Positions 1 to 42,855 of a stretch of DNA of 42,855 nt are shown here, piece after piece. The stretch covers positions 1 to 42,855 of the forward strand of contig CANJNZ010000038.1 of NCBI GenBank assembly GCA_947476045.1, written 5' to 3'. A program made the translations under genes and the position numbers. The notes beneath the pieces were generated by a model. The model made no database searches and was not told where the DNA came from. It was given only the letters and a program-made list of their open reading frames with translations. Position 1 is the stretch's first letter; each line of letters begins with the position of its first letter. This DNA is from Chthoniobacteraceae bacterium (lineage in GTDB: Bacteria; Verrucomicrobiota; Verrucomicrobiia; Chthoniobacterales; Chthoniobacteraceae).

Positions 1-124
1 ATCTCCCGCCTCCATGGACTCATCTCCCGCCTCCATGGACTCATCTCCCGCCTCCATGGACTCATCTCCCGCCTCCATGGACTCATCTCCCGCCTCCATG
101 GACTCATCTCCCGCCTCCATGGAC
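1..124. repeat. 21-bp tandem repeat (minisatellite), about 5.9 copies
   Basis: A 21-bp unit starting ATCTCCCGCC and containing CCATGG is repeated without visible change from the first base of the window to about position 124. The array may continue beyond the edge. The unit length is a multiple of three, so it stays open as a seven-residue repeat (MDSSPAS) on the plus strand, but no ribosome site or recognisable domain accompanies it. It reads best as a non-coding minisatellite downstream of the leftward dioxygenase gene. Confidence 0.85.
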
Positions 125-190
125 GTTACTCCGGGAAATGGTATACATCCCGGACGGCAGACTTACGTCACTGGAGGCAGCCCCCAGCCG

Positions 191-868
191 CTAAGCCGCC
201 TCATTCCACTCCAGCCCGGACGGGAGTGCGAATGACGCGTATTCGATGTGTAGGATGCGGCGATGGCGGTCGCAGTTGGAGCGGCTGGATGCGTGCAGAA
301 GGAGCGGACACATCAGCAGCGCGTCGCCAGCGGAGGCGGCGCATAGAAAGTCGGCGTGTTCGTCGCGCAACGCTTGAATCTGCAGAGCGTCGAGGCGACC
401 GAAACGATGGGAGGCGGGCAGGACGCGCAGCGCGCCGTTGTTTTCATCCGCATCGTCCAAGTGGAGCCTCACGGTGAGCATCTGCTGGAGCAGTTCGATG
501 GGCGGCTGAACATGGGGAATCCCGTCCTTCACACTCCAAGGGCCAAAGCCGGGAGCCTCAGCACGGGCACGAAGCGCCAGCGTCAAATCCTGATGCCACG
601 GGACCAGCCAGTTCTTCTCCGGCGACTTGTCAAAGTAGATGGCACGGACGGGAAAAGGCTCGGACGGAAGATGAGGACGTATCAATTCCAGCACCCGCGC
701 CGAACGCGCCAACTCAGCAACAGCAGGCAAGGCCAGAAGCCCCCGCCGCCCCGCGCTGGAAACAGGGCCAAGTAATGAAACCAACTGCCGTATCTCATCG
801 GCGCTGAGAACCGCATGAGCAAAAGAAAATCCGTGCTGTTCAATGTTAGGGGTTATTGCAGCTTCCAT
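191..868 (-). CDS. Phytanoyl-CoA dioxygenase (PhyH)-like Fe(II)/2-oxoglutarate oxygenase
   Basis: A 225-residue protein with the metal-binding layout of PhyH-type non-haem iron oxygenases: HQD at H92/D94, a distal histidine at H192 in LLLHASS, and arginines near 203-204 that could bind 2-oxoglutarate. The segment NGALRVLPASHRFG (about residues 144-157) matches the family's NG-x-L-x-V-x-PxSH pattern. The substrate cannot be told from sequence; relatives hydroxylate lipids, amino acids or secondary metabolites. The ATG overlaps the end of the upstream secreted-protein gene by 16 bp, which suggests translational coupling. It lies outside the proposed prophage end and is taken as a host gene. Confidence 0.75.
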   Translation of the reverse strand: MEAAITPNIEQHGFSFAHAVLSADEIRQLVSLLGPVSSAGRRGLLALPAVAELARSARVLELIRPHLPSEPFPVRAIYFDKSPEKNWLVPWHQDLTLALRARAEAPGFGPWSVKDGIPHVQPPIELLQQMLTVRLHLDDADENNGALRVLPASHRFGRLDALQIQALRDEHADFLCAASAGDALLMCPLLLHASSRSNCDRHRRILHIEYASFALPSGLEWNEAA

Positions 869-1251
869 TTCGCATCCTTCAGGAGATAGCGGTGGGATGC
901 CTTGTGTAGATTGGTGCCGGGAGGGACGGGGATGCCTTGAACGTCAGGCTCATTGGGATTCCGAATGAAAACAGGGAGGTCAAACCGCTCGATAACGATG
1001 CCAGTAACAGAAACCTGCTTCCCTTCAAACTCCTCGGGCCATCTGTATATGCCATCAATAGCGATGCCGAAATCCTTACCGCCTAGAGATGCGCCTATTT
1101 TATGGTTTTCAGCCACTCCAATCAAAGTGACCTGCTGGCCGAGTTGTGCGGCGAGCACATCCTTGGGTTCCTTCTTGTGAGTGGGCGGTTTAGCGGAAAC
1201 GCCCGCAATTACCACGAAGATGGCGGCGAGGATGGCTCCAATGGTTTTCAT
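853..1251 (-). CDS. Small secreted protein, unknown function
   Basis: The 132-residue product starts with a Sec-type signal peptide (MKTIGAILAAIFVVIAGVSA). The mature part has alternating hydrophobic strands such as QQVTLIGVAENHKIG and GKQVSVTGIVIERFD, a pattern compatible with a small beta-barrel (OB-like) fold, but I recognise no family. Its start overlaps the stop of the gene above it in an ATGA, and its end overlaps the dioxygenase start by 16 bp, so the three leftward genes look like one transcript. Host gene by position. Confidence 0.65.
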   Translation of the reverse strand: MKTIGAILAAIFVVIAGVSAKPPTHKKEPKDVLAAQLGQQVTLIGVAENHKIGASLGGKDFGIAIDGIYRWPEEFEGKQVSVTGIVIERFDLPVFIRNPNEPDVQGIPVPPGTNLHKASHRYLLKDAKWKLQ

Positions 1252-1664
1252 TTGCTCTTTGGTGTTTTTCCATCCTTCTCGGATTGTAGCCGCATCAGGT
1301 GCGCAATGTAAGAGCCATCCTTTTCAAACTGAAGACTCAGCAGTGGGATATTCACCTCAAGACCCTTGACCGGTTTGTATGTAGGGCTGGTCATCAGCGT
1401 AAGGCTGGCGATGCGTCCGGTGCCCGTGGCATAAAAGACAACGAGATCGACGTTGTCATCCAATGGGAAATACTTAATTCCGGAACCTTCCCTGTTTGCT
1501 ATGTCGTAGAATCGCTCGCTGTAAGTGATGCCGAATTGGGCGAGAATCCTCGATGCGTCAAACAAGGTCATTTCAGCTTTGATGACATTGGGAGTGGTTG
1601 AATCGGCGGCGAATAAATTCGATGTGAAAAGCGTGAATGCAGCTGTGAGAATGAGAAGTTTCAT
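1248..1664 (-). CDS. Small secreted protein, unknown function
   Basis: The 138-residue start at 1664 is preferred over the ATG at 1700, because MKLLILTAAFTLFTSNLFA is a clear signal peptide while the twelve residues before it come from DNA that looks like a dispersed host repeat. The mature protein (residues about 20-138) has no motif I know. Its stop overlaps the next gene in ATGA. It is the first gene of the leftward host trio and the host gene nearest the left prophage end. Confidence 0.6.
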   Translation of the reverse strand: MKLLILTAAFTLFTSNLFAADSTTPNVIKAEMTLFDASRILAQFGITYSERFYDIANREGSGIKYFPLDDNVDLVVFYATGTGRIASLTLMTSPTYKPVKGLEVNIPLLSLQFEKDGSYIAHLMRLQSEKDGKTPKSK

Positions 1665-1760
1665 GCCAAAGGAAGCGTAGCACGCCAATGAGCCCCGCAA
1701 AGGACGAAAGAATCTTCCTGCCGTCCCTCCGGGACTTTCGTAAGCGCGCGAAAAATTTGA
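1665..1760. repeat. Possible dispersed host repeat
   Basis: The non-coding stretch contains CCGTCCCTCCGGGACTTTCG. Translated on the minus strand it gives KVPEGRQEDSF, a phrase I recall from spurious ORFs in verrucomicrobial and planctomycete genomes. That is recollection, not a search result. It marks this DNA as host rather than phage and so limits where the left prophage end can lie. Confidence 0.35.
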
Positions 1761-1779
1761 AAAGGCTGTAGAGGTAGCC

Positions 1780-1818
1780 TGAAAAGGGTCTGGCGGGGTG
1801 GGAGTGCACGCGGTGCAC
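1780..1818 (+). repeat. Candidate left terminal inverted repeat of the prophage
   Basis: TGAAAAGGG at 1780-1788 is followed by AGTGCACGC at 1803-1811 and TGCAC, matching the right end in reverse complement apart from a 4-bp length difference and a few substitutions. A second TGAAAAGG begins 22 bp further out at 1758, so 1758 is an alternative outer boundary or another transposase site. Confidence 0.5.
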
Positions 1819-1819
1819 T
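1803..1819. repeat. AGTGCA-N5-TGCACT palindrome, copy 1 (left end)
   Basis: Seven-base arms AGTGCAC/GTGCACT around GCG. It lies 23 bp inside the proposed left end and 14 bp beyond the stop of the last left-arm gene. It may serve in end recognition, as a terminator stem, or as a dispersed palindrome; the same motif occurs at four other prophage positions. Confidence 0.8.
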
Positions 1820-1832
1820 TTGGGCCGACGGG

Positions 1833-2273
1833 CTACTTTGGCAGCTCCGCGATCTGTGCATCGAGTGCGGCCTTCTGAACGTCGAGCTTGGCCTTTTGAG
1901 CCTCCAGTTCCGCGCGCTTGCGCTCGGCGGCGGGAGTTGCGGCCTCGGTGATGACACGGGCCAGCCCGGCGAGATCACCCTTGGCGTGTGCAGCCTTGGC
2001 GCGGGCGACGAGGGACTCGGCGAAAGCCTGAGTTTCGGCCAGCGTGGTCTCGGCCTGCCGTTTTGCGGCGGTCAAATCGGCGATGCACGTGCGGAGAGCG
2101 GCGTGAATTTCGGCGCGCTTGGCAGGCTGATTGAGCAGCGCGTCCACGACAGTGCCGACGTTTCGCCCGGCGATAATAACGTTGTTCGCGTCCTGCACGA
2201 TCACGTCGGCTCGGACGGGTGTTAGTGTGAAGCTGGCGAGCGCCAGCACGATGGTAATGAGGTTTTTGATCAT
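1833..2273 (-). CDS. Secreted coiled-coil protein, last gene of the left arm
   Basis: The 146-residue product has a signal peptide (MIKNLITIVLALASFTLTPVRA). The C-terminal half is a long charged helix (residues about 60-146) rich in Ala, Glu and Lys with repeats such as EAQKAKLDVQKAALDAQIAE, a probable coiled coil. I recognise no family. It follows the tail fibre gene by 7 bp on the same strand and shares with it the unusual presence of a Sec signal. It could be a cell-surface or periplasmic helper, or a fibre-associated protein. Confidence 0.65.
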   Translation of the reverse strand: MIKNLITIVLALASFTLTPVRADVIVQDANNVIIAGRNVGTVVDALLNQPAKRAEIHAALRTCIADLTAAKRQAETTLAETQAFAESLVARAKAAHAKGDLAGLARVITEAATPAAERKRAELEAQKAKLDVQKAALDAQIAELPK

Positions 2274-2280
2274 GGTGTTT

Positions 2281-3978
2281 TTATGGGTGTGAAATTTTCG
2301 CGCCGTAGGTGGCGCTCGCCGGGTCTATCGTGCCGCCCGATACGTTGGTCGCGCGAATGGTGACCTCGCCGGAATTATACACGTAAGCGTCAAACACGAT
2401 CCCGTTTGGTGGAGAATCCGGAAGCGAGAGTGTTACATAGTCGCCGGCCACGGCGTCGGTGAGATAGATGATCTCGGTGCGGACTTCGCCGCCAGCCATG
2501 CTGGTAAAATCAATCGTGGCCTCGCTGTGCGGTTGGGAAAGTGCGGTCGTGCGGATGGTGCCGAAATCGTCATTCGAGTCCAAGTAAAGGTATCCGCCCG
2601 AGCTGCGCAGTGCGTAGCTGTTTCGTGGGAGCGTGTTGTCGGCCTCTGCGCCCGCCGTGGTGCCTCCGTCCGTGTATGGGGTCGCCGTATCCTGCACAGT
2701 GAGCGCCACCATGCCCGTTGAGTGCACACGGACCCCCCCGAGGCGCGTTCCGTCATCCCAAATTCCCAGCTCCTCCACTCCGTTCGCCGAGTTCTCCACG
2801 TAATGACCAAACGCGCCGGACGCCGATCCGCTCACCTGATTACTAAATCCAACACTCAAAGCATAGCTCGCAGATGACGAGTTAGACGATCCGAGCGCGA
2901 TGGCGTAATCACCGCCGCTCGCTCCGTTCAAGTAGCCGACTGAGATCGCGTAATTTGAATCAGCGCCATTTGATCCTCCTAGCGTAATGGCACCTGTTCC
3001 GTTCACGCTGTTACCGGTGCCGAGCGCGATTCCGGCTGCGGCGGTCGTCGTGTTCGACACACCGATGTTCAAACCTCCTGTTCCCGCGCTGATTGAAATT
3101 GTATTAAAAACCGTCGCGTCGGTCTTCATTAAATCAACGCCTTCGACTGCGAGCACCCCCGCAGCGCTTCGCGTCAATGTCGTGTCGCTTGCGTGCCCGA
3201 CATTGATTGCGCTGAACTGCGGCGAGTCGCCCGTGCCGACGCCGAGCGATGTGCGGAAGGCGGCGAAGCTGCCCGATCCAAGAAGCGTCTGCACATTCGC
3301 GCTCGGTGTGATACCGGCGTAGGTCGTGAGATCAGCGTCGTAGGCTTGCACGTTGGTGCCGATGACCAAGCCGAGGGAAGTCCGCATTGCGGCGAAGTCC
3401 GCAGCGCCGAGCAGGGTCTGCACATTCGCGCTGGGGGTGATGCCAGCGTAGGTGGTGAGATCGCCGTCGTAGGCTTGCACGTTGGTGCCGATTGCGAGGC
3501 TGAGGTCCGTGGCCATCTCGGCTGCGGTGCGGGCTGAAATGGTGTTATCGGCGTTGATGCGCAGAAAGCGGACGGCAGATGGATTTGTGAGCTTAAACAG
3601 GCTTTTCCCGATAGTAGTGCCGCCCAAATTAGTAAGAGTGGAGGCTGCGCCAGTTCCACCGAAGCCGATGGAGGAGTTTGGTGGCAGCACAAGCTGCCCC
3701 GCGTCCAGCCGCATCGCTTCGACGCCGGCGCTCGCGAATCCCAGTGTTCCGGGGGAGATGCGATAAATCCCCGTGTTCGAGTCACCGTAAAAGGTGAAAC
3801 TAGGAGCGGCGGCCGTAGAGGCGGTCCGTGCGAGAAAAGAGGCAGGCCATTTTAGCGTGCCATCGAGATTGCCTACATAAGCCTTTGTCGTCGGGCTTGG
3901 TAGCGTGGGGTCGGCGGAGGCTTCGCGGAGGGGCATCAGGGCCGCCGCGAGCGCGAGGAAAATGATGAGTTTTTTCAT
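2281..3978 (-). CDS. Tail fibre-like protein with signal peptide and YadA-like repeats
   Basis: A 565-residue, Gly/Ser/Ala/Thr-rich protein. Residues 1-22 form a Sec-type signal peptide ending in ASA. Residues 163-205 and 206-247 are a near-perfect 42-43-residue tandem repeat (IGTNVQAYD...TSLG; DNA 3364-3492 and 3238-3363). Residues about 310-400 carry degenerate AIALGSSNSSSASYALSVG units resembling the head repeats of YadA-type trimeric adhesins. Its place at the distal end of the tail genes suggests a receptor-binding fibre. A cleavable signal is odd for a virion protein assembled in the cytoplasm; it may instead be displayed on the lysogen surface. Confidence 0.7.
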   Translation of the reverse strand: MKKLIIFLALAAALMPLREASADPTLPSPTTKAYVGNLDGTLKWPASFLARTASTAAAPSFTFYGDSNTGIYRISPGTLGFASAGVEAMRLDAGQLVLPPNSSIGFGGTGAASTLTNLGGTTIGKSLFKLTNPSAVRFLRINADNTISARTAAEMATDLSLAIGTNVQAYDGDLTTYAGITPSANVQTLLGAADFAAMRTSLGLVIGTNVQAYDADLTTYAGITPSANVQTLLGSGSFAAFRTSLGVGTGDSPQFSAINVGHASDTTLTRSAAGVLAVEGVDLMKTDATVFNTISISAGTGGLNIGVSNTTTAAAGIALGTGNSVNGTGAITLGGSNGADSNYAISVGYLNGASGGDYAIALGSSNSSSASYALSVGFSNQVSGSASGAFGHYVENSANGVEELGIWDDGTRLGGVRVHSTGMVALTVQDTATPYTDGGTTAGAEADNTLPRNSYALRSSGGYLYLDSNDDFGTIRTTALSQPHSEATIDFTSMAGGEVRTEIIYLTDAVAGDYVTLSLPDSPPNGIVFDAYVYNSGEVTIRATNVSGGTIDPASATYGAKISHP

Positions 3979-3989
3979 AAAAAAGAAAA

Positions 3990-4640
3990 TTAAGCCTCGT
4001 CGCCGATGGCTAGCGTCTCGGCACCGGCGGCTCCGGTGATGTAAATGGTCTGGTATTTGCCCTGTGTCGGGTTCCAGAGCTGAAAATTGTTGTTGTGGAT
4101 GCGGTATCCGCCGTCGGTCGGGGCCTTGAGCGCGATGGCATCGGCGGCTGGGTAGGCCGGGTCTGCGTCGTCCGGGGCGACTTCATCGCCGATGTAAATG
4201 TCGCGCTGGATCGTCACGGGCCACTGCCCGACGACTGTGAGTCGCTTGTCACCTGCGTCATTGCTCAGCTCGATGTCGAGCAGCGCGGCGGCGGTCTTCG
4301 TGGTGTCCGATGTGAAGAGCGCGGCGATCTGCTCCGTGTTTAAATTCAGCGTCGCCTCGTAGTGCAGCTCGTCGTCTTCGCCGACCTCGGCGAATGCCGT
4401 CGCTGAAAAAAGCAGATCTTCGTCGAGGTCCGCCGTCGCCCTGGCCGCCACCGAGATGTGCGTGTAGTCGGCGTCCATTGCCGCGACTTCGAGCGGCGTG
4501 ACCGCACTGCCCGTCTCATCGAGCAGCCAGAGGGAGATCGTGAAGCGGTCGCCCTGGTGCAACGTCAGCGTGCCGAGGCGCGAGTTGGAATCGCGGCTGA
4601 CCACGAGCGTGCGGGCGGTTTGGTTGACGTTGAGTTCCAT
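3990..4640 (-). CDS. Tail/fibre-associated protein, unknown family
   Basis: A 216-residue acidic, beta-rich protein. The C-terminal part (residues about 170-216: YRIHNNNFQLWNPTQGKYQTIYITGAAGAETLAIG) resembles segments found in phage fibre or baseplate-tip proteins, but I know no named family. It is the first gene after a 56-bp gap that holds one of the three copies of the proposed late element, 35 bp upstream of its ATG. It therefore probably begins a fibre transcript with the genes at 2281 and 1833. No clear Shine-Dalgarno sequence precedes the ATG. Confidence 0.6.
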   Translation of the reverse strand: MELNVNQTARTLVVSRDSNSRLGTLTLHQGDRFTISLWLLDETGSAVTPLEVAAMDADYTHISVAARATADLDEDLLFSATAFAEVGEDDELHYEATLNLNTEQIAALFTSDTTKTAAALLDIELSNDAGDKRLTVVGQWPVTIQRDIYIGDEVAPDDADPAYPAADAIALKAPTDGGYRIHNNNFQLWNPTQGKYQTIYITGAAGAETLAIGDEA

Positions 4641-4674
4641 TTTGCGCGAAGAGTGTCAGGTAGTGCCGCCGGCG

Positions 4675-4696
4675 GCTAATCGCCGTGCGCGGCGTG
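4675..4696 (-). promoter_or_regulatory. Conserved late element, copy A
   Basis: Read on the minus strand this is CACGCCGCGCACG followed by GCGATTAGC, identical at 21 of 22 positions to copy B and 20 of 22 to copy C. Its 3' base is 35 bp upstream of the ATG at 4640 and it abuts the stop codon of the gene before it. On the plus strand CGCCG-TGCG-CGGCG also forms a small perfect inverted repeat. Proposed as a late promoter or activator site. Confidence 0.6.
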
Positions 4697-5371
4697 TCAT
4701 GCGGTTTCGTAGCCGCCTGCCCAGTAGGTCAGCGGCGGGTATTTGGAGCTAAAACTGGAGCTGCCGAGCGCGGTCGAGACCTTCAGGTGTTCGCGCGTGC
4801 AGTTGATCAAGGTGTGGGGGTCCGCGTGGTCCGCGAATTTGCGGATATCCCGGCGCTCGCGCTCGCGCGATGGTCGGAAGTAGCACAGCAGTTGATACCA
4901 GGTGAACGTGCCGTCCCCGTTGTCCTTCAGCATGTCCGGGAAGGTCGCCCACGGTGCGCCGCTCTTGCGCTCGACGGAAACCAGATCGCCGCTGCCGTCA
5001 AACAAGCACTCCAGCCACGACACGCCCGTTCGTCCGATGGATTGTTCGTCGGAAAAATGCGTGATGACCGCCACGTCGTTCCATTGGTCCGATTTCAGCA
5101 GCGTGCTCTGCGGATTGATCGCCAGGGTCACGGTATCCACGTCGCCCTCACTATTTTCATCCGTCGCGATGATCTCGCCCTCAAACGGGTGCAGGCGGCG
5201 GCGCGGGATGTGAACCTTGCGGCGAAACTTGAAGCCCGTCCCGCCGGGGCCGGAATCGAGCAGCAAGTCTGCCGAGGAGCGCGGCTGCGTCCCTTCGAGG
5301 TAAGCCTGCACTTCCTCGGCCCAGTCGAGGATGTTGCCCGCTTCGCTCGGCGGTGTGGGGAGCTTAATCAT
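4697..5371 (-). CDS. Phage tail protein, unknown family
   Basis: A 224-residue protein in the block between tape measure and fibre genes, overlapping the preceding tail gene by 8 bp. The N-terminus (PTPPSEAGNILDWAEEVQAYLEG) looks helical and the rest mixed beta. A fibre or tail-tip subunit is likely from position only. Mu-family myophages have baseplate genes here; none is recognisable, consistent with a flexible non-contractile tail. Confidence 0.6.
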   Translation of the reverse strand: MIKLPTPPSEAGNILDWAEEVQAYLEGTQPRSSADLLLDSGPGGTGFKFRRKVHIPRRRLHPFEGEIIATDENSEGDVDTVTLAINPQSTLLKSDQWNDVAVITHFSDEQSIGRTGVSWLECLFDGSGDLVSVERKSGAPWATFPDMLKDNGDGTFTWYQLLCYFRPSRERERRDIRKFADHADPHTLINCTREHLKVSTALGSSSFSSKYPPLTYWAGGYETA

Positions 5372-6146
5372 AGATCAAGTCATCCCAGCCGTTGAAAAGA
5401 TTGCCTGCATCGTCCACCCGGTAGGCCGAGCCGATCCAGCGTGTCGTGCGTTTCCACACCTTGCCCGTCTTTGTCACCACGTCCGCGCCGAGCAGCCAGT
5501 TGTATTTCCACACCTCAGAAAAGCTCGCGCCGACGGGCGGGTTCTGGTGCGTAAAACAACCGGCGCCCACATCGTCGGGCTTGCCGAGGTAAATCAGCGT
5601 GCGACTCACTGTCGGCGATGAGACCAGGTAGTCCTCGACTCCCCTTTCACGCAGCGCGATGTATTGGGCAAAGGTCCACGGGGCTGTAAATTCAGGGGCG
5701 TGGGCCACTCTCACCTTATAAGCATCCGCGTGGGCAAGCAGCCCCTCCCAGTCGTCGAGATGCAGGTGTTCGGTGGCGACTTTAGCGCCGTGCAGAAAGC
5801 CGCACCGGGGATGCACCCAGATGGCCGCTTTTTCTTCATTGAAAGCGATCTCGTATTCCGCATCGGCGATGGGTTCGTTGCCCGCGAGTTCCTCGGTGAA
5901 ATTAGGCAGCTCGAAATGCACCGTCAGCGTGCCGGTGGCTCCATCGCCCTCCTCAAGGTCCGAGCCGATGACAACCAGCGTCGGAAACTCCGGCAGCGTC
6001 GTGCCGCGCTTGGGCCGCTGCGCGGCCAGCATCTCGTAGGGGCCGACGTAGGGCAGGGTCGCAGTGACTTTTTCGGAAAAATTCCACTGCATCTTGCCGC
6101 GCTCGACCTTCCGTTCTCCGCGCATCACATAGCCGTCGTCGTTCAT
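5364..6146 (-). CDS. Tail protein downstream of tape measure (distal tail/tip candidate)
   Basis: The 260-residue reading starts at ATG 6146, overlapping the tape measure stop in ATGA; the longer frame upstream is only the shadow of that gene. It contains several Trp/Tyr-rich segments (for example WTFAQYIALRERGVEDYLV and VWKYNWLLGADVV). In siphophage gene order the first gene after the tape measure is the distal tail protein, so that role is inferred from position, without motif support. Confidence 0.6.
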   Translation of the reverse strand: MNDDGYVMRGERKVERGKMQWNFSEKVTATLPYVGPYEMLAAQRPKRGTTLPEFPTLVVIGSDLEEGDGATGTLTVHFELPNFTEELAGNEPIADAEYEIAFNEEKAAIWVHPRCGFLHGAKVATEHLHLDDWEGLLAHADAYKVRVAHAPEFTAPWTFAQYIALRERGVEDYLVSSPTVSRTLIYLGKPDDVGAGCFTHQNPPVGASFSEVWKYNWLLGADVVTKTGKVWKRTTRWIGSAYRVDDAGNLFNGWDDLIYD

Positions 6147-7711
6147 CGCGTGAAAACCCCTCCCCGGAACTTTGCCGTGTTTTTCGCGATCTCCGAGTTG
6201 ACCTTGAGGATCGCCTTTTGCGTGTCGAGCTGGCCCTTGAGCACGCGGGCCTCGGTGCTGCCTGCACCGCCGAGCCATCCGCCGACCGATGCCAGCGAGC
6301 TGGCTGCGCGGATGCCCGACTTGCCTTTCTTTTCATCGGGCGCGTCCGCGCCGGCGGCGGCCGCGTTCATTGCCTTCTTGGTCTCGCGACCTTGGAATGC
6401 CATCTCCTGTTGCATATCCGCCACGTTCTTCATCGCGAGTCGCACGAGGCCGAGTCCGGGCACGAGCGAGTTTTGCACCGCCTCTGGATTCATTCTTTGG
6501 CGCGCTCTGCCGATTGTATCAGTCAGATCTTTTCGCAATGTAGCCATGATGCCAGCAATGGATGCACTCGCAGATGCCATCGGGCTTTCGTCGCGCAGCT
6601 TTCGCCTGCGCACGTAATCCGTCGCTGGTGCCTGCATTGGCCCCTCGTCGAACCAGCGCGATGGCTTGAAATCATTCAGCGCATCACTAATTGCCTGCGC
6701 TAAGCGATCCCCGGCTGTCTGAAGCACACTACCCAATGTTTTGAATATGGCGTCGAATGCCAGACTGAGGCCCTTAATGAGCAGGCCACCCGCCTCCATC
6801 GCTCCGAGCTTCAGCCCGTCGGCGAGCACGCCGCCCAGTTCCCCTGTGCGGAAAAGCTCCATTGCTACGCTCATGCCGTCCGCGATGATGCCGCCGACGT
6901 TCCGCGCGCCTGCTTCCAGCGAGGCGAGGAAGTCGCTGCCCTGGCTGAGCATCGGCTTGAGCGCGATCATGATCGGCTCTCCGAAGCTGCGCAGCAGACC
7001 GTTGAAGGAATCCTTCAGCGTGGAAAGCAGGCCGTTGAAAGTCTTGCCCATCTTCTCCGTCATTCCAGAGAACTGCCCGCCCTCGGCTGTCAGCGATTGG
7101 AACGCCTTGAGCAGTTGCGGAAAGCCGACCTTGCCCTCTTCGACGAGCTTGCGCACTTGGGTCGAGCTGACGCCGAATTGATCCGCCAGCGACTGCATCA
7201 CCGGGATGCCACGGTCGCCGAGCTGCTTCATGTCGTCGCCCATCAGCCGGCCGTTTTGCCGGGCCTTGCCGAAAATGGACGCCAGATCCTCGATGGGCAT
7301 CCCGGCACCCTTCGCGATGTCGCCGAGCATCCGCAGCTCGCCGATCACGTCGCCCGCTGCTGAGGACGTGGCTAGGAGGTTGCGGGCCGCGCCAGCCAGC
7401 TCGGGAAATTCAAAGGGCGTCGTGTTGGCGAATTGCTGAATGTCGCCGAGCATTGCTTTCGCCCGCGCAGCGCTGCCGAGCATGACTTCAAATTGCGTCG
7501 CCGTCTCTTCGAGGTCTGCCGCGAGGTTGATGCCCTTGATCGCCCCGAATCCAGTGCCGAGCGCCCCGCCCAGCGCGCCGAGACCACCGACGAGGCCGGT
7601 GAGCCGCATCAGGCTGCTGCCGAGACTGGAAAATGCACCCATCGCGCCGGCGATGCCTTTGCGCAGCGGGCCGATGTCGAGCCCCATCGTGTATGCGATT
7701 TTTCCGCTCAT
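6143..7711 (-). CDS. Tape measure protein
   Basis: A 522-residue protein with the features of tail tape measures. The N-terminus is Gly/Ala-rich and hydrophobic (residues about 20-65). It is followed by the TP901-like segment LAADLEETATQFEVMLGSAARAKAMLGDIQQFANTTPFEFPELAGAARNLLA, typical of phage minor tail/tape measure domains. Long helical stretches and membrane-like segments follow around residues 270-360. It sets tail length; at about 520 residues the tail should be short, very roughly 80 nm by the usual rule of 0.15 nm per residue. It lies directly after the chaperone frameshift region, the canonical place. Confidence 0.88.
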   Translation of the reverse strand: MSGKIAYTMGLDIGPLRKGIAGAMGAFSSLGSSLMRLTGLVGGLGALGGALGTGFGAIKGINLAADLEETATQFEVMLGSAARAKAMLGDIQQFANTTPFEFPELAGAARNLLATSSAAGDVIGELRMLGDIAKGAGMPIEDLASIFGKARQNGRLMGDDMKQLGDRGIPVMQSLADQFGVSSTQVRKLVEEGKVGFPQLLKAFQSLTAEGGQFSGMTEKMGKTFNGLLSTLKDSFNGLLRSFGEPIMIALKPMLSQGSDFLASLEAGARNVGGIIADGMSVAMELFRTGELGGVLADGLKLGAMEAGGLLIKGLSLAFDAIFKTLGSVLQTAGDRLAQAISDALNDFKPSRWFDEGPMQAPATDYVRRRKLRDESPMASASASIAGIMATLRKDLTDTIGRARQRMNPEAVQNSLVPGLGLVRLAMKNVADMQQEMAFQGRETKKAMNAAAAGADAPDEKKGKSGIRAASSLASVGGWLGGAGSTEARVLKGQLDTQKAILKVNSEIAKNTAKFRGGVFTR

Positions 7712-7947
7712 CCCTGTGCCTCCGCTTTCCGTTTCGCAGCCGACATGGCACGAGCGATGAAGTCCGGTCCCGTGCGCGGAATATCCAAACGCGCCGAACG
7801 TGCCTCGCGAAGTGCGAGGGCGACTCCGAGCGGCAGATTTGCCGCGTCGTCAAAACTCATGCTGTATTCGGACATTAGCATTTCCAAAAGCGATAGAGTC
7901 CAGCCGCACCCGCTGCTCGCAGGTGGCAGGGCGGCTACGGAGGGTTT
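7708..7947 (-). CDS. Frameshift extension (GT-type) of the tail assembly chaperone
   Basis: This frame is open from the slippery heptamer AAACCCT (7947 down to 7941) to a TGA at 7708-7710, which overlaps the tape measure ATG. It encodes GWTLSLLEMLMSEYSMSF then DDAANLPLGVALALREA, the W-x-L...EY-x-xS/D...LPL pattern of chaperone T domains. It has no convincing start of its own. A -1 slip at A-AAC-CCT, two codons before the chaperone stop, would join it to the upstream gene and give a product of about 219 residues. The arrangement matches lambda G/GT and equivalents in many tailed phages. AAACCCT fits X-XXY-YYZ, though CCC is a less common second codon than AAA or UUU. Confidence 0.7.
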   Translation of the reverse strand, partial: KPSVAALPPASSGCGWTLSLLEMLMSEYSMSFDDAANLPLGVALALREARSARLDIPRTGPDFIARAMSAAKRKAEAQG

Positions 7948-8366
7948 GCCGTCTTGCCGGGCACCGGCGCAGTGGCGAGACCCGTTTCAAAAATCGAGCG
8001 CAGCACCTTGTTGAGCGCTGGCAGGTCGGCGGGCGTGAATTTCTCCGCCATCTCAAAGGCAGCAGCGTCGAACTCTTCGCGGCCCGATGAAAGGAGCGTG
8101 CGCGCCTGGCGTGGTGCAGAGAAAATAAACAGCGCCGTCGCTGTGTCGTAGTTGCTGAAAGCGGACGCCTCGCCCTCTTGTTTTGCATCGCGGATGAGCG
8201 GATGCTCGATCTCTTCGAGCAGCCACAGCACGGCGAGCGTGAGAGGCTGGAACGTGATGCCGTTCACGCAGCGCTCACCATCGAGCATCGCGGTGCGGAC
8301 ATCCGGCGGGGTCTGCTGGGCCGCATCGCGCGCGGCGATGATGGCCTCGGTGGTTTTCGGGTCCAT
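7935..8366 (-). CDS. Tail assembly chaperone (G-type product)
   Basis: A 143-residue, mostly helical protein lying between the tail tube candidate and the tape measure, the standard position of the chaperone that coats the tape measure during assembly. Its stop at 7935-7937 follows the slippery AAACCCT heptamer by a single codon, so a fraction of ribosomes would make the longer form. I see no enzymatic motif. Identification rests on position, length and the frameshift signal. Confidence 0.7.
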   Translation of the reverse strand: MDPKTTEAIIAARDAAQQTPPDVRTAMLDGERCVNGITFQPLTLAVLWLLEEIEHPLIRDAKQEGEASAFSNYDTATALFIFSAPRQARTLLSSGREEFDAAAFEMAEKFTPADLPALNKVLRSIFETGLATAPVPGKTANPP

Positions 8367-8368
8367 GA

Positions 8369-8725
8369 CTAGTCAATCACCAGTGCCGCGTAGCGCGTGG
8401 CCTTGATCGTGATGCCGCACTCCTTCTCGTTTTCGTAGTTCAGCGTCACATCGTCCACGAGCACGTTGGTGAGGTCCAGTATCGCGATAGCGTCGCCGCG
8501 TGCGGGCAGAGCAAAGCCGGTGTCGAAGATGGCCTTCAGCTCGCACTCGTTTTTCTCGTTGAAATACACGACGAGAAAGACGTTGCCCTTGCGGTTTTTG
8601 AGTTCGAGCTTGTCGCCGCCGAGCTGGTTGCTGGCGCTTTGGATGACGCCCACGTCTGTGTAGCCGACGTCTTCGGTGCCGAAGGCAATCGCGCCTGTTC
8701 CTTGGATTCTGTAGTTATCGGCCAT
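8369..8725 (-). CDS. Probable major tail tube protein
   Basis: A 118-residue, beta-rich protein (NVFLVVYFNEKNECELKAIF and ECGITIKATRYAALV among its strands) located just before the tail chaperone, where siphophage tube proteins are encoded. It is small for a tube protein but no other candidate lies in the block. No sheath gene accompanies it, which argues for a non-contractile tail. It starts 3 bp below the end of the gene upstream. Confidence 0.6.
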   Translation of the reverse strand: MADNYRIQGTGAIAFGTEDVGYTDVGVIQSASNQLGGDKLELKNRKGNVFLVVYFNEKNECELKAIFDTGFALPARGDAIAILDLTNVLVDDVTLNYENEKECGITIKATRYAALVID

Positions 8726-8728
8726 AGA

Positions 8729-8989
8729 TTAAACGGTGGGTTGGGTTGGTTGATTTTCGGGTGCAGGCGCGGCTTTCGGCGCGTTGCGCTTTTGTTCCTG
8801 TTCAAGGACCAGCGCGATTTCGGCGCGCTGGGCTTCAGTGAGTTTCTCCGGGTCGGCGACGGCGGCGACGAGCTTCCCGTCAATCGTGTGGATGTCCACA
8901 CTGCCGCCTTTGGCGAGGCCGTAGTTGCGGCGTCCGCGCGAGACTCCGGGTAAGTTGTTCTTTGCGTAGATGGTGAGTTTGTCGGACAT
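8729..8989 (-). CDS. Small phage protein in the tail block, unknown
   Basis: An 86-residue protein with a basic, possibly folded N-terminus (LTIYAKNNLPGVSRGRRNYG) and a charged helix with a Pro/Gln/Ala-rich tail. No known motif. Position between the Mu gp37-like and tube candidates suggests a minor structural or assembly role. The ATG is preceded by TAAAACATC rather than a Shine-Dalgarno sequence. Confidence 0.55.
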   Translation of the reverse strand: MSDKLTIYAKNNLPGVSRGRRNYGLAKGGSVDIHTIDGKLVAAVADPEKLTEAQRAEIALVLEQEQKRNAPKAAPAPENQPTQPTV

Positions 8990-8995
8990 GATGTT

Positions 8996-9478
8996 TTAGC
9001 GTGGTGAGTTAAAAGGGAGCGCGGCGCGCAGGTAGAAAGTCAGCTCGTAGGCATCGAGGTTGACGCCCTCGAATTTCGTCGGCTCGCAGCCGCCGTATTC
9101 CACGACGCCCTCGGTCTGCTTTTCGTCGGTCGGGAAGGAAAAGCTGCGCACGCGGTCGCGAACGCTGGCGACGCGCTTCATCAGCGGGTCTTCGTCGCCA
9201 CGGGCAACGCTGAGCTGCTTGCCCTGGACAACTGACAGCCCGCGATTCGCCGAGACGACAACCACGAAGCGGTGCTTCACGATGCCGCTGCGATGATGCC
9301 CCTCGATCGTTTCGGCGAGCCAGCCGAGGATGATGCGGAATTTCCCCGGTGCTTCGCCGAGCAGTTCGAGAATGTGAAACGGATCCGCCGCACGCGAAAA
9401 CTGCGCCGATTCATCCGCCGCGAAAGCGGTCAGGTCATCGGCGAGCAGATTAAAGAGTTCGTGGGCGTTGAGTGGCAT
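8996..9478 (-). CDS. Mu gp37-like tail completion/terminator protein
   Basis: A 160-residue protein directly after the DUF1320 (gp36) gene, the position of Mu gp37 (DUF1834-type). It reads HELFNLLADDLTAFAADESAQF at the N-terminus and ends in strands that include AYELTFYLRAALPF. The small alpha/beta layout fits tail terminator proteins. Assignment relies mainly on synteny with gp36 and the capsid genes. Confidence 0.6.
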   Translation of the reverse strand: MPLNAHELFNLLADDLTAFAADESAQFSRAADPFHILELLGEAPGKFRIILGWLAETIEGHHRSGIVKHRFVVVVSANRGLSVVQGKQLSVARGDEDPLMKRVASVRDRVRSFSFPTDEKQTEGVVEYGGCEPTKFEGVNLDAYELTFYLRAALPFNSPR

Positions 9479-9907
9479 TTAGCTGAGGCGGCGTCCGCCG
9501 GTGTCGAAAGTGGGTGATTTTTCCGTGACGAGGCTCGCGCTGGGTTTGGTGCGGGCGATGTTCGGGCCGAGCGGGAGCTTGCCGCTGGCGATTTTGCTGA
9601 GGAATCCGTTCGGGCCGAAATAGTCGTCGTATTGCGATTTGAACGGGTTCTGGTCGTTGGCCACTCCCCGCCGCGAATAGCAGCGGTAACAGGCCGCGAC
9701 CTTGGTCGCCTTGGTGACGATGGCGGGAAGGTCTCCCGTGAACGGCGCGGCGAATCGCAATCCGAGGATCGCATTTACCTCGCCGGCCGCATCGCTCTGG
9801 ACCGCATCCCACGCGTCAACAATGCCGTCGGCATCGTCGTCGAGTGCTTGAGTGAGAAAGCCCGGTGGGATTTCCCCCTCGATGTCGGCCAGAGCGATGT
9901 AGGCCAT
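9479..9907 (-). CDS. DUF1320 head-tail connector (Mu gp36-like)
   Basis: A 142-residue protein opening MAYIALADIEGEIPPGFLTQALDD, the usual DUF1320 beginning (a short helix-turn-helix pair with a 'Y-x-x-xxD' start), followed by VAACYRCYSRRG in the conserved helix. The family, typified by Mu gp36, sits after the major capsid gene and is thought to connect or complete the head. It starts 11 bp after the capsid stop and is followed directly by the gp37-like gene. Confidence 0.8.
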   Translation of the reverse strand: MAYIALADIEGEIPPGFLTQALDDDADGIVDAWDAVQSDAAGEVNAILGLRFAAPFTGDLPAIVTKATKVAACYRCYSRRGVANDQNPFKSQYDDYFGPNGFLSKIASGKLPLGPNIARTKPSASLVTEKSPTFDTGGRRLS

Positions 9908-9918
9908 CTGCGTGGCGA

Positions 9919-10827
9919 TTAAGCTGCGTCAGCGCCGGTGCTGCCGTAAGCGAGCTGCGGGAGGCCGTAGGCCGCGTTGCCGCGCCAGTATGCCTGCCAC
10001 AGGTAAGCGTGAGTCATGATGAGCGCCTCGGTTGTCATGCCCGTGGCGGACGTGAGCAATTCGAGCGCACGCTCCTCCTGGAGAATGAGCGCGCCCATCG
10101 GCTGCCCGATGTCCACAAGGAACCAGTTATCCTCAGCCGCTGCAAGGCGAGGCAGAACGATCAGCTCGGCAGTGCCTTTGTTGACGTTGTCATCGCCGCC
10201 ATTCACTTTTTCGGAAACGAGAATAGCGCGACCGGTTGCCTCGTAGGCGGGTGATACTACAAGCGCGAGCTGGTCGCCAAGTTCGAGCGGGTTGCCGTCT
10301 TCGTCGAGCACGCTGCGAATAGCCTCGCGGGCGATCTGGTAATTCGCCGCGCTGAGCTTTTTCGTGCCGAGGTTGGTGAAGGTTTTCTTGCCGCCGGGGA
10401 AATGCTTTTTGTTCGCGGCGAAGAATGCCGTGCCAGTGTAGTCCTTACCCACGAAGCCGCCCATCAGCAAATCTGCAATGAGTCGCGAGGGGAGCTTTGC
10501 GCCAGTGTTGCCGAGACCCTGAATTTTCGGCGTGTAGATACCCAGCGCGTCGCGCTCGATGTCCGCCTGCTTGACACGGACGGTGGCCTCGAACTCTTCG
10601 TTCGGCACCGTGTGTGCGACTTCCTTCAGGTTTTTGACGACAGCCTCGCCGACGAGCTTGCGCATTGCCGGGAAAAAGGCGATGTCGCCATAGACCTCAG
10701 CGGCCTGCGAGCTGGTCGTTTTCATCGCGAGCTTCTCAGCATCGCGGTTGACTTTGCCGACTGCGCCAAGGAAGCGGGCTTGGAAACCCTTGTTCAGGGC
10801 TTTGATGGTTTCAGAATTGATGATCAT
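9919..10827 (-). CDS. Major capsid protein (Mu T-like)
   Basis: The 302-residue reading from ATG 10827 begins MIINSETIKALNKGFQARFL, a characteristic start of the Mu gpT-type major head subunit family. Internal segments DYTGTAFFAANKKHFPGG and NWFLVDIGQPMGALILQEERA also fit that family. The longer upstream frame is the shadow of the cement gene. It follows protease/scaffold and cement genes in the same order as Mu-like siphophages and forms the HK97-fold shell. Confidence 0.88.
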   Translation of the reverse strand: MIINSETIKALNKGFQARFLGAVGKVNRDAEKLAMKTTSSQAAEVYGDIAFFPAMRKLVGEAVVKNLKEVAHTVPNEEFEATVRVKQADIERDALGIYTPKIQGLGNTGAKLPSRLIADLLMGGFVGKDYTGTAFFAANKKHFPGGKKTFTNLGTKKLSAANYQIAREAIRSVLDEDGNPLELGDQLALVVSPAYEATGRAILVSEKVNGGDDNVNKGTAELIVLPRLAAAEDNWFLVDIGQPMGALILQEERALELLTSATGMTTEALIMTHAYLWQAYWRGNAAYGLPQLAYGSTGADAA

Positions 10828-10855
10828 GGTGTGTGTTGGATGAGTGGCTTGCTGG

Positions 10856-11413
10856 TTACTTGAGGATTCCCACCGTGCGGAGCGCGGTGAACATCGCACG
10901 GGCGAGGTCGCCGATTAGCTCGGTCTCGGCCTTGAGCGCGGTGAGGTCGGCGGCGGCTCCCGCCGTTCCGTTGGTGGTGCCGTCTGTGACGACTTGAGTC
11001 GCTTCGGCGGTTGCGCCGACATCCACCCATACGCCGTCGCTTTCGACATCGAGCACGCGGCCCGCTTTGCACTTGTGCGTGCTGGTCTCGGCGACGGTGT
11101 TGTCGTCTTCGACAAAGCAGACCTTGCCTTTGTCATCAGCGTCCACGGCGTTTGTGCCGCTATTCGCATATTTAAACACGCCGCGTTTGGCGTTGATGGT
11201 CAGGTCACCTGCGGAGCCGTCTGAGTTATCCACGGTTTCCTCGGCGCGGCCCACCACGCGGAGCGCAGCGGCGTCGGACGCAGCAACGGCGTTGCCGCTG
11301 GCGTCGAGCGCGACGAGCGTGCCCTGGTAGATGACCGTCGCGGCTGCGAGCGGGTAGTTAAATACGGAGCCCGAGCGTTCGGGCGTGTCAATGGCGGCGG
11401 TTGCGGCGGACAT
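10856..11413 (-). CDS. Capsid cement/head decoration protein (DUF2190-like)
   Basis: A 185-residue protein with N-terminal beta segments (AATVIYQGTLVALDASGNAVAASDAAALRVVGRAEETVDNS) typical of small capsid cement proteins, then acidic strands and a C-terminal helix. It sits between the protease/scaffold and the major capsid gene, where these proteins are found in Mu-like siphophages. The ATG follows a TAAAACACC leader that recurs at other starts in this arm and lacks an obvious Shine-Dalgarno. Confidence 0.75.
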   Translation of the reverse strand: MSAATAAIDTPERSGSVFNYPLAAATVIYQGTLVALDASGNAVAASDAAALRVVGRAEETVDNSDGSAGDLTINAKRGVFKYANSGTNAVDADDKGKVCFVEDDNTVAETSTHKCKAGRVLDVESDGVWVDVGATAEATQVVTDGTTNGTAGAAADLTALKAETELIGDLARAMFTALRTVGILK

Positions 11414-11462
11414 GGTGTTTTATATGGTGTTGGGTTTCGTGTGGTGAAATTAGCGGAGAGGC

Positions 11463-12452
11463 TCAGGCGATTTTCTTCCACTCTTCCTCGGTGATCCCGA
11501 GTTGCTTGCGGACAGCCTCTTCGGCGGAAAGGGTGGTGAGTGCACCGGGTGCACTGTGCGGGGTCTGGGCTGGCGTGCGGCGTTCGAGCGGCACGGTGAC
11601 TGGCAGCGCGGCGACGAGCGTCTTGAGCTGCTTGATGTCGAGCGCGCTGTCGCCCTCGGTGAGTTCCTTCGGCACCACCTTGCCCTCGGCAGCAGCGCTG
11701 TTGAGGATGAGCGTGCGCTCGTCGGTGGTGACTTTCGTTTCGAGCGTCTTCTGTCCGGCGACCAGCGTGTCCACCGTGGCGGTGAGGGTTTTGATCTGCT
11801 TGAGCAGTTCGCACTTGCTGTCGGCGGAAAGGGTTTCGACTTCCGTTTTCATCGCGGCATCGAGTGCGGCGGTGATCTCTTCGTCGGTGGCGGTGGCGGG
11901 CAGCTTGAGCAGCTTGAGGATGATGTCTTTGTAGTTCATAGTTGAGTTGTTGAGTTTGAGGTTCGGAAAGTCTGCGGAGTTGAGCTTCAGCTCGCTGCCC
12001 ACGAGCGCGCCCTGGCGGCAGGCCGCGACGCTGTGGAGAAAGATGACCTCGCCCGCGCCGTTCGTGATGACCGACGGGCTGGCGTCAATATAGTGGCGGC
12101 CGCCGACGAACTTCTGACCCTCGGCGGTCCACTCGATGTTATTCAGGAAAAGCCCCTCGCCATCCACGATCTCCGGCGTGCCGTGCCCGGCGACTTCGCA
12201 AGGCTCGCCTTTGTAAGCGGTCGAGCCTTTCACGGTGTTGTGCTCGAAATCGAAAGCGACGCGGTCGAAGTTGCTCGCCTTTTGATTGGCGGCGAATTGC
12301 TGCGCGCCGGCGGCGTTGATGATGAACTTGCCCTTCGCGCCGTCATTCACTCCCCAGTTCATAATCTTCAAGCGGGACGGCAAAGTCTTGCTGGCCGCAT
12401 CGAGGTTGATGGGCTGCGAGTCGCAGAGGATGAGTTTGGTGAGTTCCGGCAC
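11463..12452 (-). CDS. Mu I-like prohead protease with scaffold domain
   Basis: A 329-residue Mu-like protein I. The N-terminal protease part (about residues 1-165) includes RVAFDFEHNTVKG and YIDASPSVITNGAGEVIFLHSVA, both typical of this family. The C-terminal part is helical and charged like a scaffold. An in-frame ATG at 11939 (residue 172, MNYKDIILKLL) could give a separate scaffold, as Mu Z arises inside I. The first codon is GTG with no Shine-Dalgarno. A late-element copy lies 33 bp upstream. Near the C-terminus the phage palindrome adds HSAPGAL at a linker. Confidence 0.85.
   Translation of the reverse strand: MPELTKLILCDSQPINLDAASKTLPSRLKIMNWGVNDGAKGKFIINAAGAQQFAANQKASNFDRVAFDFEHNTVKGSTAYKGEPCEVAGHGTPEIVDGEGLFLNNIEWTAEGQKFVGGRHYIDASPSVITNGAGEVIFLHSVAACRQGALVGSELKLNSADFPNLKLNNSTMNYKDIILKLLKLPATATDEEITAALDAAMKTEVETLSADSKCELLKQIKTLTATVDTLVAGQKTLETKVTTDERTLILNSAAAEGKVVPKELTEGDSALDIKQLKTLVAALPVTVPLERRTPAQTPHSAPGALTTLSAEEAVRKQLGITEEEWKKIA
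11539..11555. repeat. AGTGCA-N5-TGCACT palindrome, copy 2
   Basis: Seven-base arms AGTGCAC/GTGCACT around CGG, inside the protease/scaffold gene at a Pro/Ala-rich linker, where it encodes SAPGAL. Confidence 0.8.
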
Positions 12453-12481
12453 GAGCGCGTTGATATGCGCTTTTTTAAAAT

Positions 12482-12513
12482 CCCGCTAATCGGCGTGCGC
12501 GGCGTGCAAAAAG
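12482..12513 (-). promoter_or_regulatory. Conserved late element, copy B
   Basis: On the minus strand this reads CTTTTTGCA, two variable bases, CCGCGCACG, one variable base, CGATTAGCGGG. It matches copy C at 29 of 32 positions. The end of GATTAGC at 12485 is 33 bp upstream of the protease/scaffold start. It fills most of a 75-bp gap in an arm where most other genes overlap or nearly touch. Confidence 0.65.
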
Positions 12514-12527
12514 GGTGTGCGTCTCCG

Positions 12528-13022
12528 CTATTTCGCGCCCAGTTCCTTCGCGACGGCCTTGTCCACGATGGCTCCGATCTTCGCTTCGTGCTTCGCAGCG
12601 ACCGCGCCGTCGGGCGTGAACGGGAAAAAAGGACGCGCCGGAATTTTCACCTGCTTCACGATGAAATGCTTTCCGCCGACGGTGAAGGAAAGCCCCTTCC
12701 CCTTCGCCTTGATGATCCCGCCGAGCTGGTGAATCGCCGCGTATTTGCGGTCGCTGCCCACGGTCACGGAATCCGCCGTGACGCTCACGATCCGGATGCT
12801 CGACATGAGCATCCCCTTTTGAATCAAGTTCGACGCCGAGCCGTCGCGCTTTTCCTTCCACGATGTGATGCGCAGCGAAGGCTCGCGAAAACTGCGCTTC
12901 GTCAGCGACACGACCTGCGTCCCCACCGCCCGCCAGATCGGCGAGGGATTCGCACACGTCGCCGCCTTGGCCTTCAAGTCCGGCGTGATCGAGTCGTATT
13001 CGATGCGGATGGAGAGGCTCAT
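12528..13022 (-). CDS. Virion morphogenesis protein (Mu G/gp31-like)
   Basis: A 164-residue protein from ATG 13022, which overlaps the ASCH gene stop in ATGA. The second half shows the family signature: DSVTVGSDRKYAAIHQLGG, then a basic stretch and KIPARPFFPFTPDG. In Mu, G follows F and helps head and tail joining. Here it lies 2 kb downstream of the F-like gene, with a run of accessory genes inserted between. It is the last gene before the copy B late element. Confidence 0.85.
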   Translation of the reverse strand: MSLSIRIEYDSITPDLKAKAATCANPSPIWRAVGTQVVSLTKRSFREPSLRITSWKEKRDGSASNLIQKGMLMSSIRIVSVTADSVTVGSDRKYAAIHQLGGIIKAKGKGLSFTVGGKHFIVKQVKIPARPFFPFTPDGAVAAKHEAKIGAIVDKAVAKELGAK

Positions 13023-13456
13023 AATGGATTTGTCCCGCAGACCGGGCATAGCGGGCGACCACAATCGCCGTCGCCATCCGTGTCATTTGGGCAGAGCGCC
13101 CCGTTTTTCAGGAGGTTATCCGTCGCATCGCGTGCGAGTTCGAGAGTGCCGCGCGTGGTGCGTTGATCCAAAGCGATGCGGATGCACGCGGCGTCTCCAG
13201 CGCGCTGGTCGTAGCATTCCGTCCAGCTTGGGATGTTGCGCGCAGGCAGCGTGTCGTAGTGGAAACTGGCAATCACGCCGGTAAGTCTGCGCTGCTTTCC
13301 ATAGCCGCGCGAAAGCACGACTCGCCTTCCGATGCGACAAGTCTCCGCATTCCAGCGCGGGCCGCGAAGGCGATACTCAGTGTCTTTTTCCCCACGCTCG
13401 AAGGCGTCGAAGAATTTGGCCTTCAGCGGAATGAAGAGCGGCTTTTTAGCGGGCAT
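13019..13456 (-). CDS. ASCH/PUA-like domain protein with Cys-rich tail
   Basis: A 145-residue protein whose first 70 residues (IPLKAKFFDAFERGEKDTEYRL then RVVLSRGYGKQRRLTGVI) match the ASCH layout, a PUA-like RNA- or modified-base-binding fold. The C-terminus adds CPNDTDGDGDCGRPLCPVCG, four cysteines that could hold a metal. ASCH proteins occur in many phages; their targets are mostly unknown. It overlaps the genes on both sides. A role in nucleic-acid modification or sensing is inference. Confidence 0.65.
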   Translation of the reverse strand: MPAKKPLFIPLKAKFFDAFERGEKDTEYRLRGPRWNAETCRIGRRVVLSRGYGKQRRLTGVIASFHYDTLPARNIPSWTECYDQRAGDAACIRIALDQRTTRGTLELARDATDNLLKNGALCPNDTDGDGDCGRPLCPVCGTNPL

Positions 13457-13751
13457 CGGGTGCCTCCTTTTTGGCGAGCTTCCGTGCGCGGATTGTCTTG
13501 AGCGCGGCGCGCAGGCCGTCGCGGGTGGTGCGGTGGTAGCCGTTGCCCATCTCGACGAGCTGCTTCATCCGCGCAGCGACGGGACCGGGATTCGGTCCGG
13601 CGAGGCGGGCGATTTCCGCGACGATGCCCTCGCCTGCTGCCACATGGAAAGCCAGAGCTGCTGCGAGCACCTTTGCCTCGTCGAGGCTAAGCTGCGTCGC
13701 CAGCTCCGCGCTGCACGCTTCGATGATGGCTCGCTCTTCGGATGTATTCAT
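13446..13751 (-). CDS. Small helical phage protein, unknown
   Basis: A 101-residue, mostly helical protein (MNTSEERAIIEACSAELATQ; basic C-terminus RKLAKKEAPDAR). The sequence VAEIARLAGPNPGPVAARMKQLVEMG could be a helix-turn-helix, making it a possible regulator. It shows no convincing match to Mu Mor or C. It overlaps both neighbours (4 bp with the gene upstream). Confidence 0.55.
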   Translation of the reverse strand: MNTSEERAIIEACSAELATQLSLDEAKVLAAALAFHVAAGEGIVAEIARLAGPNPGPVAARMKQLVEMGNGYHRTTRDGLRAALKTIRARKLAKKEAPDAR

Positions 13752-14227
13752 CGGTTAACGGTCCTTTTAAATTCCTCCATCGCCTTGAGCCGCGCAGCGC
13801 GGGCCTCGGCTGTCTCATTCCACTCGGCCTTCGCGGGCTGCCCGCCGGTCTGCGGCGCTGGCTCCGCGACTGCGCGGCGTTCGTTGTTGTGAAACCGCAG
13901 CTTTGGGTGCCACGCTTTGCGCTTCACCGCCTCCCGAGCGAGGCCGAGGCGTTCGTCAAAGGTCTGCCATTCGTCGCTCGCGCCGTGGTCGCCCATCAGT
14001 CGCCGCCAGCCAAAGGACGCTTCGTTGTAGCTGCATTTCTCCGCACGAATCTGCCAGCGCATGAACTCGATGACCGCCTCCATCTCCGCGAACGTGTAAG
14101 TCTCGCCGAAAATCGTGGCCTGCCGAAGCACCTGATCCGACGGGCGACGAAACTCGATGCCCGTCAGCTCCGCAAATACAGCCAGCACCTGCGCGCCGGT
14201 CGGTGGTGTTTCGTCGGCGGCTTTCAT
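13748..14227 (-). CDS. Phage protein of unknown function
   Basis: The 159-residue start at ATG 14227 overlaps the Pol X-like gene stop in ATGA; the longer frame above is a shadow. The core (FAEMEAVIEFMRWQIRAEKC then SYNEASFGWRRLMG) is helical and Trp-rich. It resembles proteins near replication functions in other transposable phages, but I cannot name a family. The C-terminus is charged and probably disordered. Confidence 0.5.
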   Translation of the reverse strand: MKAADETPPTGAQVLAVFAELTGIEFRRPSDQVLRQATIFGETYTFAEMEAVIEFMRWQIRAEKCSYNEASFGWRRLMGDHGASDEWQTFDERLGLAREAVKRKAWHPKLRFHNNERRAVAEPAPQTGGQPAKAEWNETAEARAARLKAMEEFKRTVNR

Positions 14228-14844
14228 GGGCGTTGATGCGGTTCTAAGTAAGGCAGTCCGACGATCTCGAATGCGTCGCGTTCGCAGCGAACGGTGCGCG
14301 AAAGCTGGCCGGTGCGCGGATTGAGAAAGCCGGCGCTGGTCGGGCTCCATTTCAAATTGCGCTCGATGGCGGCGTTGCAGATAGCCGTGTTACTGTCCTT
14401 GCCGCCGGTCCGGCACACGAGTTGGTTCCACCAATTCTCCATCGTGGCGGCGAAGAAATCCACGGGCAGCCCGGTGCGGACGTGCACAGCCAGGCGAATG
14501 GATTCTCCCCACGTCGCCGTGCCGTCGCACTTGAGTCGCTTGGCGAGCGTGCCGTTGCTGACCAGCCAATCGAGAGCCACATTGATTGCGCTCACCTTGC
14601 GCTCTTCTCCAAACAAACTCGTCGGGTCGGGTTCGAGGACCAGCTCCGGGATGTAAAGCAGCTCCAAGTCTTTCACGAGCGGCTTGCCCCGCCGCACGCT
14701 GCCCACGATGGCAATGCGCGGCCCCGTCGCCGTTTTCTCGCACCACTCCGCGAGCAGCCCGTGCAGCTCCTCAGCCACTTCAATGGCCACTGCACGCGGG
14801 AATCGCTTCGGCTCGGTCGCAGTTGGTTCGGCGATGGCGTTCAT
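14224..14844 (-). CDS. Pol X/Pol beta-like nucleotidyltransferase
   Basis: A 206-residue protein with the polymerase beta palm motif GSVRRGKPLVKDLELL (G48-S49, D59, E61) and a third acidic candidate, D129, in GLPVDFFAA. The downstream segment LVCRTGGKDSNTAICNAAIERNLKW matches the Pol X pattern of TGS-x-xHN...A-x-x-xG. The usual D-x-D is D-x-E here, which I recall seeing in phage members of this group, so activity is possible. There are no HhH or PHP domains, so it is a minimal enzyme. It might repair gaps made by transposition. It overlaps both neighbours by 4 bp. Confidence 0.7.
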   Translation of the reverse strand: MNAIAEPTATEPKRFPRAVAIEVAEELHGLLAEWCEKTATGPRIAIVGSVRRGKPLVKDLELLYIPELVLEPDPTSLFGEERKVSAINVALDWLVSNGTLAKRLKCDGTATWGESIRLAVHVRTGLPVDFFAATMENWWNQLVCRTGGKDSNTAICNAAIERNLKWSPTSAGFLNPRTGQLSRTVRCERDAFEIVGLPYLEPHQRP

Positions 14845-15095
14845 TCGGAAAGTTCAATCCACTCGCCCTCTTCTTCAAACTCAACGGCGGCGCCAATACC
14901 GGAGGCGATGGCGCGCATCTCGCGCTCGAAAGTCTCAGCATAGACAATCTGTGGAACCGGCTCTGGCGATTTCGGCGCGCTGCGCGAGATATACCATTGC
15001 GCCGAAGCGCTACCTGGGAGCGTTGCGAATTGAGCCTCGCAGGTAATTATGGGCGTCAACTCCGGCCATTTGAATATAGCGGTGATCTTTTTCAT
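14841..15095 (-). CDS. Small phage protein, unknown
   Basis: An 84-residue acidic protein (FEREMRAIASGIGAAVEFEEEGEWIELSE at the C-terminus). It has no recognised motif. It overlaps both neighbours by 4 bp, so translation appears coupled from the F-like gene through to the Pol X-like gene. Confidence 0.5.
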   Translation of the reverse strand: MKKITAIFKWPELTPIITCEAQFATLPGSASAQWYISRSAPKSPEPVPQIVYAETFEREMRAIASGIGAAVEFEEEGEWIELSE

Positions 15096-16744
15096 AGGAG
15101 AATGGAAAGCACTTCGCCGAGAGATTCAATAAACTCAGCAGCGTGCGGATTGAGCGTGGGATCTGTCTGGCGCGCCAGCTTCGCGGGATTGGCTAGCAGT
15201 TGCAGATGCCGGGTCGGGAGTTCGAGGCCGTCAGATGGCTTAGCATCCGAGCCTAGCAGTTTGTTGCCATCGTAAATGCGGCCCGCGTAAGCGTCATACC
15301 ATTTATCGCGCTTTCCGCTCCCTCTATATGGAACGAGCTGCACGATTTTTTCGCCGGCGGTGCGTTTATCGAAATGCGCTTTGAGGTTGGCTCGCCATTC
15401 GGCTGGCCCATGTAGATGTAGCCAGTGCGTCATCTCATGGAAAAGTGTTTCGCGCGCCCGGAGCGGGTCTGCATCCATCTTTAAGGCTGACTTGGAAAGT
15501 CGCAGTGTTTTCGCCCCAGGCTCGTATTCTCCGAGGAATCCCGACTTGTTGACGATCTCCATATTAAATGCAGGCAGATCCCGCGCGATGTCCGTCGGCA
15601 GCATAGTGAGAAAATCCTGCGCGTGGCTGCGGAGCGTTGCCGCGCTGAACTCGCCCGACTTGTCTGCGCCAGAAAAGCCAGTGATTTTTTCCGTGACCTT
15701 TACGGCTCCTGGCTTTGCAAGTGCGGCGATTAACTTTCCCGCATCGGTGGCAGTCCATGCGGCGGCACCTAGTCCTAGGTTCGATAATGTTTCCGCCCAT
15801 GTTTTCGCGGCGACTGGCGGTAATACAGGCGAGGCATCCGGTGGCAGGACCTTGGTGCCATTCATCCATTCCCACACGGTGAGCTTTTGATCGGGGAGTT
15901 GTTGCTTTTTCGCCCACTTTTCAAATAGCGCCCAGTCCTTTGGGTCGTGGCGGGATTGGATGGCGGCGGCGTCGAGGCGGAGATCGCCGGGGCGGAAGGT
16001 GTAGGCGTTGGGCTTGCCGCGTTCGGCGGGGCTGGCGACGCTGTAGGGCACGGGATGCCCGGTGCCGGTGGCGAGGTTCGACGGGCGGTAGATCACCCGC
16101 TCGTCGTTGAGCTTTTTGCGGTCGCCCTCGCCGAGGATGCTGCGCTGCTCGGGCGGCTTGCCGCGATCTGCGTCTTGGATCTCGGCGACATCGGCGTCGC
16201 TGAGCGGGATGAACTGGCAGCGGCAGCCCCAGTCCCACGGCGGCGTGTGCGTGGCCCAGAAAGGATCGTCGTGTGGGAGCACGATGCCGTCGAGCGCGGC
16301 GTGCGAGGGGCGGACGTTGCCGTCGCCTAGGGTCTGATATTTCCAGAACGGGAAAAGGTCGCGCTGTTCGTCGGCCTCGCGCCATGCGGCGGCGGCGTAG
16401 GCTTGCTGGCCGTGCGTGCGCAGCAGCAGCTCGGCGCGGCGCTCGGCGGCGTAGCGCTGTTTGCCCTGCGTCTCCGCGTCGGCCTCCGGGTCCACAAAGA
16501 ATGGATCGATGTCGGAGACGATTTGTTTTTTGAGCGTCTCCCAGTCGCCGCCCTCGGGTAGTGTCGCAATCGTGTCGCGCACCGAGGTGAGCACACCCAG
16601 CCCCTCGATGCCGGCAATCGTGAACGCCCGCGCCTTCAGCTCCGGCACGAGCTTGTCGAACACAGCACGCGAGACGGCGGGCTTGTTGCGTAGAAAAGCA
16701 GCGGCCTCCTCATGCGGCGTGGGTGCGAAAAGAAAAGTGGCCAT
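15092..16744 (-). CDS. Mu F-like head morphogenesis protein fused to an HExxH metallopeptidase
   Basis: A 550-residue protein. Residues about 95-180 hold the Mu F/SPP1 gp7 domain: the NVRPSHAALDGIVLP signature, DDPFW, and the terminal WDWGCRC motif. The C-terminal half (residues about 360-550) is a separate domain with HEMTHWLH at 436-443, the zinc-binding HExxH of metallopeptidases. F-like proteins bind near the portal and are minor head proteins that can be ejected; toxin or enzyme domains are often fused to them. In Mu, F directly follows the portal gene. Here it is 19 kb away on the other strand and directly follows the recombinase. Confidence 0.85.
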   Translation of the reverse strand: MATFLFAPTPHEEAAAFLRNKPAVSRAVFDKLVPELKARAFTIAGIEGLGVLTSVRDTIATLPEGGDWETLKKQIVSDIDPFFVDPEADAETQGKQRYAAERRAELLLRTHGQQAYAAAAWREADEQRDLFPFWKYQTLGDGNVRPSHAALDGIVLPHDDPFWATHTPPWDWGCRCQFIPLSDADVAEIQDADRGKPPEQRSILGEGDRKKLNDERVIYRPSNLATGTGHPVPYSVASPAERGKPNAYTFRPGDLRLDAAAIQSRHDPKDWALFEKWAKKQQLPDQKLTVWEWMNGTKVLPPDASPVLPPVAAKTWAETLSNLGLGAAAWTATDAGKLIAALAKPGAVKVTEKITGFSGADKSGEFSAATLRSHAQDFLTMLPTDIARDLPAFNMEIVNKSGFLGEYEPGAKTLRLSKSALKMDADPLRARETLFHEMTHWLHLHGPAEWRANLKAHFDKRTAGEKIVQLVPYRGSGKRDKWYDAYAGRIYDGNKLLGSDAKPSDGLELPTRHLQLLANPAKLARQTDPTLNPHAAEFIESLGEVLSILL

Positions 16745-16745
16745 C

Positions 16746-17690
16746 TTAAAGAGCGAGTGAGTGGCGATCCGGCGCGTAGTCGAGCGGGCTGATTCCTCGC
16801 GCCGCGTCCGCGTGCAAATAAATTGCTGTGGTGTTCAGGTCTTCGTGGCCGAGCAGTTCCTGCACGGTCTTGATGTCATTGCCGGCCCGCATCGCGTGCG
16901 TGGCGAAACCATGCCTCAATGTATGAGGAGTGATGCGCTTGATGATCCCCGCTGCCCTGGATGCTGCGCGCATCTGTTTCCCGATCATTTCATCCGTCGC
17001 GTGCCATCGGTATTGCCCGCGCTGGACAGACGATGGGAATAACCATTGCCAGCGGAACTCGCGGTTTGCGGATTTGTATTTCACGGCGAGGCGGCCTGGT
17101 AATTCCACCAGCCCGGCACCAGCGGCCGTGTCCATGTCGTGAACGGATTTCACCCATGCAATGTGCCTGCGCATCGCCGGAACCAGTAATTGCGGCAGCA
17201 GTGTCATGCGGCATTTATTTCCCTTTCCATCCCAAACGCGGATCGTGAGTGCATCTATATCCACATCCTGCACCCGCAGGCAGGTGCACTCATTGACGCG
17301 CAGACCGCCGCCATACATCAGCGCTGCCATCATCCTGGCCTGTCCGCTCATTCCCGCGAAGATACGTCCGATTTCCTCGCGTGTCGGGATCGTGCGCAAC
17401 GTCTGGCGGACTTTTGGCATCGGCGGCAGATTCAAATGACCCATCTCGCGCCGGAGAACATGGTCGAAGACAAATTTAATAGCGCAAAGCGCCTGCTTTC
17501 GCGAGACGGCGGAATAATTCTGATCGTGCAGTAGAACCATAAAGCCCCTCACAGATTCGCCGCTCCATTGGGAAGCCGGGACTTTGGCAAAAGCGTAGAA
17601 CTTGCGATGCCAGAAAGCATAGTTTCCCACCGTGCTTTTCCCCAGGCTCTGCATAATGGCTGCTTCCTTGAATTTGATCGTGAGGCTCAT
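16746..17690 (-). CDS. Integron-integrase-like tyrosine recombinase
   Basis: A 314-residue tyrosine recombinase with all catalytic residues visible: R131 (GGGLRVNE), K156 (DGKGNK), H256 and R259 (TPHTLRHGFATHA), H282 (LLGHED) and Y291. Between boxes I and II it has VELPGRLAVKYKSANREFRW followed by QWLFPSS (residues 195-221), the extra segment that marks integron integrases (IntI) among XerC/D relatives. No attC-like cassette sites were found in the genes upstream. Its stop lies 2 bp before the F-like gene. A transposable phage does not need a tyrosine recombinase to integrate, so its role is open: cargo capture, dimer resolution or domestication. Confidence 0.88.
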   Translation of the reverse strand: MSLTIKFKEAAIMQSLGKSTVGNYAFWHRKFYAFAKVPASQWSGESVRGFMVLLHDQNYSAVSRKQALCAIKFVFDHVLRREMGHLNLPPMPKVRQTLRTIPTREEIGRIFAGMSGQARMMAALMYGGGLRVNECTCLRVQDVDIDALTIRVWDGKGNKCRMTLLPQLLVPAMRRHIAWVKSVHDMDTAAGAGLVELPGRLAVKYKSANREFRWQWLFPSSVQRGQYRWHATDEMIGKQMRAASRAAGIIKRITPHTLRHGFATHAMRAGNDIKTVQELLGHEDLNTTAIYLHADAARGISPLDYAPDRHSLAL

Positions 17691-17716
17691 AATTTATAGC
17701 GACTCGGTTGGTTGAA

Positions 17717-18073
17717 TTAACTGTTCTGGCTATCGGGAGGAAGCGCGGGGCCGTGCCATTCGATCCCATCCCAGTGGTCGTCATTTGGGAAATGGAGATC
17801 GTGCTCAGTGCCAGTGTATGGATTCAGCCCCATCCAGCGGCCTGCCACTTCTCGCACTTTTACACACGTCCAGCCGAGTTTCCCTTTTGCCCAGAACCAG
17901 CCTTCTTCGCTTGGAGCTTGGAGTTTCGTCATATAGTTCTTTGCGCATTCGACCATTCGGCCCATCGCTTCCGCGAACTCGGGCGTCACGTCATTGAGGC
18001 CGGAGATGTGGACGCTGAAGCCAGAACCAGCGGGATGCAGGCAACGGCTCAAAGGTAGTGGTTCGTGTTTCAT
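17717..18073 (-). CDS. Hypothetical protein upstream of the integrase
   Basis: A 118-residue protein with many Trp and His residues (EEGWFWAKGKLGWTCVKVRE; HFPNDDHWDGIEWHGPALPP). No known family. It lies 26 bp upstream of the integrase start and 5 bp below the next gene, so the three seem to share a transcript. It is one of the candidates for a gene brought in with the recombinase. Confidence 0.5.
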   Translation of the reverse strand: MKHEPLPLSRCLHPAGSGFSVHISGLNDVTPEFAEAMGRMVECAKNYMTKLQAPSEEGWFWAKGKLGWTCVKVREVAGRWMGLNPYTGTEHDLHFPNDDHWDGIEWHGPALPPDSQNS

Positions 18074-18077
18074 AAAG

Positions 18078-18494
18078 TCATTCGCTCGCCGTCGCCTGAT
18101 CCGCGGCGTTCTGCCTGAAGTTCATCGCCTCCAGTCGGCAGTGAATCCAGTATGTGCCAGACTCCCTGCAACTGTTCTCGCGAGGGTCAGCAGCCTTCGC
18201 GTCATACTCCATGACGAGCGCGTCATTGTAGCCTCGCGAGCTACTGAACGGAGCTTTACACCATCCCAGCAATGACCAACCTTGTTCGAGCGTGAACAGC
18301 GAGCCTCGCGGATCGTCGGCATACGGGCGATGATCGCAGAAGGGCCAGAGCGGAACGTGGTTTTCCTTGGACAGGGACGCAGCGCGAGAGAATCGCGACA
18401 CAAGAGCCGTGACATTACACTCGAGGGCAGAACAATTTGCTGCACTCAACGGAGCGGGCTTCTTGGTCGTAGAGGTAGATTTTCGTTTAGCCAT
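18078..18494 (-). CDS. Hypothetical protein
   Basis: A 138-residue protein with a basic Ser/Thr/Lys N-terminus (MAKRKSTSTTKKPAPLS) and six cysteines spread through the rest, some next to Trp (LLGWCKAPFSSSRGY; GTYWIHCRLEAM). I recognise no family. It lies between a Zn-ribbon-like gene and the Trp-rich gene, in the same orientation. Confidence 0.5.
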   Translation of the reverse strand: MAKRKSTSTTKKPAPLSAANCSALECNVTALVSRFSRAASLSKENHVPLWPFCDHRPYADDPRGSLFTLEQGWSLLGWCKAPFSSSRGYNDALVMEYDAKAADPRENSCRESGTYWIHCRLEAMNFRQNAADQATASE

Positions 18495-18497
18495 ATT

Positions 18498-18791
18498 CTA
18501 TTCCTTCGGTTTAGTTTTCTCGCCGCCCACTCCGTGAGTGAGCAAGACGTGCGAAAAATCCCGGCTCTCGCCGAGTCTCGCCGATAGTGCCGTTGCGTTT
18601 TCTTTCGTCGCGCGCGGCGATGGCGCGGCGATTTCGGCCACGGGCATATTTGACCCTTTCCGAATCGTGACTTCGCCTGGCTTCGGCGTCGGGCAAAAGT
18701 AAAGTGTGCGTCCGCCGGGCGTGATGCGCGCTTTATGCACGATGCGGCACCACGGGCATGTTGCTTTGATGGAACGGGCAAAGGCTTTCAT
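18498..18791 (-). CDS. Small zinc-ribbon-like phage protein
   Basis: A 97-residue protein from ATG 18791; the longer open frame above is a shadow. The N-terminus holds CPWCRIVHKARITPGGRTLY then FCP, a CxxC...C pattern suggestive of a treble-clef or Zn-ribbon with one ligand missing. The rest is low complexity. A nucleic-acid-binding role is a guess. Confidence 0.5.
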   Translation of the reverse strand: MKAFARSIKATCPWCRIVHKARITPGGRTLYFCPTPKPGEVTIRKGSNMPVAEIAAPSPRATKENATALSARLGESRDFSHVLLTHGVGGEKTKPKE

Positions 18792-18799
18792 CGGATCAA

Positions 18800-19222
18800 T
18801 TATAGTGCGGCGGAGTAGCGGGCGCGGCGGGCTTCGTTCCAGAACTCGGGGTCGGCCTGCACGGCGGCGAGGTGATCGAAGTAGCTGTGCAGGTTGATGA
18901 GCCAGCACGACGGCGTGGGCTGGCTGCCAGTGATGAATTTCGCGGTGAGCAGGCGGCGGAGCACCCAGTAATCCACGTCGAGGATGCGGGCGGCTTCGCT
19001 GATGCGCATGTTTCGCTCGTGGATGCGGACGATGGGCTTGTAGGTGCCGTCGCCGGCGGGCTGCCAGTCGCAGATGCCGATCATGGGGATGAGATCGCGC
19101 GGGGCGTCCACGACTTTGCGCGTGACGGCATCGGGCGCGACGCGGATGGCGCGTTTTTCGGGCAGGACGATCACGGCGTTGGTGAGCGTCTGGGCTGTGG
19201 ATGGTGCGAGTGCGGCGGGCAT
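18800..19222 (-). CDS. Possible excisionase/MerR-type DNA-binding protein
   Basis: A 140-residue protein from ATG 19222. Residues about 72-118 (RISEAARILDVDYWVLRRLL then TAKFITGSQPTPSCWLIN) have the winged helix-turn-helix form of excisionase-like domains: a helix pair, a short wing and a Trp-anchored strand. It lies in a row of small regulators after Gam, where Mu carries small regulatory genes. DNA binding is inferred from pattern only. Confidence 0.5.
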   Translation of the reverse strand: MPAALAPSTAQTLTNAVIVLPEKRAIRVAPDAVTRKVVDAPRDLIPMIGICDWQPAGDGTYKPIVRIHERNMRISEAARILDVDYWVLRRLLTAKFITGSQPTPSCWLINLHSYFDHLAAVQADPEFWNEARRARYSAAL

Positions 19223-19224
19223 GT

Positions 19225-19560
19225 TCAGGCGGTGGCGAGTTTGAGTTCTGGCTGGCAAAGCGGGGCGCGGGCGGCGCGCTGGCGTTCGGCGAAGAGGTCG
19301 CGGGCCTCGTCGTCAGCGAGTGCGCGGTAGCGGCCTTCGCGGGCGGGCGTGGAGTCATCCACGAGCGACACGAGGCCGAGGTGGCAGAGGTCGGTGGTGC
19401 GCGGGCGGAAGGTGAGCAGGTCCATGCCGCTGCGCTGCGCGACTTCGCGAGTCGTGCCGGGGCCGTGATTGCGCCAGCCGTTGAGCGCACGGAGCAAGTC
19501 GGCGTGCAGCCGCTCTTGCAGCGATTCCCAAGTTTCGTCGCGGTAGTCTATGGGCTTCAT
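19225..19560 (-). CDS. Winged-helix DNA-binding-like protein
   Basis: A 111-residue protein whose middle (GPGTTREVAQRSGMDLLTFR then PRTTDLCHLGLVSLVDDSTP, ending in REGRYRAL) has the winged-helix pattern: a helix with TTREVAQ, a recognition helix, 'LGLV' and a wing. Its start overlaps the previous stop in ATGA. Probable early regulator; the target is unknown. Confidence 0.55.
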   Translation of the reverse strand: MKPIDYRDETWESLQERLHADLLRALNGWRNHGPGTTREVAQRSGMDLLTFRPRTTDLCHLGLVSLVDDSTPAREGRYRALADDEARDLFAERQRAARAPLCQPELKLATA

Positions 19561-19763
19561 CGGAGAGATTTCGCGGCCTCCGTCATTTTGAGAATGTGCT
19601 CCGTATTGAGCCCGGTGATGAAAGTGGAGTCGTCGCGCTGGTCGCCCTGGTCGCGATGGAGCGTCCAGACGGCGTTGCCTGCGCTGTCCATCCCACGCAC
19701 TAGACGAAGCGGCTGGCCGTAAATGGTCTGGCCAAGATCGTATTCGATTTTCGTCGGCTTCAT
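19557..19763 (-). CDS. Small phage protein, unknown
   Basis: A 68-residue protein (MKPTKIEYDLGQTIYGQPLR at the N-terminus) of mixed beta/alpha character and no known motif. It overlaps both neighbours by 4 bp. The upstream neighbour and this gene appear translationally coupled. Confidence 0.5.
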   Translation of the reverse strand: MKPTKIEYDLGQTIYGQPLRLVRGMDSAGNAVWTLHRDQGDQRDDSTFITGLNTEHILKMTEAAKSLR

Positions 19764-20284
19764 GCTGCATTCCTCCGTTTCGCGGTGCCGCGATTGTTGA
19801 TCGTGAAGGTGAGATTCCAGAGCTGCTTTGCGGTCGCGTCGGCGAGGGCGCAGCGGAACTGGCGTTTGCAGATTGCGGCGGCGTAGGCTTCCGGGAGGCG
19901 GGCGTTTCTGAGGGCTTCGCGAAGTTTGAACATCGCCAGGCGTTTCGGCTCGGTGCCGTGGTCGAGCTGGGCTTTGAAGGCGCGGCCGCTTTCGCCGACG
20001 AGGCCGAGGAAGTGGGCGAGCAGCAGCTTGTAGTCATCCTGCACGCAGGCGGTGAGGCCGGGCTTGCCGGTGGCCACTTTCACCTGCTCGTGGCGAAACT
20101 CGCTTTTGTCGCACGCGGAATCCATGCCGCCCTGTTTGTCCCAAGCCTCGTCGCTGAGGATGCAGAGCTGCGCTTTTTGCTGATTGCTCAACGGCCCGCC
20201 GAGGCGCTGCGGTGGCAGCGGGCGCGGTGCAGGCGCGGCTGCCGTGCTGCGGAATGCGGTGCGAGTGTTGAGCGTGTAGCGCAT
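19760..20284 (-). CDS. Early-region phage protein, possible GemA-position regulator
   Basis: A 174-residue protein with a Pro-rich N-terminus, then a helical domain containing LSNQQKAQLCILSDEAWDKQ and CVQDDYKLLLAHFLGLVGE. It ends in TFTINNRGTAKRRNAA. Similar domains occur in early regions of transposable phages near the place of GemA (gp16), but I cannot claim a family match. It starts 4 bp after the small membrane protein gene. Confidence 0.5.
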   Translation of the reverse strand: MRYTLNTRTAFRSTAAAPAPRPLPPQRLGGPLSNQQKAQLCILSDEAWDKQGGMDSACDKSEFRHEQVKVATGKPGLTACVQDDYKLLLAHFLGLVGESGRAFKAQLDHGTEPKRLAMFKLREALRNARLPEAYAAAICKRQFRCALADATAKQLWNLTFTINNRGTAKRRNAA

Positions 20285-20288
20285 GGCT

Positions 20289-20456
20289 TTAGAGCGAGAA
20301 GACGAGGGTGAAAAAGAGCCAGCCGACGAGGGCGAGCGCTATGCCCGCCGCGAGGTAGCCGAGCTGCCGCAGCCACCACGCGGCACGCCCGCCGCCGTGC
20401 AGGCTGTGCGTGCGGCGGGTGCGGCGGATGGGCAGGCTGTTGAAAACGCGGATCAT
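20289..20456 (-). CDS. Small membrane protein, 55 residues
   Basis: A short ORF filling the gap after gam: ATG at 20456, TAA at 20289-20291. The first 30 residues are basic (MIRVFNSLPIRRTRRTHSLH). The last 20 or so form one transmembrane segment (YLAAGIALALVGWLFFTLVF), so it should be a single-pass inner-membrane protein with a cytoplasmic basic N-terminus. The tight fit (3 bp after gam, 4 bp before the next gene) supports it as real. Confidence 0.6.
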   Translation of the reverse strand: MIRVFNSLPIRRTRRTHSLHGGGRAAWWLRQLGYLAAGIALALVGWLFFTLVFSL

Positions 20457-20459
20457 GGC

Positions 20460-21041
20460 TTAGGCGACTTTGGTGGCGATGGTGGTGTCGGCCTGTCCTT
20501 CGCGGGCGGGGTCGAGGTAGAAGGTCTCGCTCTGCGCGATCTCGCAGCCGATGGTTTCCAGCTCGGCAGCGGCGGTCGCGCGGGTGTCGTCGTCGGGGCT
20601 TTCGAGCAGACGGCCCGTGGCGAGCACGGTCTCCTTATCGAGTTCGGTTTTTACCCGGAGGAATTTCTTCGCGAGGTCGCCGCCGATGTCCTTGATGGTC
20701 TTAATGACGGCCTTGAAGGTGAGCTTGCCGGCGGGTTTCACAGTCGGGTTTCCGTAACGGTAGCCGATGCGGTGAGTGTTGATGACGAGCGAGCGAGCAT
20801 CGCCAAATTCGACTTCGTTCGCGTCGGCCCATTGTTCGAGCAGCGTCAGGTTGGTTTCCATCTCCTCGCCGAGTTCGTCAATTTCAGTGCCGTGTTTTTT
20901 GTTCACGGCAAGCAGCTCGGCGTCGCGCTTGGCGACGAGGGCTTCGCGGCGGATTTGCGCGGCGACGGTTTCGTTGACGACGCGCTCGACTTCGGCGCGG
21001 GACTTGAGGACGGGTTTAAGGATCTTGAGTTTAGTGGCCAT
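20460..21041 (-). CDS. gam: Host-nuclease inhibitor Gam
   Basis: A 193-residue protein of the Mu Gam family (a Ku-like DNA-end-binding protein). It has a long N-terminal coiled coil (SRAEVERVVNETVAAQIRRE) followed by the core LEQWADANEVEFGDARSLVI and GYRYGNPTVKPAGKLTFKAV. Mu Gam binds linear DNA ends and protects them from exonucleases; its place in the early operon after MuB is canonical. Spacing to the gene upstream is 10 bp or less on the same strand. Confidence 0.9.
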   Translation of the reverse strand: MATKLKILKPVLKSRAEVERVVNETVAAQIRREALVAKRDAELLAVNKKHGTEIDELGEEMETNLTLLEQWADANEVEFGDARSLVINTHRIGYRYGNPTVKPAGKLTFKAVIKTIKDIGGDLAKKFLRVKTELDKETVLATGRLLESPDDDTRATAAAELETIGCEIAQSETFYLDPAREGQADTTIATKVA

Positions 21042-21279
21042 GTGTATTTTCTGTTGGTGTTTTGTCTTCTAGGAATTGGAGGCGGGGGATGCGGTTGAGT
21101 TCTTCCGCGAGGCATACGTCGGCGACATCCGCTGAATTTCTGCCGATAAGGTGGGCAGTTTCGGCGGTTGCCATCGCGATGGAGCCGGGGATCGCCGCGA
21201 TGTAGTAAGCGCGCCATTGCCCGGCGTGTCGGAACCGCATGTCGGATGTGACATCGGCGTTGGTGAGCGGGTTAGCCAC
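21031..21279 (-). CDS. Small phage protein, unknown
   Basis: The 82-residue reading starts at GTG 21279, overlapping the end of the AP2-like gene by 8 bp; an ATG at 21240 is the alternative. The sequence MRFRHAGQWRAYYIAAIPGS and ADVCLAEELNRIPRLQFLED show no known motif. Its stop overlaps the gam start region. Confidence 0.45.
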   Translation of the reverse strand: MANPLTNADVTSDMRFRHAGQWRAYYIAAIPGSIAMATAETAHLIGRNSADVADVCLAEELNRIPRLQFLEDKTPTENTHGH

Positions 21280-21574
21280 GGCTGGCCTCCTTTCGCTGCA
21301 AGCGGGTGCGGGGCATCGCGAGCTGGCGGGGTAGCACGAGGGCCTCGTGGCTGGCGCGCAGTTGCATGGCGCGGGCGAATGCTTCGTCGCGGCCAAGGCG
21401 CTCGATGTTGAACCGGCGCTGGTGTGGCGTGACGACGAAGACGCGGACGGGCTTGCGGTCCGACGGGCAGTAGATCGTCTCGGTGATGCCGACGACTCCG
21501 GTGTTGTTGCGCGCGGAGCTGAGCTTCACGAACTCGGTCGCGCCGTGGGCTTTTTTGCCGTTGATCTTGTTCAT
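21272..21574 (-). CDS. AP2-like DNA-binding protein
   Basis: A 100-residue protein. ARNNTGVVGITETIY, then a VRVFVV strand and FNIERLGRDEAFARAMQLRA follow the bacterial/phage AP2 pattern: NxxGVxGV, three strands, and a helix with EAFxxA. Phage AP2 domains bind DNA and often accompany endonucleases or integrases; here it stands alone after MuB, overlapping it by 4 bp. Function in transposition or regulation is inference. Confidence 0.6.
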   Translation of the reverse strand: MNKINGKKAHGATEFVKLSSARNNTGVVGITETIYCPSDRKPVRVFVVTPHQRRFNIERLGRDEAFARAMQLRASHEALVLPRQLAMPRTRLQRKEASRG

Positions 21575-22572
21575 CGGGATGCGACCTCCTCTTGAATGGC
21601 GGCGCTGAATAGCTCCTGGGTGAGCGCGGCGGGTGAGTGTTTGTCTTTCGCTTTTTCTGCGACGCGGGAAAGCACATCGCGGACGAATGCAAAGCGGCCA
21701 TATTTCGGCGCGTGGTGCAGGATCGCGTTGGTCACGAGGTCGCGCAGCTTTTCATCGGTGAGGCCGGTGCGGCGCTCGACGAGTAGCCGCACGTCGCGCG
21801 GGCGCATTTCCTTGCCGAGGTTGACGCGGTCGGCGAGGCGATTACCGGTGAGCTGCTTGGCCTCTTCGTAGGCTTTGGTCTCCAGCTTGGCCCAGAGCGT
21901 ATCGATCGCGATGATGATGAACTCGCCGGGCGTTTCGTTGACGAGCGTCTTGACGAGGTTCAGGCACTTCGGCCCGAGGTGATGGCCTTCCTCGATGATG
22001 AGACAGCGGCGGGTGTCGTTGAGCAGCTCGGTGACTTTGTGCAGGCGCTCGACGCCCATCGTGGGCACGTTGCGCACGCCGAGGCAGCGCAGGATTTCGC
22101 CGAGCATCGCACCGGGTGAATCGTTCCACGCGACGTTGGCCTCGACGAGGGCGAGCCGCGAGCCGTAGCGGGTGCAGAGCGTGCGACGGGCGCTGGTCTT
22201 GCCGCTGCCCGACGGGCCGAGGACGAAGATCACGCGGGCGTTGCCGTTCTCCTTTTTCGTTTCGAGAAAGGCGCGCTTGAGCGCGAGGGCCGGGCCGAGG
22301 TCGTCGTAAAGTTCCTCTTCCTCGGCTTTCTCGTCGCCGATGGATTCGATCCACGCGACGGCGGCTTCGTAGTTCGCGAGCTGCTTTTCGAGATCGAGTT
22401 CCTTGAGGTCCTCGACCAGGATGCGCGTGAAGGTTTTCGAGCTGCCGACTTGCGGGACCTGCTTGACGAGCCCCTCGGTGCTGAGCTGCTTGGCCTTTTG
22501 CCACTCTTGGATCTTGCGAGCCAGGGCGACGAGGCGCTTGGCCTCCATCGTTTCGTAAAGTTCGGGAGCCAT
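21571..22572 (-). CDS. MuB-like AAA+ ATPase, transposition target selector
   Basis: A 333-residue AAA+ ATPase with Walker A GPSGSGKTS (residues 119-127) and Walker B LIIEE (191-195) in CLIIEEGHHLG. An N-terminal helical region of about 90 residues could be the HTH that binds DNA in MuB. MuB binds target DNA, activates the transposase and gives target immunity. Here it lies downstream of the transposase but is separated from it by a DGQHR gene and a small ORF. It overlaps the AP2-like gene by 4 bp. Confidence 0.9.
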   Translation of the reverse strand: MAPELYETMEAKRLVALARKIQEWQKAKQLSTEGLVKQVPQVGSSKTFTRILVEDLKELDLEKQLANYEAAVAWIESIGDEKAEEEELYDDLGPALALKRAFLETKKENGNARVIFVLGPSGSGKTSARRTLCTRYGSRLALVEANVAWNDSPGAMLGEILRCLGVRNVPTMGVERLHKVTELLNDTRRCLIIEEGHHLGPKCLNLVKTLVNETPGEFIIIAIDTLWAKLETKAYEEAKQLTGNRLADRVNLGKEMRPRDVRLLVERRTGLTDEKLRDLVTNAILHHAPKYGRFAFVRDVLSRVAEKAKDKHSPAALTQELFSAAIQEEVASR

Positions 22573-22573
22573 G

Positions 22574-22855
22574 TTAGCTGCAAGCCTCCACTTTGACGAT
22601 GCCGTCGTCGGGTTGCGGGACTTCCGAGCCGTGGCAGGGCTCGGCGGTGAAGCCGATGACGTTGCCGACGGACGGCACGGGCGGCTGATTGAGCTGCGCC
22701 AGGGCGTGCGAGCCGATGTGGCTGGCGAGGTCGCTGGCGGTGGTGGCGAGTTGCGCGAGCTTGAGCGCGACGTAGGCGTTGAAGCCTTCGCGGTCGAGTT
22801 CCTCGGCTTGGTCGAGGATTTGCCGGAGTTCGGCGAATTGTGGTGTGTGGTTCAT
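22574..22855 (-). CDS. Small phage protein, unknown
   Basis: A 93-residue protein from ATG 22855; the frame above that codon is a shadow of the DGQHR gene end. The N-terminal 50 residues are helical (QFAELRQILDQAEELDREGF) and the C-terminus is loose and acidic. It lies between the DGQHR gene and MuB with gaps of 5 bp and 1 bp. Confidence 0.5.
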   Translation of the reverse strand: MNHTPQFAELRQILDQAEELDREGFNAYVALKLAQLATTASDLASHIGSHALAQLNQPPVPSVGNVIGFTAEPCHGSEVPQPDDGIVKVEACS

Positions 22856-22860
22856 GGGGT

Positions 22861-23643
22861 TTAGGCAATTACAGGGAAAGCCTCGGGGTTTTCTCCGACC
22901 TCTCGGAAGCGCAGGCTCTTGATTGTTTTTCCCGCCCGACTGAAATTCCATGCCTTGATCAGGATGGCGGCTAGATAATCATCGGTGACTTTAGCTTTCG
23001 CCAGTGAGTTGGTCAGCAATCGCTCGCGCAAAAGGTATATCGGGTCGCCCTCGTTTAGCCCCACCCCCGTGAGTAGCTTATCTACAAATTTATTCGCAGC
23101 GGAGGCGTCTTTTTTGGAGAACAAGTAATGATACGCCGTGAGGTATGCCCTTGAGATCAGCCTCCTGGTATCGCCGCAAAGTAGCACGGAGTCTCGAATG
23201 CCCGGGTGTTTTTCGGCCAGTTCGACTATTTGGTTGTTGCTGTATGTAACGTGCTTCCCGACCCGTCCAGTTAGGTAAAGATCGACCTGTTGCAGTGCTG
23301 CGGCGGTGGCCTTGCACTGCTTGTAACCCTTGAACGCCAGAATGTCCGCCCCGTTCCACTTCTTACCGATCCCCTTTGTGCGGATCACCTCCGGGTCCAA
23401 GTCATCTACAATTATACATTCTATCGGCACTCCCGATCTGATGATCGCGTGCAGCCGGTGCTGGCCGTCAATCAGTCTTTCCGTGCTTAGGCAAATGGTG
23501 TCGCCATTCTGCATCCACTCGCCCTCTCGCATTGCCTTGGTATATTCTGCCACCTTGGCGTTATTTATGGGCCGGTTGTTTGTATTCTTCGCCAGAATCT
23601 CTTCGGCGAGTTTTGGTGTAATTAGCTTTGTGTGTGTTTTCAT
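22861..23643 (-). CDS. DGQHR-motif (ParB-like fold) protein
   Basis: A 260-residue protein with LIDGQHRLHAIIRSG (DGQHR at residues 59-63), the signature of a ParB/Srx-related family seen in phages and mobile elements, preceded by YTKAMREGEWMQNGDTICL. The rest is helical. Its base composition looks more AT-rich and its codons differ from the flanking transposition genes, which suggests it came in separately. It splits the normally adjacent transposase and MuB genes. DNA- or nucleotide-binding is inferred; the target is unknown. Confidence 0.7.
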   Translation of the reverse strand: MKTHTKLITPKLAEEILAKNTNNRPINNAKVAEYTKAMREGEWMQNGDTICLSTERLIDGQHRLHAIIRSGVPIECIIVDDLDPEVIRTKGIGKKWNGADILAFKGYKQCKATAAALQQVDLYLTGRVGKHVTYSNNQIVELAEKHPGIRDSVLLCGDTRRLISRAYLTAYHYLFSKKDASAANKFVDKLLTGVGLNEGDPIYLLRERLLTNSLAKAKVTDDYLAAILIKAWNFSRAGKTIKSLRFREVGENPEAFPVIA

Positions 23644-23671
23644 GGTTGTGCGTTTTTTGTGCTGGGGAAAA

Positions 23672-25684
23672 TCAGATGGGCATCAGCTCGCCGGCGTCCT
23701 CGCGTTCGAGGGCGGCGATGCGGGCGGCGTCGGCATCGGGGTCGAGCGTTCGCTGCGGGGTGCGTGGAGTTGCTTGCCGCGCCGCCGCTTCACTGGGCTC
23801 GCTGTTGCGGCCGCCCTCGACGGCGGACGCGGCAAAATTGGCGGACCGGTTGCCCCAGCCGTCGCGGCTCTCGGTGCGGCGGACGATGGGCGTCCCGGCT
23901 TTGGTGATCGCGCGGAACTCCGTGCGGACGGCGGCGTTCGCATTTTTCCGTGCGTGAAATTCGCGCTCGTGCGGGGCGAGATTGAATTGCGGGGTATCAA
24001 TCGCGAGCGGGGCGGTGAGCATGTGCTCGCCGAAACGGAAGCCGTCGCGGTTGCGCTCGTTTTCGCCCTCGGCGTTGAAGACGTGGCAGCCTTCCTCGGG
24101 GCGTCCAGGATGAAAGGCGATCAAGATGTGGTGCCCGTGCTGCAAGTAGAGGTCGGCGACTGCGCCATTCACGCGGAAGCGGAAGGGCAGCGGGTAGTGG
24201 TCCACGACGCACTCGATGTGGCCCTGGCGCACGGTGGCCTCGCGCTTCACGGGGCAGAGCCTCCATCGCTCGCCAGCGGGCACCTCGCGGCGCGGGGCGG
24301 TTTGAAAGAGGTCAGACGGCACGACGGGCGCGCGACCGTGGGCACGGCGTTTTTTCGGGCGCTGGTTGAAAGCGATCATCGCCCCGACGAGTCCGTCGGC
24401 AGCGGTGGCGATGTCCCAGAAATGCGCAGCGGCATCGGCGTCGCCCTTTTGAGCCTTGAGGAAAAGAGACGTGGCACGCTCGAACTCGCCGCGACTGCGA
24501 CCGATGCTCGTGCTTTCGTGGGCGATGATGTCTTGCAGCAGATTGAACGACGACTCGATCAGCCCCTTGCCGCGCGATTTGAAGACGAACTGAATGCGGA
24601 AGAGCTTGTCCAGCCCGCCCCACCGTTTCTCGCGGCCTTCGATGGCGACGCCTTTGACAAATTCGTTCTCCCACACGCCGCGCTCCAAGCGCCACACGAG
24701 CGGCATTCCGTGCGCTTCGAGGCAACCGGCCATGTGGTCGGCGATGTCCTCGACGCGGTAGGCGTCGCGCGGCCTTCCGAGCGGCTGGCCTGCGAGCCAG
24801 AAGGCGGAAAACACGTCAATCGTATTGAGCGTCTGGCGGCCCATGCGCAGCGCGCCGGTCTCGGGGTCGCCGAAGCGGAACGGCTCATTCAGCGACATAT
24901 CGTCGGACTCCCACACGGTATTCGGCGCGAGCATGGCGCGGGTGCCGTCCTCGGCGACGTAGAACATTCCGCGACGTTCGGCGTGCTCGACATTCTGAAA
25001 GCTCTTTTCGCCACGGAAAAGCGCGCGCTCTTCATCGGAAATGGCACCTGCACGACGCAGGCTCACGGGCCAGCTCGGCACGCGGCGCTCGCGGGCGGCG
25101 CGATCCAGCTCGGACAAAATCAGGGCGCGGGTCGCCGGGGTGCAGGCGGCATTGCGCGGGAACCACTCGACGGCGAGCGCGAAGGAATTGCGCTTGAGGT
25201 TTTCGAGACGCAGCGCGTTTTTCTCGTCGGGGGAAAGCACGAATTTGATCGGGCGTCCAGTGCTGATGCTCGGCTTGAGCGCCTCGGCCCCGCCTTCGCG
25301 GAATGCCTTCATGTAGCGGCAGAGATTCGCGACCGGCTCGCCGAGCGTCTGCGCGGCTGCGTTCAGCGTGGCGCCGCCGCGCTCTCCGACGCGCATTTCG
25401 AGGCAATGCCGCACGAGTTCCTGACGCCGCTGCCATTCGGCGAGCTGGAAGTCGGTCGAGTGGTCAAAGGTCTCTCCCGCCGCTGGTGTCGAACCGTCCG
25501 CACCCGGCGAGACAGTGCAGGTGCCCTCGGATTCGGCGGGAGAAATTTCGTCGGCGGGGAAGACGCCGTCCGCAGAAACCTCATCGAAGGTGTCTAGACT
25601 TTCGATCCCGTCTGCGGACGGCGCTTTTGTTCCCCCCAGAACGCGTGAGTCGGCGTGTGCCGAAAATGATGATGGTCGGATCAT
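23672..25684 (-). CDS. MuA-like DDE transposase
   Basis: A 670-residue transposase. Start ATG 25684 overlaps the preceding stop (ATGA). The first 75 residues are acidic and low complexity, then comes an HTH region (about 80-130, LNAAAQTLGEPVANLCRYMK). The catalytic core has D261/D262 in VWESDDMSLNEPF and E377 in KGLIESSFNLLQD. The second acid lies in WRLERGVWENEF, where E334 stands at the place expected for Asp. A C-terminal Mu-type domain follows (about 440-590), ending in a disordered tail that would contact MuB. It makes the phage transposable by copy-paste replication. Confidence 0.92.
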   Translation of the reverse strand: MIRPSSFSAHADSRVLGGTKAPSADGIESLDTFDEVSADGVFPADEISPAESEGTCTVSPGADGSTPAAGETFDHSTDFQLAEWQRRQELVRHCLEMRVGERGGATLNAAAQTLGEPVANLCRYMKAFREGGAEALKPSISTGRPIKFVLSPDEKNALRLENLKRNSFALAVEWFPRNAACTPATRALILSELDRAARERRVPSWPVSLRRAGAISDEERALFRGEKSFQNVEHAERRGMFYVAEDGTRAMLAPNTVWESDDMSLNEPFRFGDPETGALRMGRQTLNTIDVFSAFWLAGQPLGRPRDAYRVEDIADHMAGCLEAHGMPLVWRLERGVWENEFVKGVAIEGREKRWGGLDKLFRIQFVFKSRGKGLIESSFNLLQDIIAHESTSIGRSRGEFERATSLFLKAQKGDADAAAHFWDIATAADGLVGAMIAFNQRPKKRRAHGRAPVVPSDLFQTAPRREVPAGERWRLCPVKREATVRQGHIECVVDHYPLPFRFRVNGAVADLYLQHGHHILIAFHPGRPEEGCHVFNAEGENERNRDGFRFGEHMLTAPLAIDTPQFNLAPHEREFHARKNANAAVRTEFRAITKAGTPIVRRTESRDGWGNRSANFAASAVEGGRNSEPSEAAARQATPRTPQRTLDPDADAARIAALEREDAGELMPI

Positions 25685-25869
25685 GAGAGTGAAAACATGG
25701 AGCCGTGCGGATTGCCTACCGACCAAGGCTGGGTTGCATTCTGCCGCCATTGCAGCACCGCCCATCGCTGTGTGACGCGGGCTTTTCCGCAGCGAAATTC
25801 CGCCTTGCCGTGCGTAAGCACGACTTGCGGGATGCCAGCGGGCGGCGTGATGGGCGGGATCTGGTTCAT
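25681..25869 (-). CDS. Small phage protein, unknown
   Basis: A 62-residue protein (KARVTQRWAVLQWRQNATQP in the middle) directly before the transposase, overlapping it in ATGA, and starting immediately after the upstream stop. No motif recognised. The position resembles small early genes of transposable phages that tune transposase expression, but that is only context. Confidence 0.5.
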   Translation of the reverse strand: MNQIPPITPPAGIPQVVLTHGKAEFRCGKARVTQRWAVLQWRQNATQPWSVGNPHGSMFSLS

Positions 25870-26139
25870 TTAGCGCATGAAGGCGAATGCCTCGGCGAGA
25901 CGGGCGCGCTGGGCGCGCTGGGCGCGGTTGGCTTTGAGTTTGATGCCGCGAACTTTGGAGTAGCGGTGGGCTGGCCTTGGCACGTCGCGGCCCCGGTCGT
26001 GTTTCGGCAGCCACCAGAATGGAGGGCGGCTTTCCGCAGCGTCCGGTTTAACTGCCGCGACGCAGCCAGAAGTTGCCGAGCCGTAAATGGAAGCGGCGAG
26101 CGCTAGTGAAATGCGAATGAGTGAGCGGAATGGTTTCAT
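25870..26139 (-). CDS. Small probable lipoprotein or secreted protein
   Basis: An 89-residue protein from ATG 26139, 8 bp after the ParB-like stop. The first 26 residues form a basic-then-hydrophobic signal ending SATSGC, a possible though imperfect lipobox. The rest is basic (KVRGIKLKANRAQRAQRARL). An envelope protein in an early operon could alter superinfection, but there is no direct evidence. Confidence 0.45.
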   Translation of the reverse strand: MKPFRSLIRISLALAASIYGSATSGCVAAVKPDAAESRPPFWWLPKHDRGRDVPRPAHRYSKVRGIKLKANRAQRAQRARLAEAFAFMR

Positions 26140-26146
26140 GTGTAAA

Positions 26147-27421
26147 TTAGGCGACGACTTTGAGGTTGGCGGGCTTGCGGACGCCGAGGCGCTGGGCGAC
26201 GGCGAGTTCGATGCGCTCGATGACCTCGGGCGGGGTGGCGGCGAGCAGTTCGCTGGCGAATTTCTCGGCGACGGCCTGCTGTGTTTCGGGGGTGATTTTG
26301 TCCCAGCCCGCCCACTTGCGCGGGTCGAACCACTTGCTGACCTTGTCGCCCCAGAGCTGAAGCTCAGGCTGTTGGTGCGGCGTGATGCCCTTCGTGGCCT
26401 TGTGCCCGGCGATGCCCGCGACGACCGCGCCGAGGCCCGTAGGAGCGCCGTCCTCGCCCTGCTCCAGAATGGCAGGCTCGAAGCGGGCGCGCAGGCTCGG
26501 GTCGGCGGCGAAATCGCGGTGGATTGCGGCAGCGAAAAAGAACAGACGGCGGGAAATCCCAAGCGCCTCGGCGAGCTGCTCGGCGGTCTTCGCCATTGCA
26601 AATTTCGCCAGTGCCGGGTTGCCGTTTTCCCGTAGTGCATTCAGTGCACTACGGGGATTTGACCCTTTTGACCCCTGCTTGAGGGCCGCAAGCTGGCGGC
26701 GGCGGGCGGCATCCATCAGCGGCTCCAAGAGCGGCAAAGCGAGGTAAGCGATCTGGCCTTTCGTGTAGTGCTTGCGGGCAGTCAGCGCGGCGGAGAGATG
26801 GCCGAAGATTTCATCGGGGCCGATTTCCACGCACGGCACGGATTTGATGCCGAGCTGCTTCGCGGCCTCCCATGTGTCCACGCCGACGACGACGCGGAAC
26901 TGATTGACCTTGATGGGCTCAGTGATGCCGTGCTCGGCGATGTGGATGAGCAGGGCGGCGAACTCCGGCGCATCGTCGGCCATGCGCGGAAGGCGCGAGG
27001 CGGCGGCGTGCAGGGTGAGTTCAGTGGTGGGCAGATGTTTGAGGTTGGTGGTTGTCATAAATCGGTGGCCGGCAGGGACGGGGGCGGCGCACTTTACCTT
27101 CGCGTTTCCGCTACTGGCCGTGTCCCCTACTGGCGCTTGTTGTGGTGTTCCTTGTTGAGGCTGGGCGATGCCCTTGGCCTTGCCTCCGAAAGTGATTTCC
27201 CCGAGGCCCGCTCTCCATGCCTTCAGTGCTTGAGCCTCGGCGTCGGCCTCATCACGAGCAGCGACGGGGCAGACCCAGGCGACGCTGGGCGACTGGCGCA
27301 TCTCGCCCAGTTCCATCATGTCGAATGGCTTTGCGACAAACACGCCGCCCGTTGCGCCATCCATAAGACGGCGGGCGCTGAACGTGCCGAGAAAGCAGAT
27401 GAAGTTGGGAGATTCGGTCAT
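26147..27421 (-). CDS. ParB-like N-terminal domain protein
   Basis: A 424-residue protein. Residues about 128-200 resemble ParB/Srx: LPTTELTLHAAASRLPRM, then HIAEHGITEPIKVN and VVVGVDTWEAAKQLGIKSVP, but the usual arginine of GxRR is not evident. The N-terminal 120 residues are not ParB, so the ATG at 27058 (MTTTNLKHLP) is an alternative start. The chosen start overlaps the previous stop by 4 bp. A segment NPRSALNALREN comes from a phage palindrome inside the gene. Proteins of this kind occur before the transposase in other transposable phages; a DNA-binding role is inferred. Confidence 0.7.
   Translation of the reverse strand: MTESPNFICFLGTFSARRLMDGATGGVFVAKPFDMMELGEMRQSPSVAWVCPVAARDEADAEAQALKAWRAGLGEITFGGKAKGIAQPQQGTPQQAPVGDTASSGNAKVKCAAPVPAGHRFMTTTNLKHLPTTELTLHAAASRLPRMADDAPEFAALLIHIAEHGITEPIKVNQFRVVVGVDTWEAAKQLGIKSVPCVEIGPDEIFGHLSAALTARKHYTKGQIAYLALPLLEPLMDAARRRQLAALKQGSKGSNPRSALNALRENGNPALAKFAMAKTAEQLAEALGISRRLFFFAAAIHRDFAADPSLRARFEPAILEQGEDGAPTGLGAVVAGIAGHKATKGITPHQQPELQLWGDKVSKWFDPRKWAGWDKITPETQQAVAEKFASELLAATPPEVIERIELAVAQRLGVRKPANLKVVA
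26629..26655. repeat. AGTGCA-N5-TGCACT palindrome, copy 3
   Basis: The longest copy: 11-bp perfect arms (CCCGTAGTGCA and its complement) around TTCAG, inside the ParB-like gene. Confidence 0.85.
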
Positions 27422-27639
27422 TGGTTGAGGGCGGTGAAAAGTTGAAGCTGTTGTTCCTCGGCGAGGCGGAGGGCCTTCGCGGCGGTCATTGCGAACTCGG
27501 CGGCGGCGCGGTCGCTACGGCGAAGAACTTCGGACGCCACTTCGTAAAGCGCGGCGCGTTCGAGAGGCGGGAGCGACTCGGAGCCAGCGAGAGCGCGGGC
27601 GGCAAATTCACGATGGGCGGCAGCGGCGAGCTTTTTCAT
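27418..27639 (-). CDS. Small helical early protein
   Basis: The 73-residue start at ATG 27639 overlaps the Ner-like stop in ATGA, and is preferred over the longer frame. The product is almost wholly helical and Ala/Glu/Arg-rich (ALYEVASEVLRRSDRAAAEF). No family recognised. It is the second gene of the leftward early operon. Confidence 0.5.
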   Translation of the reverse strand: MKKLAAAAHREFAARALAGSESLPPLERAALYEVASEVLRRSDRAAAEFAMTAAKALRLAEEQQLQLFTALNQ

Positions 27640-27842
27640 GCGGCGAGTTTGAGGGCGGAGACGATCTGCTTGCGCACTTTCGGGAAGCACCCGCGATTGA
27701 TGGCCATGCTCACAGAGTTACGTGGGCGACGAAGTTTCCGGGCGAGTGCCGTGATAGACGTTCCGCTACGTAGGAGGCAGATTTTTACCTCCTCGCGAAA
27801 TTTGTCTTGTGTGCCTTCCGGCGTTGTTTTACGGTCACTCAT
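27636..27842 (-). CDS. Ner/Cro-like HTH regulator
   Basis: A 68-residue protein with one helix-turn-helix: TSITALARKLRRPRNSVSMA (about residues 28-47), the recognition helix being RNSVSM. As first gene of the leftward early operon and divergent from the repressor it corresponds to Mu ner, which represses early and repressor transcription late in the early phase. Its ATG is 7 bp from the shared operator. The DNA encoding its recognition helix (27706-27721) matches the operator half-site at 15 of 16 bases. Confidence 0.75.
   Translation of the reverse strand: MSDRKTTPEGTQDKFREEVKICLLRSGTSITALARKLRRPRNSVSMAINRGCFPKVRKQIVSALKLAA
27706..27721 (-). promoter_or_regulatory. Operator-like sequence inside the Ner-like gene
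   Basis: On the minus strand GTAACTCTGTGAGCAT, one base different from the intergenic half-site. It encodes part of the HTH, so it may be coding convergence or a secondary operator. Confidence 0.35.
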
Positions 27843-27848
27843 TAGCAG

Positions 27849-27880
27849 ATGCTCACCTTGTTACGTAACTGTGTGAGCAT
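27849..27880. promoter_or_regulatory. Divergent operator between Ner-like and repressor genes
   Basis: Two 16-bp half-sites face each other: ATGCTCAC-CTT-GTTAC and GTAAC-TGT-GTGAGCAT, a 32-bp palindrome with only the three central bases of each half unmatched. The core GTTACGTAAC is itself a perfect 10-bp palindrome. It fills most of the 50-bp gap between the two start codons, so any bound regulator would cover both start regions; further promoter elements must lie within the opposing genes. Confidence 0.75.
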
Positions 27881-27892
27881 TGCAACAAAAAA

Positions 27893-28762
27893 GTGAGCAA
27901 GACCGAAAAATTTTCCGAACGCCTGCGTGTTTACAGGGAAAGAACCGGTGTCAGCCAGGAGGAATTGGCGGACAAACTCGGCGTGTCGCGTAACTATGTG
28001 AGCATGATGGAGGGCGGAAGGGAGCCGAGTGAGAGCCTGCGCAAGCTTTTTGAGATTATTGAAACCGCTCCCGACGCGAGCATCACTATCGTCTCCGAGG
28101 ATTTCAGCCACCGGCTGCAAGCATGGAGAAAGCGCACTGGGCAGAAGGAAAAGGAGGCCGCGAGAGTGCTTGGCATTGGCGTGGTGAAATACAAGGAACT
28201 CGAAGCCGGGCGCGGCCCTTCCCCTACGTGCTTTGCGAAATTCGAGGAACTGGAACACGCCGGCCTGCGAGTTGCCGAAGAGATTTTAGGCGAGCGATAT
28301 GAACGGGTGCGCGAGCAGTCTCGCGTTGCGGGCGGCCTGCGCACGAAGGCACCGGCGGATAACGAGGGCCGTGTGATGAAAGTGCGCAAGGTTCCGCTGG
28401 TCGGATGGACGCAGGCGGGCGAGGCCGTGGCGTTTGAAGACGTGGTGGATTGGGATAACGTAGTGAGCGTGCCGACGAATAATCCGAAGGCGATCGCGAT
28501 CCTCGTGAAGGGAGATTCGATGATGCCGCTGATCGCTGAGGGCGACATCGTAGTCGTCTCGCCGGGCGACGAGCCCGCAAACGAAAAATATGTGGTGGCG
28601 AAACTCCGTGGCGACGGGATCGTGTGCAAACAATTCCGGCGACTCACCCCTGCTCGCTACGAGCTGCGCAGCATGAATCAATTTTACCAGCCGCTCATCG
28701 TCGAAGCACGCGACGTGGTGTGGATTTATCCCGTCGTGCAACTGATCAAAACAAGTCTATGA
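27893..28762 (+). CDS. LexA/CI-type prophage repressor (HTH plus S24 peptidase)
   Basis: A 289-residue protein with GTG start. Residues 6-58 are a Cro/CI HTH (SQEELADKLGVSRNYVSMME). Residues about 72-115 look like a second, divergent HTH. The C-terminal S24 domain has the cleavage site A175-G176 (TQAGEA), catalytic S209 (KGDSMMPL) and K246 (CKQF). The Ser-Lys distance of 37 equals that in LexA (S119/K156). DNA damage should therefore trigger self-cleavage and prophage induction. Mu's own c repressor lacks this domain, so the switch is of a different type. The stop overlaps the next gene in ATGA. Confidence 0.9.
   Translation: MSKTEKFSERLRVYRERTGVSQEELADKLGVSRNYVSMMEGGREPSESLRKLFEIIETAPDASITIVSEDFSHRLQAWRKRTGQKEKEAARVLGIGVVKYKELEAGRGPSPTCFAKFEELEHAGLRVAEEILGERYERVREQSRVAGGLRTKAPADNEGRVMKVRKVPLVGWTQAGEAVAFEDVVDWDNVVSVPTNNPKAIAILVKGDSMMPLIAEGDIVVVSPGDEPANEKYVVAKLRGDGIVCKQFRRLTPARYELRSMNQFYQPLIVEARDVVWIYPVVQLIKTSL
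27990..28005 (+). promoter_or_regulatory. Operator-like sequence inside the repressor gene
   Basis: GTAACTATGTGAGCAT, one base different from the intergenic half-site, within the codons for the recognition helix RNYVSM. It lies about as far from the operator centre as the copy in the Ner-like gene, in mirror orientation. Confidence 0.35.
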
Positions 28763-29385
28763 AAACCCTGCTCACCCTTTTTATTGCCGCGCTGCTCGCC
28801 GTCGGCGCGGATGCCCAGACTGTTGAGCAGTCACAAAAGCGGGCGGTTGCAAAATTTCCAGATCTCGCCAGAAAAGGATCAGAATTTCATAAAAGGTTTT
28901 TTTCAGAGCTGGATCTGCTAAAACGGGAATCCCCCTGGCGTTTAGACAGCCCCAATTGGCCGATGGCCTTGGCCGACGATGTGAAAAAGCTGATGGATGA
29001 CCAAGTGAACACGGCCAGAGTTGGAGATTTGGAGGTTTTCAGCCAGATCGTCAAAAGAAGAGTTGGCGCGGGGATTTTTGGCGGTGAAGCCATTCAGTAT
29101 CGGTATTTTTTCAGTGCCAGAAACGTAGGCAAGGAAGAGTTTTATGGGATCGTGAGGATCGGATTGGGCGCAGAGTTGAGAAAGCCGAACGTGACGGACG
29201 ATATTCGGATTCGCCTTTTGCCGGGGCAGAGCAAGGGCTTTTACCTCGATGCCTATACTGGCTCGCAACGGCGCGATTTCGACACTGAGGCGCTGCATCG
29301 TTTCAACGTGCTCAGCAATGGAGAGGACGCATGGGCTGAGGTGAATCCTAAGACCGAGGACTTGGCCGCGATGCAGGGAAAATGA
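28759..29385 (+). CDS. Secreted protein co-transcribed with the repressor
   Basis: The 208-residue start at ATG 28759 overlaps the repressor stop, so it is probably translated in the lysogen. The N-terminus MKTLLTLFIAALLAVGADA is a Sec signal. The mature protein has an N-terminal helical part (about 22-100) and a C-terminal beta part (about 115-208, QYRYFFSARNVGKEEFYGIV). No family recognised. By position it is a candidate lysogenic-conversion gene (a moron). Confidence 0.6.
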   Translation: MKTLLTLFIAALLAVGADAQTVEQSQKRAVAKFPDLARKGSEFHKRFFSELDLLKRESPWRLDSPNWPMALADDVKKLMDDQVNTARVGDLEVFSQIVKRRVGAGIFGGEAIQYRYFFSARNVGKEEFYGIVRIGLGAELRKPNVTDDIRIRLLPGQSKGFYLDAYTGSQRRDFDTEALHRFNVLSNGEDAWAEVNPKTEDLAAMQGK

Positions 29386-29603
29386 CCTTCCTGCGCACCA
29401 TTTTGTTGGCGGCGGCGATATGGTCGGGGATGCCGTCGGCGGTGGCGGGGACTTGCAAGGGGGCGGACCCGTGCACGGCTTGTAAGGATTGCTCGAAGTG
29501 CGAATTTTGCACGAGCGGCAAGGGCTCGTGTGGGGTGTGCCGGAATCAGACGACGGCGGAGCGGAATGCGGCGGCGCGGAAAAAGGCAAAGGCGCGAAGG
29601 TGA
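29382..29603 (+). CDS. Small secreted cysteine-rich protein
   Basis: A 73-residue protein with a signal peptide (about residues 1-22, ending AVA) followed by eight cysteines in about 30 residues: TCKGADPCTACKDCSKCEFC and SCGVC. The C-terminus is basic (RKKAKARR). The CxxC spacing suggests a disulfide-rich or metal-binding knot. It overlaps the preceding secreted protein gene in ATGA, extending the repressor transcript. I cannot name a family. Confidence 0.6.
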   Translation: MTFLRTILLAAAIWSGMPSAVAGTCKGADPCTACKDCSKCEFCTSGKGSCGVCRNQTTAERNAAARKKAKARR

Positions 29604-29658
29604 TATATTTGAAGCCACTGATTTGAGGGGCGTTTGTGGTAGCTCTCTTTCTCGGGTG

Positions 29659-29690
29659 CTTTTTGCAGCCCGCGCACGGCGATTAGCGGG
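29659..29690 (+). promoter_or_regulatory. Conserved late element, copy C
   Basis: CTTTTTGCA, GC, CCGCGCACG, G, CGATTAGCGGG. It matches copy B at 29 of 32 positions although it lies 17 kb away on the opposite strand. The end of GATTAGC (29687) is 33 bp upstream of the ATG at 29720. It fills the 116-bp gap that separates the lysogeny genes from the packaging genes. Confidence 0.65.
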
Positions 29691-29719
29691 CGGGCGCGCG
29701 AGGGGGTAAAGGTCGGGGA

Positions 29720-30100
29720 ATGTTGCCCGATTTCTTTCTCGCTGATGTTTCGCCGGATGTTTTTGCGTTGCCTGAACGAATGCAGTCGCTGCTTGGCGTC
29801 GGCATGTGGGTGCTGATTGGAGCGGGCGTGATTGGCACGGCGGCAGCGGCAGTTTCAATCTGGGCGAATCTTCGCCGGAGGCCGACGCACGACGAGGTGT
29901 TTGCGACGAAGTCGGAACTGGCGGCGGCGGAAGGACGACTGGAAGCGCGCTACAAAATCTCGTTGGATGAAATCGGGGCGCAGATGCGGGCGGTGTTTTC
30001 CAAGCTGGATAAGCAGTCGGCGACTTTCCAGGAGCACGCGCAGGAAATGGAGCGGGCGCTCGGTCGGATCGAGGGTCAGCTCAATAAGGAGCGGAGGTAG
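29720..30100 (+). CDS. DUF2730-like membrane/coiled-coil protein (Mu gp25 position)
   Basis: A 126-residue protein with one transmembrane segment (about residues 26-50, LLGVGMWVLIGAGVIGTAAA) and a long C-terminal coiled coil (about 60-126). This layout matches DUF2730 proteins encoded ahead of the DUF3486 and terminase genes in Mu-like phages. It might act as a holin or spanin-like lysis helper, which is inference. A good Shine-Dalgarno (AAAGGTCGGGG) precedes the ATG, and the copy C element lies 33 bp upstream. Confidence 0.65.
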   Translation: MLPDFFLADVSPDVFALPERMQSLLGVGMWVLIGAGVIGTAAAAVSIWANLRRRPTHDEVFATKSELAAAEGRLEARYKISLDEIGAQMRAVFSKLDKQSATFQEHAQEMERALGRIEGQLNKERR

Positions 30101-30105
30101 TTTTT

Positions 30106-30384
30106 ATGGGCGACAAAAACGCACAACTGCACAAGGAAGAATGCCGTCGGCTGGTGATGGGGTATCTGGCGGCGCGTCAGGTGCTGGCTTTCCGGGTCGA
30201 GGCGATTCGCCGGGGGCTGGTCCGCGAGGAGGCTGCGGAATTTACGGATGCGGAGATCGTGTCTGCGCTGGAATTTTTGAAGGGTCTGGGGTTTGCTGAT
30301 AGTGCACCGGATGCACTCGGCTCGACGCTGAGCTGGCAGGCGACGAGCGCGGGCGTGCTCGCGCATGAAAGGGGGCAGGCGTGA
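30106..30384 (+). CDS. Winged-helix-like small phage protein (Mu gp26 position)
   Basis: A 92-residue protein patterned as a winged helix: QVLAFRVEAIRRGLVREEAA, a second helix FTDAEIVSALEFLKGLGF, then a wing and SWQATSAGVLAHE. The wing contains SAPDAL, encoded by copy 4 of the phage palindrome, which appears to lengthen a surface loop. In Mu, gp26 lies between gp25 and gp27 and its role is poorly known. The stop overlaps the hydrolase start region. Confidence 0.55.
   Translation: MGDKNAQLHKEECRRLVMGYLAARQVLAFRVEAIRRGLVREEAAEFTDAEIVSALEFLKGLGFADSAPDALGSTLSWQATSAGVLAHERGQA
30301..30317. repeat. AGTGCA-N5-TGCACT palindrome, copy 4
   Basis: Six-base arms around CCGGA, encoding SAPDAL in the winged-helix-like gene. 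Confidence 0.75.
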
Positions 30385-31088
30385 AGGGGGCGGTAGATGA
30401 CCAGGGGCAAATGGCAAATGGCAAACGGCGTCCGCTGCTTGTGCTCATTCATGGCATCCTCGCGCGGCAGACGACGCCGGGGTGGCCAGAGCGGCTGGCT
30501 GAGTGGCTTTGGAAAAAGCCGACTTCGTTTGCGTCTGTCACTCGCCGCTATGCAGCGGGGCCGTTTCCGCTTTGGAATGTGTTTTTCAAAAACCGCCGTC
30601 TGGCACTGGCGCTGGCGAATGACTTGGAAGTGTTTGCCCAGGACGGCGCGGAGCTGAACTTTGTCACGCACTCGAACGGGGCCGACATCGCGGTGAAGGC
30701 GATGAAGATTCTGGCGAAACGCGGCTATAAAACGAACACGGCGATTTTTGTCGGCGCGGCGATCTCGTGCGACATCGGGCGCAGCGGGCTTTATGAATTG
30801 CACCAGACTGGGTTTTTGAAACGGGCGTTTGCGTATTGTTCGGAAACGGATCTTGCGCTGCGGTTCAGGGTGACCTGGCCTTACGGGCATCTGGGTCGGG
30901 TCGGGTTCCGCTTCGGCGGCGTGGATGATGGCTATTGGAATCTGCACACGACGCGGCGCGACGAGGAGCCGGGCAATGGCTTTTTTACGCGGTGGTTTCC
31001 CGGTGGGCACACGGGCTACTGGCAGCCCGAAAACGAACTGGCGACTTTTGAACAGATCCTCCGCGACCTCAACCCGGTGCCTTTCTAG
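30381..31088 (+). CDS. Alpha/beta-hydrolase (lipase-like) in the lysis/packaging operon
   Basis: A 235-residue protein with the fold's landmarks: an oxyanion-type HG at LLVLIHGILARQ (near residue 24), a nucleophile elbow THSNG with Ser at about residue 97, and a late histidine in PGGHTGYW near 214. The elbow is HSNG rather than GxSxG. GTG 30381 is used; an ATG at 30411 follows a short repeated CAAATGG stretch and is an alternative. A host-envelope ester-cleaving enzyme could help lysis, like mycobacteriophage LysB, which is also an alpha/beta hydrolase. That link is only inference. Confidence 0.65.
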   Translation: MKGAVDDQGQMANGKRRPLLVLIHGILARQTTPGWPERLAEWLWKKPTSFASVTRRYAAGPFPLWNVFFKNRRLALALANDLEVFAQDGAELNFVTHSNGADIAVKAMKILAKRGYKTNTAIFVGAAISCDIGRSGLYELHQTGFLKRAFAYCSETDLALRFRVTWPYGHLGRVGFRFGGVDDGYWNLHTTRRDEEPGNGFFTRWFPGGHTGYWQPENELATFEQILRDLNPVPF

Positions 31089-31091
31089 CCG

Positions 31092-31337
31092 ATGAAAACG
31101 ATCCGCTCATTTCTCGCACAAAGGCGCAAAGGCGCAAAGGAGGGTAGGCATCCCCTTTGTTTCTTTGTGCCTTCGTGCCTTTGTGCGAGTCTTCTTTTTT
31201 CTGGCTGCGCGTCTGTGTCGCCCGAGGAGCACGCGGCGCGGCGGGCCACGGCGCGGCGTATCGGCGAACAGGCGGCGGTGATCGCGATGCAGATGGCCGC
31301 GAATTATTACCTCAACCAGGAGGGCTACCGGAAGTGA
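31092..31337 (+). CDS. Small lipoprotein with a repeat-derived signal sequence
   Basis: An 81-residue protein with a lipobox LFSGC at about residues 35-39 followed by ASVSPEEHAARRATARR. It precedes the endolysin, with which it overlaps (GTGA), so it is a candidate outer-membrane spanin (Rz1-like). The signal sequence is largely encoded by an inverted repeat (31113-31189), whose right arm supplies the hydrophobic run PLCFFVPSCLCASLL. The arms resemble a dispersed bacterial repeat rather than phage DNA. Confidence 0.6.
   Translation: MKTIRSFLAQRRKGAKEGRHPLCFFVPSCLCASLLFSGCASVSPEEHAARRATARRIGEQAAVIAMQMAANYYLNQEGYRK
31113..31189. repeat. Imperfect inverted repeat, MITE/REP-like
   Basis: Arms CTCGCACAAAGGC (31113-31125) and GCCTTTGTGCGAG (31177-31189) are perfect for 13 bp, and pairing continues inward imperfectly through further AAAGGC and GCCTT units. 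Translated, it gives AQRRKGAKEG and CLCASL phrases that I recall from repeat-derived ORFs in many bacterial genomes. It lies in frame inside the lipoprotein gene. Confidence 0.7.
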
Positions 31338-31930
31338 ACCTTGACCTGATGATTCGCGAGGTGCAGGCGCGCCTCGGCTGCACAGCCGACGGCAAGGCCG
31401 GACCGCAGACTTGGGCGGCGATTCATGGGCACATCTTCGGCACGAGCCGCGCGGTGCCTGCCGTGGGAGTGGACGCCCGGAGTGCGACGAACATTGCGAC
31501 ACTGCACCCGAAAGTGCAGGACTACGCTCGGGCGCTTATTCAGGCGGCGGCGCAGCAGGGCATTGCGATCAAGGTCATCAGCGGGACGCGCACCTACGAC
31601 GAACAGAATGCGCTTTATGCGAAGGGGCGGACAAAGCCGGGGTCGGTCGTGACTAATGCGCGGGCGGGATACTCGAACCACAACTTCGGCATCGCTTTCG
31701 ACATCGGCGTTTTCGACGCGCGGGGCAGCTACCTCGAAGAGTCGCCACTTTATAAAGTCGTTGGCTCGCTGGGCGCGGGCCTCGGCCTCGAATGGGGCGG
31801 GAACTGGAAGACCATCGAGGATCAGCCGCATTTTCAACTGCGTCCTACGTGGGCGTCGTTGCTGAGCGTGGCCCACATGCTCGCCGAGCTGCGGTTTCGT
31901 CAGGGCGTCGGAAAGGATGTGTTCGCATGA
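31334..31930 (+). CDS. M15-family peptidoglycan endopeptidase (endolysin)
   Basis: The 198-residue reading starts at GTG 31334 with Shine-Dalgarno GGAGGG; the longer frame upstream runs through the lipoprotein gene. Residues 1-30 look like a short peptidoglycan-binding motif (VQARLGCTADGKAGPQTWAA). The catalytic domain has the M15 zinc ligands H116 and D123 (SNHNFGIAFD) and H166 (QPHFQL), plus SGTRTYDEQNALYA. It cleaves cell-wall peptides for host lysis. It sits after the lipoprotein and before the terminase genes. Confidence 0.88.
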   Translation: MNLDLMIREVQARLGCTADGKAGPQTWAAIHGHIFGTSRAVPAVGVDARSATNIATLHPKVQDYARALIQAAAQQGIAIKVISGTRTYDEQNALYAKGRTKPGSVVTNARAGYSNHNFGIAFDIGVFDARGSYLEESPLYKVVGSLGAGLGLEWGGNWKTIEDQPHFQLRPTWASLLSVAHMLAELRFRQGVGKDVFA

Positions 31931-32682
31931 GTGACGAGGCACCAACACGACGCGGGAAGATTGCTTCTCTGCCGGCCTCGATTCGCGAGGAGCTTTGCCG
32001 TCGGCTGCACGACGGGCAGCGCGGGCCGCAACTGCTGCCCTGGCTGAATGGGTTGCCGGAAGTGCTGGCCGTGCTCGATGAGCAATTCGGCGAGGAGCCG
32101 ATCACGGCGAACAATTTATCCGACTGGCGCAAGGGCGGGTATCAGGATTTTCTGAAAAAGCTGGATCGTCTCGAACGGACGAAGCAGCTCGCGGAGTATT
32201 GCCGGAAGGTCGGCGATGCGGGCGCGGGCGAGCTGGGCTTGCCGGCGGCGCTTGCGGGCGGGGCGCTGATGGCGGTGCTTGAGGACTTCGATGCCGACAC
32301 GCTGAAGGGCTTGCTCGCGGAAAAGCCTGAGAAGTTTTTGAACGTCATCTCGACGATGGCGCAGCTCGAAACATCGCGGGCCAAGGCGCGCGTGGCGGAC
32401 TCGGGCGCGGAGGCGGTGAAGCAGCGCGAGCGTGCGCTGGAACAGCGGGAGCGCCAGATCGAGCAGGCCGAGCGCAAGCTCGTGGTGACCGAGGAGGCGC
32501 ACAACCGCAAGAACTGCGAAGTCTTTATTAAGTGGGCTGCCGACGAGGAAGCCCGCCGCATCGCGACCAGCTCGGCCTCGGAGCCGGTCAAGATGAAGGC
32601 GCTGATGGAACGGATGTTTGGCAAGCGGCCCGATGCGACGCCGAAACCTTTTGCGAGCGATGGAGGGGGAACCACCGGTTGA
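31927..32682 (+). CDS. DUF3486 protein (Mu gp27-like, small terminase candidate)
   Basis: A 251-residue protein from ATG 31927, overlapping the endolysin stop. The N-terminus (KIASLPASIREELCRRLHDG, then ITANNLSDWRKGGYQDFLKK) is typical of DUF3486. A long charged coiled coil follows (about 155-205, KQRERALEQRERQIEQAERK), then a loose tail. Mu gp27 lies directly before the terminase ATPase and is thought to act as small terminase. DNA recognition for packaging is inferred from synteny. Confidence 0.8.
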   Translation: MSDEAPTRRGKIASLPASIREELCRRLHDGQRGPQLLPWLNGLPEVLAVLDEQFGEEPITANNLSDWRKGGYQDFLKKLDRLERTKQLAEYCRKVGDAGAGELGLPAALAGGALMAVLEDFDADTLKGLLAEKPEKFLNVISTMAQLETSRAKARVADSGAEAVKQRERALEQRERQIEQAERKLVVTEEAHNRKNCEVFIKWAADEEARRIATSSASEPVKMKALMERMFGKRPDATPKPFASDGGGTTG

Positions 32683-32903
32683 TGTGCGTCACCGGAGTTC
32701 CCATCCATCCTCGCATCTTTTTTATGAACGCACAACTACCAGCCCCGCAATCGCAGTGGATGTTTCTCGGCTACGAGAAATGCCCGAAAGAGCCCATGTT
32801 CATCGTCTTTTCGGACGAACAGGAAATCGTTGCCGTCGGCAAGGGTAGCACTTGGGCGGGAGACCCTGAGCTTTTCGGGAAGCAATTCGAGGCACTGGCA
32901 TGA
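32682..32903 (+). CDS. Small phage protein between DUF3486 and terminase
   Basis: A 73-residue protein; ATG 32682 is taken because a GGAGGGGGA lies about 11 bp upstream and the start overlaps the previous stop. ATG 32724 (MNAQLPAPQSQWM) is the alternative. The middle forms a beta-sheet pattern (MFIVFSDEQEIVAVGKGSTW). No family recognised. It overlaps the terminase start by 4 bp. Confidence 0.5.
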   Translation: MCVTGVPIHPRIFFMNAQLPAPQSQWMFLGYEKCPKEPMFIVFSDEQEIVAVGKGSTWAGDPELFGKQFEALA

Positions 32904-33805
32904 GCACGGAGGCACCACCGCTGATTGGATTTCGTCCCGGCCAGGATGATTTTTTCTGGTGCGATAATGGGCTGGCTGTGGCGCTGTGGCGTCGGCAGTT
33001 CGGGAAATCGCGCACGCTGGGATCGTGGGGGCTGAAGATGATGGGCGAGATGCCGGGTTGCTCGGTGTTTTATGTGTCGGCGGCGATTGCGCTCGGCTCG
33101 GAAAATATCCGCAAGGAAGCGCAGCTCTGGGCTGAGATGCTCGGGATGCTGAAGGCTCAGGCGCGGGCGGCGGGGCAGTCACTCGAAAGCAATGGCGACG
33201 GGCTGGATGTGGATGCGATTGCGGATTTGTTCGAGCACTCGAAGCTGGAGACGAAGCTGTGGCACGACAAGACGACTTACTCGCGGTCGCGGGTGTGCGC
33301 GCCGAATCCCGCGACGGCGGTCGGCTGGACGGGGCATATCGTGCTGGATGAATTTGGGCGTATCCCGGACTTGCAGGATGTGATCGAGGCAGTCGAGCCG
33401 TTCATGTCGAGCAACCCGCAATTCAAGTGGCGGTGGGCGACGACTCCGCCGCCCCAGGATGATCACTACTCGTGGGAATTGATTGTGCCCGACCAGGATG
33501 AATTTCCGGTGAATCCGCGCGGCAACTGGTATCGCTCGAAGGCTGGCATTCTCGTGCACCGGCTCGACGTGGACGATGCGTTCGCGGCGGGCACGGCGAT
33601 GTTTCACCCGGAGACGAGGCAACCGATTTCGCCGGATGAAAGCCGTCGGCTGGCTTTCGACAAAAATGCGTGGGATCGCAATTACCGGCTGCGGTTCATT
33701 CGCGGAGGTCTCGCGGCCATCTCGATGCAACACCTTTTCCTCGCTATGGAGCGCGGCAAAGCCGAGTGCATCGGCGCGGCGGCGACTGAGGAGGTAATCG
33801 CGTGA
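32900..33805 (+). CDS. Large terminase, ATPase half (Mu gp28 N-terminal part)
   Basis: A 301-residue protein with a Walker A-like RRQFGKSRT (residues 31-39), Walker B HIVLDEFGR (D150, E151) and motif III-like WRWATTPPPQDD (about 177-188). This is the packaging ATPase. In Mu the ATPase and nuclease are one protein (gp28). Here the reading ends in TGA overlapping the GTG of the nuclease gene (GTGA), a clean overlap that looks natural rather than a sequencing break. Confidence 0.85.
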   Translation: MSTEAPPLIGFRPGQDDFFWCDNGLAVALWRRQFGKSRTLGSWGLKMMGEMPGCSVFYVSAAIALGSENIRKEAQLWAEMLGMLKAQARAAGQSLESNGDGLDVDAIADLFEHSKLETKLWHDKTTYSRSRVCAPNPATAVGWTGHIVLDEFGRIPDLQDVIEAVEPFMSSNPQFKWRWATTPPPQDDHYSWELIVPDQDEFPVNPRGNWYRSKAGILVHRLDVDDAFAAGTAMFHPETRQPISPDESRRLAFDKNAWDRNYRLRFIRGGLAAISMQHLFLAMERGKAECIGAAATEEVIA

Positions 33806-34503
33806 TCTCCTGGCGTGAATTTTTGCCGAGGGACTGGCGGGATTTGCTGGCTCCGCATGGGCGTGTCGGCATCGGGATTGACGTGGCGACGACGGCTAAG
33901 AAGACGTCGAACCCGACGGGGCTGGCGCTGGTTCAGGAGGTCGGGGCGGATTATTTTGCGCGGCTCGTGCTGCGGTTTAAGACGCAGGATTCGGCGGTCA
34001 TTTACGCGATCATCGAGGAGCTGCTCGATTTGCCGCACGGGCTGCGCGTTCGCAAGGTGTGTGTGGACGCGACGAATGAGCGTTTTTTCGCGGCGGATTT
34101 GCGCAAGGATTTTGCGGGCAAGGTCGTGGTCGAGCCGATGGTGCAGTCGGAAACGATGACTTACAAAGGCGAGAAGATGACCGTGAAGGCGTTCCTCGGG
34201 CAGCAGCTCGTGAACACCGTCGAGGACGGGCATCTGCTGCTGCCGAATGAGAAGTGGCTGGAACGCGACATCCGCCAGGTGAAGCGGGCGGGCGGGTCGT
34301 TCGAGGCCGATGTGGATGCCGACGGGAATCACGCGGATGCGTTTGACGGCATCAAATTTGGCCTGCACGCGGCCATGAGTAGCGGCGGCCGTGCCGAGGC
34401 GAGCGCGGCGCCGGTGGGAACCTTTGGACAGCCGGCCAAGGCACGGTGGTGGAAGAATCCTTTTGCACGCGGTTCGGGCAACGCCCCGAGAAACATGACC
34501 TGA
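33802..34503 (+). CDS. Large terminase, RNase H-like nuclease half
   Basis: A 233-residue protein with three acidic RNase H-like positions: D27 (VGIGIDVATT), D89 (VRKVCVDATNERFF) and D179 (GNHADAFDGIKFG). This matches the C-terminal nuclease of terminases, which cuts the packaged DNA. It starts at GTG 33802 overlapping the ATPase stop by 4 bp. The C-terminus is Gly/Ala-rich, possibly the portal-binding tail. The portal gene begins 3 bp later. Confidence 0.82.
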   Translation: MISWREFLPRDWRDLLAPHGRVGIGIDVATTAKKTSNPTGLALVQEVGADYFARLVLRFKTQDSAVIYAIIEELLDLPHGLRVRKVCVDATNERFFAADLRKDFAGKVVVEPMVQSETMTYKGEKMTVKAFLGQQLVNTVEDGHLLLPNEKWLERDIRQVKRAGGSFEADVDADGNHADAFDGIKFGLHAAMSSGGRAEASAAPVGTFGQPAKARWWKNPFARGSGNAPRNMT

Positions 34504-34506
34504 TCT

Positions 34507-36063
34507 ATGAAACTCATCACTCTACTTGCCTCGGGCCTTCGCTCGGCCACCAACGCCCTCGGGCTGACTTCGCCGCCGACAAAACAGGTGACTGTTTTTG
34601 ACGTGCGCTCGCAGCCGACGGGGATCGTGCAATTTGCCAACGTGGAGCGCATTCACTCGATCATGGAGGCGGCGGACGCGGGCGACACGCGAGACCTTTT
34701 TGCGCTGTATCAGGAAATCGTGCTGACCGATAATCACATGCAGGCCGAGTTTTCCAAGCGAAAGCTGGCGTTGCTGGGTGACCCGATGTCGATCATCGCC
34801 GCCAATAAAAAGGACGCGATGGATGCGAAGGCGGCGGAAGTCGTGAGTGAGCAGATTGCGGACTGTCGGGGGTTCCTGAAGGCGTGCATTCACTTGATGG
34901 ACTCGGTGCTGTGGCCTGTGAGTGTGGTCGAGAAAGTCTTTGTGCGGTCAGGCTCGGGCTTTCGCCTGGCCGAGCTGGTGCCGGTGCCGGATCAGTTGCT
35001 CGATTTTAACCAGGGCGAGATGCGGATCCGGCTGACCGACGAGCGCGGGATGCCGACGGGGACTTTTGCGGACGTGGACCCTGCGCGCTACATCGTGCAC
35101 CGGGGGCATCTCTTGACTTTTGCCGACCATCGAGGCGGGCCGCTGCGCTCGCTGGTGTGGTGGTGGCTTTTGACGACGATGGATCGTGAATGGTGGGGGC
35201 GCTTCCTCGACCGTTTCGGTGCGCCTTTTCTCGTGGGCAAATATGAGCAGTCGGACGATGCGAGCCGATCTGTGCTGGAACGGGCGTTTTCCTACGCGAC
35301 GCGCATCGGCGGGCTGGTGGTGAGCCGCGAGACGGATGTGGAGATTCAGCAGGCTTCGGCGAGCCAGACGGGGGATGCGTTTGAGAAATTCATGGCGGTG
35401 GGCCAGCGGGAGAAATCGAAGCTGATTGTGGGGCAGACCCTTTCGGCGGAAAGCCAGCCGCTGGGCATCGGCGGGGGCGCGAGCGGGCAGCACGAGCAGG
35501 TGAGACAGGACATCCGGCAGTGGGATGCGATGCAGCTCGGCGAGACGCTGCGGACGCAGCTTTTTGACCAGATGCTGCTCGTGAACGGGATGGCCGGGAA
35601 GTCGCCGAAGGTGATCTGGGGCGGGGAGGATTCGGCGGGCCAGGAGGCGCTCGGCAAGCTGCTGGAGAGCTTGAGCAAGGCCGGGCTGCAACTCACTGAT
35701 GAGGCTATCGGCGTGGCTAGCGAGCGGTTCGGGCTGGGTATTCAGAGGGCGGCTGCTGTGCCTGCACCGACAATGCTGGGGGCGAGGGTGCATTTACTGA
35801 CTGCCGACAAGTCCGCTCTGGCGGCGGATGACGCGAATGCGGCTATCGCTCGCGCGGGGTCGGCGGGGCTTACGCAGGCGTTCAGCGGGGCGCTCGCGCC
35901 AGTCCGGCAGGCCGTGCTCGAAAGCACCTCGGCGGCGGACCTAGAACACAGGCTGCATGTCCTGTATGCCGACTGGCCGGCGGAGCGACTGGCGGGGGTG
36001 ATCGAGAATGCGCTGGTCGCCTACGCCGCGAATGGCGTGAGTCTTTTAACAAACAAAAAATGA
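34507..36063 (+). CDS. Portal protein (DUF935, Mu gp29-like)
   Basis: A 518-residue portal of the DUF935 family. The N-terminal region holds ANVERIHSIMEAADAGDTRD and LYQEIVLTDNHMQAEFSKRK, hallmarks of this family. It continues through FLDRFGAPFLVGKYEQSDD and the adjacent helices to a Gln/Gly-rich segment and a C-terminal helix-rich part. It forms the dodecameric DNA gate of the head. It is the last intact right-arm gene; the F-like partner normally next to it is on the other arm. Confidence 0.9.
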   Translation: MKLITLLASGLRSATNALGLTSPPTKQVTVFDVRSQPTGIVQFANVERIHSIMEAADAGDTRDLFALYQEIVLTDNHMQAEFSKRKLALLGDPMSIIAANKKDAMDAKAAEVVSEQIADCRGFLKACIHLMDSVLWPVSVVEKVFVRSGSGFRLAELVPVPDQLLDFNQGEMRIRLTDERGMPTGTFADVDPARYIVHRGHLLTFADHRGGPLRSLVWWWLLTTMDREWWGRFLDRFGAPFLVGKYEQSDDASRSVLERAFSYATRIGGLVVSRETDVEIQQASASQTGDAFEKFMAVGQREKSKLIVGQTLSAESQPLGIGGGASGQHEQVRQDIRQWDAMQLGETLRTQLFDQMLLVNGMAGKSPKVIWGGEDSAGQEALGKLLESLSKAGLQLTDEAIGVASERFGLGIQRAAAVPAPTMLGARVHLLTADKSALAADDANAAIARAGSAGLTQAFSGALAPVRQAVLESTSAADLEHRLHVLYADWPAERLAGVIENALVAYAANGVSLLTNKK

Positions 36064-36132
36064 GCGGTGGAGCGCTGAATTTATGAAGTGAATCATAACA
36101 CAACCCTGCGAGTGCGGCCTGCGGTGAGCTAG

Positions 36133-36443
36133 GTGAGCTGGGAGAAATGCCTGGAGCTGTATGACCGGCCCTCGACGTTCTTTTTTCTCGACCCTCCCTA
36201 CACGGAATGCAGCGACACGATGTATCCGGTTTGGACGAACACGGACGTGCAAAAGCTGCGCACAGGCTCGACCGGCTGAAGGGGAAGTGGCTGCTGACGC
36301 TGAACGATACGGCGTCTATCCGGGCGATTTTCCACGACTGCGAGCAGACGCCGGTCAAGCGGGCGCTGGGCATCAACGCGAAGGCGAGGCGGGCTTATCA
36401 CGAGCTGGTTATTCGGCCTCGGGTGGCTTTGGGGGCAAAGTGA
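36133..36443 (+). pseudogene. Broken D12-class DNA adenine methylase remnant
   Basis: From 36133 one frame reads SWEKCLELYDRPSTFFFLDP then PYTECSDTMYPVW, containing the DPPY catalytic motif of adenine-N6 methylases (DPPY at about 36190-36201). It hits a stop near 36280. The downstream frame then continues with LDRLKGKWLLTLNDTASIRA and FHDCEQTPVKRALGIN, the typical C-terminal part of D12 (Dam-like) enzymes. The N-terminal SAM-binding FxGG region is absent. It therefore appears both 5'-truncated and frameshifted. In Mu, mom lies at the right end; an inactivated modification gene here may have had a similar protective role. Confidence 0.8.
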
Positions 36444-36666
36444 TGTCGCGCACGCCTAGACGCCGGAGCCGGCGCTGCACGGCATCCATGACCATTTCGC
36501 GAAAGACGCCGGTGAACGGGAGGGCGTGTTTGCTGAGGTCAACGGAGCGTCCGGGTTTTTTGGAAACGCCGGCGGCGCGGAGCCAGGCGGCGGCTTCTTC
36601 TTTGGCTTTTTCCCATGACATTTGGGAAGGGTGCATAGCGTGCACTGTGCCACTGGCCCTTTTCAT
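36409..36666 (-). CDS. Small phage protein at the right end, unknown
   Basis: An 85-residue reading from ATG 36666, overlapping the end of the methylase remnant on the other strand. The core (KPGRSVDLSKHALPFTGVFR then EMVMDAVQRRLRRLG) looks like a folded helical domain. Possible starts are 36678, 36666 and 36636. The ATG at 36666 shares its TG with the proposed phage end, and 36636 lies inside the end palindrome. Real status is uncertain. Confidence 0.4.
   Translation of the reverse strand: MKRASGTVHAMHPSQMSWEKAKEEAAAWLRAAGVSKKPGRSVDLSKHALPFTGVFREMVMDAVQRRLRRLGVRDITLPPKPPEAE
36630..36646. repeat. AGTGCA-N5-TGCACT palindrome, copy 5 (right end)
   Basis: GGTGCA-TAGCG-TGCACT: one base departs from the consensus, leaving 5-bp arms. 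It is 19 bp inside the proposed right end, mirroring copy 1 at the left end. Confidence 0.7.
36631..36665 (-). repeat. Candidate right terminal inverted repeat of the prophage
   Basis: Read inward it is TGAAAAGGG, ten bases, then AGTGCACGC-TATGCAC, matching the left end from 1780 with a 4-bp gap. The last plus-strand bases are CA, as in Mu-family ends. The next five bases (TCCAT) do not repeat those before the left end (TAGCC). Confidence 0.5.
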
Positions 36667-36773
36667 CCATAGAACCACTGGGCGGCGGTCTGCAGTCTTG
36701 CCTGATCGTTCTCCCTAGCGGCTATTCCAAGCTATTCGTGTGGTGTTGCTTTGGGCTGTGCGGCATGATGAGT

Positions 36774-36793
36774 CCCAGCGTTGAAACGCTGGG
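36774..36793. terminator. Hairpin with T-rich tail downstream of prophage
   Basis: CCCAGCG-TTGAAA-CGCTGGG, 7-bp perfect arms, followed by CTATTTTC on the plus strand. It could stop rightward transcription leaving the prophage, but the tail is only partly T-rich. The sequence also resembles a dispersed repeat I recall from verrucomicrobial and planctomycete genomes (QRFNAG-type phrases when translated). Confidence 0.45.
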
Positions 36794-36892
36794 CTATTTT
36801 CATGGCGGCATCACCGTCACAGCCCCGCAAGCACTCTGGCGCTGCAAACGTCGGGACGACACGACACTCGACTCCCGCCACCCGCCACTCGC

Positions 36893-37927
36893 TCACTTCC
36901 CCAGCAGATGCTCGAGCACGAGCTGGTCGAGGGCTTGGTAGTCGAGCTTGCTGATGAGTTCCTGGGCGCGCGTTTCGTCGAAGGTGCGCGCTTTTTCCAC
37001 GAGGCGGAGGAAGGTGCGGCGGCTGTTGTCGAGGGCGGCGCTCCATTGCCCGGGGGCGGTGGTGCGGAAGGGGTGGACGTCGAAGCAGACGTATTCGCCT
37101 TTCGCGCCGTAGTTCCAGCGCTCGAGGGTGCGCACTTGGTCGAAGGCGCTGCGGAGGGAGACGCTGCCGAAGGGTTTGTCCTGATCGTATTTGAGGCCGT
37201 TCTGGTCGTTGAGGTGGAGGGACCAGAGTTTGCCGAAACGCAGGGCGAATTCCATTTCGTCGCTCGGGTCGAGGCCGGCGAGGATGCAGTGGGCGGTTTC
37301 GATGAGCGCGCCGGTGCGGGCGGGATCGCGGGTGAGGGTGGCGATGGCGAGGACGTGGCCGATGGTGGGGACGTAGGCGTGGTCCATCGGCTCGTTGGGC
37401 TTGGGCTCGATGGCGAGGCGGATTTTCGGATCGTGCGCGAGCATGGCGTCGAAGGCTTCGATGAGCCAGTCGAAGGCCTGCCCGGCGCGTTTGGCTTCGC
37501 GAAGGTAGGTGCCTTCCCGCGCGAGCCACAGGACGAGGATGTCGGTGCCGAGTTCGCGGGCGATGTCTATGGACTGCAAGCTGCGGTCAATGGCGTAGCG
37601 GCGGTCGGCGGGGTTGTTGGAGGTGTAGGCGCCATCCACGGTGCGCGGGGAAAACCACAGGCGCGGCGCGACCATCTCGGCGACGATGCCCTCGCCATCG
37701 AGCCGCCTTTTCAACTCGCGCGCCTCGGCCAGCACCTGCGCGTGGGTCTTCGTATCAATGTCGGGCACGGCGTCGTCGTCGTGAAACATCATGGCGTCGA
37801 AGCCGAGTTTCTTCAGCTCGCGGAGCTTCCAGTCGAAGGTCTGCGCTGGGCGCGTCTCGGGGCCGTAGGGATCGCGGCCCTCGCTCCAGTTCCAAGGGCC
37901 TGCGCAAAAGCGGTAGGTGTGTGACAT
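36893..37927 (-). CDS. Xylose isomerase-like TIM-barrel sugar isomerase
   Basis: The 344-residue start at ATG 37927 is chosen over the longer frame that invades the divergent cytochrome gene. It has the features of xylose isomerases: FDAMMFHDDDAVP near the catalytic His, LAIEPKPNEP (metal-binding Glu and Lys) and HLNDQNGLKYDQDKPF (metal-binding Asp and Asn). It would interconvert aldose and ketose sugars in the cytoplasm; D-xylose as substrate is not proven. It is divergent from the cytochrome gene, 88 bp apart. Confidence 0.8.
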   Translation of the reverse strand: MSHTYRFCAGPWNWSEGRDPYGPETRPAQTFDWKLRELKKLGFDAMMFHDDDAVPDIDTKTHAQVLAEARELKRRLDGEGIVAEMVAPRLWFSPRTVDGAYTSNNPADRRYAIDRSLQSIDIARELGTDILVLWLAREGTYLREAKRAGQAFDWLIEAFDAMLAHDPKIRLAIEPKPNEPMDHAYVPTIGHVLAIATLTRDPARTGALIETAHCILAGLDPSDEMEFALRFGKLWSLHLNDQNGLKYDQDKPFGSVSLRSAFDQVRTLERWNYGAKGEYVCFDVHPFRTTAPGQWSAALDNSRRTFLRLVEKARTFDETRAQELISKLDYQALDQLVLEHLLGK

Positions 37928-38015
37928 AGTCCGTGCGGCATACGCGAGGCGCGGGCACGGTGGCAAGCGTGCGCCGTTGACGCCCCGCGTTTGCCCACGT
38001 AAATCCGCGCCTCTC

Positions 38016-40004
38016 ATGCGCACGCTCGTCTTTCTCGCAGCACTCACCTCGTTCGCTTTCGCCGACACGGCGAAAACGGAGCCCGGCCTCGCAGTCACCT
38101 ACACCGCCGTGGGGAAAAGCGACACGACCACTTCGCGACTCGCCGCGCTCTACGTGCCGAAGGGCGCGCCCGCGACGCCGTTCGTGCCCGCCGGGCCGTT
38201 CAAGGCGGTGTTCACGGGCGATATTGATTCGCCGCTGCGCGCGGATGTGACGTTCTTCGTGAAGGCGCGCGGGGTGGTGAAAGTGAGCATCAACGGCGCG
38301 GCGGCGCTCGACGACAAGAAGACGGAGAAAAGCGTGCAGCTCAGCAAAGGCGCGAACCGTGTGGTGGTGGAATTCACCAGCGACGGCACGCAGGACGCGC
38401 AATTGCAACTCGACTGGGCGAGCAAGGAATTCCCCCGCGAGCCTGTCCCGCCGACCGCATGGACGCACGCTGCCGCGCCCGAACAATCCAAAGTGCGCGA
38501 AGGGCGGATGCTTTTCGCCACGCGCCACTGCACCGCCTGCCACGACGCAGGCAACGCCGTGCCGAAGGACGGCACCGGAATGCCCGAACTGCTCTCCACC
38601 GCCCCCGACCTCATGGATGCAGGCGTGCGGTTCCGTCAAACGTGGGTCGCCTCGTGGCTCGAAAATCCCCGCGCACTCCGCCACGACGCTACGATGCCCA
38701 ATCTCGGCTTAACGAAAGAGCAAGCTGCCGACATCGCTGCCTATCTCACGACACTCGGCAAGCCTGCGATGGTGAGTCCAAAAGAGTTTGCCAAAATATA
38801 TACCGATGACGGGGTTCTCAGTGGCGGCGGATTGTTTGCAAATCTGGGCTGCGTGGCCTGCCACACCGCACCCAATTTTGACGGGAAAGACGACCATGCG
38901 CGCACATCGCTCAAACACGTCACGAATAAATTTCACCCATTCGCGCTCACTGAGTTTCTGAAAATACCTTCGATGCATAACCCGTGGACACGGATGCCAA
39001 ACTTCCGCCTCACTGACACCGAGGCCGCGCAACTCACCGCGTTTCTCTACCGCGGAGTGACTCCCGATACGCCCCCCTTGAAAGGCGATGCGGCCCGTGG
39101 AAAAATCGCCGTCGCATCCTGCGCTGCTTGCCACACGATTTCCGGCGTCGAGAAATCCATCGCCGCGCCGACGCTCGCCGTTGCCATCAAGTCTCCCGCG
39201 AAGGGCTGTCTCTCCGCGCAGCCCGGCAAGGCTCCCGATTTTTCGTTCACGCCAGCACAGCGCGAGGCGCTCACCGCTTTCCTCGCCACCGACCTCGTCT
39301 CGCTCAAGCAGGACACGTTCGCCGATTTCGCCGAGCGACAAATCCGCCACATGAACTGCACCGCCTGCCATCCGCGCGACGGACGCCAGAGCACCTTCCA
39401 GCAACTCGACGAGGAAATCTCGAAGCTCACCAGCGATGCGCCCAAGCCCGCCGAGCAGACGGAAGGCTCAACCGTCCCGCCGACCGCAATCCCGCAACTC
39501 ACATGGCTCGGCGAAAAATTGCAGCCCGGCTGGATGGGCAGCTTCATCGCCGGTGCCGCGCCTTACAAACCGCGCCCGTGGCTCGCTTCGCGGATGCCCG
39601 GTTTCGGCGCACCCGGCGTCGGCATCGCAAACGGCCTCGCGCATCAACACGGCCTCCCGCTCGCGGATACGCCCGAGCCCGCCGCCGACAAAGCACGCGC
39701 CGAGATCGGGGAGAAACTCATCAGCGCCGACGGCGGCTTTAACTGCGTGCAATGCCACGGCGTGAAAGATCAGGCGCCCACCGCCGTCTTCGAGGCACCC
39801 GGCATCAACCTCGGCTACGCCACCGAGCGCCTTCGCAAAGGCTACTTCCATCGCTGGCTGCTCGCGCCGCTGCGCATTGATGCGGAAACGAAGATGCCGA
39901 AGTTTAGCGAGGACGGAATCACCACGCAGCTCTCCGACATTCTCGGCGGCAAGGCGACGGATCAGTTCGACGCGATCTGGCAATCCCTTCGCTCGCTGAA
40001 ATGA
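38016..40004 (+). CDS. Multiheme cytochrome c with N-terminal PA14-like domain
   Basis: A 662-residue exported protein. Residues 1-16 are a Sec signal. Residues about 24-137 resemble a PA14 beta-sandwich (KAVFTGDIDSPLRADVTFFV, then GVVKVSINGAAALDDKK). Five CxxCH haem sites follow: C172-H176, C279-H283, C369-H373, C448-H452 and CVQCH near 580, each with MPxxxL/F-type candidates for the distal Met. It should act in periplasmic electron transfer. Its stop overlaps the ATG of the propeller gene, so the two are coupled. Confidence 0.85.
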   Translation: MRTLVFLAALTSFAFADTAKTEPGLAVTYTAVGKSDTTTSRLAALYVPKGAPATPFVPAGPFKAVFTGDIDSPLRADVTFFVKARGVVKVSINGAAALDDKKTEKSVQLSKGANRVVVEFTSDGTQDAQLQLDWASKEFPREPVPPTAWTHAAAPEQSKVREGRMLFATRHCTACHDAGNAVPKDGTGMPELLSTAPDLMDAGVRFRQTWVASWLENPRALRHDATMPNLGLTKEQAADIAAYLTTLGKPAMVSPKEFAKIYTDDGVLSGGGLFANLGCVACHTAPNFDGKDDHARTSLKHVTNKFHPFALTEFLKIPSMHNPWTRMPNFRLTDTEAAQLTAFLYRGVTPDTPPLKGDAARGKIAVASCAACHTISGVEKSIAAPTLAVAIKSPAKGCLSAQPGKAPDFSFTPAQREALTAFLATDLVSLKQDTFADFAERQIRHMNCTACHPRDGRQSTFQQLDEEISKLTSDAPKPAEQTEGSTVPPTAIPQLTWLGEKLQPGWMGSFIAGAAPYKPRPWLASRMPGFGAPGVGIANGLAHQHGLPLADTPEPAADKARAEIGEKLISADGGFNCVQCHGVKDQAPTAVFEAPGINLGYATERLRKGYFHRWLLAPLRIDAETKMPKFSEDGITTQLSDILGGKATDQFDAIWQSLRSLK

Positions 40005-41518
40005 AGCATCTCCGCTGGTGGCCGCTCGTTTTGATCCTTGCCATCGGCGGCGCAGGCATCGGCTACGCTCTCGCGAAAACCGAGTGGGTCTATCAACAAC
40101 AGCGCAGCATGATGCTGCTCGGTTTCACCTTCGGCACCTATCTCGCGCTGCTGATCTGGTGGCTCGCATTTTCCCGCGCCAGCCGACGCGCCAAGCTGAT
40201 CGGCCTCGGCGTCGCGCTGCTGCCCGCCGCGCTTTTCCGCCATCGCGGAATGAGCGGCGACTTCATCCCGATCTTTGAGTTTCGATTTGCGAAAAGCGCC
40301 GCACCGCTCGCCGCTGGCGCATCGCTCGCAGGCGACACCACGACTCGCGCCGACTTCCCTCAACTTCTCGGCCCAAACCGCGACGGACGCCTCGCCGGCC
40401 CCGCGCTCGATCCCGATTGGAACGCACACCCGCCGCAACTCATCTGGAAAAGTGCAGTCGGCGCGGCGTGGTGCGGCTTCGCCATCGCGGGCAATCGCGC
40501 CGTCACGATGGAGCAGGAAGGCGAGAACGAGTGTGTCACCTGCTACGAACTCACCACCGGCAAACCGCTCTGGCGCAGCGCCAGCCCCGGACACTACAAC
40601 AGCGGCATCGCTGGTGAAGGCCCGCGCGCCACGCCCAGCATTGCTGGCGAAAGCGTCTTCACACTCGGCGCAAACGGCACCTTTCGCTGCCTCGACCTCG
40701 CGACCGGAAATCAGCGCTGGCAGGCGGACATCATGGCCGATAGCAGCGCGAAACTTCCCGACTGGGGTTTCTCGTCATCGCCACTCATCGTCGGCGAAAA
40801 CGTGATCGTCAGCGCCGGTGGTGCGAACGGCAAATCGCTACTCGCTTACAACCAATCGAACGGGAAACTCGCATGGAGCGCAGGCGATCGCCCAGCCAGT
40901 TACAGTTCTCCTTTTCTCCGCACCCTCGCAGGCCGCGAGCAACTGCTGATGTTTAACAGCGAGGCCATCACCGCGCACGATCCCGCGACCGGCGCGGTGC
41001 TGTGGGAGCATGCTTGGGGAAAAGGAATGCCGCATGTCGCCGCGCCCATCGTCACCGGCGGCGACCGCGTATTGTTCTCCAGCGGATACGGCGTCGGCAG
41101 CGCACTACTCGCAATCGCACCCGGCACCGATGGCAAATTCACCGCGAGCGAGATTTGGAAAACAATCCGCTTTCAGGCGAAATTCTCCAACCCCGTCGAG
41201 CGCGACGGCTACGTATATGGCATGAGCGACGGCTTCTTCGCCTGCCTCGACCTCCGCGACGGCACGGTCAAATGGAAATCCGGCCGCTACGGTCACGGCC
41301 AGTGTCTGCTCATCGGCGAACACCTCCTGCAAATCACCGAAGACCCCGGCGACCTCGTCCTCCTCCGCCCCACGCCCGAGTGCGCCAACGAACTCGCCCG
41401 CATCCACGTCTTCGACAGCAAAACATGGAACCCCCCCGCCCTCTCCGGCGACCTCCTCCTCCTCCGCAACGACACCGAAGCCGCCTGCCTCCGCCTCCCG
41501 CTCAAAAAAGCGGAGTAA
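40001..41518 (+). CDS. PQQ-type beta-propeller membrane protein
   Basis: A 505-residue protein with two or three N-terminal transmembrane segments (about residues 5-25, 37-55 and 65-82). After them comes a periplasmic beta-propeller: FPQLLGPNRDG, GNRAVTMEQEGENECVTCYE, LTTGKPLWR, LATGNQRWQ, DPATGAVLWEHAWG and others. Such W-(D/T)-x-x-TGxxxW units are those of PQQ or BamB-like propellers. The start overlaps the cytochrome stop, so it may form a complex with it. No substrate can be assigned. Confidence 0.8.
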   Translation: MKHLRWWPLVLILAIGGAGIGYALAKTEWVYQQQRSMMLLGFTFGTYLALLIWWLAFSRASRRAKLIGLGVALLPAALFRHRGMSGDFIPIFEFRFAKSAAPLAAGASLAGDTTTRADFPQLLGPNRDGRLAGPALDPDWNAHPPQLIWKSAVGAAWCGFAIAGNRAVTMEQEGENECVTCYELTTGKPLWRSASPGHYNSGIAGEGPRATPSIAGESVFTLGANGTFRCLDLATGNQRWQADIMADSSAKLPDWGFSSSPLIVGENVIVSAGGANGKSLLAYNQSNGKLAWSAGDRPASYSSPFLRTLAGREQLLMFNSEAITAHDPATGAVLWEHAWGKGMPHVAAPIVTGGDRVLFSSGYGVGSALLAIAPGTDGKFTASEIWKTIRFQAKFSNPVERDGYVYGMSDGFFACLDLRDGTVKWKSGRYGHGQCLLIGEHLLQITEDPGDLVLLRPTPECANELARIHVFDSKTWNPPALSGDLLLLRNDTEAACLRLPLKKAE

Positions 41519-41541
41519 ACGTTTCAACTAAAACGATCGTT

Positions 41542-41560
41542 ATTTCGCAGGTCGCGAAAT
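41542..41560. terminator. Small hairpin after the PQQ-propeller gene
   Basis: ATTTCGC-AGGTC-GCGAAAT, 7-bp perfect arms, 24 bp after the stop. No T-tract follows, so as an intrinsic terminator it is weak. Confidence 0.35.
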
Positions 41561-41593
41561 CACGAACAGCGAACAGTGCGGTAGCAAATCCAT

Positions 41594-41608
41594 AACACGG
41601 GTCGTGTT
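41594..41608. promoter_or_regulatory. Inverted repeat in duplicated upstream region, copy 1
   Basis: AACACG-GGT-CGTGTT, part of a block (about 41577-41635) repeated before the next prepilin gene. It may be a regulator site controlling both genes. Confidence 0.4.
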
Positions 41609-41666
41609 CACTTTGCCCCAGACGGACGCATTCCGAAGACGTCACAACAAAATACAACACACACCC

Positions 41667-42362
41667 ATGAATACAAAAACATCAATGCACAGGCGGGCAT
41701 TCACCCTCATCGAACTGCTCGTTGTAGTCGGAATCATCGCGATTCTCGCCGGGCTGGCGACTCCAGCATTTGTCAACATGCTCAGAACCGCCCGCATGAC
41801 GGATCAAATGAACAATGGTAAGCAGATCCTCACAGCAATGATCGGCTACAGCGCCGAGATCAGCCACGGCGGCAGCCTGCCGCTTTACACGGACCCGGAT
41901 GATCCAGCCACCCTGGTCAACACCTCCAACGATGCGTTCGAGATTTTGCTCAAAGGCAACTATCTGGATAGCAAGGCGGGGATTTTTAATCGCTCATCCG
42001 CATGGTGCAAAAAAGTGGCGAACGACAGTTCGACGAAGCTCAAAGTGCAAACAGGAGAATCAGACTGGTGCTACGTCCGCGGCTTGCGTGACACATCCAG
42101 TTCAGACTGGCCCGTGCTTGCGAACGCTTTTGCCGAGGGCACCACGACCTATATCACAAACGACGGGAAAAAGGGCGGTGTTTGGAAGGGCACCAGAGCC
42201 GTGGTCATCTATCGCGGAGGGAATGGCGCACTCGTTGAAACGAAGGCGAAGGGCGACACTTACTTCATCAAGCGCGCAGACAACCCCGCAGCCGATGCCT
42301 TTGTCCCGGATGATGACTGGTTGAACGGCGAAAACATCAAGGTGCTTTATCCGAAGCCATAG
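41667..42362 (+). CDS. Prepilin-like protein (type IV pilin/T2SS pseudopilin N-terminus)
   Basis: The 231-residue start at ATG 41667 gives a short basic leader, then RRAFTLIELLVVVGIIAILA, the class III signal cut by a prepilin peptidase before the Phe. The hydrophobic helix runs to about residue 40. The rest is a soluble domain with SLPLYTDPDDPATLVNTSND and NRSSAWCKKVAND. Such proteins are abundant in Verrucomicrobia and Planctomycetes; most have no known role. The next gene is a paralogue. Confidence 0.85.
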   Translation: MNTKTSMHRRAFTLIELLVVVGIIAILAGLATPAFVNMLRTARMTDQMNNGKQILTAMIGYSAEISHGGSLPLYTDPDDPATLVNTSNDAFEILLKGNYLDSKAGIFNRSSAWCKKVANDSSTKLKVQTGESDWCYVRGLRDTSSSDWPVLANAFAEGTTTYITNDGKKGGVWKGTRAVVIYRGGNGALVETKAKGDTYFIKRADNPAADAFVPDDDWLNGENIKVLYPKP

Positions 42363-42388
42363 GCAGGTTTTTTTGTGGGAGGAGTCCG

Positions 42389-42426
42389 GCAGTTCGCAGT
42401 CCGCAAAATCACGGACTGCGAACTGC
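42389..42426. terminator. Strong hairpin between the two prepilin genes
   Basis: Fifteen-base perfect arms (GCAGTTCGCAGTCCG and complement) around CAAAATCA. It lacks a following T-run, so it may be a terminator, an mRNA-stabilising stem or a repeat. Confidence 0.5.
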
Positions 42427-42442
42427 ACGGTAACAATTCCAT

Positions 42443-42457
42443 AACATGGGTCGTGTT
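42443..42457. promoter_or_regulatory. Inverted repeat in duplicated upstream region, copy 2
   Basis: AACATG-GGT-CGTGTT, one base off copy 1, in the repeated block before the second prepilin gene. Confidence 0.4.
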
Positions 42458-42520
42458 CACTTTGCCCCAGACGGAAGCATCCCGCTGCCGTCGCCTCACA
42501 AAACAAAACACATAAAATAC

Positions 42521-42855
42521 ATGAAAACAAAACCTTCACTATACCGACGGGCGTTCACCCTCATCGAACTCCTCGTTGTGATCTCCATCATCGCGATTAT
42601 CGCCTCGCTGGCTATGCCCGCGTTCAGCAGCTTCATGCAGAACAGCCGCATGACCGAACAAATGAGCAACGGCCTGAACGTCTTCAAGGCGATGGCCAGC
42701 TACGGGTCCGAGAGCGGGCACAACGGCCTCCTGCCGATCTATACCGACCCGGATGATCCGGCCACGAAGGTCACCGATTCCAACGGTGCCTTGGAAATTC
42801 TGCTCGCCGGCAACTACATCGACGACAAGCGCGTATTCATCAATCGCGCCTCCGA
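42521..42855 (+). CDS. Second prepilin-like protein, cut by the window end
   Basis: At least 111 residues, truncated at the window edge. It starts MKTKPSLYRRAFTLIELLVV with the same class III signal and aligns along its length with the first copy: MTEQMSNG against MTDQMNNG, and LPIYTDPDDPATKVTDSNGA against LPLYTDPDDPATLVNTSNDA. A gene duplication including the upstream region is clear. Confidence 0.85.
   Translation, partial: MKTKPSLYRRAFTLIELLVVISIIAIIASLAMPAFSSFMQNSRMTEQMSNGLNVFKAMASYGSESGHNGLLPIYTDPDDPATKVTDSNGALEILLAGNYIDDKRVFINRAS

Follow-up and report, generated by a model that had tools for sequence, protein, structure and literature searches.

Integrons are gene-capture devices of bacteria, and their cassette open reading frames (ORFs) usually run opposite to the integrase gene, intI. 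The window that we analysed, a stretch of 42,855 nucleotides on contig C38 of the 4.37-Mb genome G000, raises the question of what an integron-integrase-like gene is doing in the middle of a Mu-like transposable phage: does it serve an integron that belongs to the phage, or another task altogether? The original prediction described an integron-integrase-like recombinase, and both the extent of the ORF and its assignment to the IntI-type tyrosine recombinases proved correct.

16746–17690, minus strand: intI, phage-clade integron integrase, 314 aa (ORF, profile match, tree)

The top NCBIfam match of the window IntI is the integron integrase model TIGR02249 (260.6 bits, E 2e-77, nearly full length), at a score 4 bits below the curated cut-off of 265; the next matches are another integron-integrase model (175.8 bits), an XerA-type model (143 bits) and XerC (128 bits). 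Among solved structures, the integron integrase of Vibrio cholerae, 2a3v, is the best match (E 3.5e-49); the window protein shares with it homology over residues 15–299, the catalytic set and the core of the IntI-specific segment, or patch. As predicted, the catalytic set is complete (R131, K156, H256, R259, H282 and Y291), and these residues are invariant across an alignment of five clade members. The predicted patch is also present (ELPGRLAVKY..FRWQWLFPS), but it is ~6 residues shorter than that of 2a3v, and the RHH motif appears as RWH, with W in place of the first H. Among three members of the clade (L019, L119 and L124), dN for intI is 0.11–0.14 and dS is 1.3–2.3, the latter being near saturation, and dN/dS is about 0.05–0.09, indicating purifying selection on intI. 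The same genome encodes a second, ordinary IntI (417 bits) on contig C95 (847–1779), around which a repeat search revealed no apparent attC array.

Alignment scans of IMG/VR identified 13 contigs that encode relatives of the window IntI at 48–67% identity, with the next ones at ≤42%. One of these contigs (L020) is a near-copy of another (L019), and L122 matches a prophage of the related genome G016 with 100% identity over 19.8 kb; hence, we count 13 distinct members, the window included. The IMG/VR scans used short peptide patterns, and one alignment scan kept 80 of 527 loci, such that the clade has at least 13 members. Scans with the single protein yielded one locus in IMG/VR and two in genome contigs, the latter two as matches of only 27 residues. 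In a tree of 65 rows, the 13 members form one clade (support 100/100) on the IntI side of a branch, also with 100/100 support, that separates IntI from Xer. The patch columns were removed for a second tree of 55 rows, which included 10 of the 13 members and 21 other phage recombinases; with a rough bootstrap and long branches, it left the clade on the IntI side. The original prediction had named placement outside IntI as the outcome that would count against it; with the clade on the IntI side in both trees, with or without the patch columns, that outcome did not occur. An AU test of a position within bacterial IntI against a position as sister to all bacterial IntI gave a p-value of 0.31. In 387 genomes of the phylum, no other match exceeded 289 bits, as compared with 594 bits for the window protein, and among 97 related genomes only G016 has a clade member (48% identity). 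For INPHARED (50,697 records), identity was ≤37.5% among the matches listed (40 of 164). Judging from these comparisons, the clade appears to belong to uncultured phages, roughly half of which are Mu-like, and to be known from phages only.

The predicted placement of the recombinase amid Mu-like early and head genes is borne out by its neighbours.

15092–16744, minus strand: Mu F-like minor head protein, encoded immediately downstream of intI (E 7e-19)
18800–19258, minus strand: conserved phage gene beyond the distal end of the array (with homologues in L019 and L122)
20460–21041, minus strand: Mu Gam-like protein (E 2e-16)
21571–22572, minus strand: MuB-like ATPase (phrog_296, E 2e-15)
23672–26014, minus strand: distant MuA-like transposase (homologues match phrog_310)
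34507–36063, plus strand: Mu portal protein (E 6e-66)

Major head, protease and tail genes were also found in the window. The only direct family match of the ORF at 23672–26014 is a weak HTH, and it has no match in the PDB or INPHARED; three of four scanned homologues match the phrog_310 transposase (E 5e-6 to 3e-8). The combination of MuA, MuB, Gam and Mu head genes, with MuA recognised solely through distant homologues, points to a Mu-like transposable phage. The window shares MuB, Gam, Mu F, portal and head genes with bacteriophage Mu, but its terminase-like and portal genes (32900–36063, plus strand) lie at the far right end, on the opposite strand and away from Mu F and the head genes, a placement from which the gene order of Mu differs; to our knowledge, Mu itself has no IntI. 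Homologues of MuA, MuB or Gam are encoded in L017, L019, L119, L120, L122 and L124, making seven of the 13 members Mu-like, the window included. At E 1e-4, homologues of the window MuA, MuB and Gam are absent from contigs L018, L116, L117, L118, L121 and L123 (scanned up to its last 1.1 kb); L118, one of these six, carries a terminase homologue. A single tyrosine recombinase was counted in 11 of the 13 records, and two in each of L018 and L123. In the window, L019/L020 and L122, intI stands between the homologue of the gene at 18800–19258 and Mu F; the gene after intI differs from Mu F in L017, L119 and L124. Between the window and L019, intI is the best-conserved gene (59% identity), other matches being at 24–48%.

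Several further features of these contigs are worth recording. The contig of L019 holds a 26% homologue of the window transposase, and its far end (21001–26179) encodes a second, closer homologue with 47% identity over 496 aa. A polymerase-beta-like nucleotidyltransferase is encoded near intI in the window (14224–14844), directly after intI in L017 (10975–11577), and upstream in L116 and L118. Bacterial-type genes at 37917–41518 of the window (cytochrome c, PQQ propeller) are the host side, to the right of the prophage. We found no Rfam match and, using ARAGORN, no tRNA in the window.

An integron has an attI site next to intI, and we identified a candidate in the window.

17691–17725, minus strand: attI-like site (AAC of the R box at 17723–17725; conservation and homology break)

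A conserved block of ~35 bp, AACAGTGTATTGAACAAACCCGGTTCGGATTAA or near, is located directly before intI in 13 of 13 clade members, 22–83 bp upstream of the assumed intI start in all of them, and represents a putative attI. Unrelated genes just upstream of intI in L019, L119, L123 and L124 share a similar C-terminal peptide (NSVLNKPGSD-like) because of this conserved block, and in the window the site supplies the stop codon of the last cassette ORF (AAC AGT TAA). Between L119 and L124, similarity of 79% extends through intI from a point 7 bp ahead of the AAC box; by contrast, the two do not align in the 1.8 and 3.4 kb immediately upstream. Similarly, the alignment of L019 with L124 starts 2 bp before the AAC box. 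This breakpoint, together with the conservation of the block, argues for a putative attI next to intI. A 20-nt matrix detected one strong attI-like copy per contig (22–33 bits), with the next best at ≤14.4 bits except in L123. The second attI-like site of L123 (22.8 bits) is at 34089 of the joined contig (record ~5912) and is accompanied by two cassettes, with no clade intI detected next to it. A 20-nt pattern made for the attI-like site matched seven stretches in IMG/VR, four of which are known clade contigs; the three others have no IntI within the 4–9 kb examined and were taken as chance matches. Among 213 genomes of the order, the window was the only match. This pattern misses the site in the G016 prophage, indicating that it is too strict.

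Upstream of the attI-like site, the window has two predicted attC sites.

18021–18114, minus strand: attC1 (R1 29.8 bits, E 2e-6; generic finder; fold)
18427–18555, minus strand: attC2, distal, with intact hairpin and degenerate left R box (TTCGCAC) (R1 23.8 bits, E 1e-4; fold)

The first textbook attC was spotted by eye in L122, after which a finder located attC ahead of the attI-like site in most members. The covariance model, R1, was made from 27 finder-found attC sites, with the window excluded, and was run on the window with filters off. A search of this kind had been suggested in the original prediction, and it returned attC1 and attC2 as two good sites; there were 21 matches up to E 10 in the 42.9-kb window, with the third at 13.2 bits (E 0.14, R1 E-values being rough). 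The generic attC finder, at the thresholds used, matched attC1 as its sole site in the window. R1 detected three attC in L019, which is outside the training set (44, 43 and 29 bits), two additional attC in L118, and a single weak attC in L119 (17.3 bits, E 0.06). Overall, a clear attC lies upstream in 11 of 12 testable members, nine of the 11 being training loci; L117 was left out of this count, its contig starting 106 bp before the attI-like site. When R1 was applied to the window's own genome, we observed at least five weak matches on other contigs (best 31.6 bits; 150 of 4,557 candidates scored, and the window's own attC not among the matches listed). The strict finder identified only one site in TJE1, a phage with published attC, indicating that it misses many attC. 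Two nearly identical attC (9810–9915 and 10609–10714 of L198) precede two L018 cassettes, a pattern that duplication of a cassette would produce.

All 10 pairs of the inner stem vary on both sides in some attC sites, and stem covariation is 0.486, as compared with 0.154 for shuffled and 0.05–0.13 for slid alignments, although these pair counts lean towards structure because the finder that picked the sites wants paired arms. A bulged T is present in all 27 aligned attC, and the second bulged base is C in 18 of them. Several attC, including attC2 of the window, fold with two bulges 6 bp apart in the 3' arm of the intI-sense strand; attC1 of the window and the attC of L121 fold less regularly. 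The predicted sites thus have the paired R and L boxes and the bulged bases of attC.

In integrons, the boxes at the two ends of a cassette are complementary, and crossover occurs at AAC/GTT (G/TT). The two window cassettes have such ends.

17723–18027, minus strand: cassette 1 body, 305 bp (complementary ends GTTCTGGCT ... AGCCAGAAC, 9 nt)
18108–18433, minus strand: cassette 2 body, 326 bp (complementary ends, 8 nt)

Complementary end boxes (7/7) were observed at 16 of 17 junctions in six phage loci: 2/2 in the window, 3/3 in L019, 6/6 in L118, 4/4 in L124, 1/1 in L122, and 0/1 in L119, where complementarity is 5/7. End complementarity of ≥9 nt combined with attC arms of ≥12 was found at seven of the 13 attI-like sites, as compared with three of 3,991 other AAC in the same contigs. 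A loose chain search (6 nt) fired at 83 of 780 random AAC; because of this noise, we relied on the stricter counts. The predicted phage cassettes thus follow the end rule of integrons, and, as judged from the attC sites and the cassette ends, what the window contains is a phage-resident integron with two cassettes. The distal attC2 is without a proper left R box, suggesting that the outer cassette may be locked.

Three small ORFs occupy the region between intI and the conserved phage gene.

17717–18073, minus strand: cassette 1 ORF, 118 aa, with its start in attC1 and its stop in attI (no homologue found)
18078–18494, minus strand: cassette 2 ORF, 138 aa, with its start in attC2 and its stop in attC1 (no homologue found)
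18498–18791, minus strand: short ORF of 97 aa at the array's distal end (read from sequence)

The genes at 17717–18791 had been proposed to be cassettes, partly on account of an unusual composition. The difference in composition is real (~55% GC in the stretch, ~65% in the flanks), and the proposal holds for 17717–18494, where there are attC bounds and the cassette-end rule applies. Of 23 phage cassettes, 21 have their longer ORF in the same direction as intI and two in the reverse direction (the L118 and L019 rows of the finder table were dropped from this count). Hence, the phage cassettes do not have the classical layout, in which ORFs point away from intI and attC follows the stop codon. 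An ORF that covers ≥60% of the cassette and crosses the AAC box is present in 26 of 35 cassettes, a count for which L118, L019 and one L124 row were recoordinated using the covariance model or finder, and the second window cassette was added. In all 26 box-crossing ORFs the AAC of the box is read as a codon, as compared with 82 of 166 AAC in ten phage genes of the window (probability 1e-8 if cassettes were independent). Seventeen of these ORFs have their ATG within the cassette's own attC. The stops of the box-crossing ORFs are found 6–168 nt beyond the box, usually in the following attC or attI. The other nine cassettes have no long box-crossing ORF in an open frame: eight are without such an ORF, and one, at 35999–36257 of L116, terminates in a different frame at a TAA within the box. 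A Pfam scan of 10 cassette-region proteins identified two clear DNA methylases (C5 in L123 and N6/N4 in L124) and a marginal methyltransferase in L120; the remaining content is mostly small proteins without an assigned function. A pattern scan of IMG/VR detected no relatives of either window cassette protein, and the 118-aa protein has no relative in 57 genomes other than its own.

We compared the phage arrays with a bacterial chromosomal integron from the same family as the window's host, on contig C27 of G016. The two share IntI, the type of attC and its orientation relative to intI, and the end rule (4/5 junctions in the host array). By contrast, host cassette ORFs run opposite to intI in 5/5 intervals, whereas those of the phages mostly run along it, and, unlike cassettes of bacterial integrons, phage cassettes often start in the attC and have no stop of their own. 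We know of no bacterial cassettes that follow a rule of fixed frame across the crossover. The phage model R1 matches chromosomal attC in this array (16662–22599) with scores of up to 61 bits, and the two kinds of attC may be able to replace each other.

Qi et al. 2023 (PMC9892861) screened 10,705 phages and report three complete integrons and one In0 in temperate phages, one of them a subset of the array of its V. anguillarum host, as well as 17 attC clusters; they also show that class 1 IntI uses phage attC. That work and ours have in common integron parts in phage genomes and methyltransferase cassettes, but the phage integrons it describes are of bacterial type or attC clusters, whereas the window IntI belongs to a clade known only from phages, with its own putative attI. 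Inversion of a whole Vibrio array is described in PMC11023631. Searches of the open-access literature by titles and openings of abstracts turned up neither a phage-specific IntI clade nor integrons carried by Mu-like phages, and no cassettes with a locked frame. Outside the clade, Virus Rctr41k (KX853513) has a gene annotated as xerD (4680–5678) that encodes an IntI, followed downstream by five attC (6641–9434) with the end rule at 4/4 junctions, apparently another phage integron; the main text of Qi et al. does not contain the name Rctr41k. For other IntI loci on viral contigs (L021–L096, L125–L130), at least two attC lie within 8 kb in 17 of 82. Cassettes of L083 also run along intI, and those of L129 run in the classical direction.

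The tree, the attC sites and the end rule support the main interpretation of the original prediction, and we are highly confident that the locus is a small integron belonging to the phage, in which IntI would recombine cassettes at the box beside its own gene. Phages are usually integrated by tyrosine recombinases, and a conserved site lies right at the gene, which would also be expected if the enzyme were a Xer-like or attP/attB-type integration or resolution enzyme and the site its att or operator; moreover, six of the 13 members are without homologues of the window MuA, MuB and Gam, and only L018 and L123 among these six have a second tyrosine recombinase. However, Mu-type genes are present in seven of 13 members including the window, and attC hairpins and the cassette-end rule are unexpected of an attP site, making such a role very improbable. 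Equally improbable is that the site is a mere ribosome-binding or operator element of intI and the upstream differences ordinary phage mosaicism: the site does overlap the upstream ORF at its end and intI at its start, but homology breaks 2–7 bp before the AAC box, and this box is complementary to the GTT box on the opposite side of the cassette, a GTT box that ends an attC hairpin. The original prediction had offered re-use of the enzyme in head-proximal DNA processing as its second idea. Despite the position of intI directly before the Mu F gene in the window, L019 and L122, this idea gained no support and is scarcely credible, since another gene follows intI in L017, L119 and L124 and the conserved DNA is upstream and attI-like.

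A decayed relic, that is a former integron now carried as fixed cargo with an inactive recombinase in this prophage, would account for the degenerate outer R box of attC2, for the presence of just two cassettes and for cassette proteins without detected homologues; given the degenerate left box, part of this prophage's array may indeed be fixed. We nevertheless consider a relic unlikely. The intI gene is intact, with all catalytic residues, and its family is under purifying selection; and the array regions of L119 and L124 differ, yet their intI genes are 77% alike in DNA.

We propose the following model for the phage integron. IntI would be produced together with the middle genes of the phage, bind the attI-like site at 17691–17725 and folded single-stranded attC, and insert or remove circular cassettes at the AAC/GTT box adjoining intI. 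Since cassette ORFs have the same direction as intI and the head genes, the phage operon could read them, and we expect that it transcribes them. The typical mobile unit would comprise an attC and a coding body that has no stop; its start codon would often lie in the loop of the attC. With the stop provided by the next attC or attI, a cassette placed beside a new neighbour would stay in frame, and translation of neighbours may be coupled. We think it likely that these arrays represent an integron lineage owned by phages and a new format of cassette, in which stop-less, in-frame cassettes each have an attC that provides their own start and the stop region of the preceding gene, such that shuffling would always be readable in a viral operon. 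The benefit to the phage would be the exchange of small accessory genes, some of them for DNA methyltransferases.

The integron at this locus would thus be a permanent component of virus lineages, equipped with its own integrase clade, docking site and cassettes, and it would give phages a dedicated route for swapping accessory genes, methyltransferases among them. The same type of attC in a host of the same family suggests that the viral and chromosomal pools of cassettes may be connected, and the rule of a fixed frame across the crossover lends itself to direct testing.
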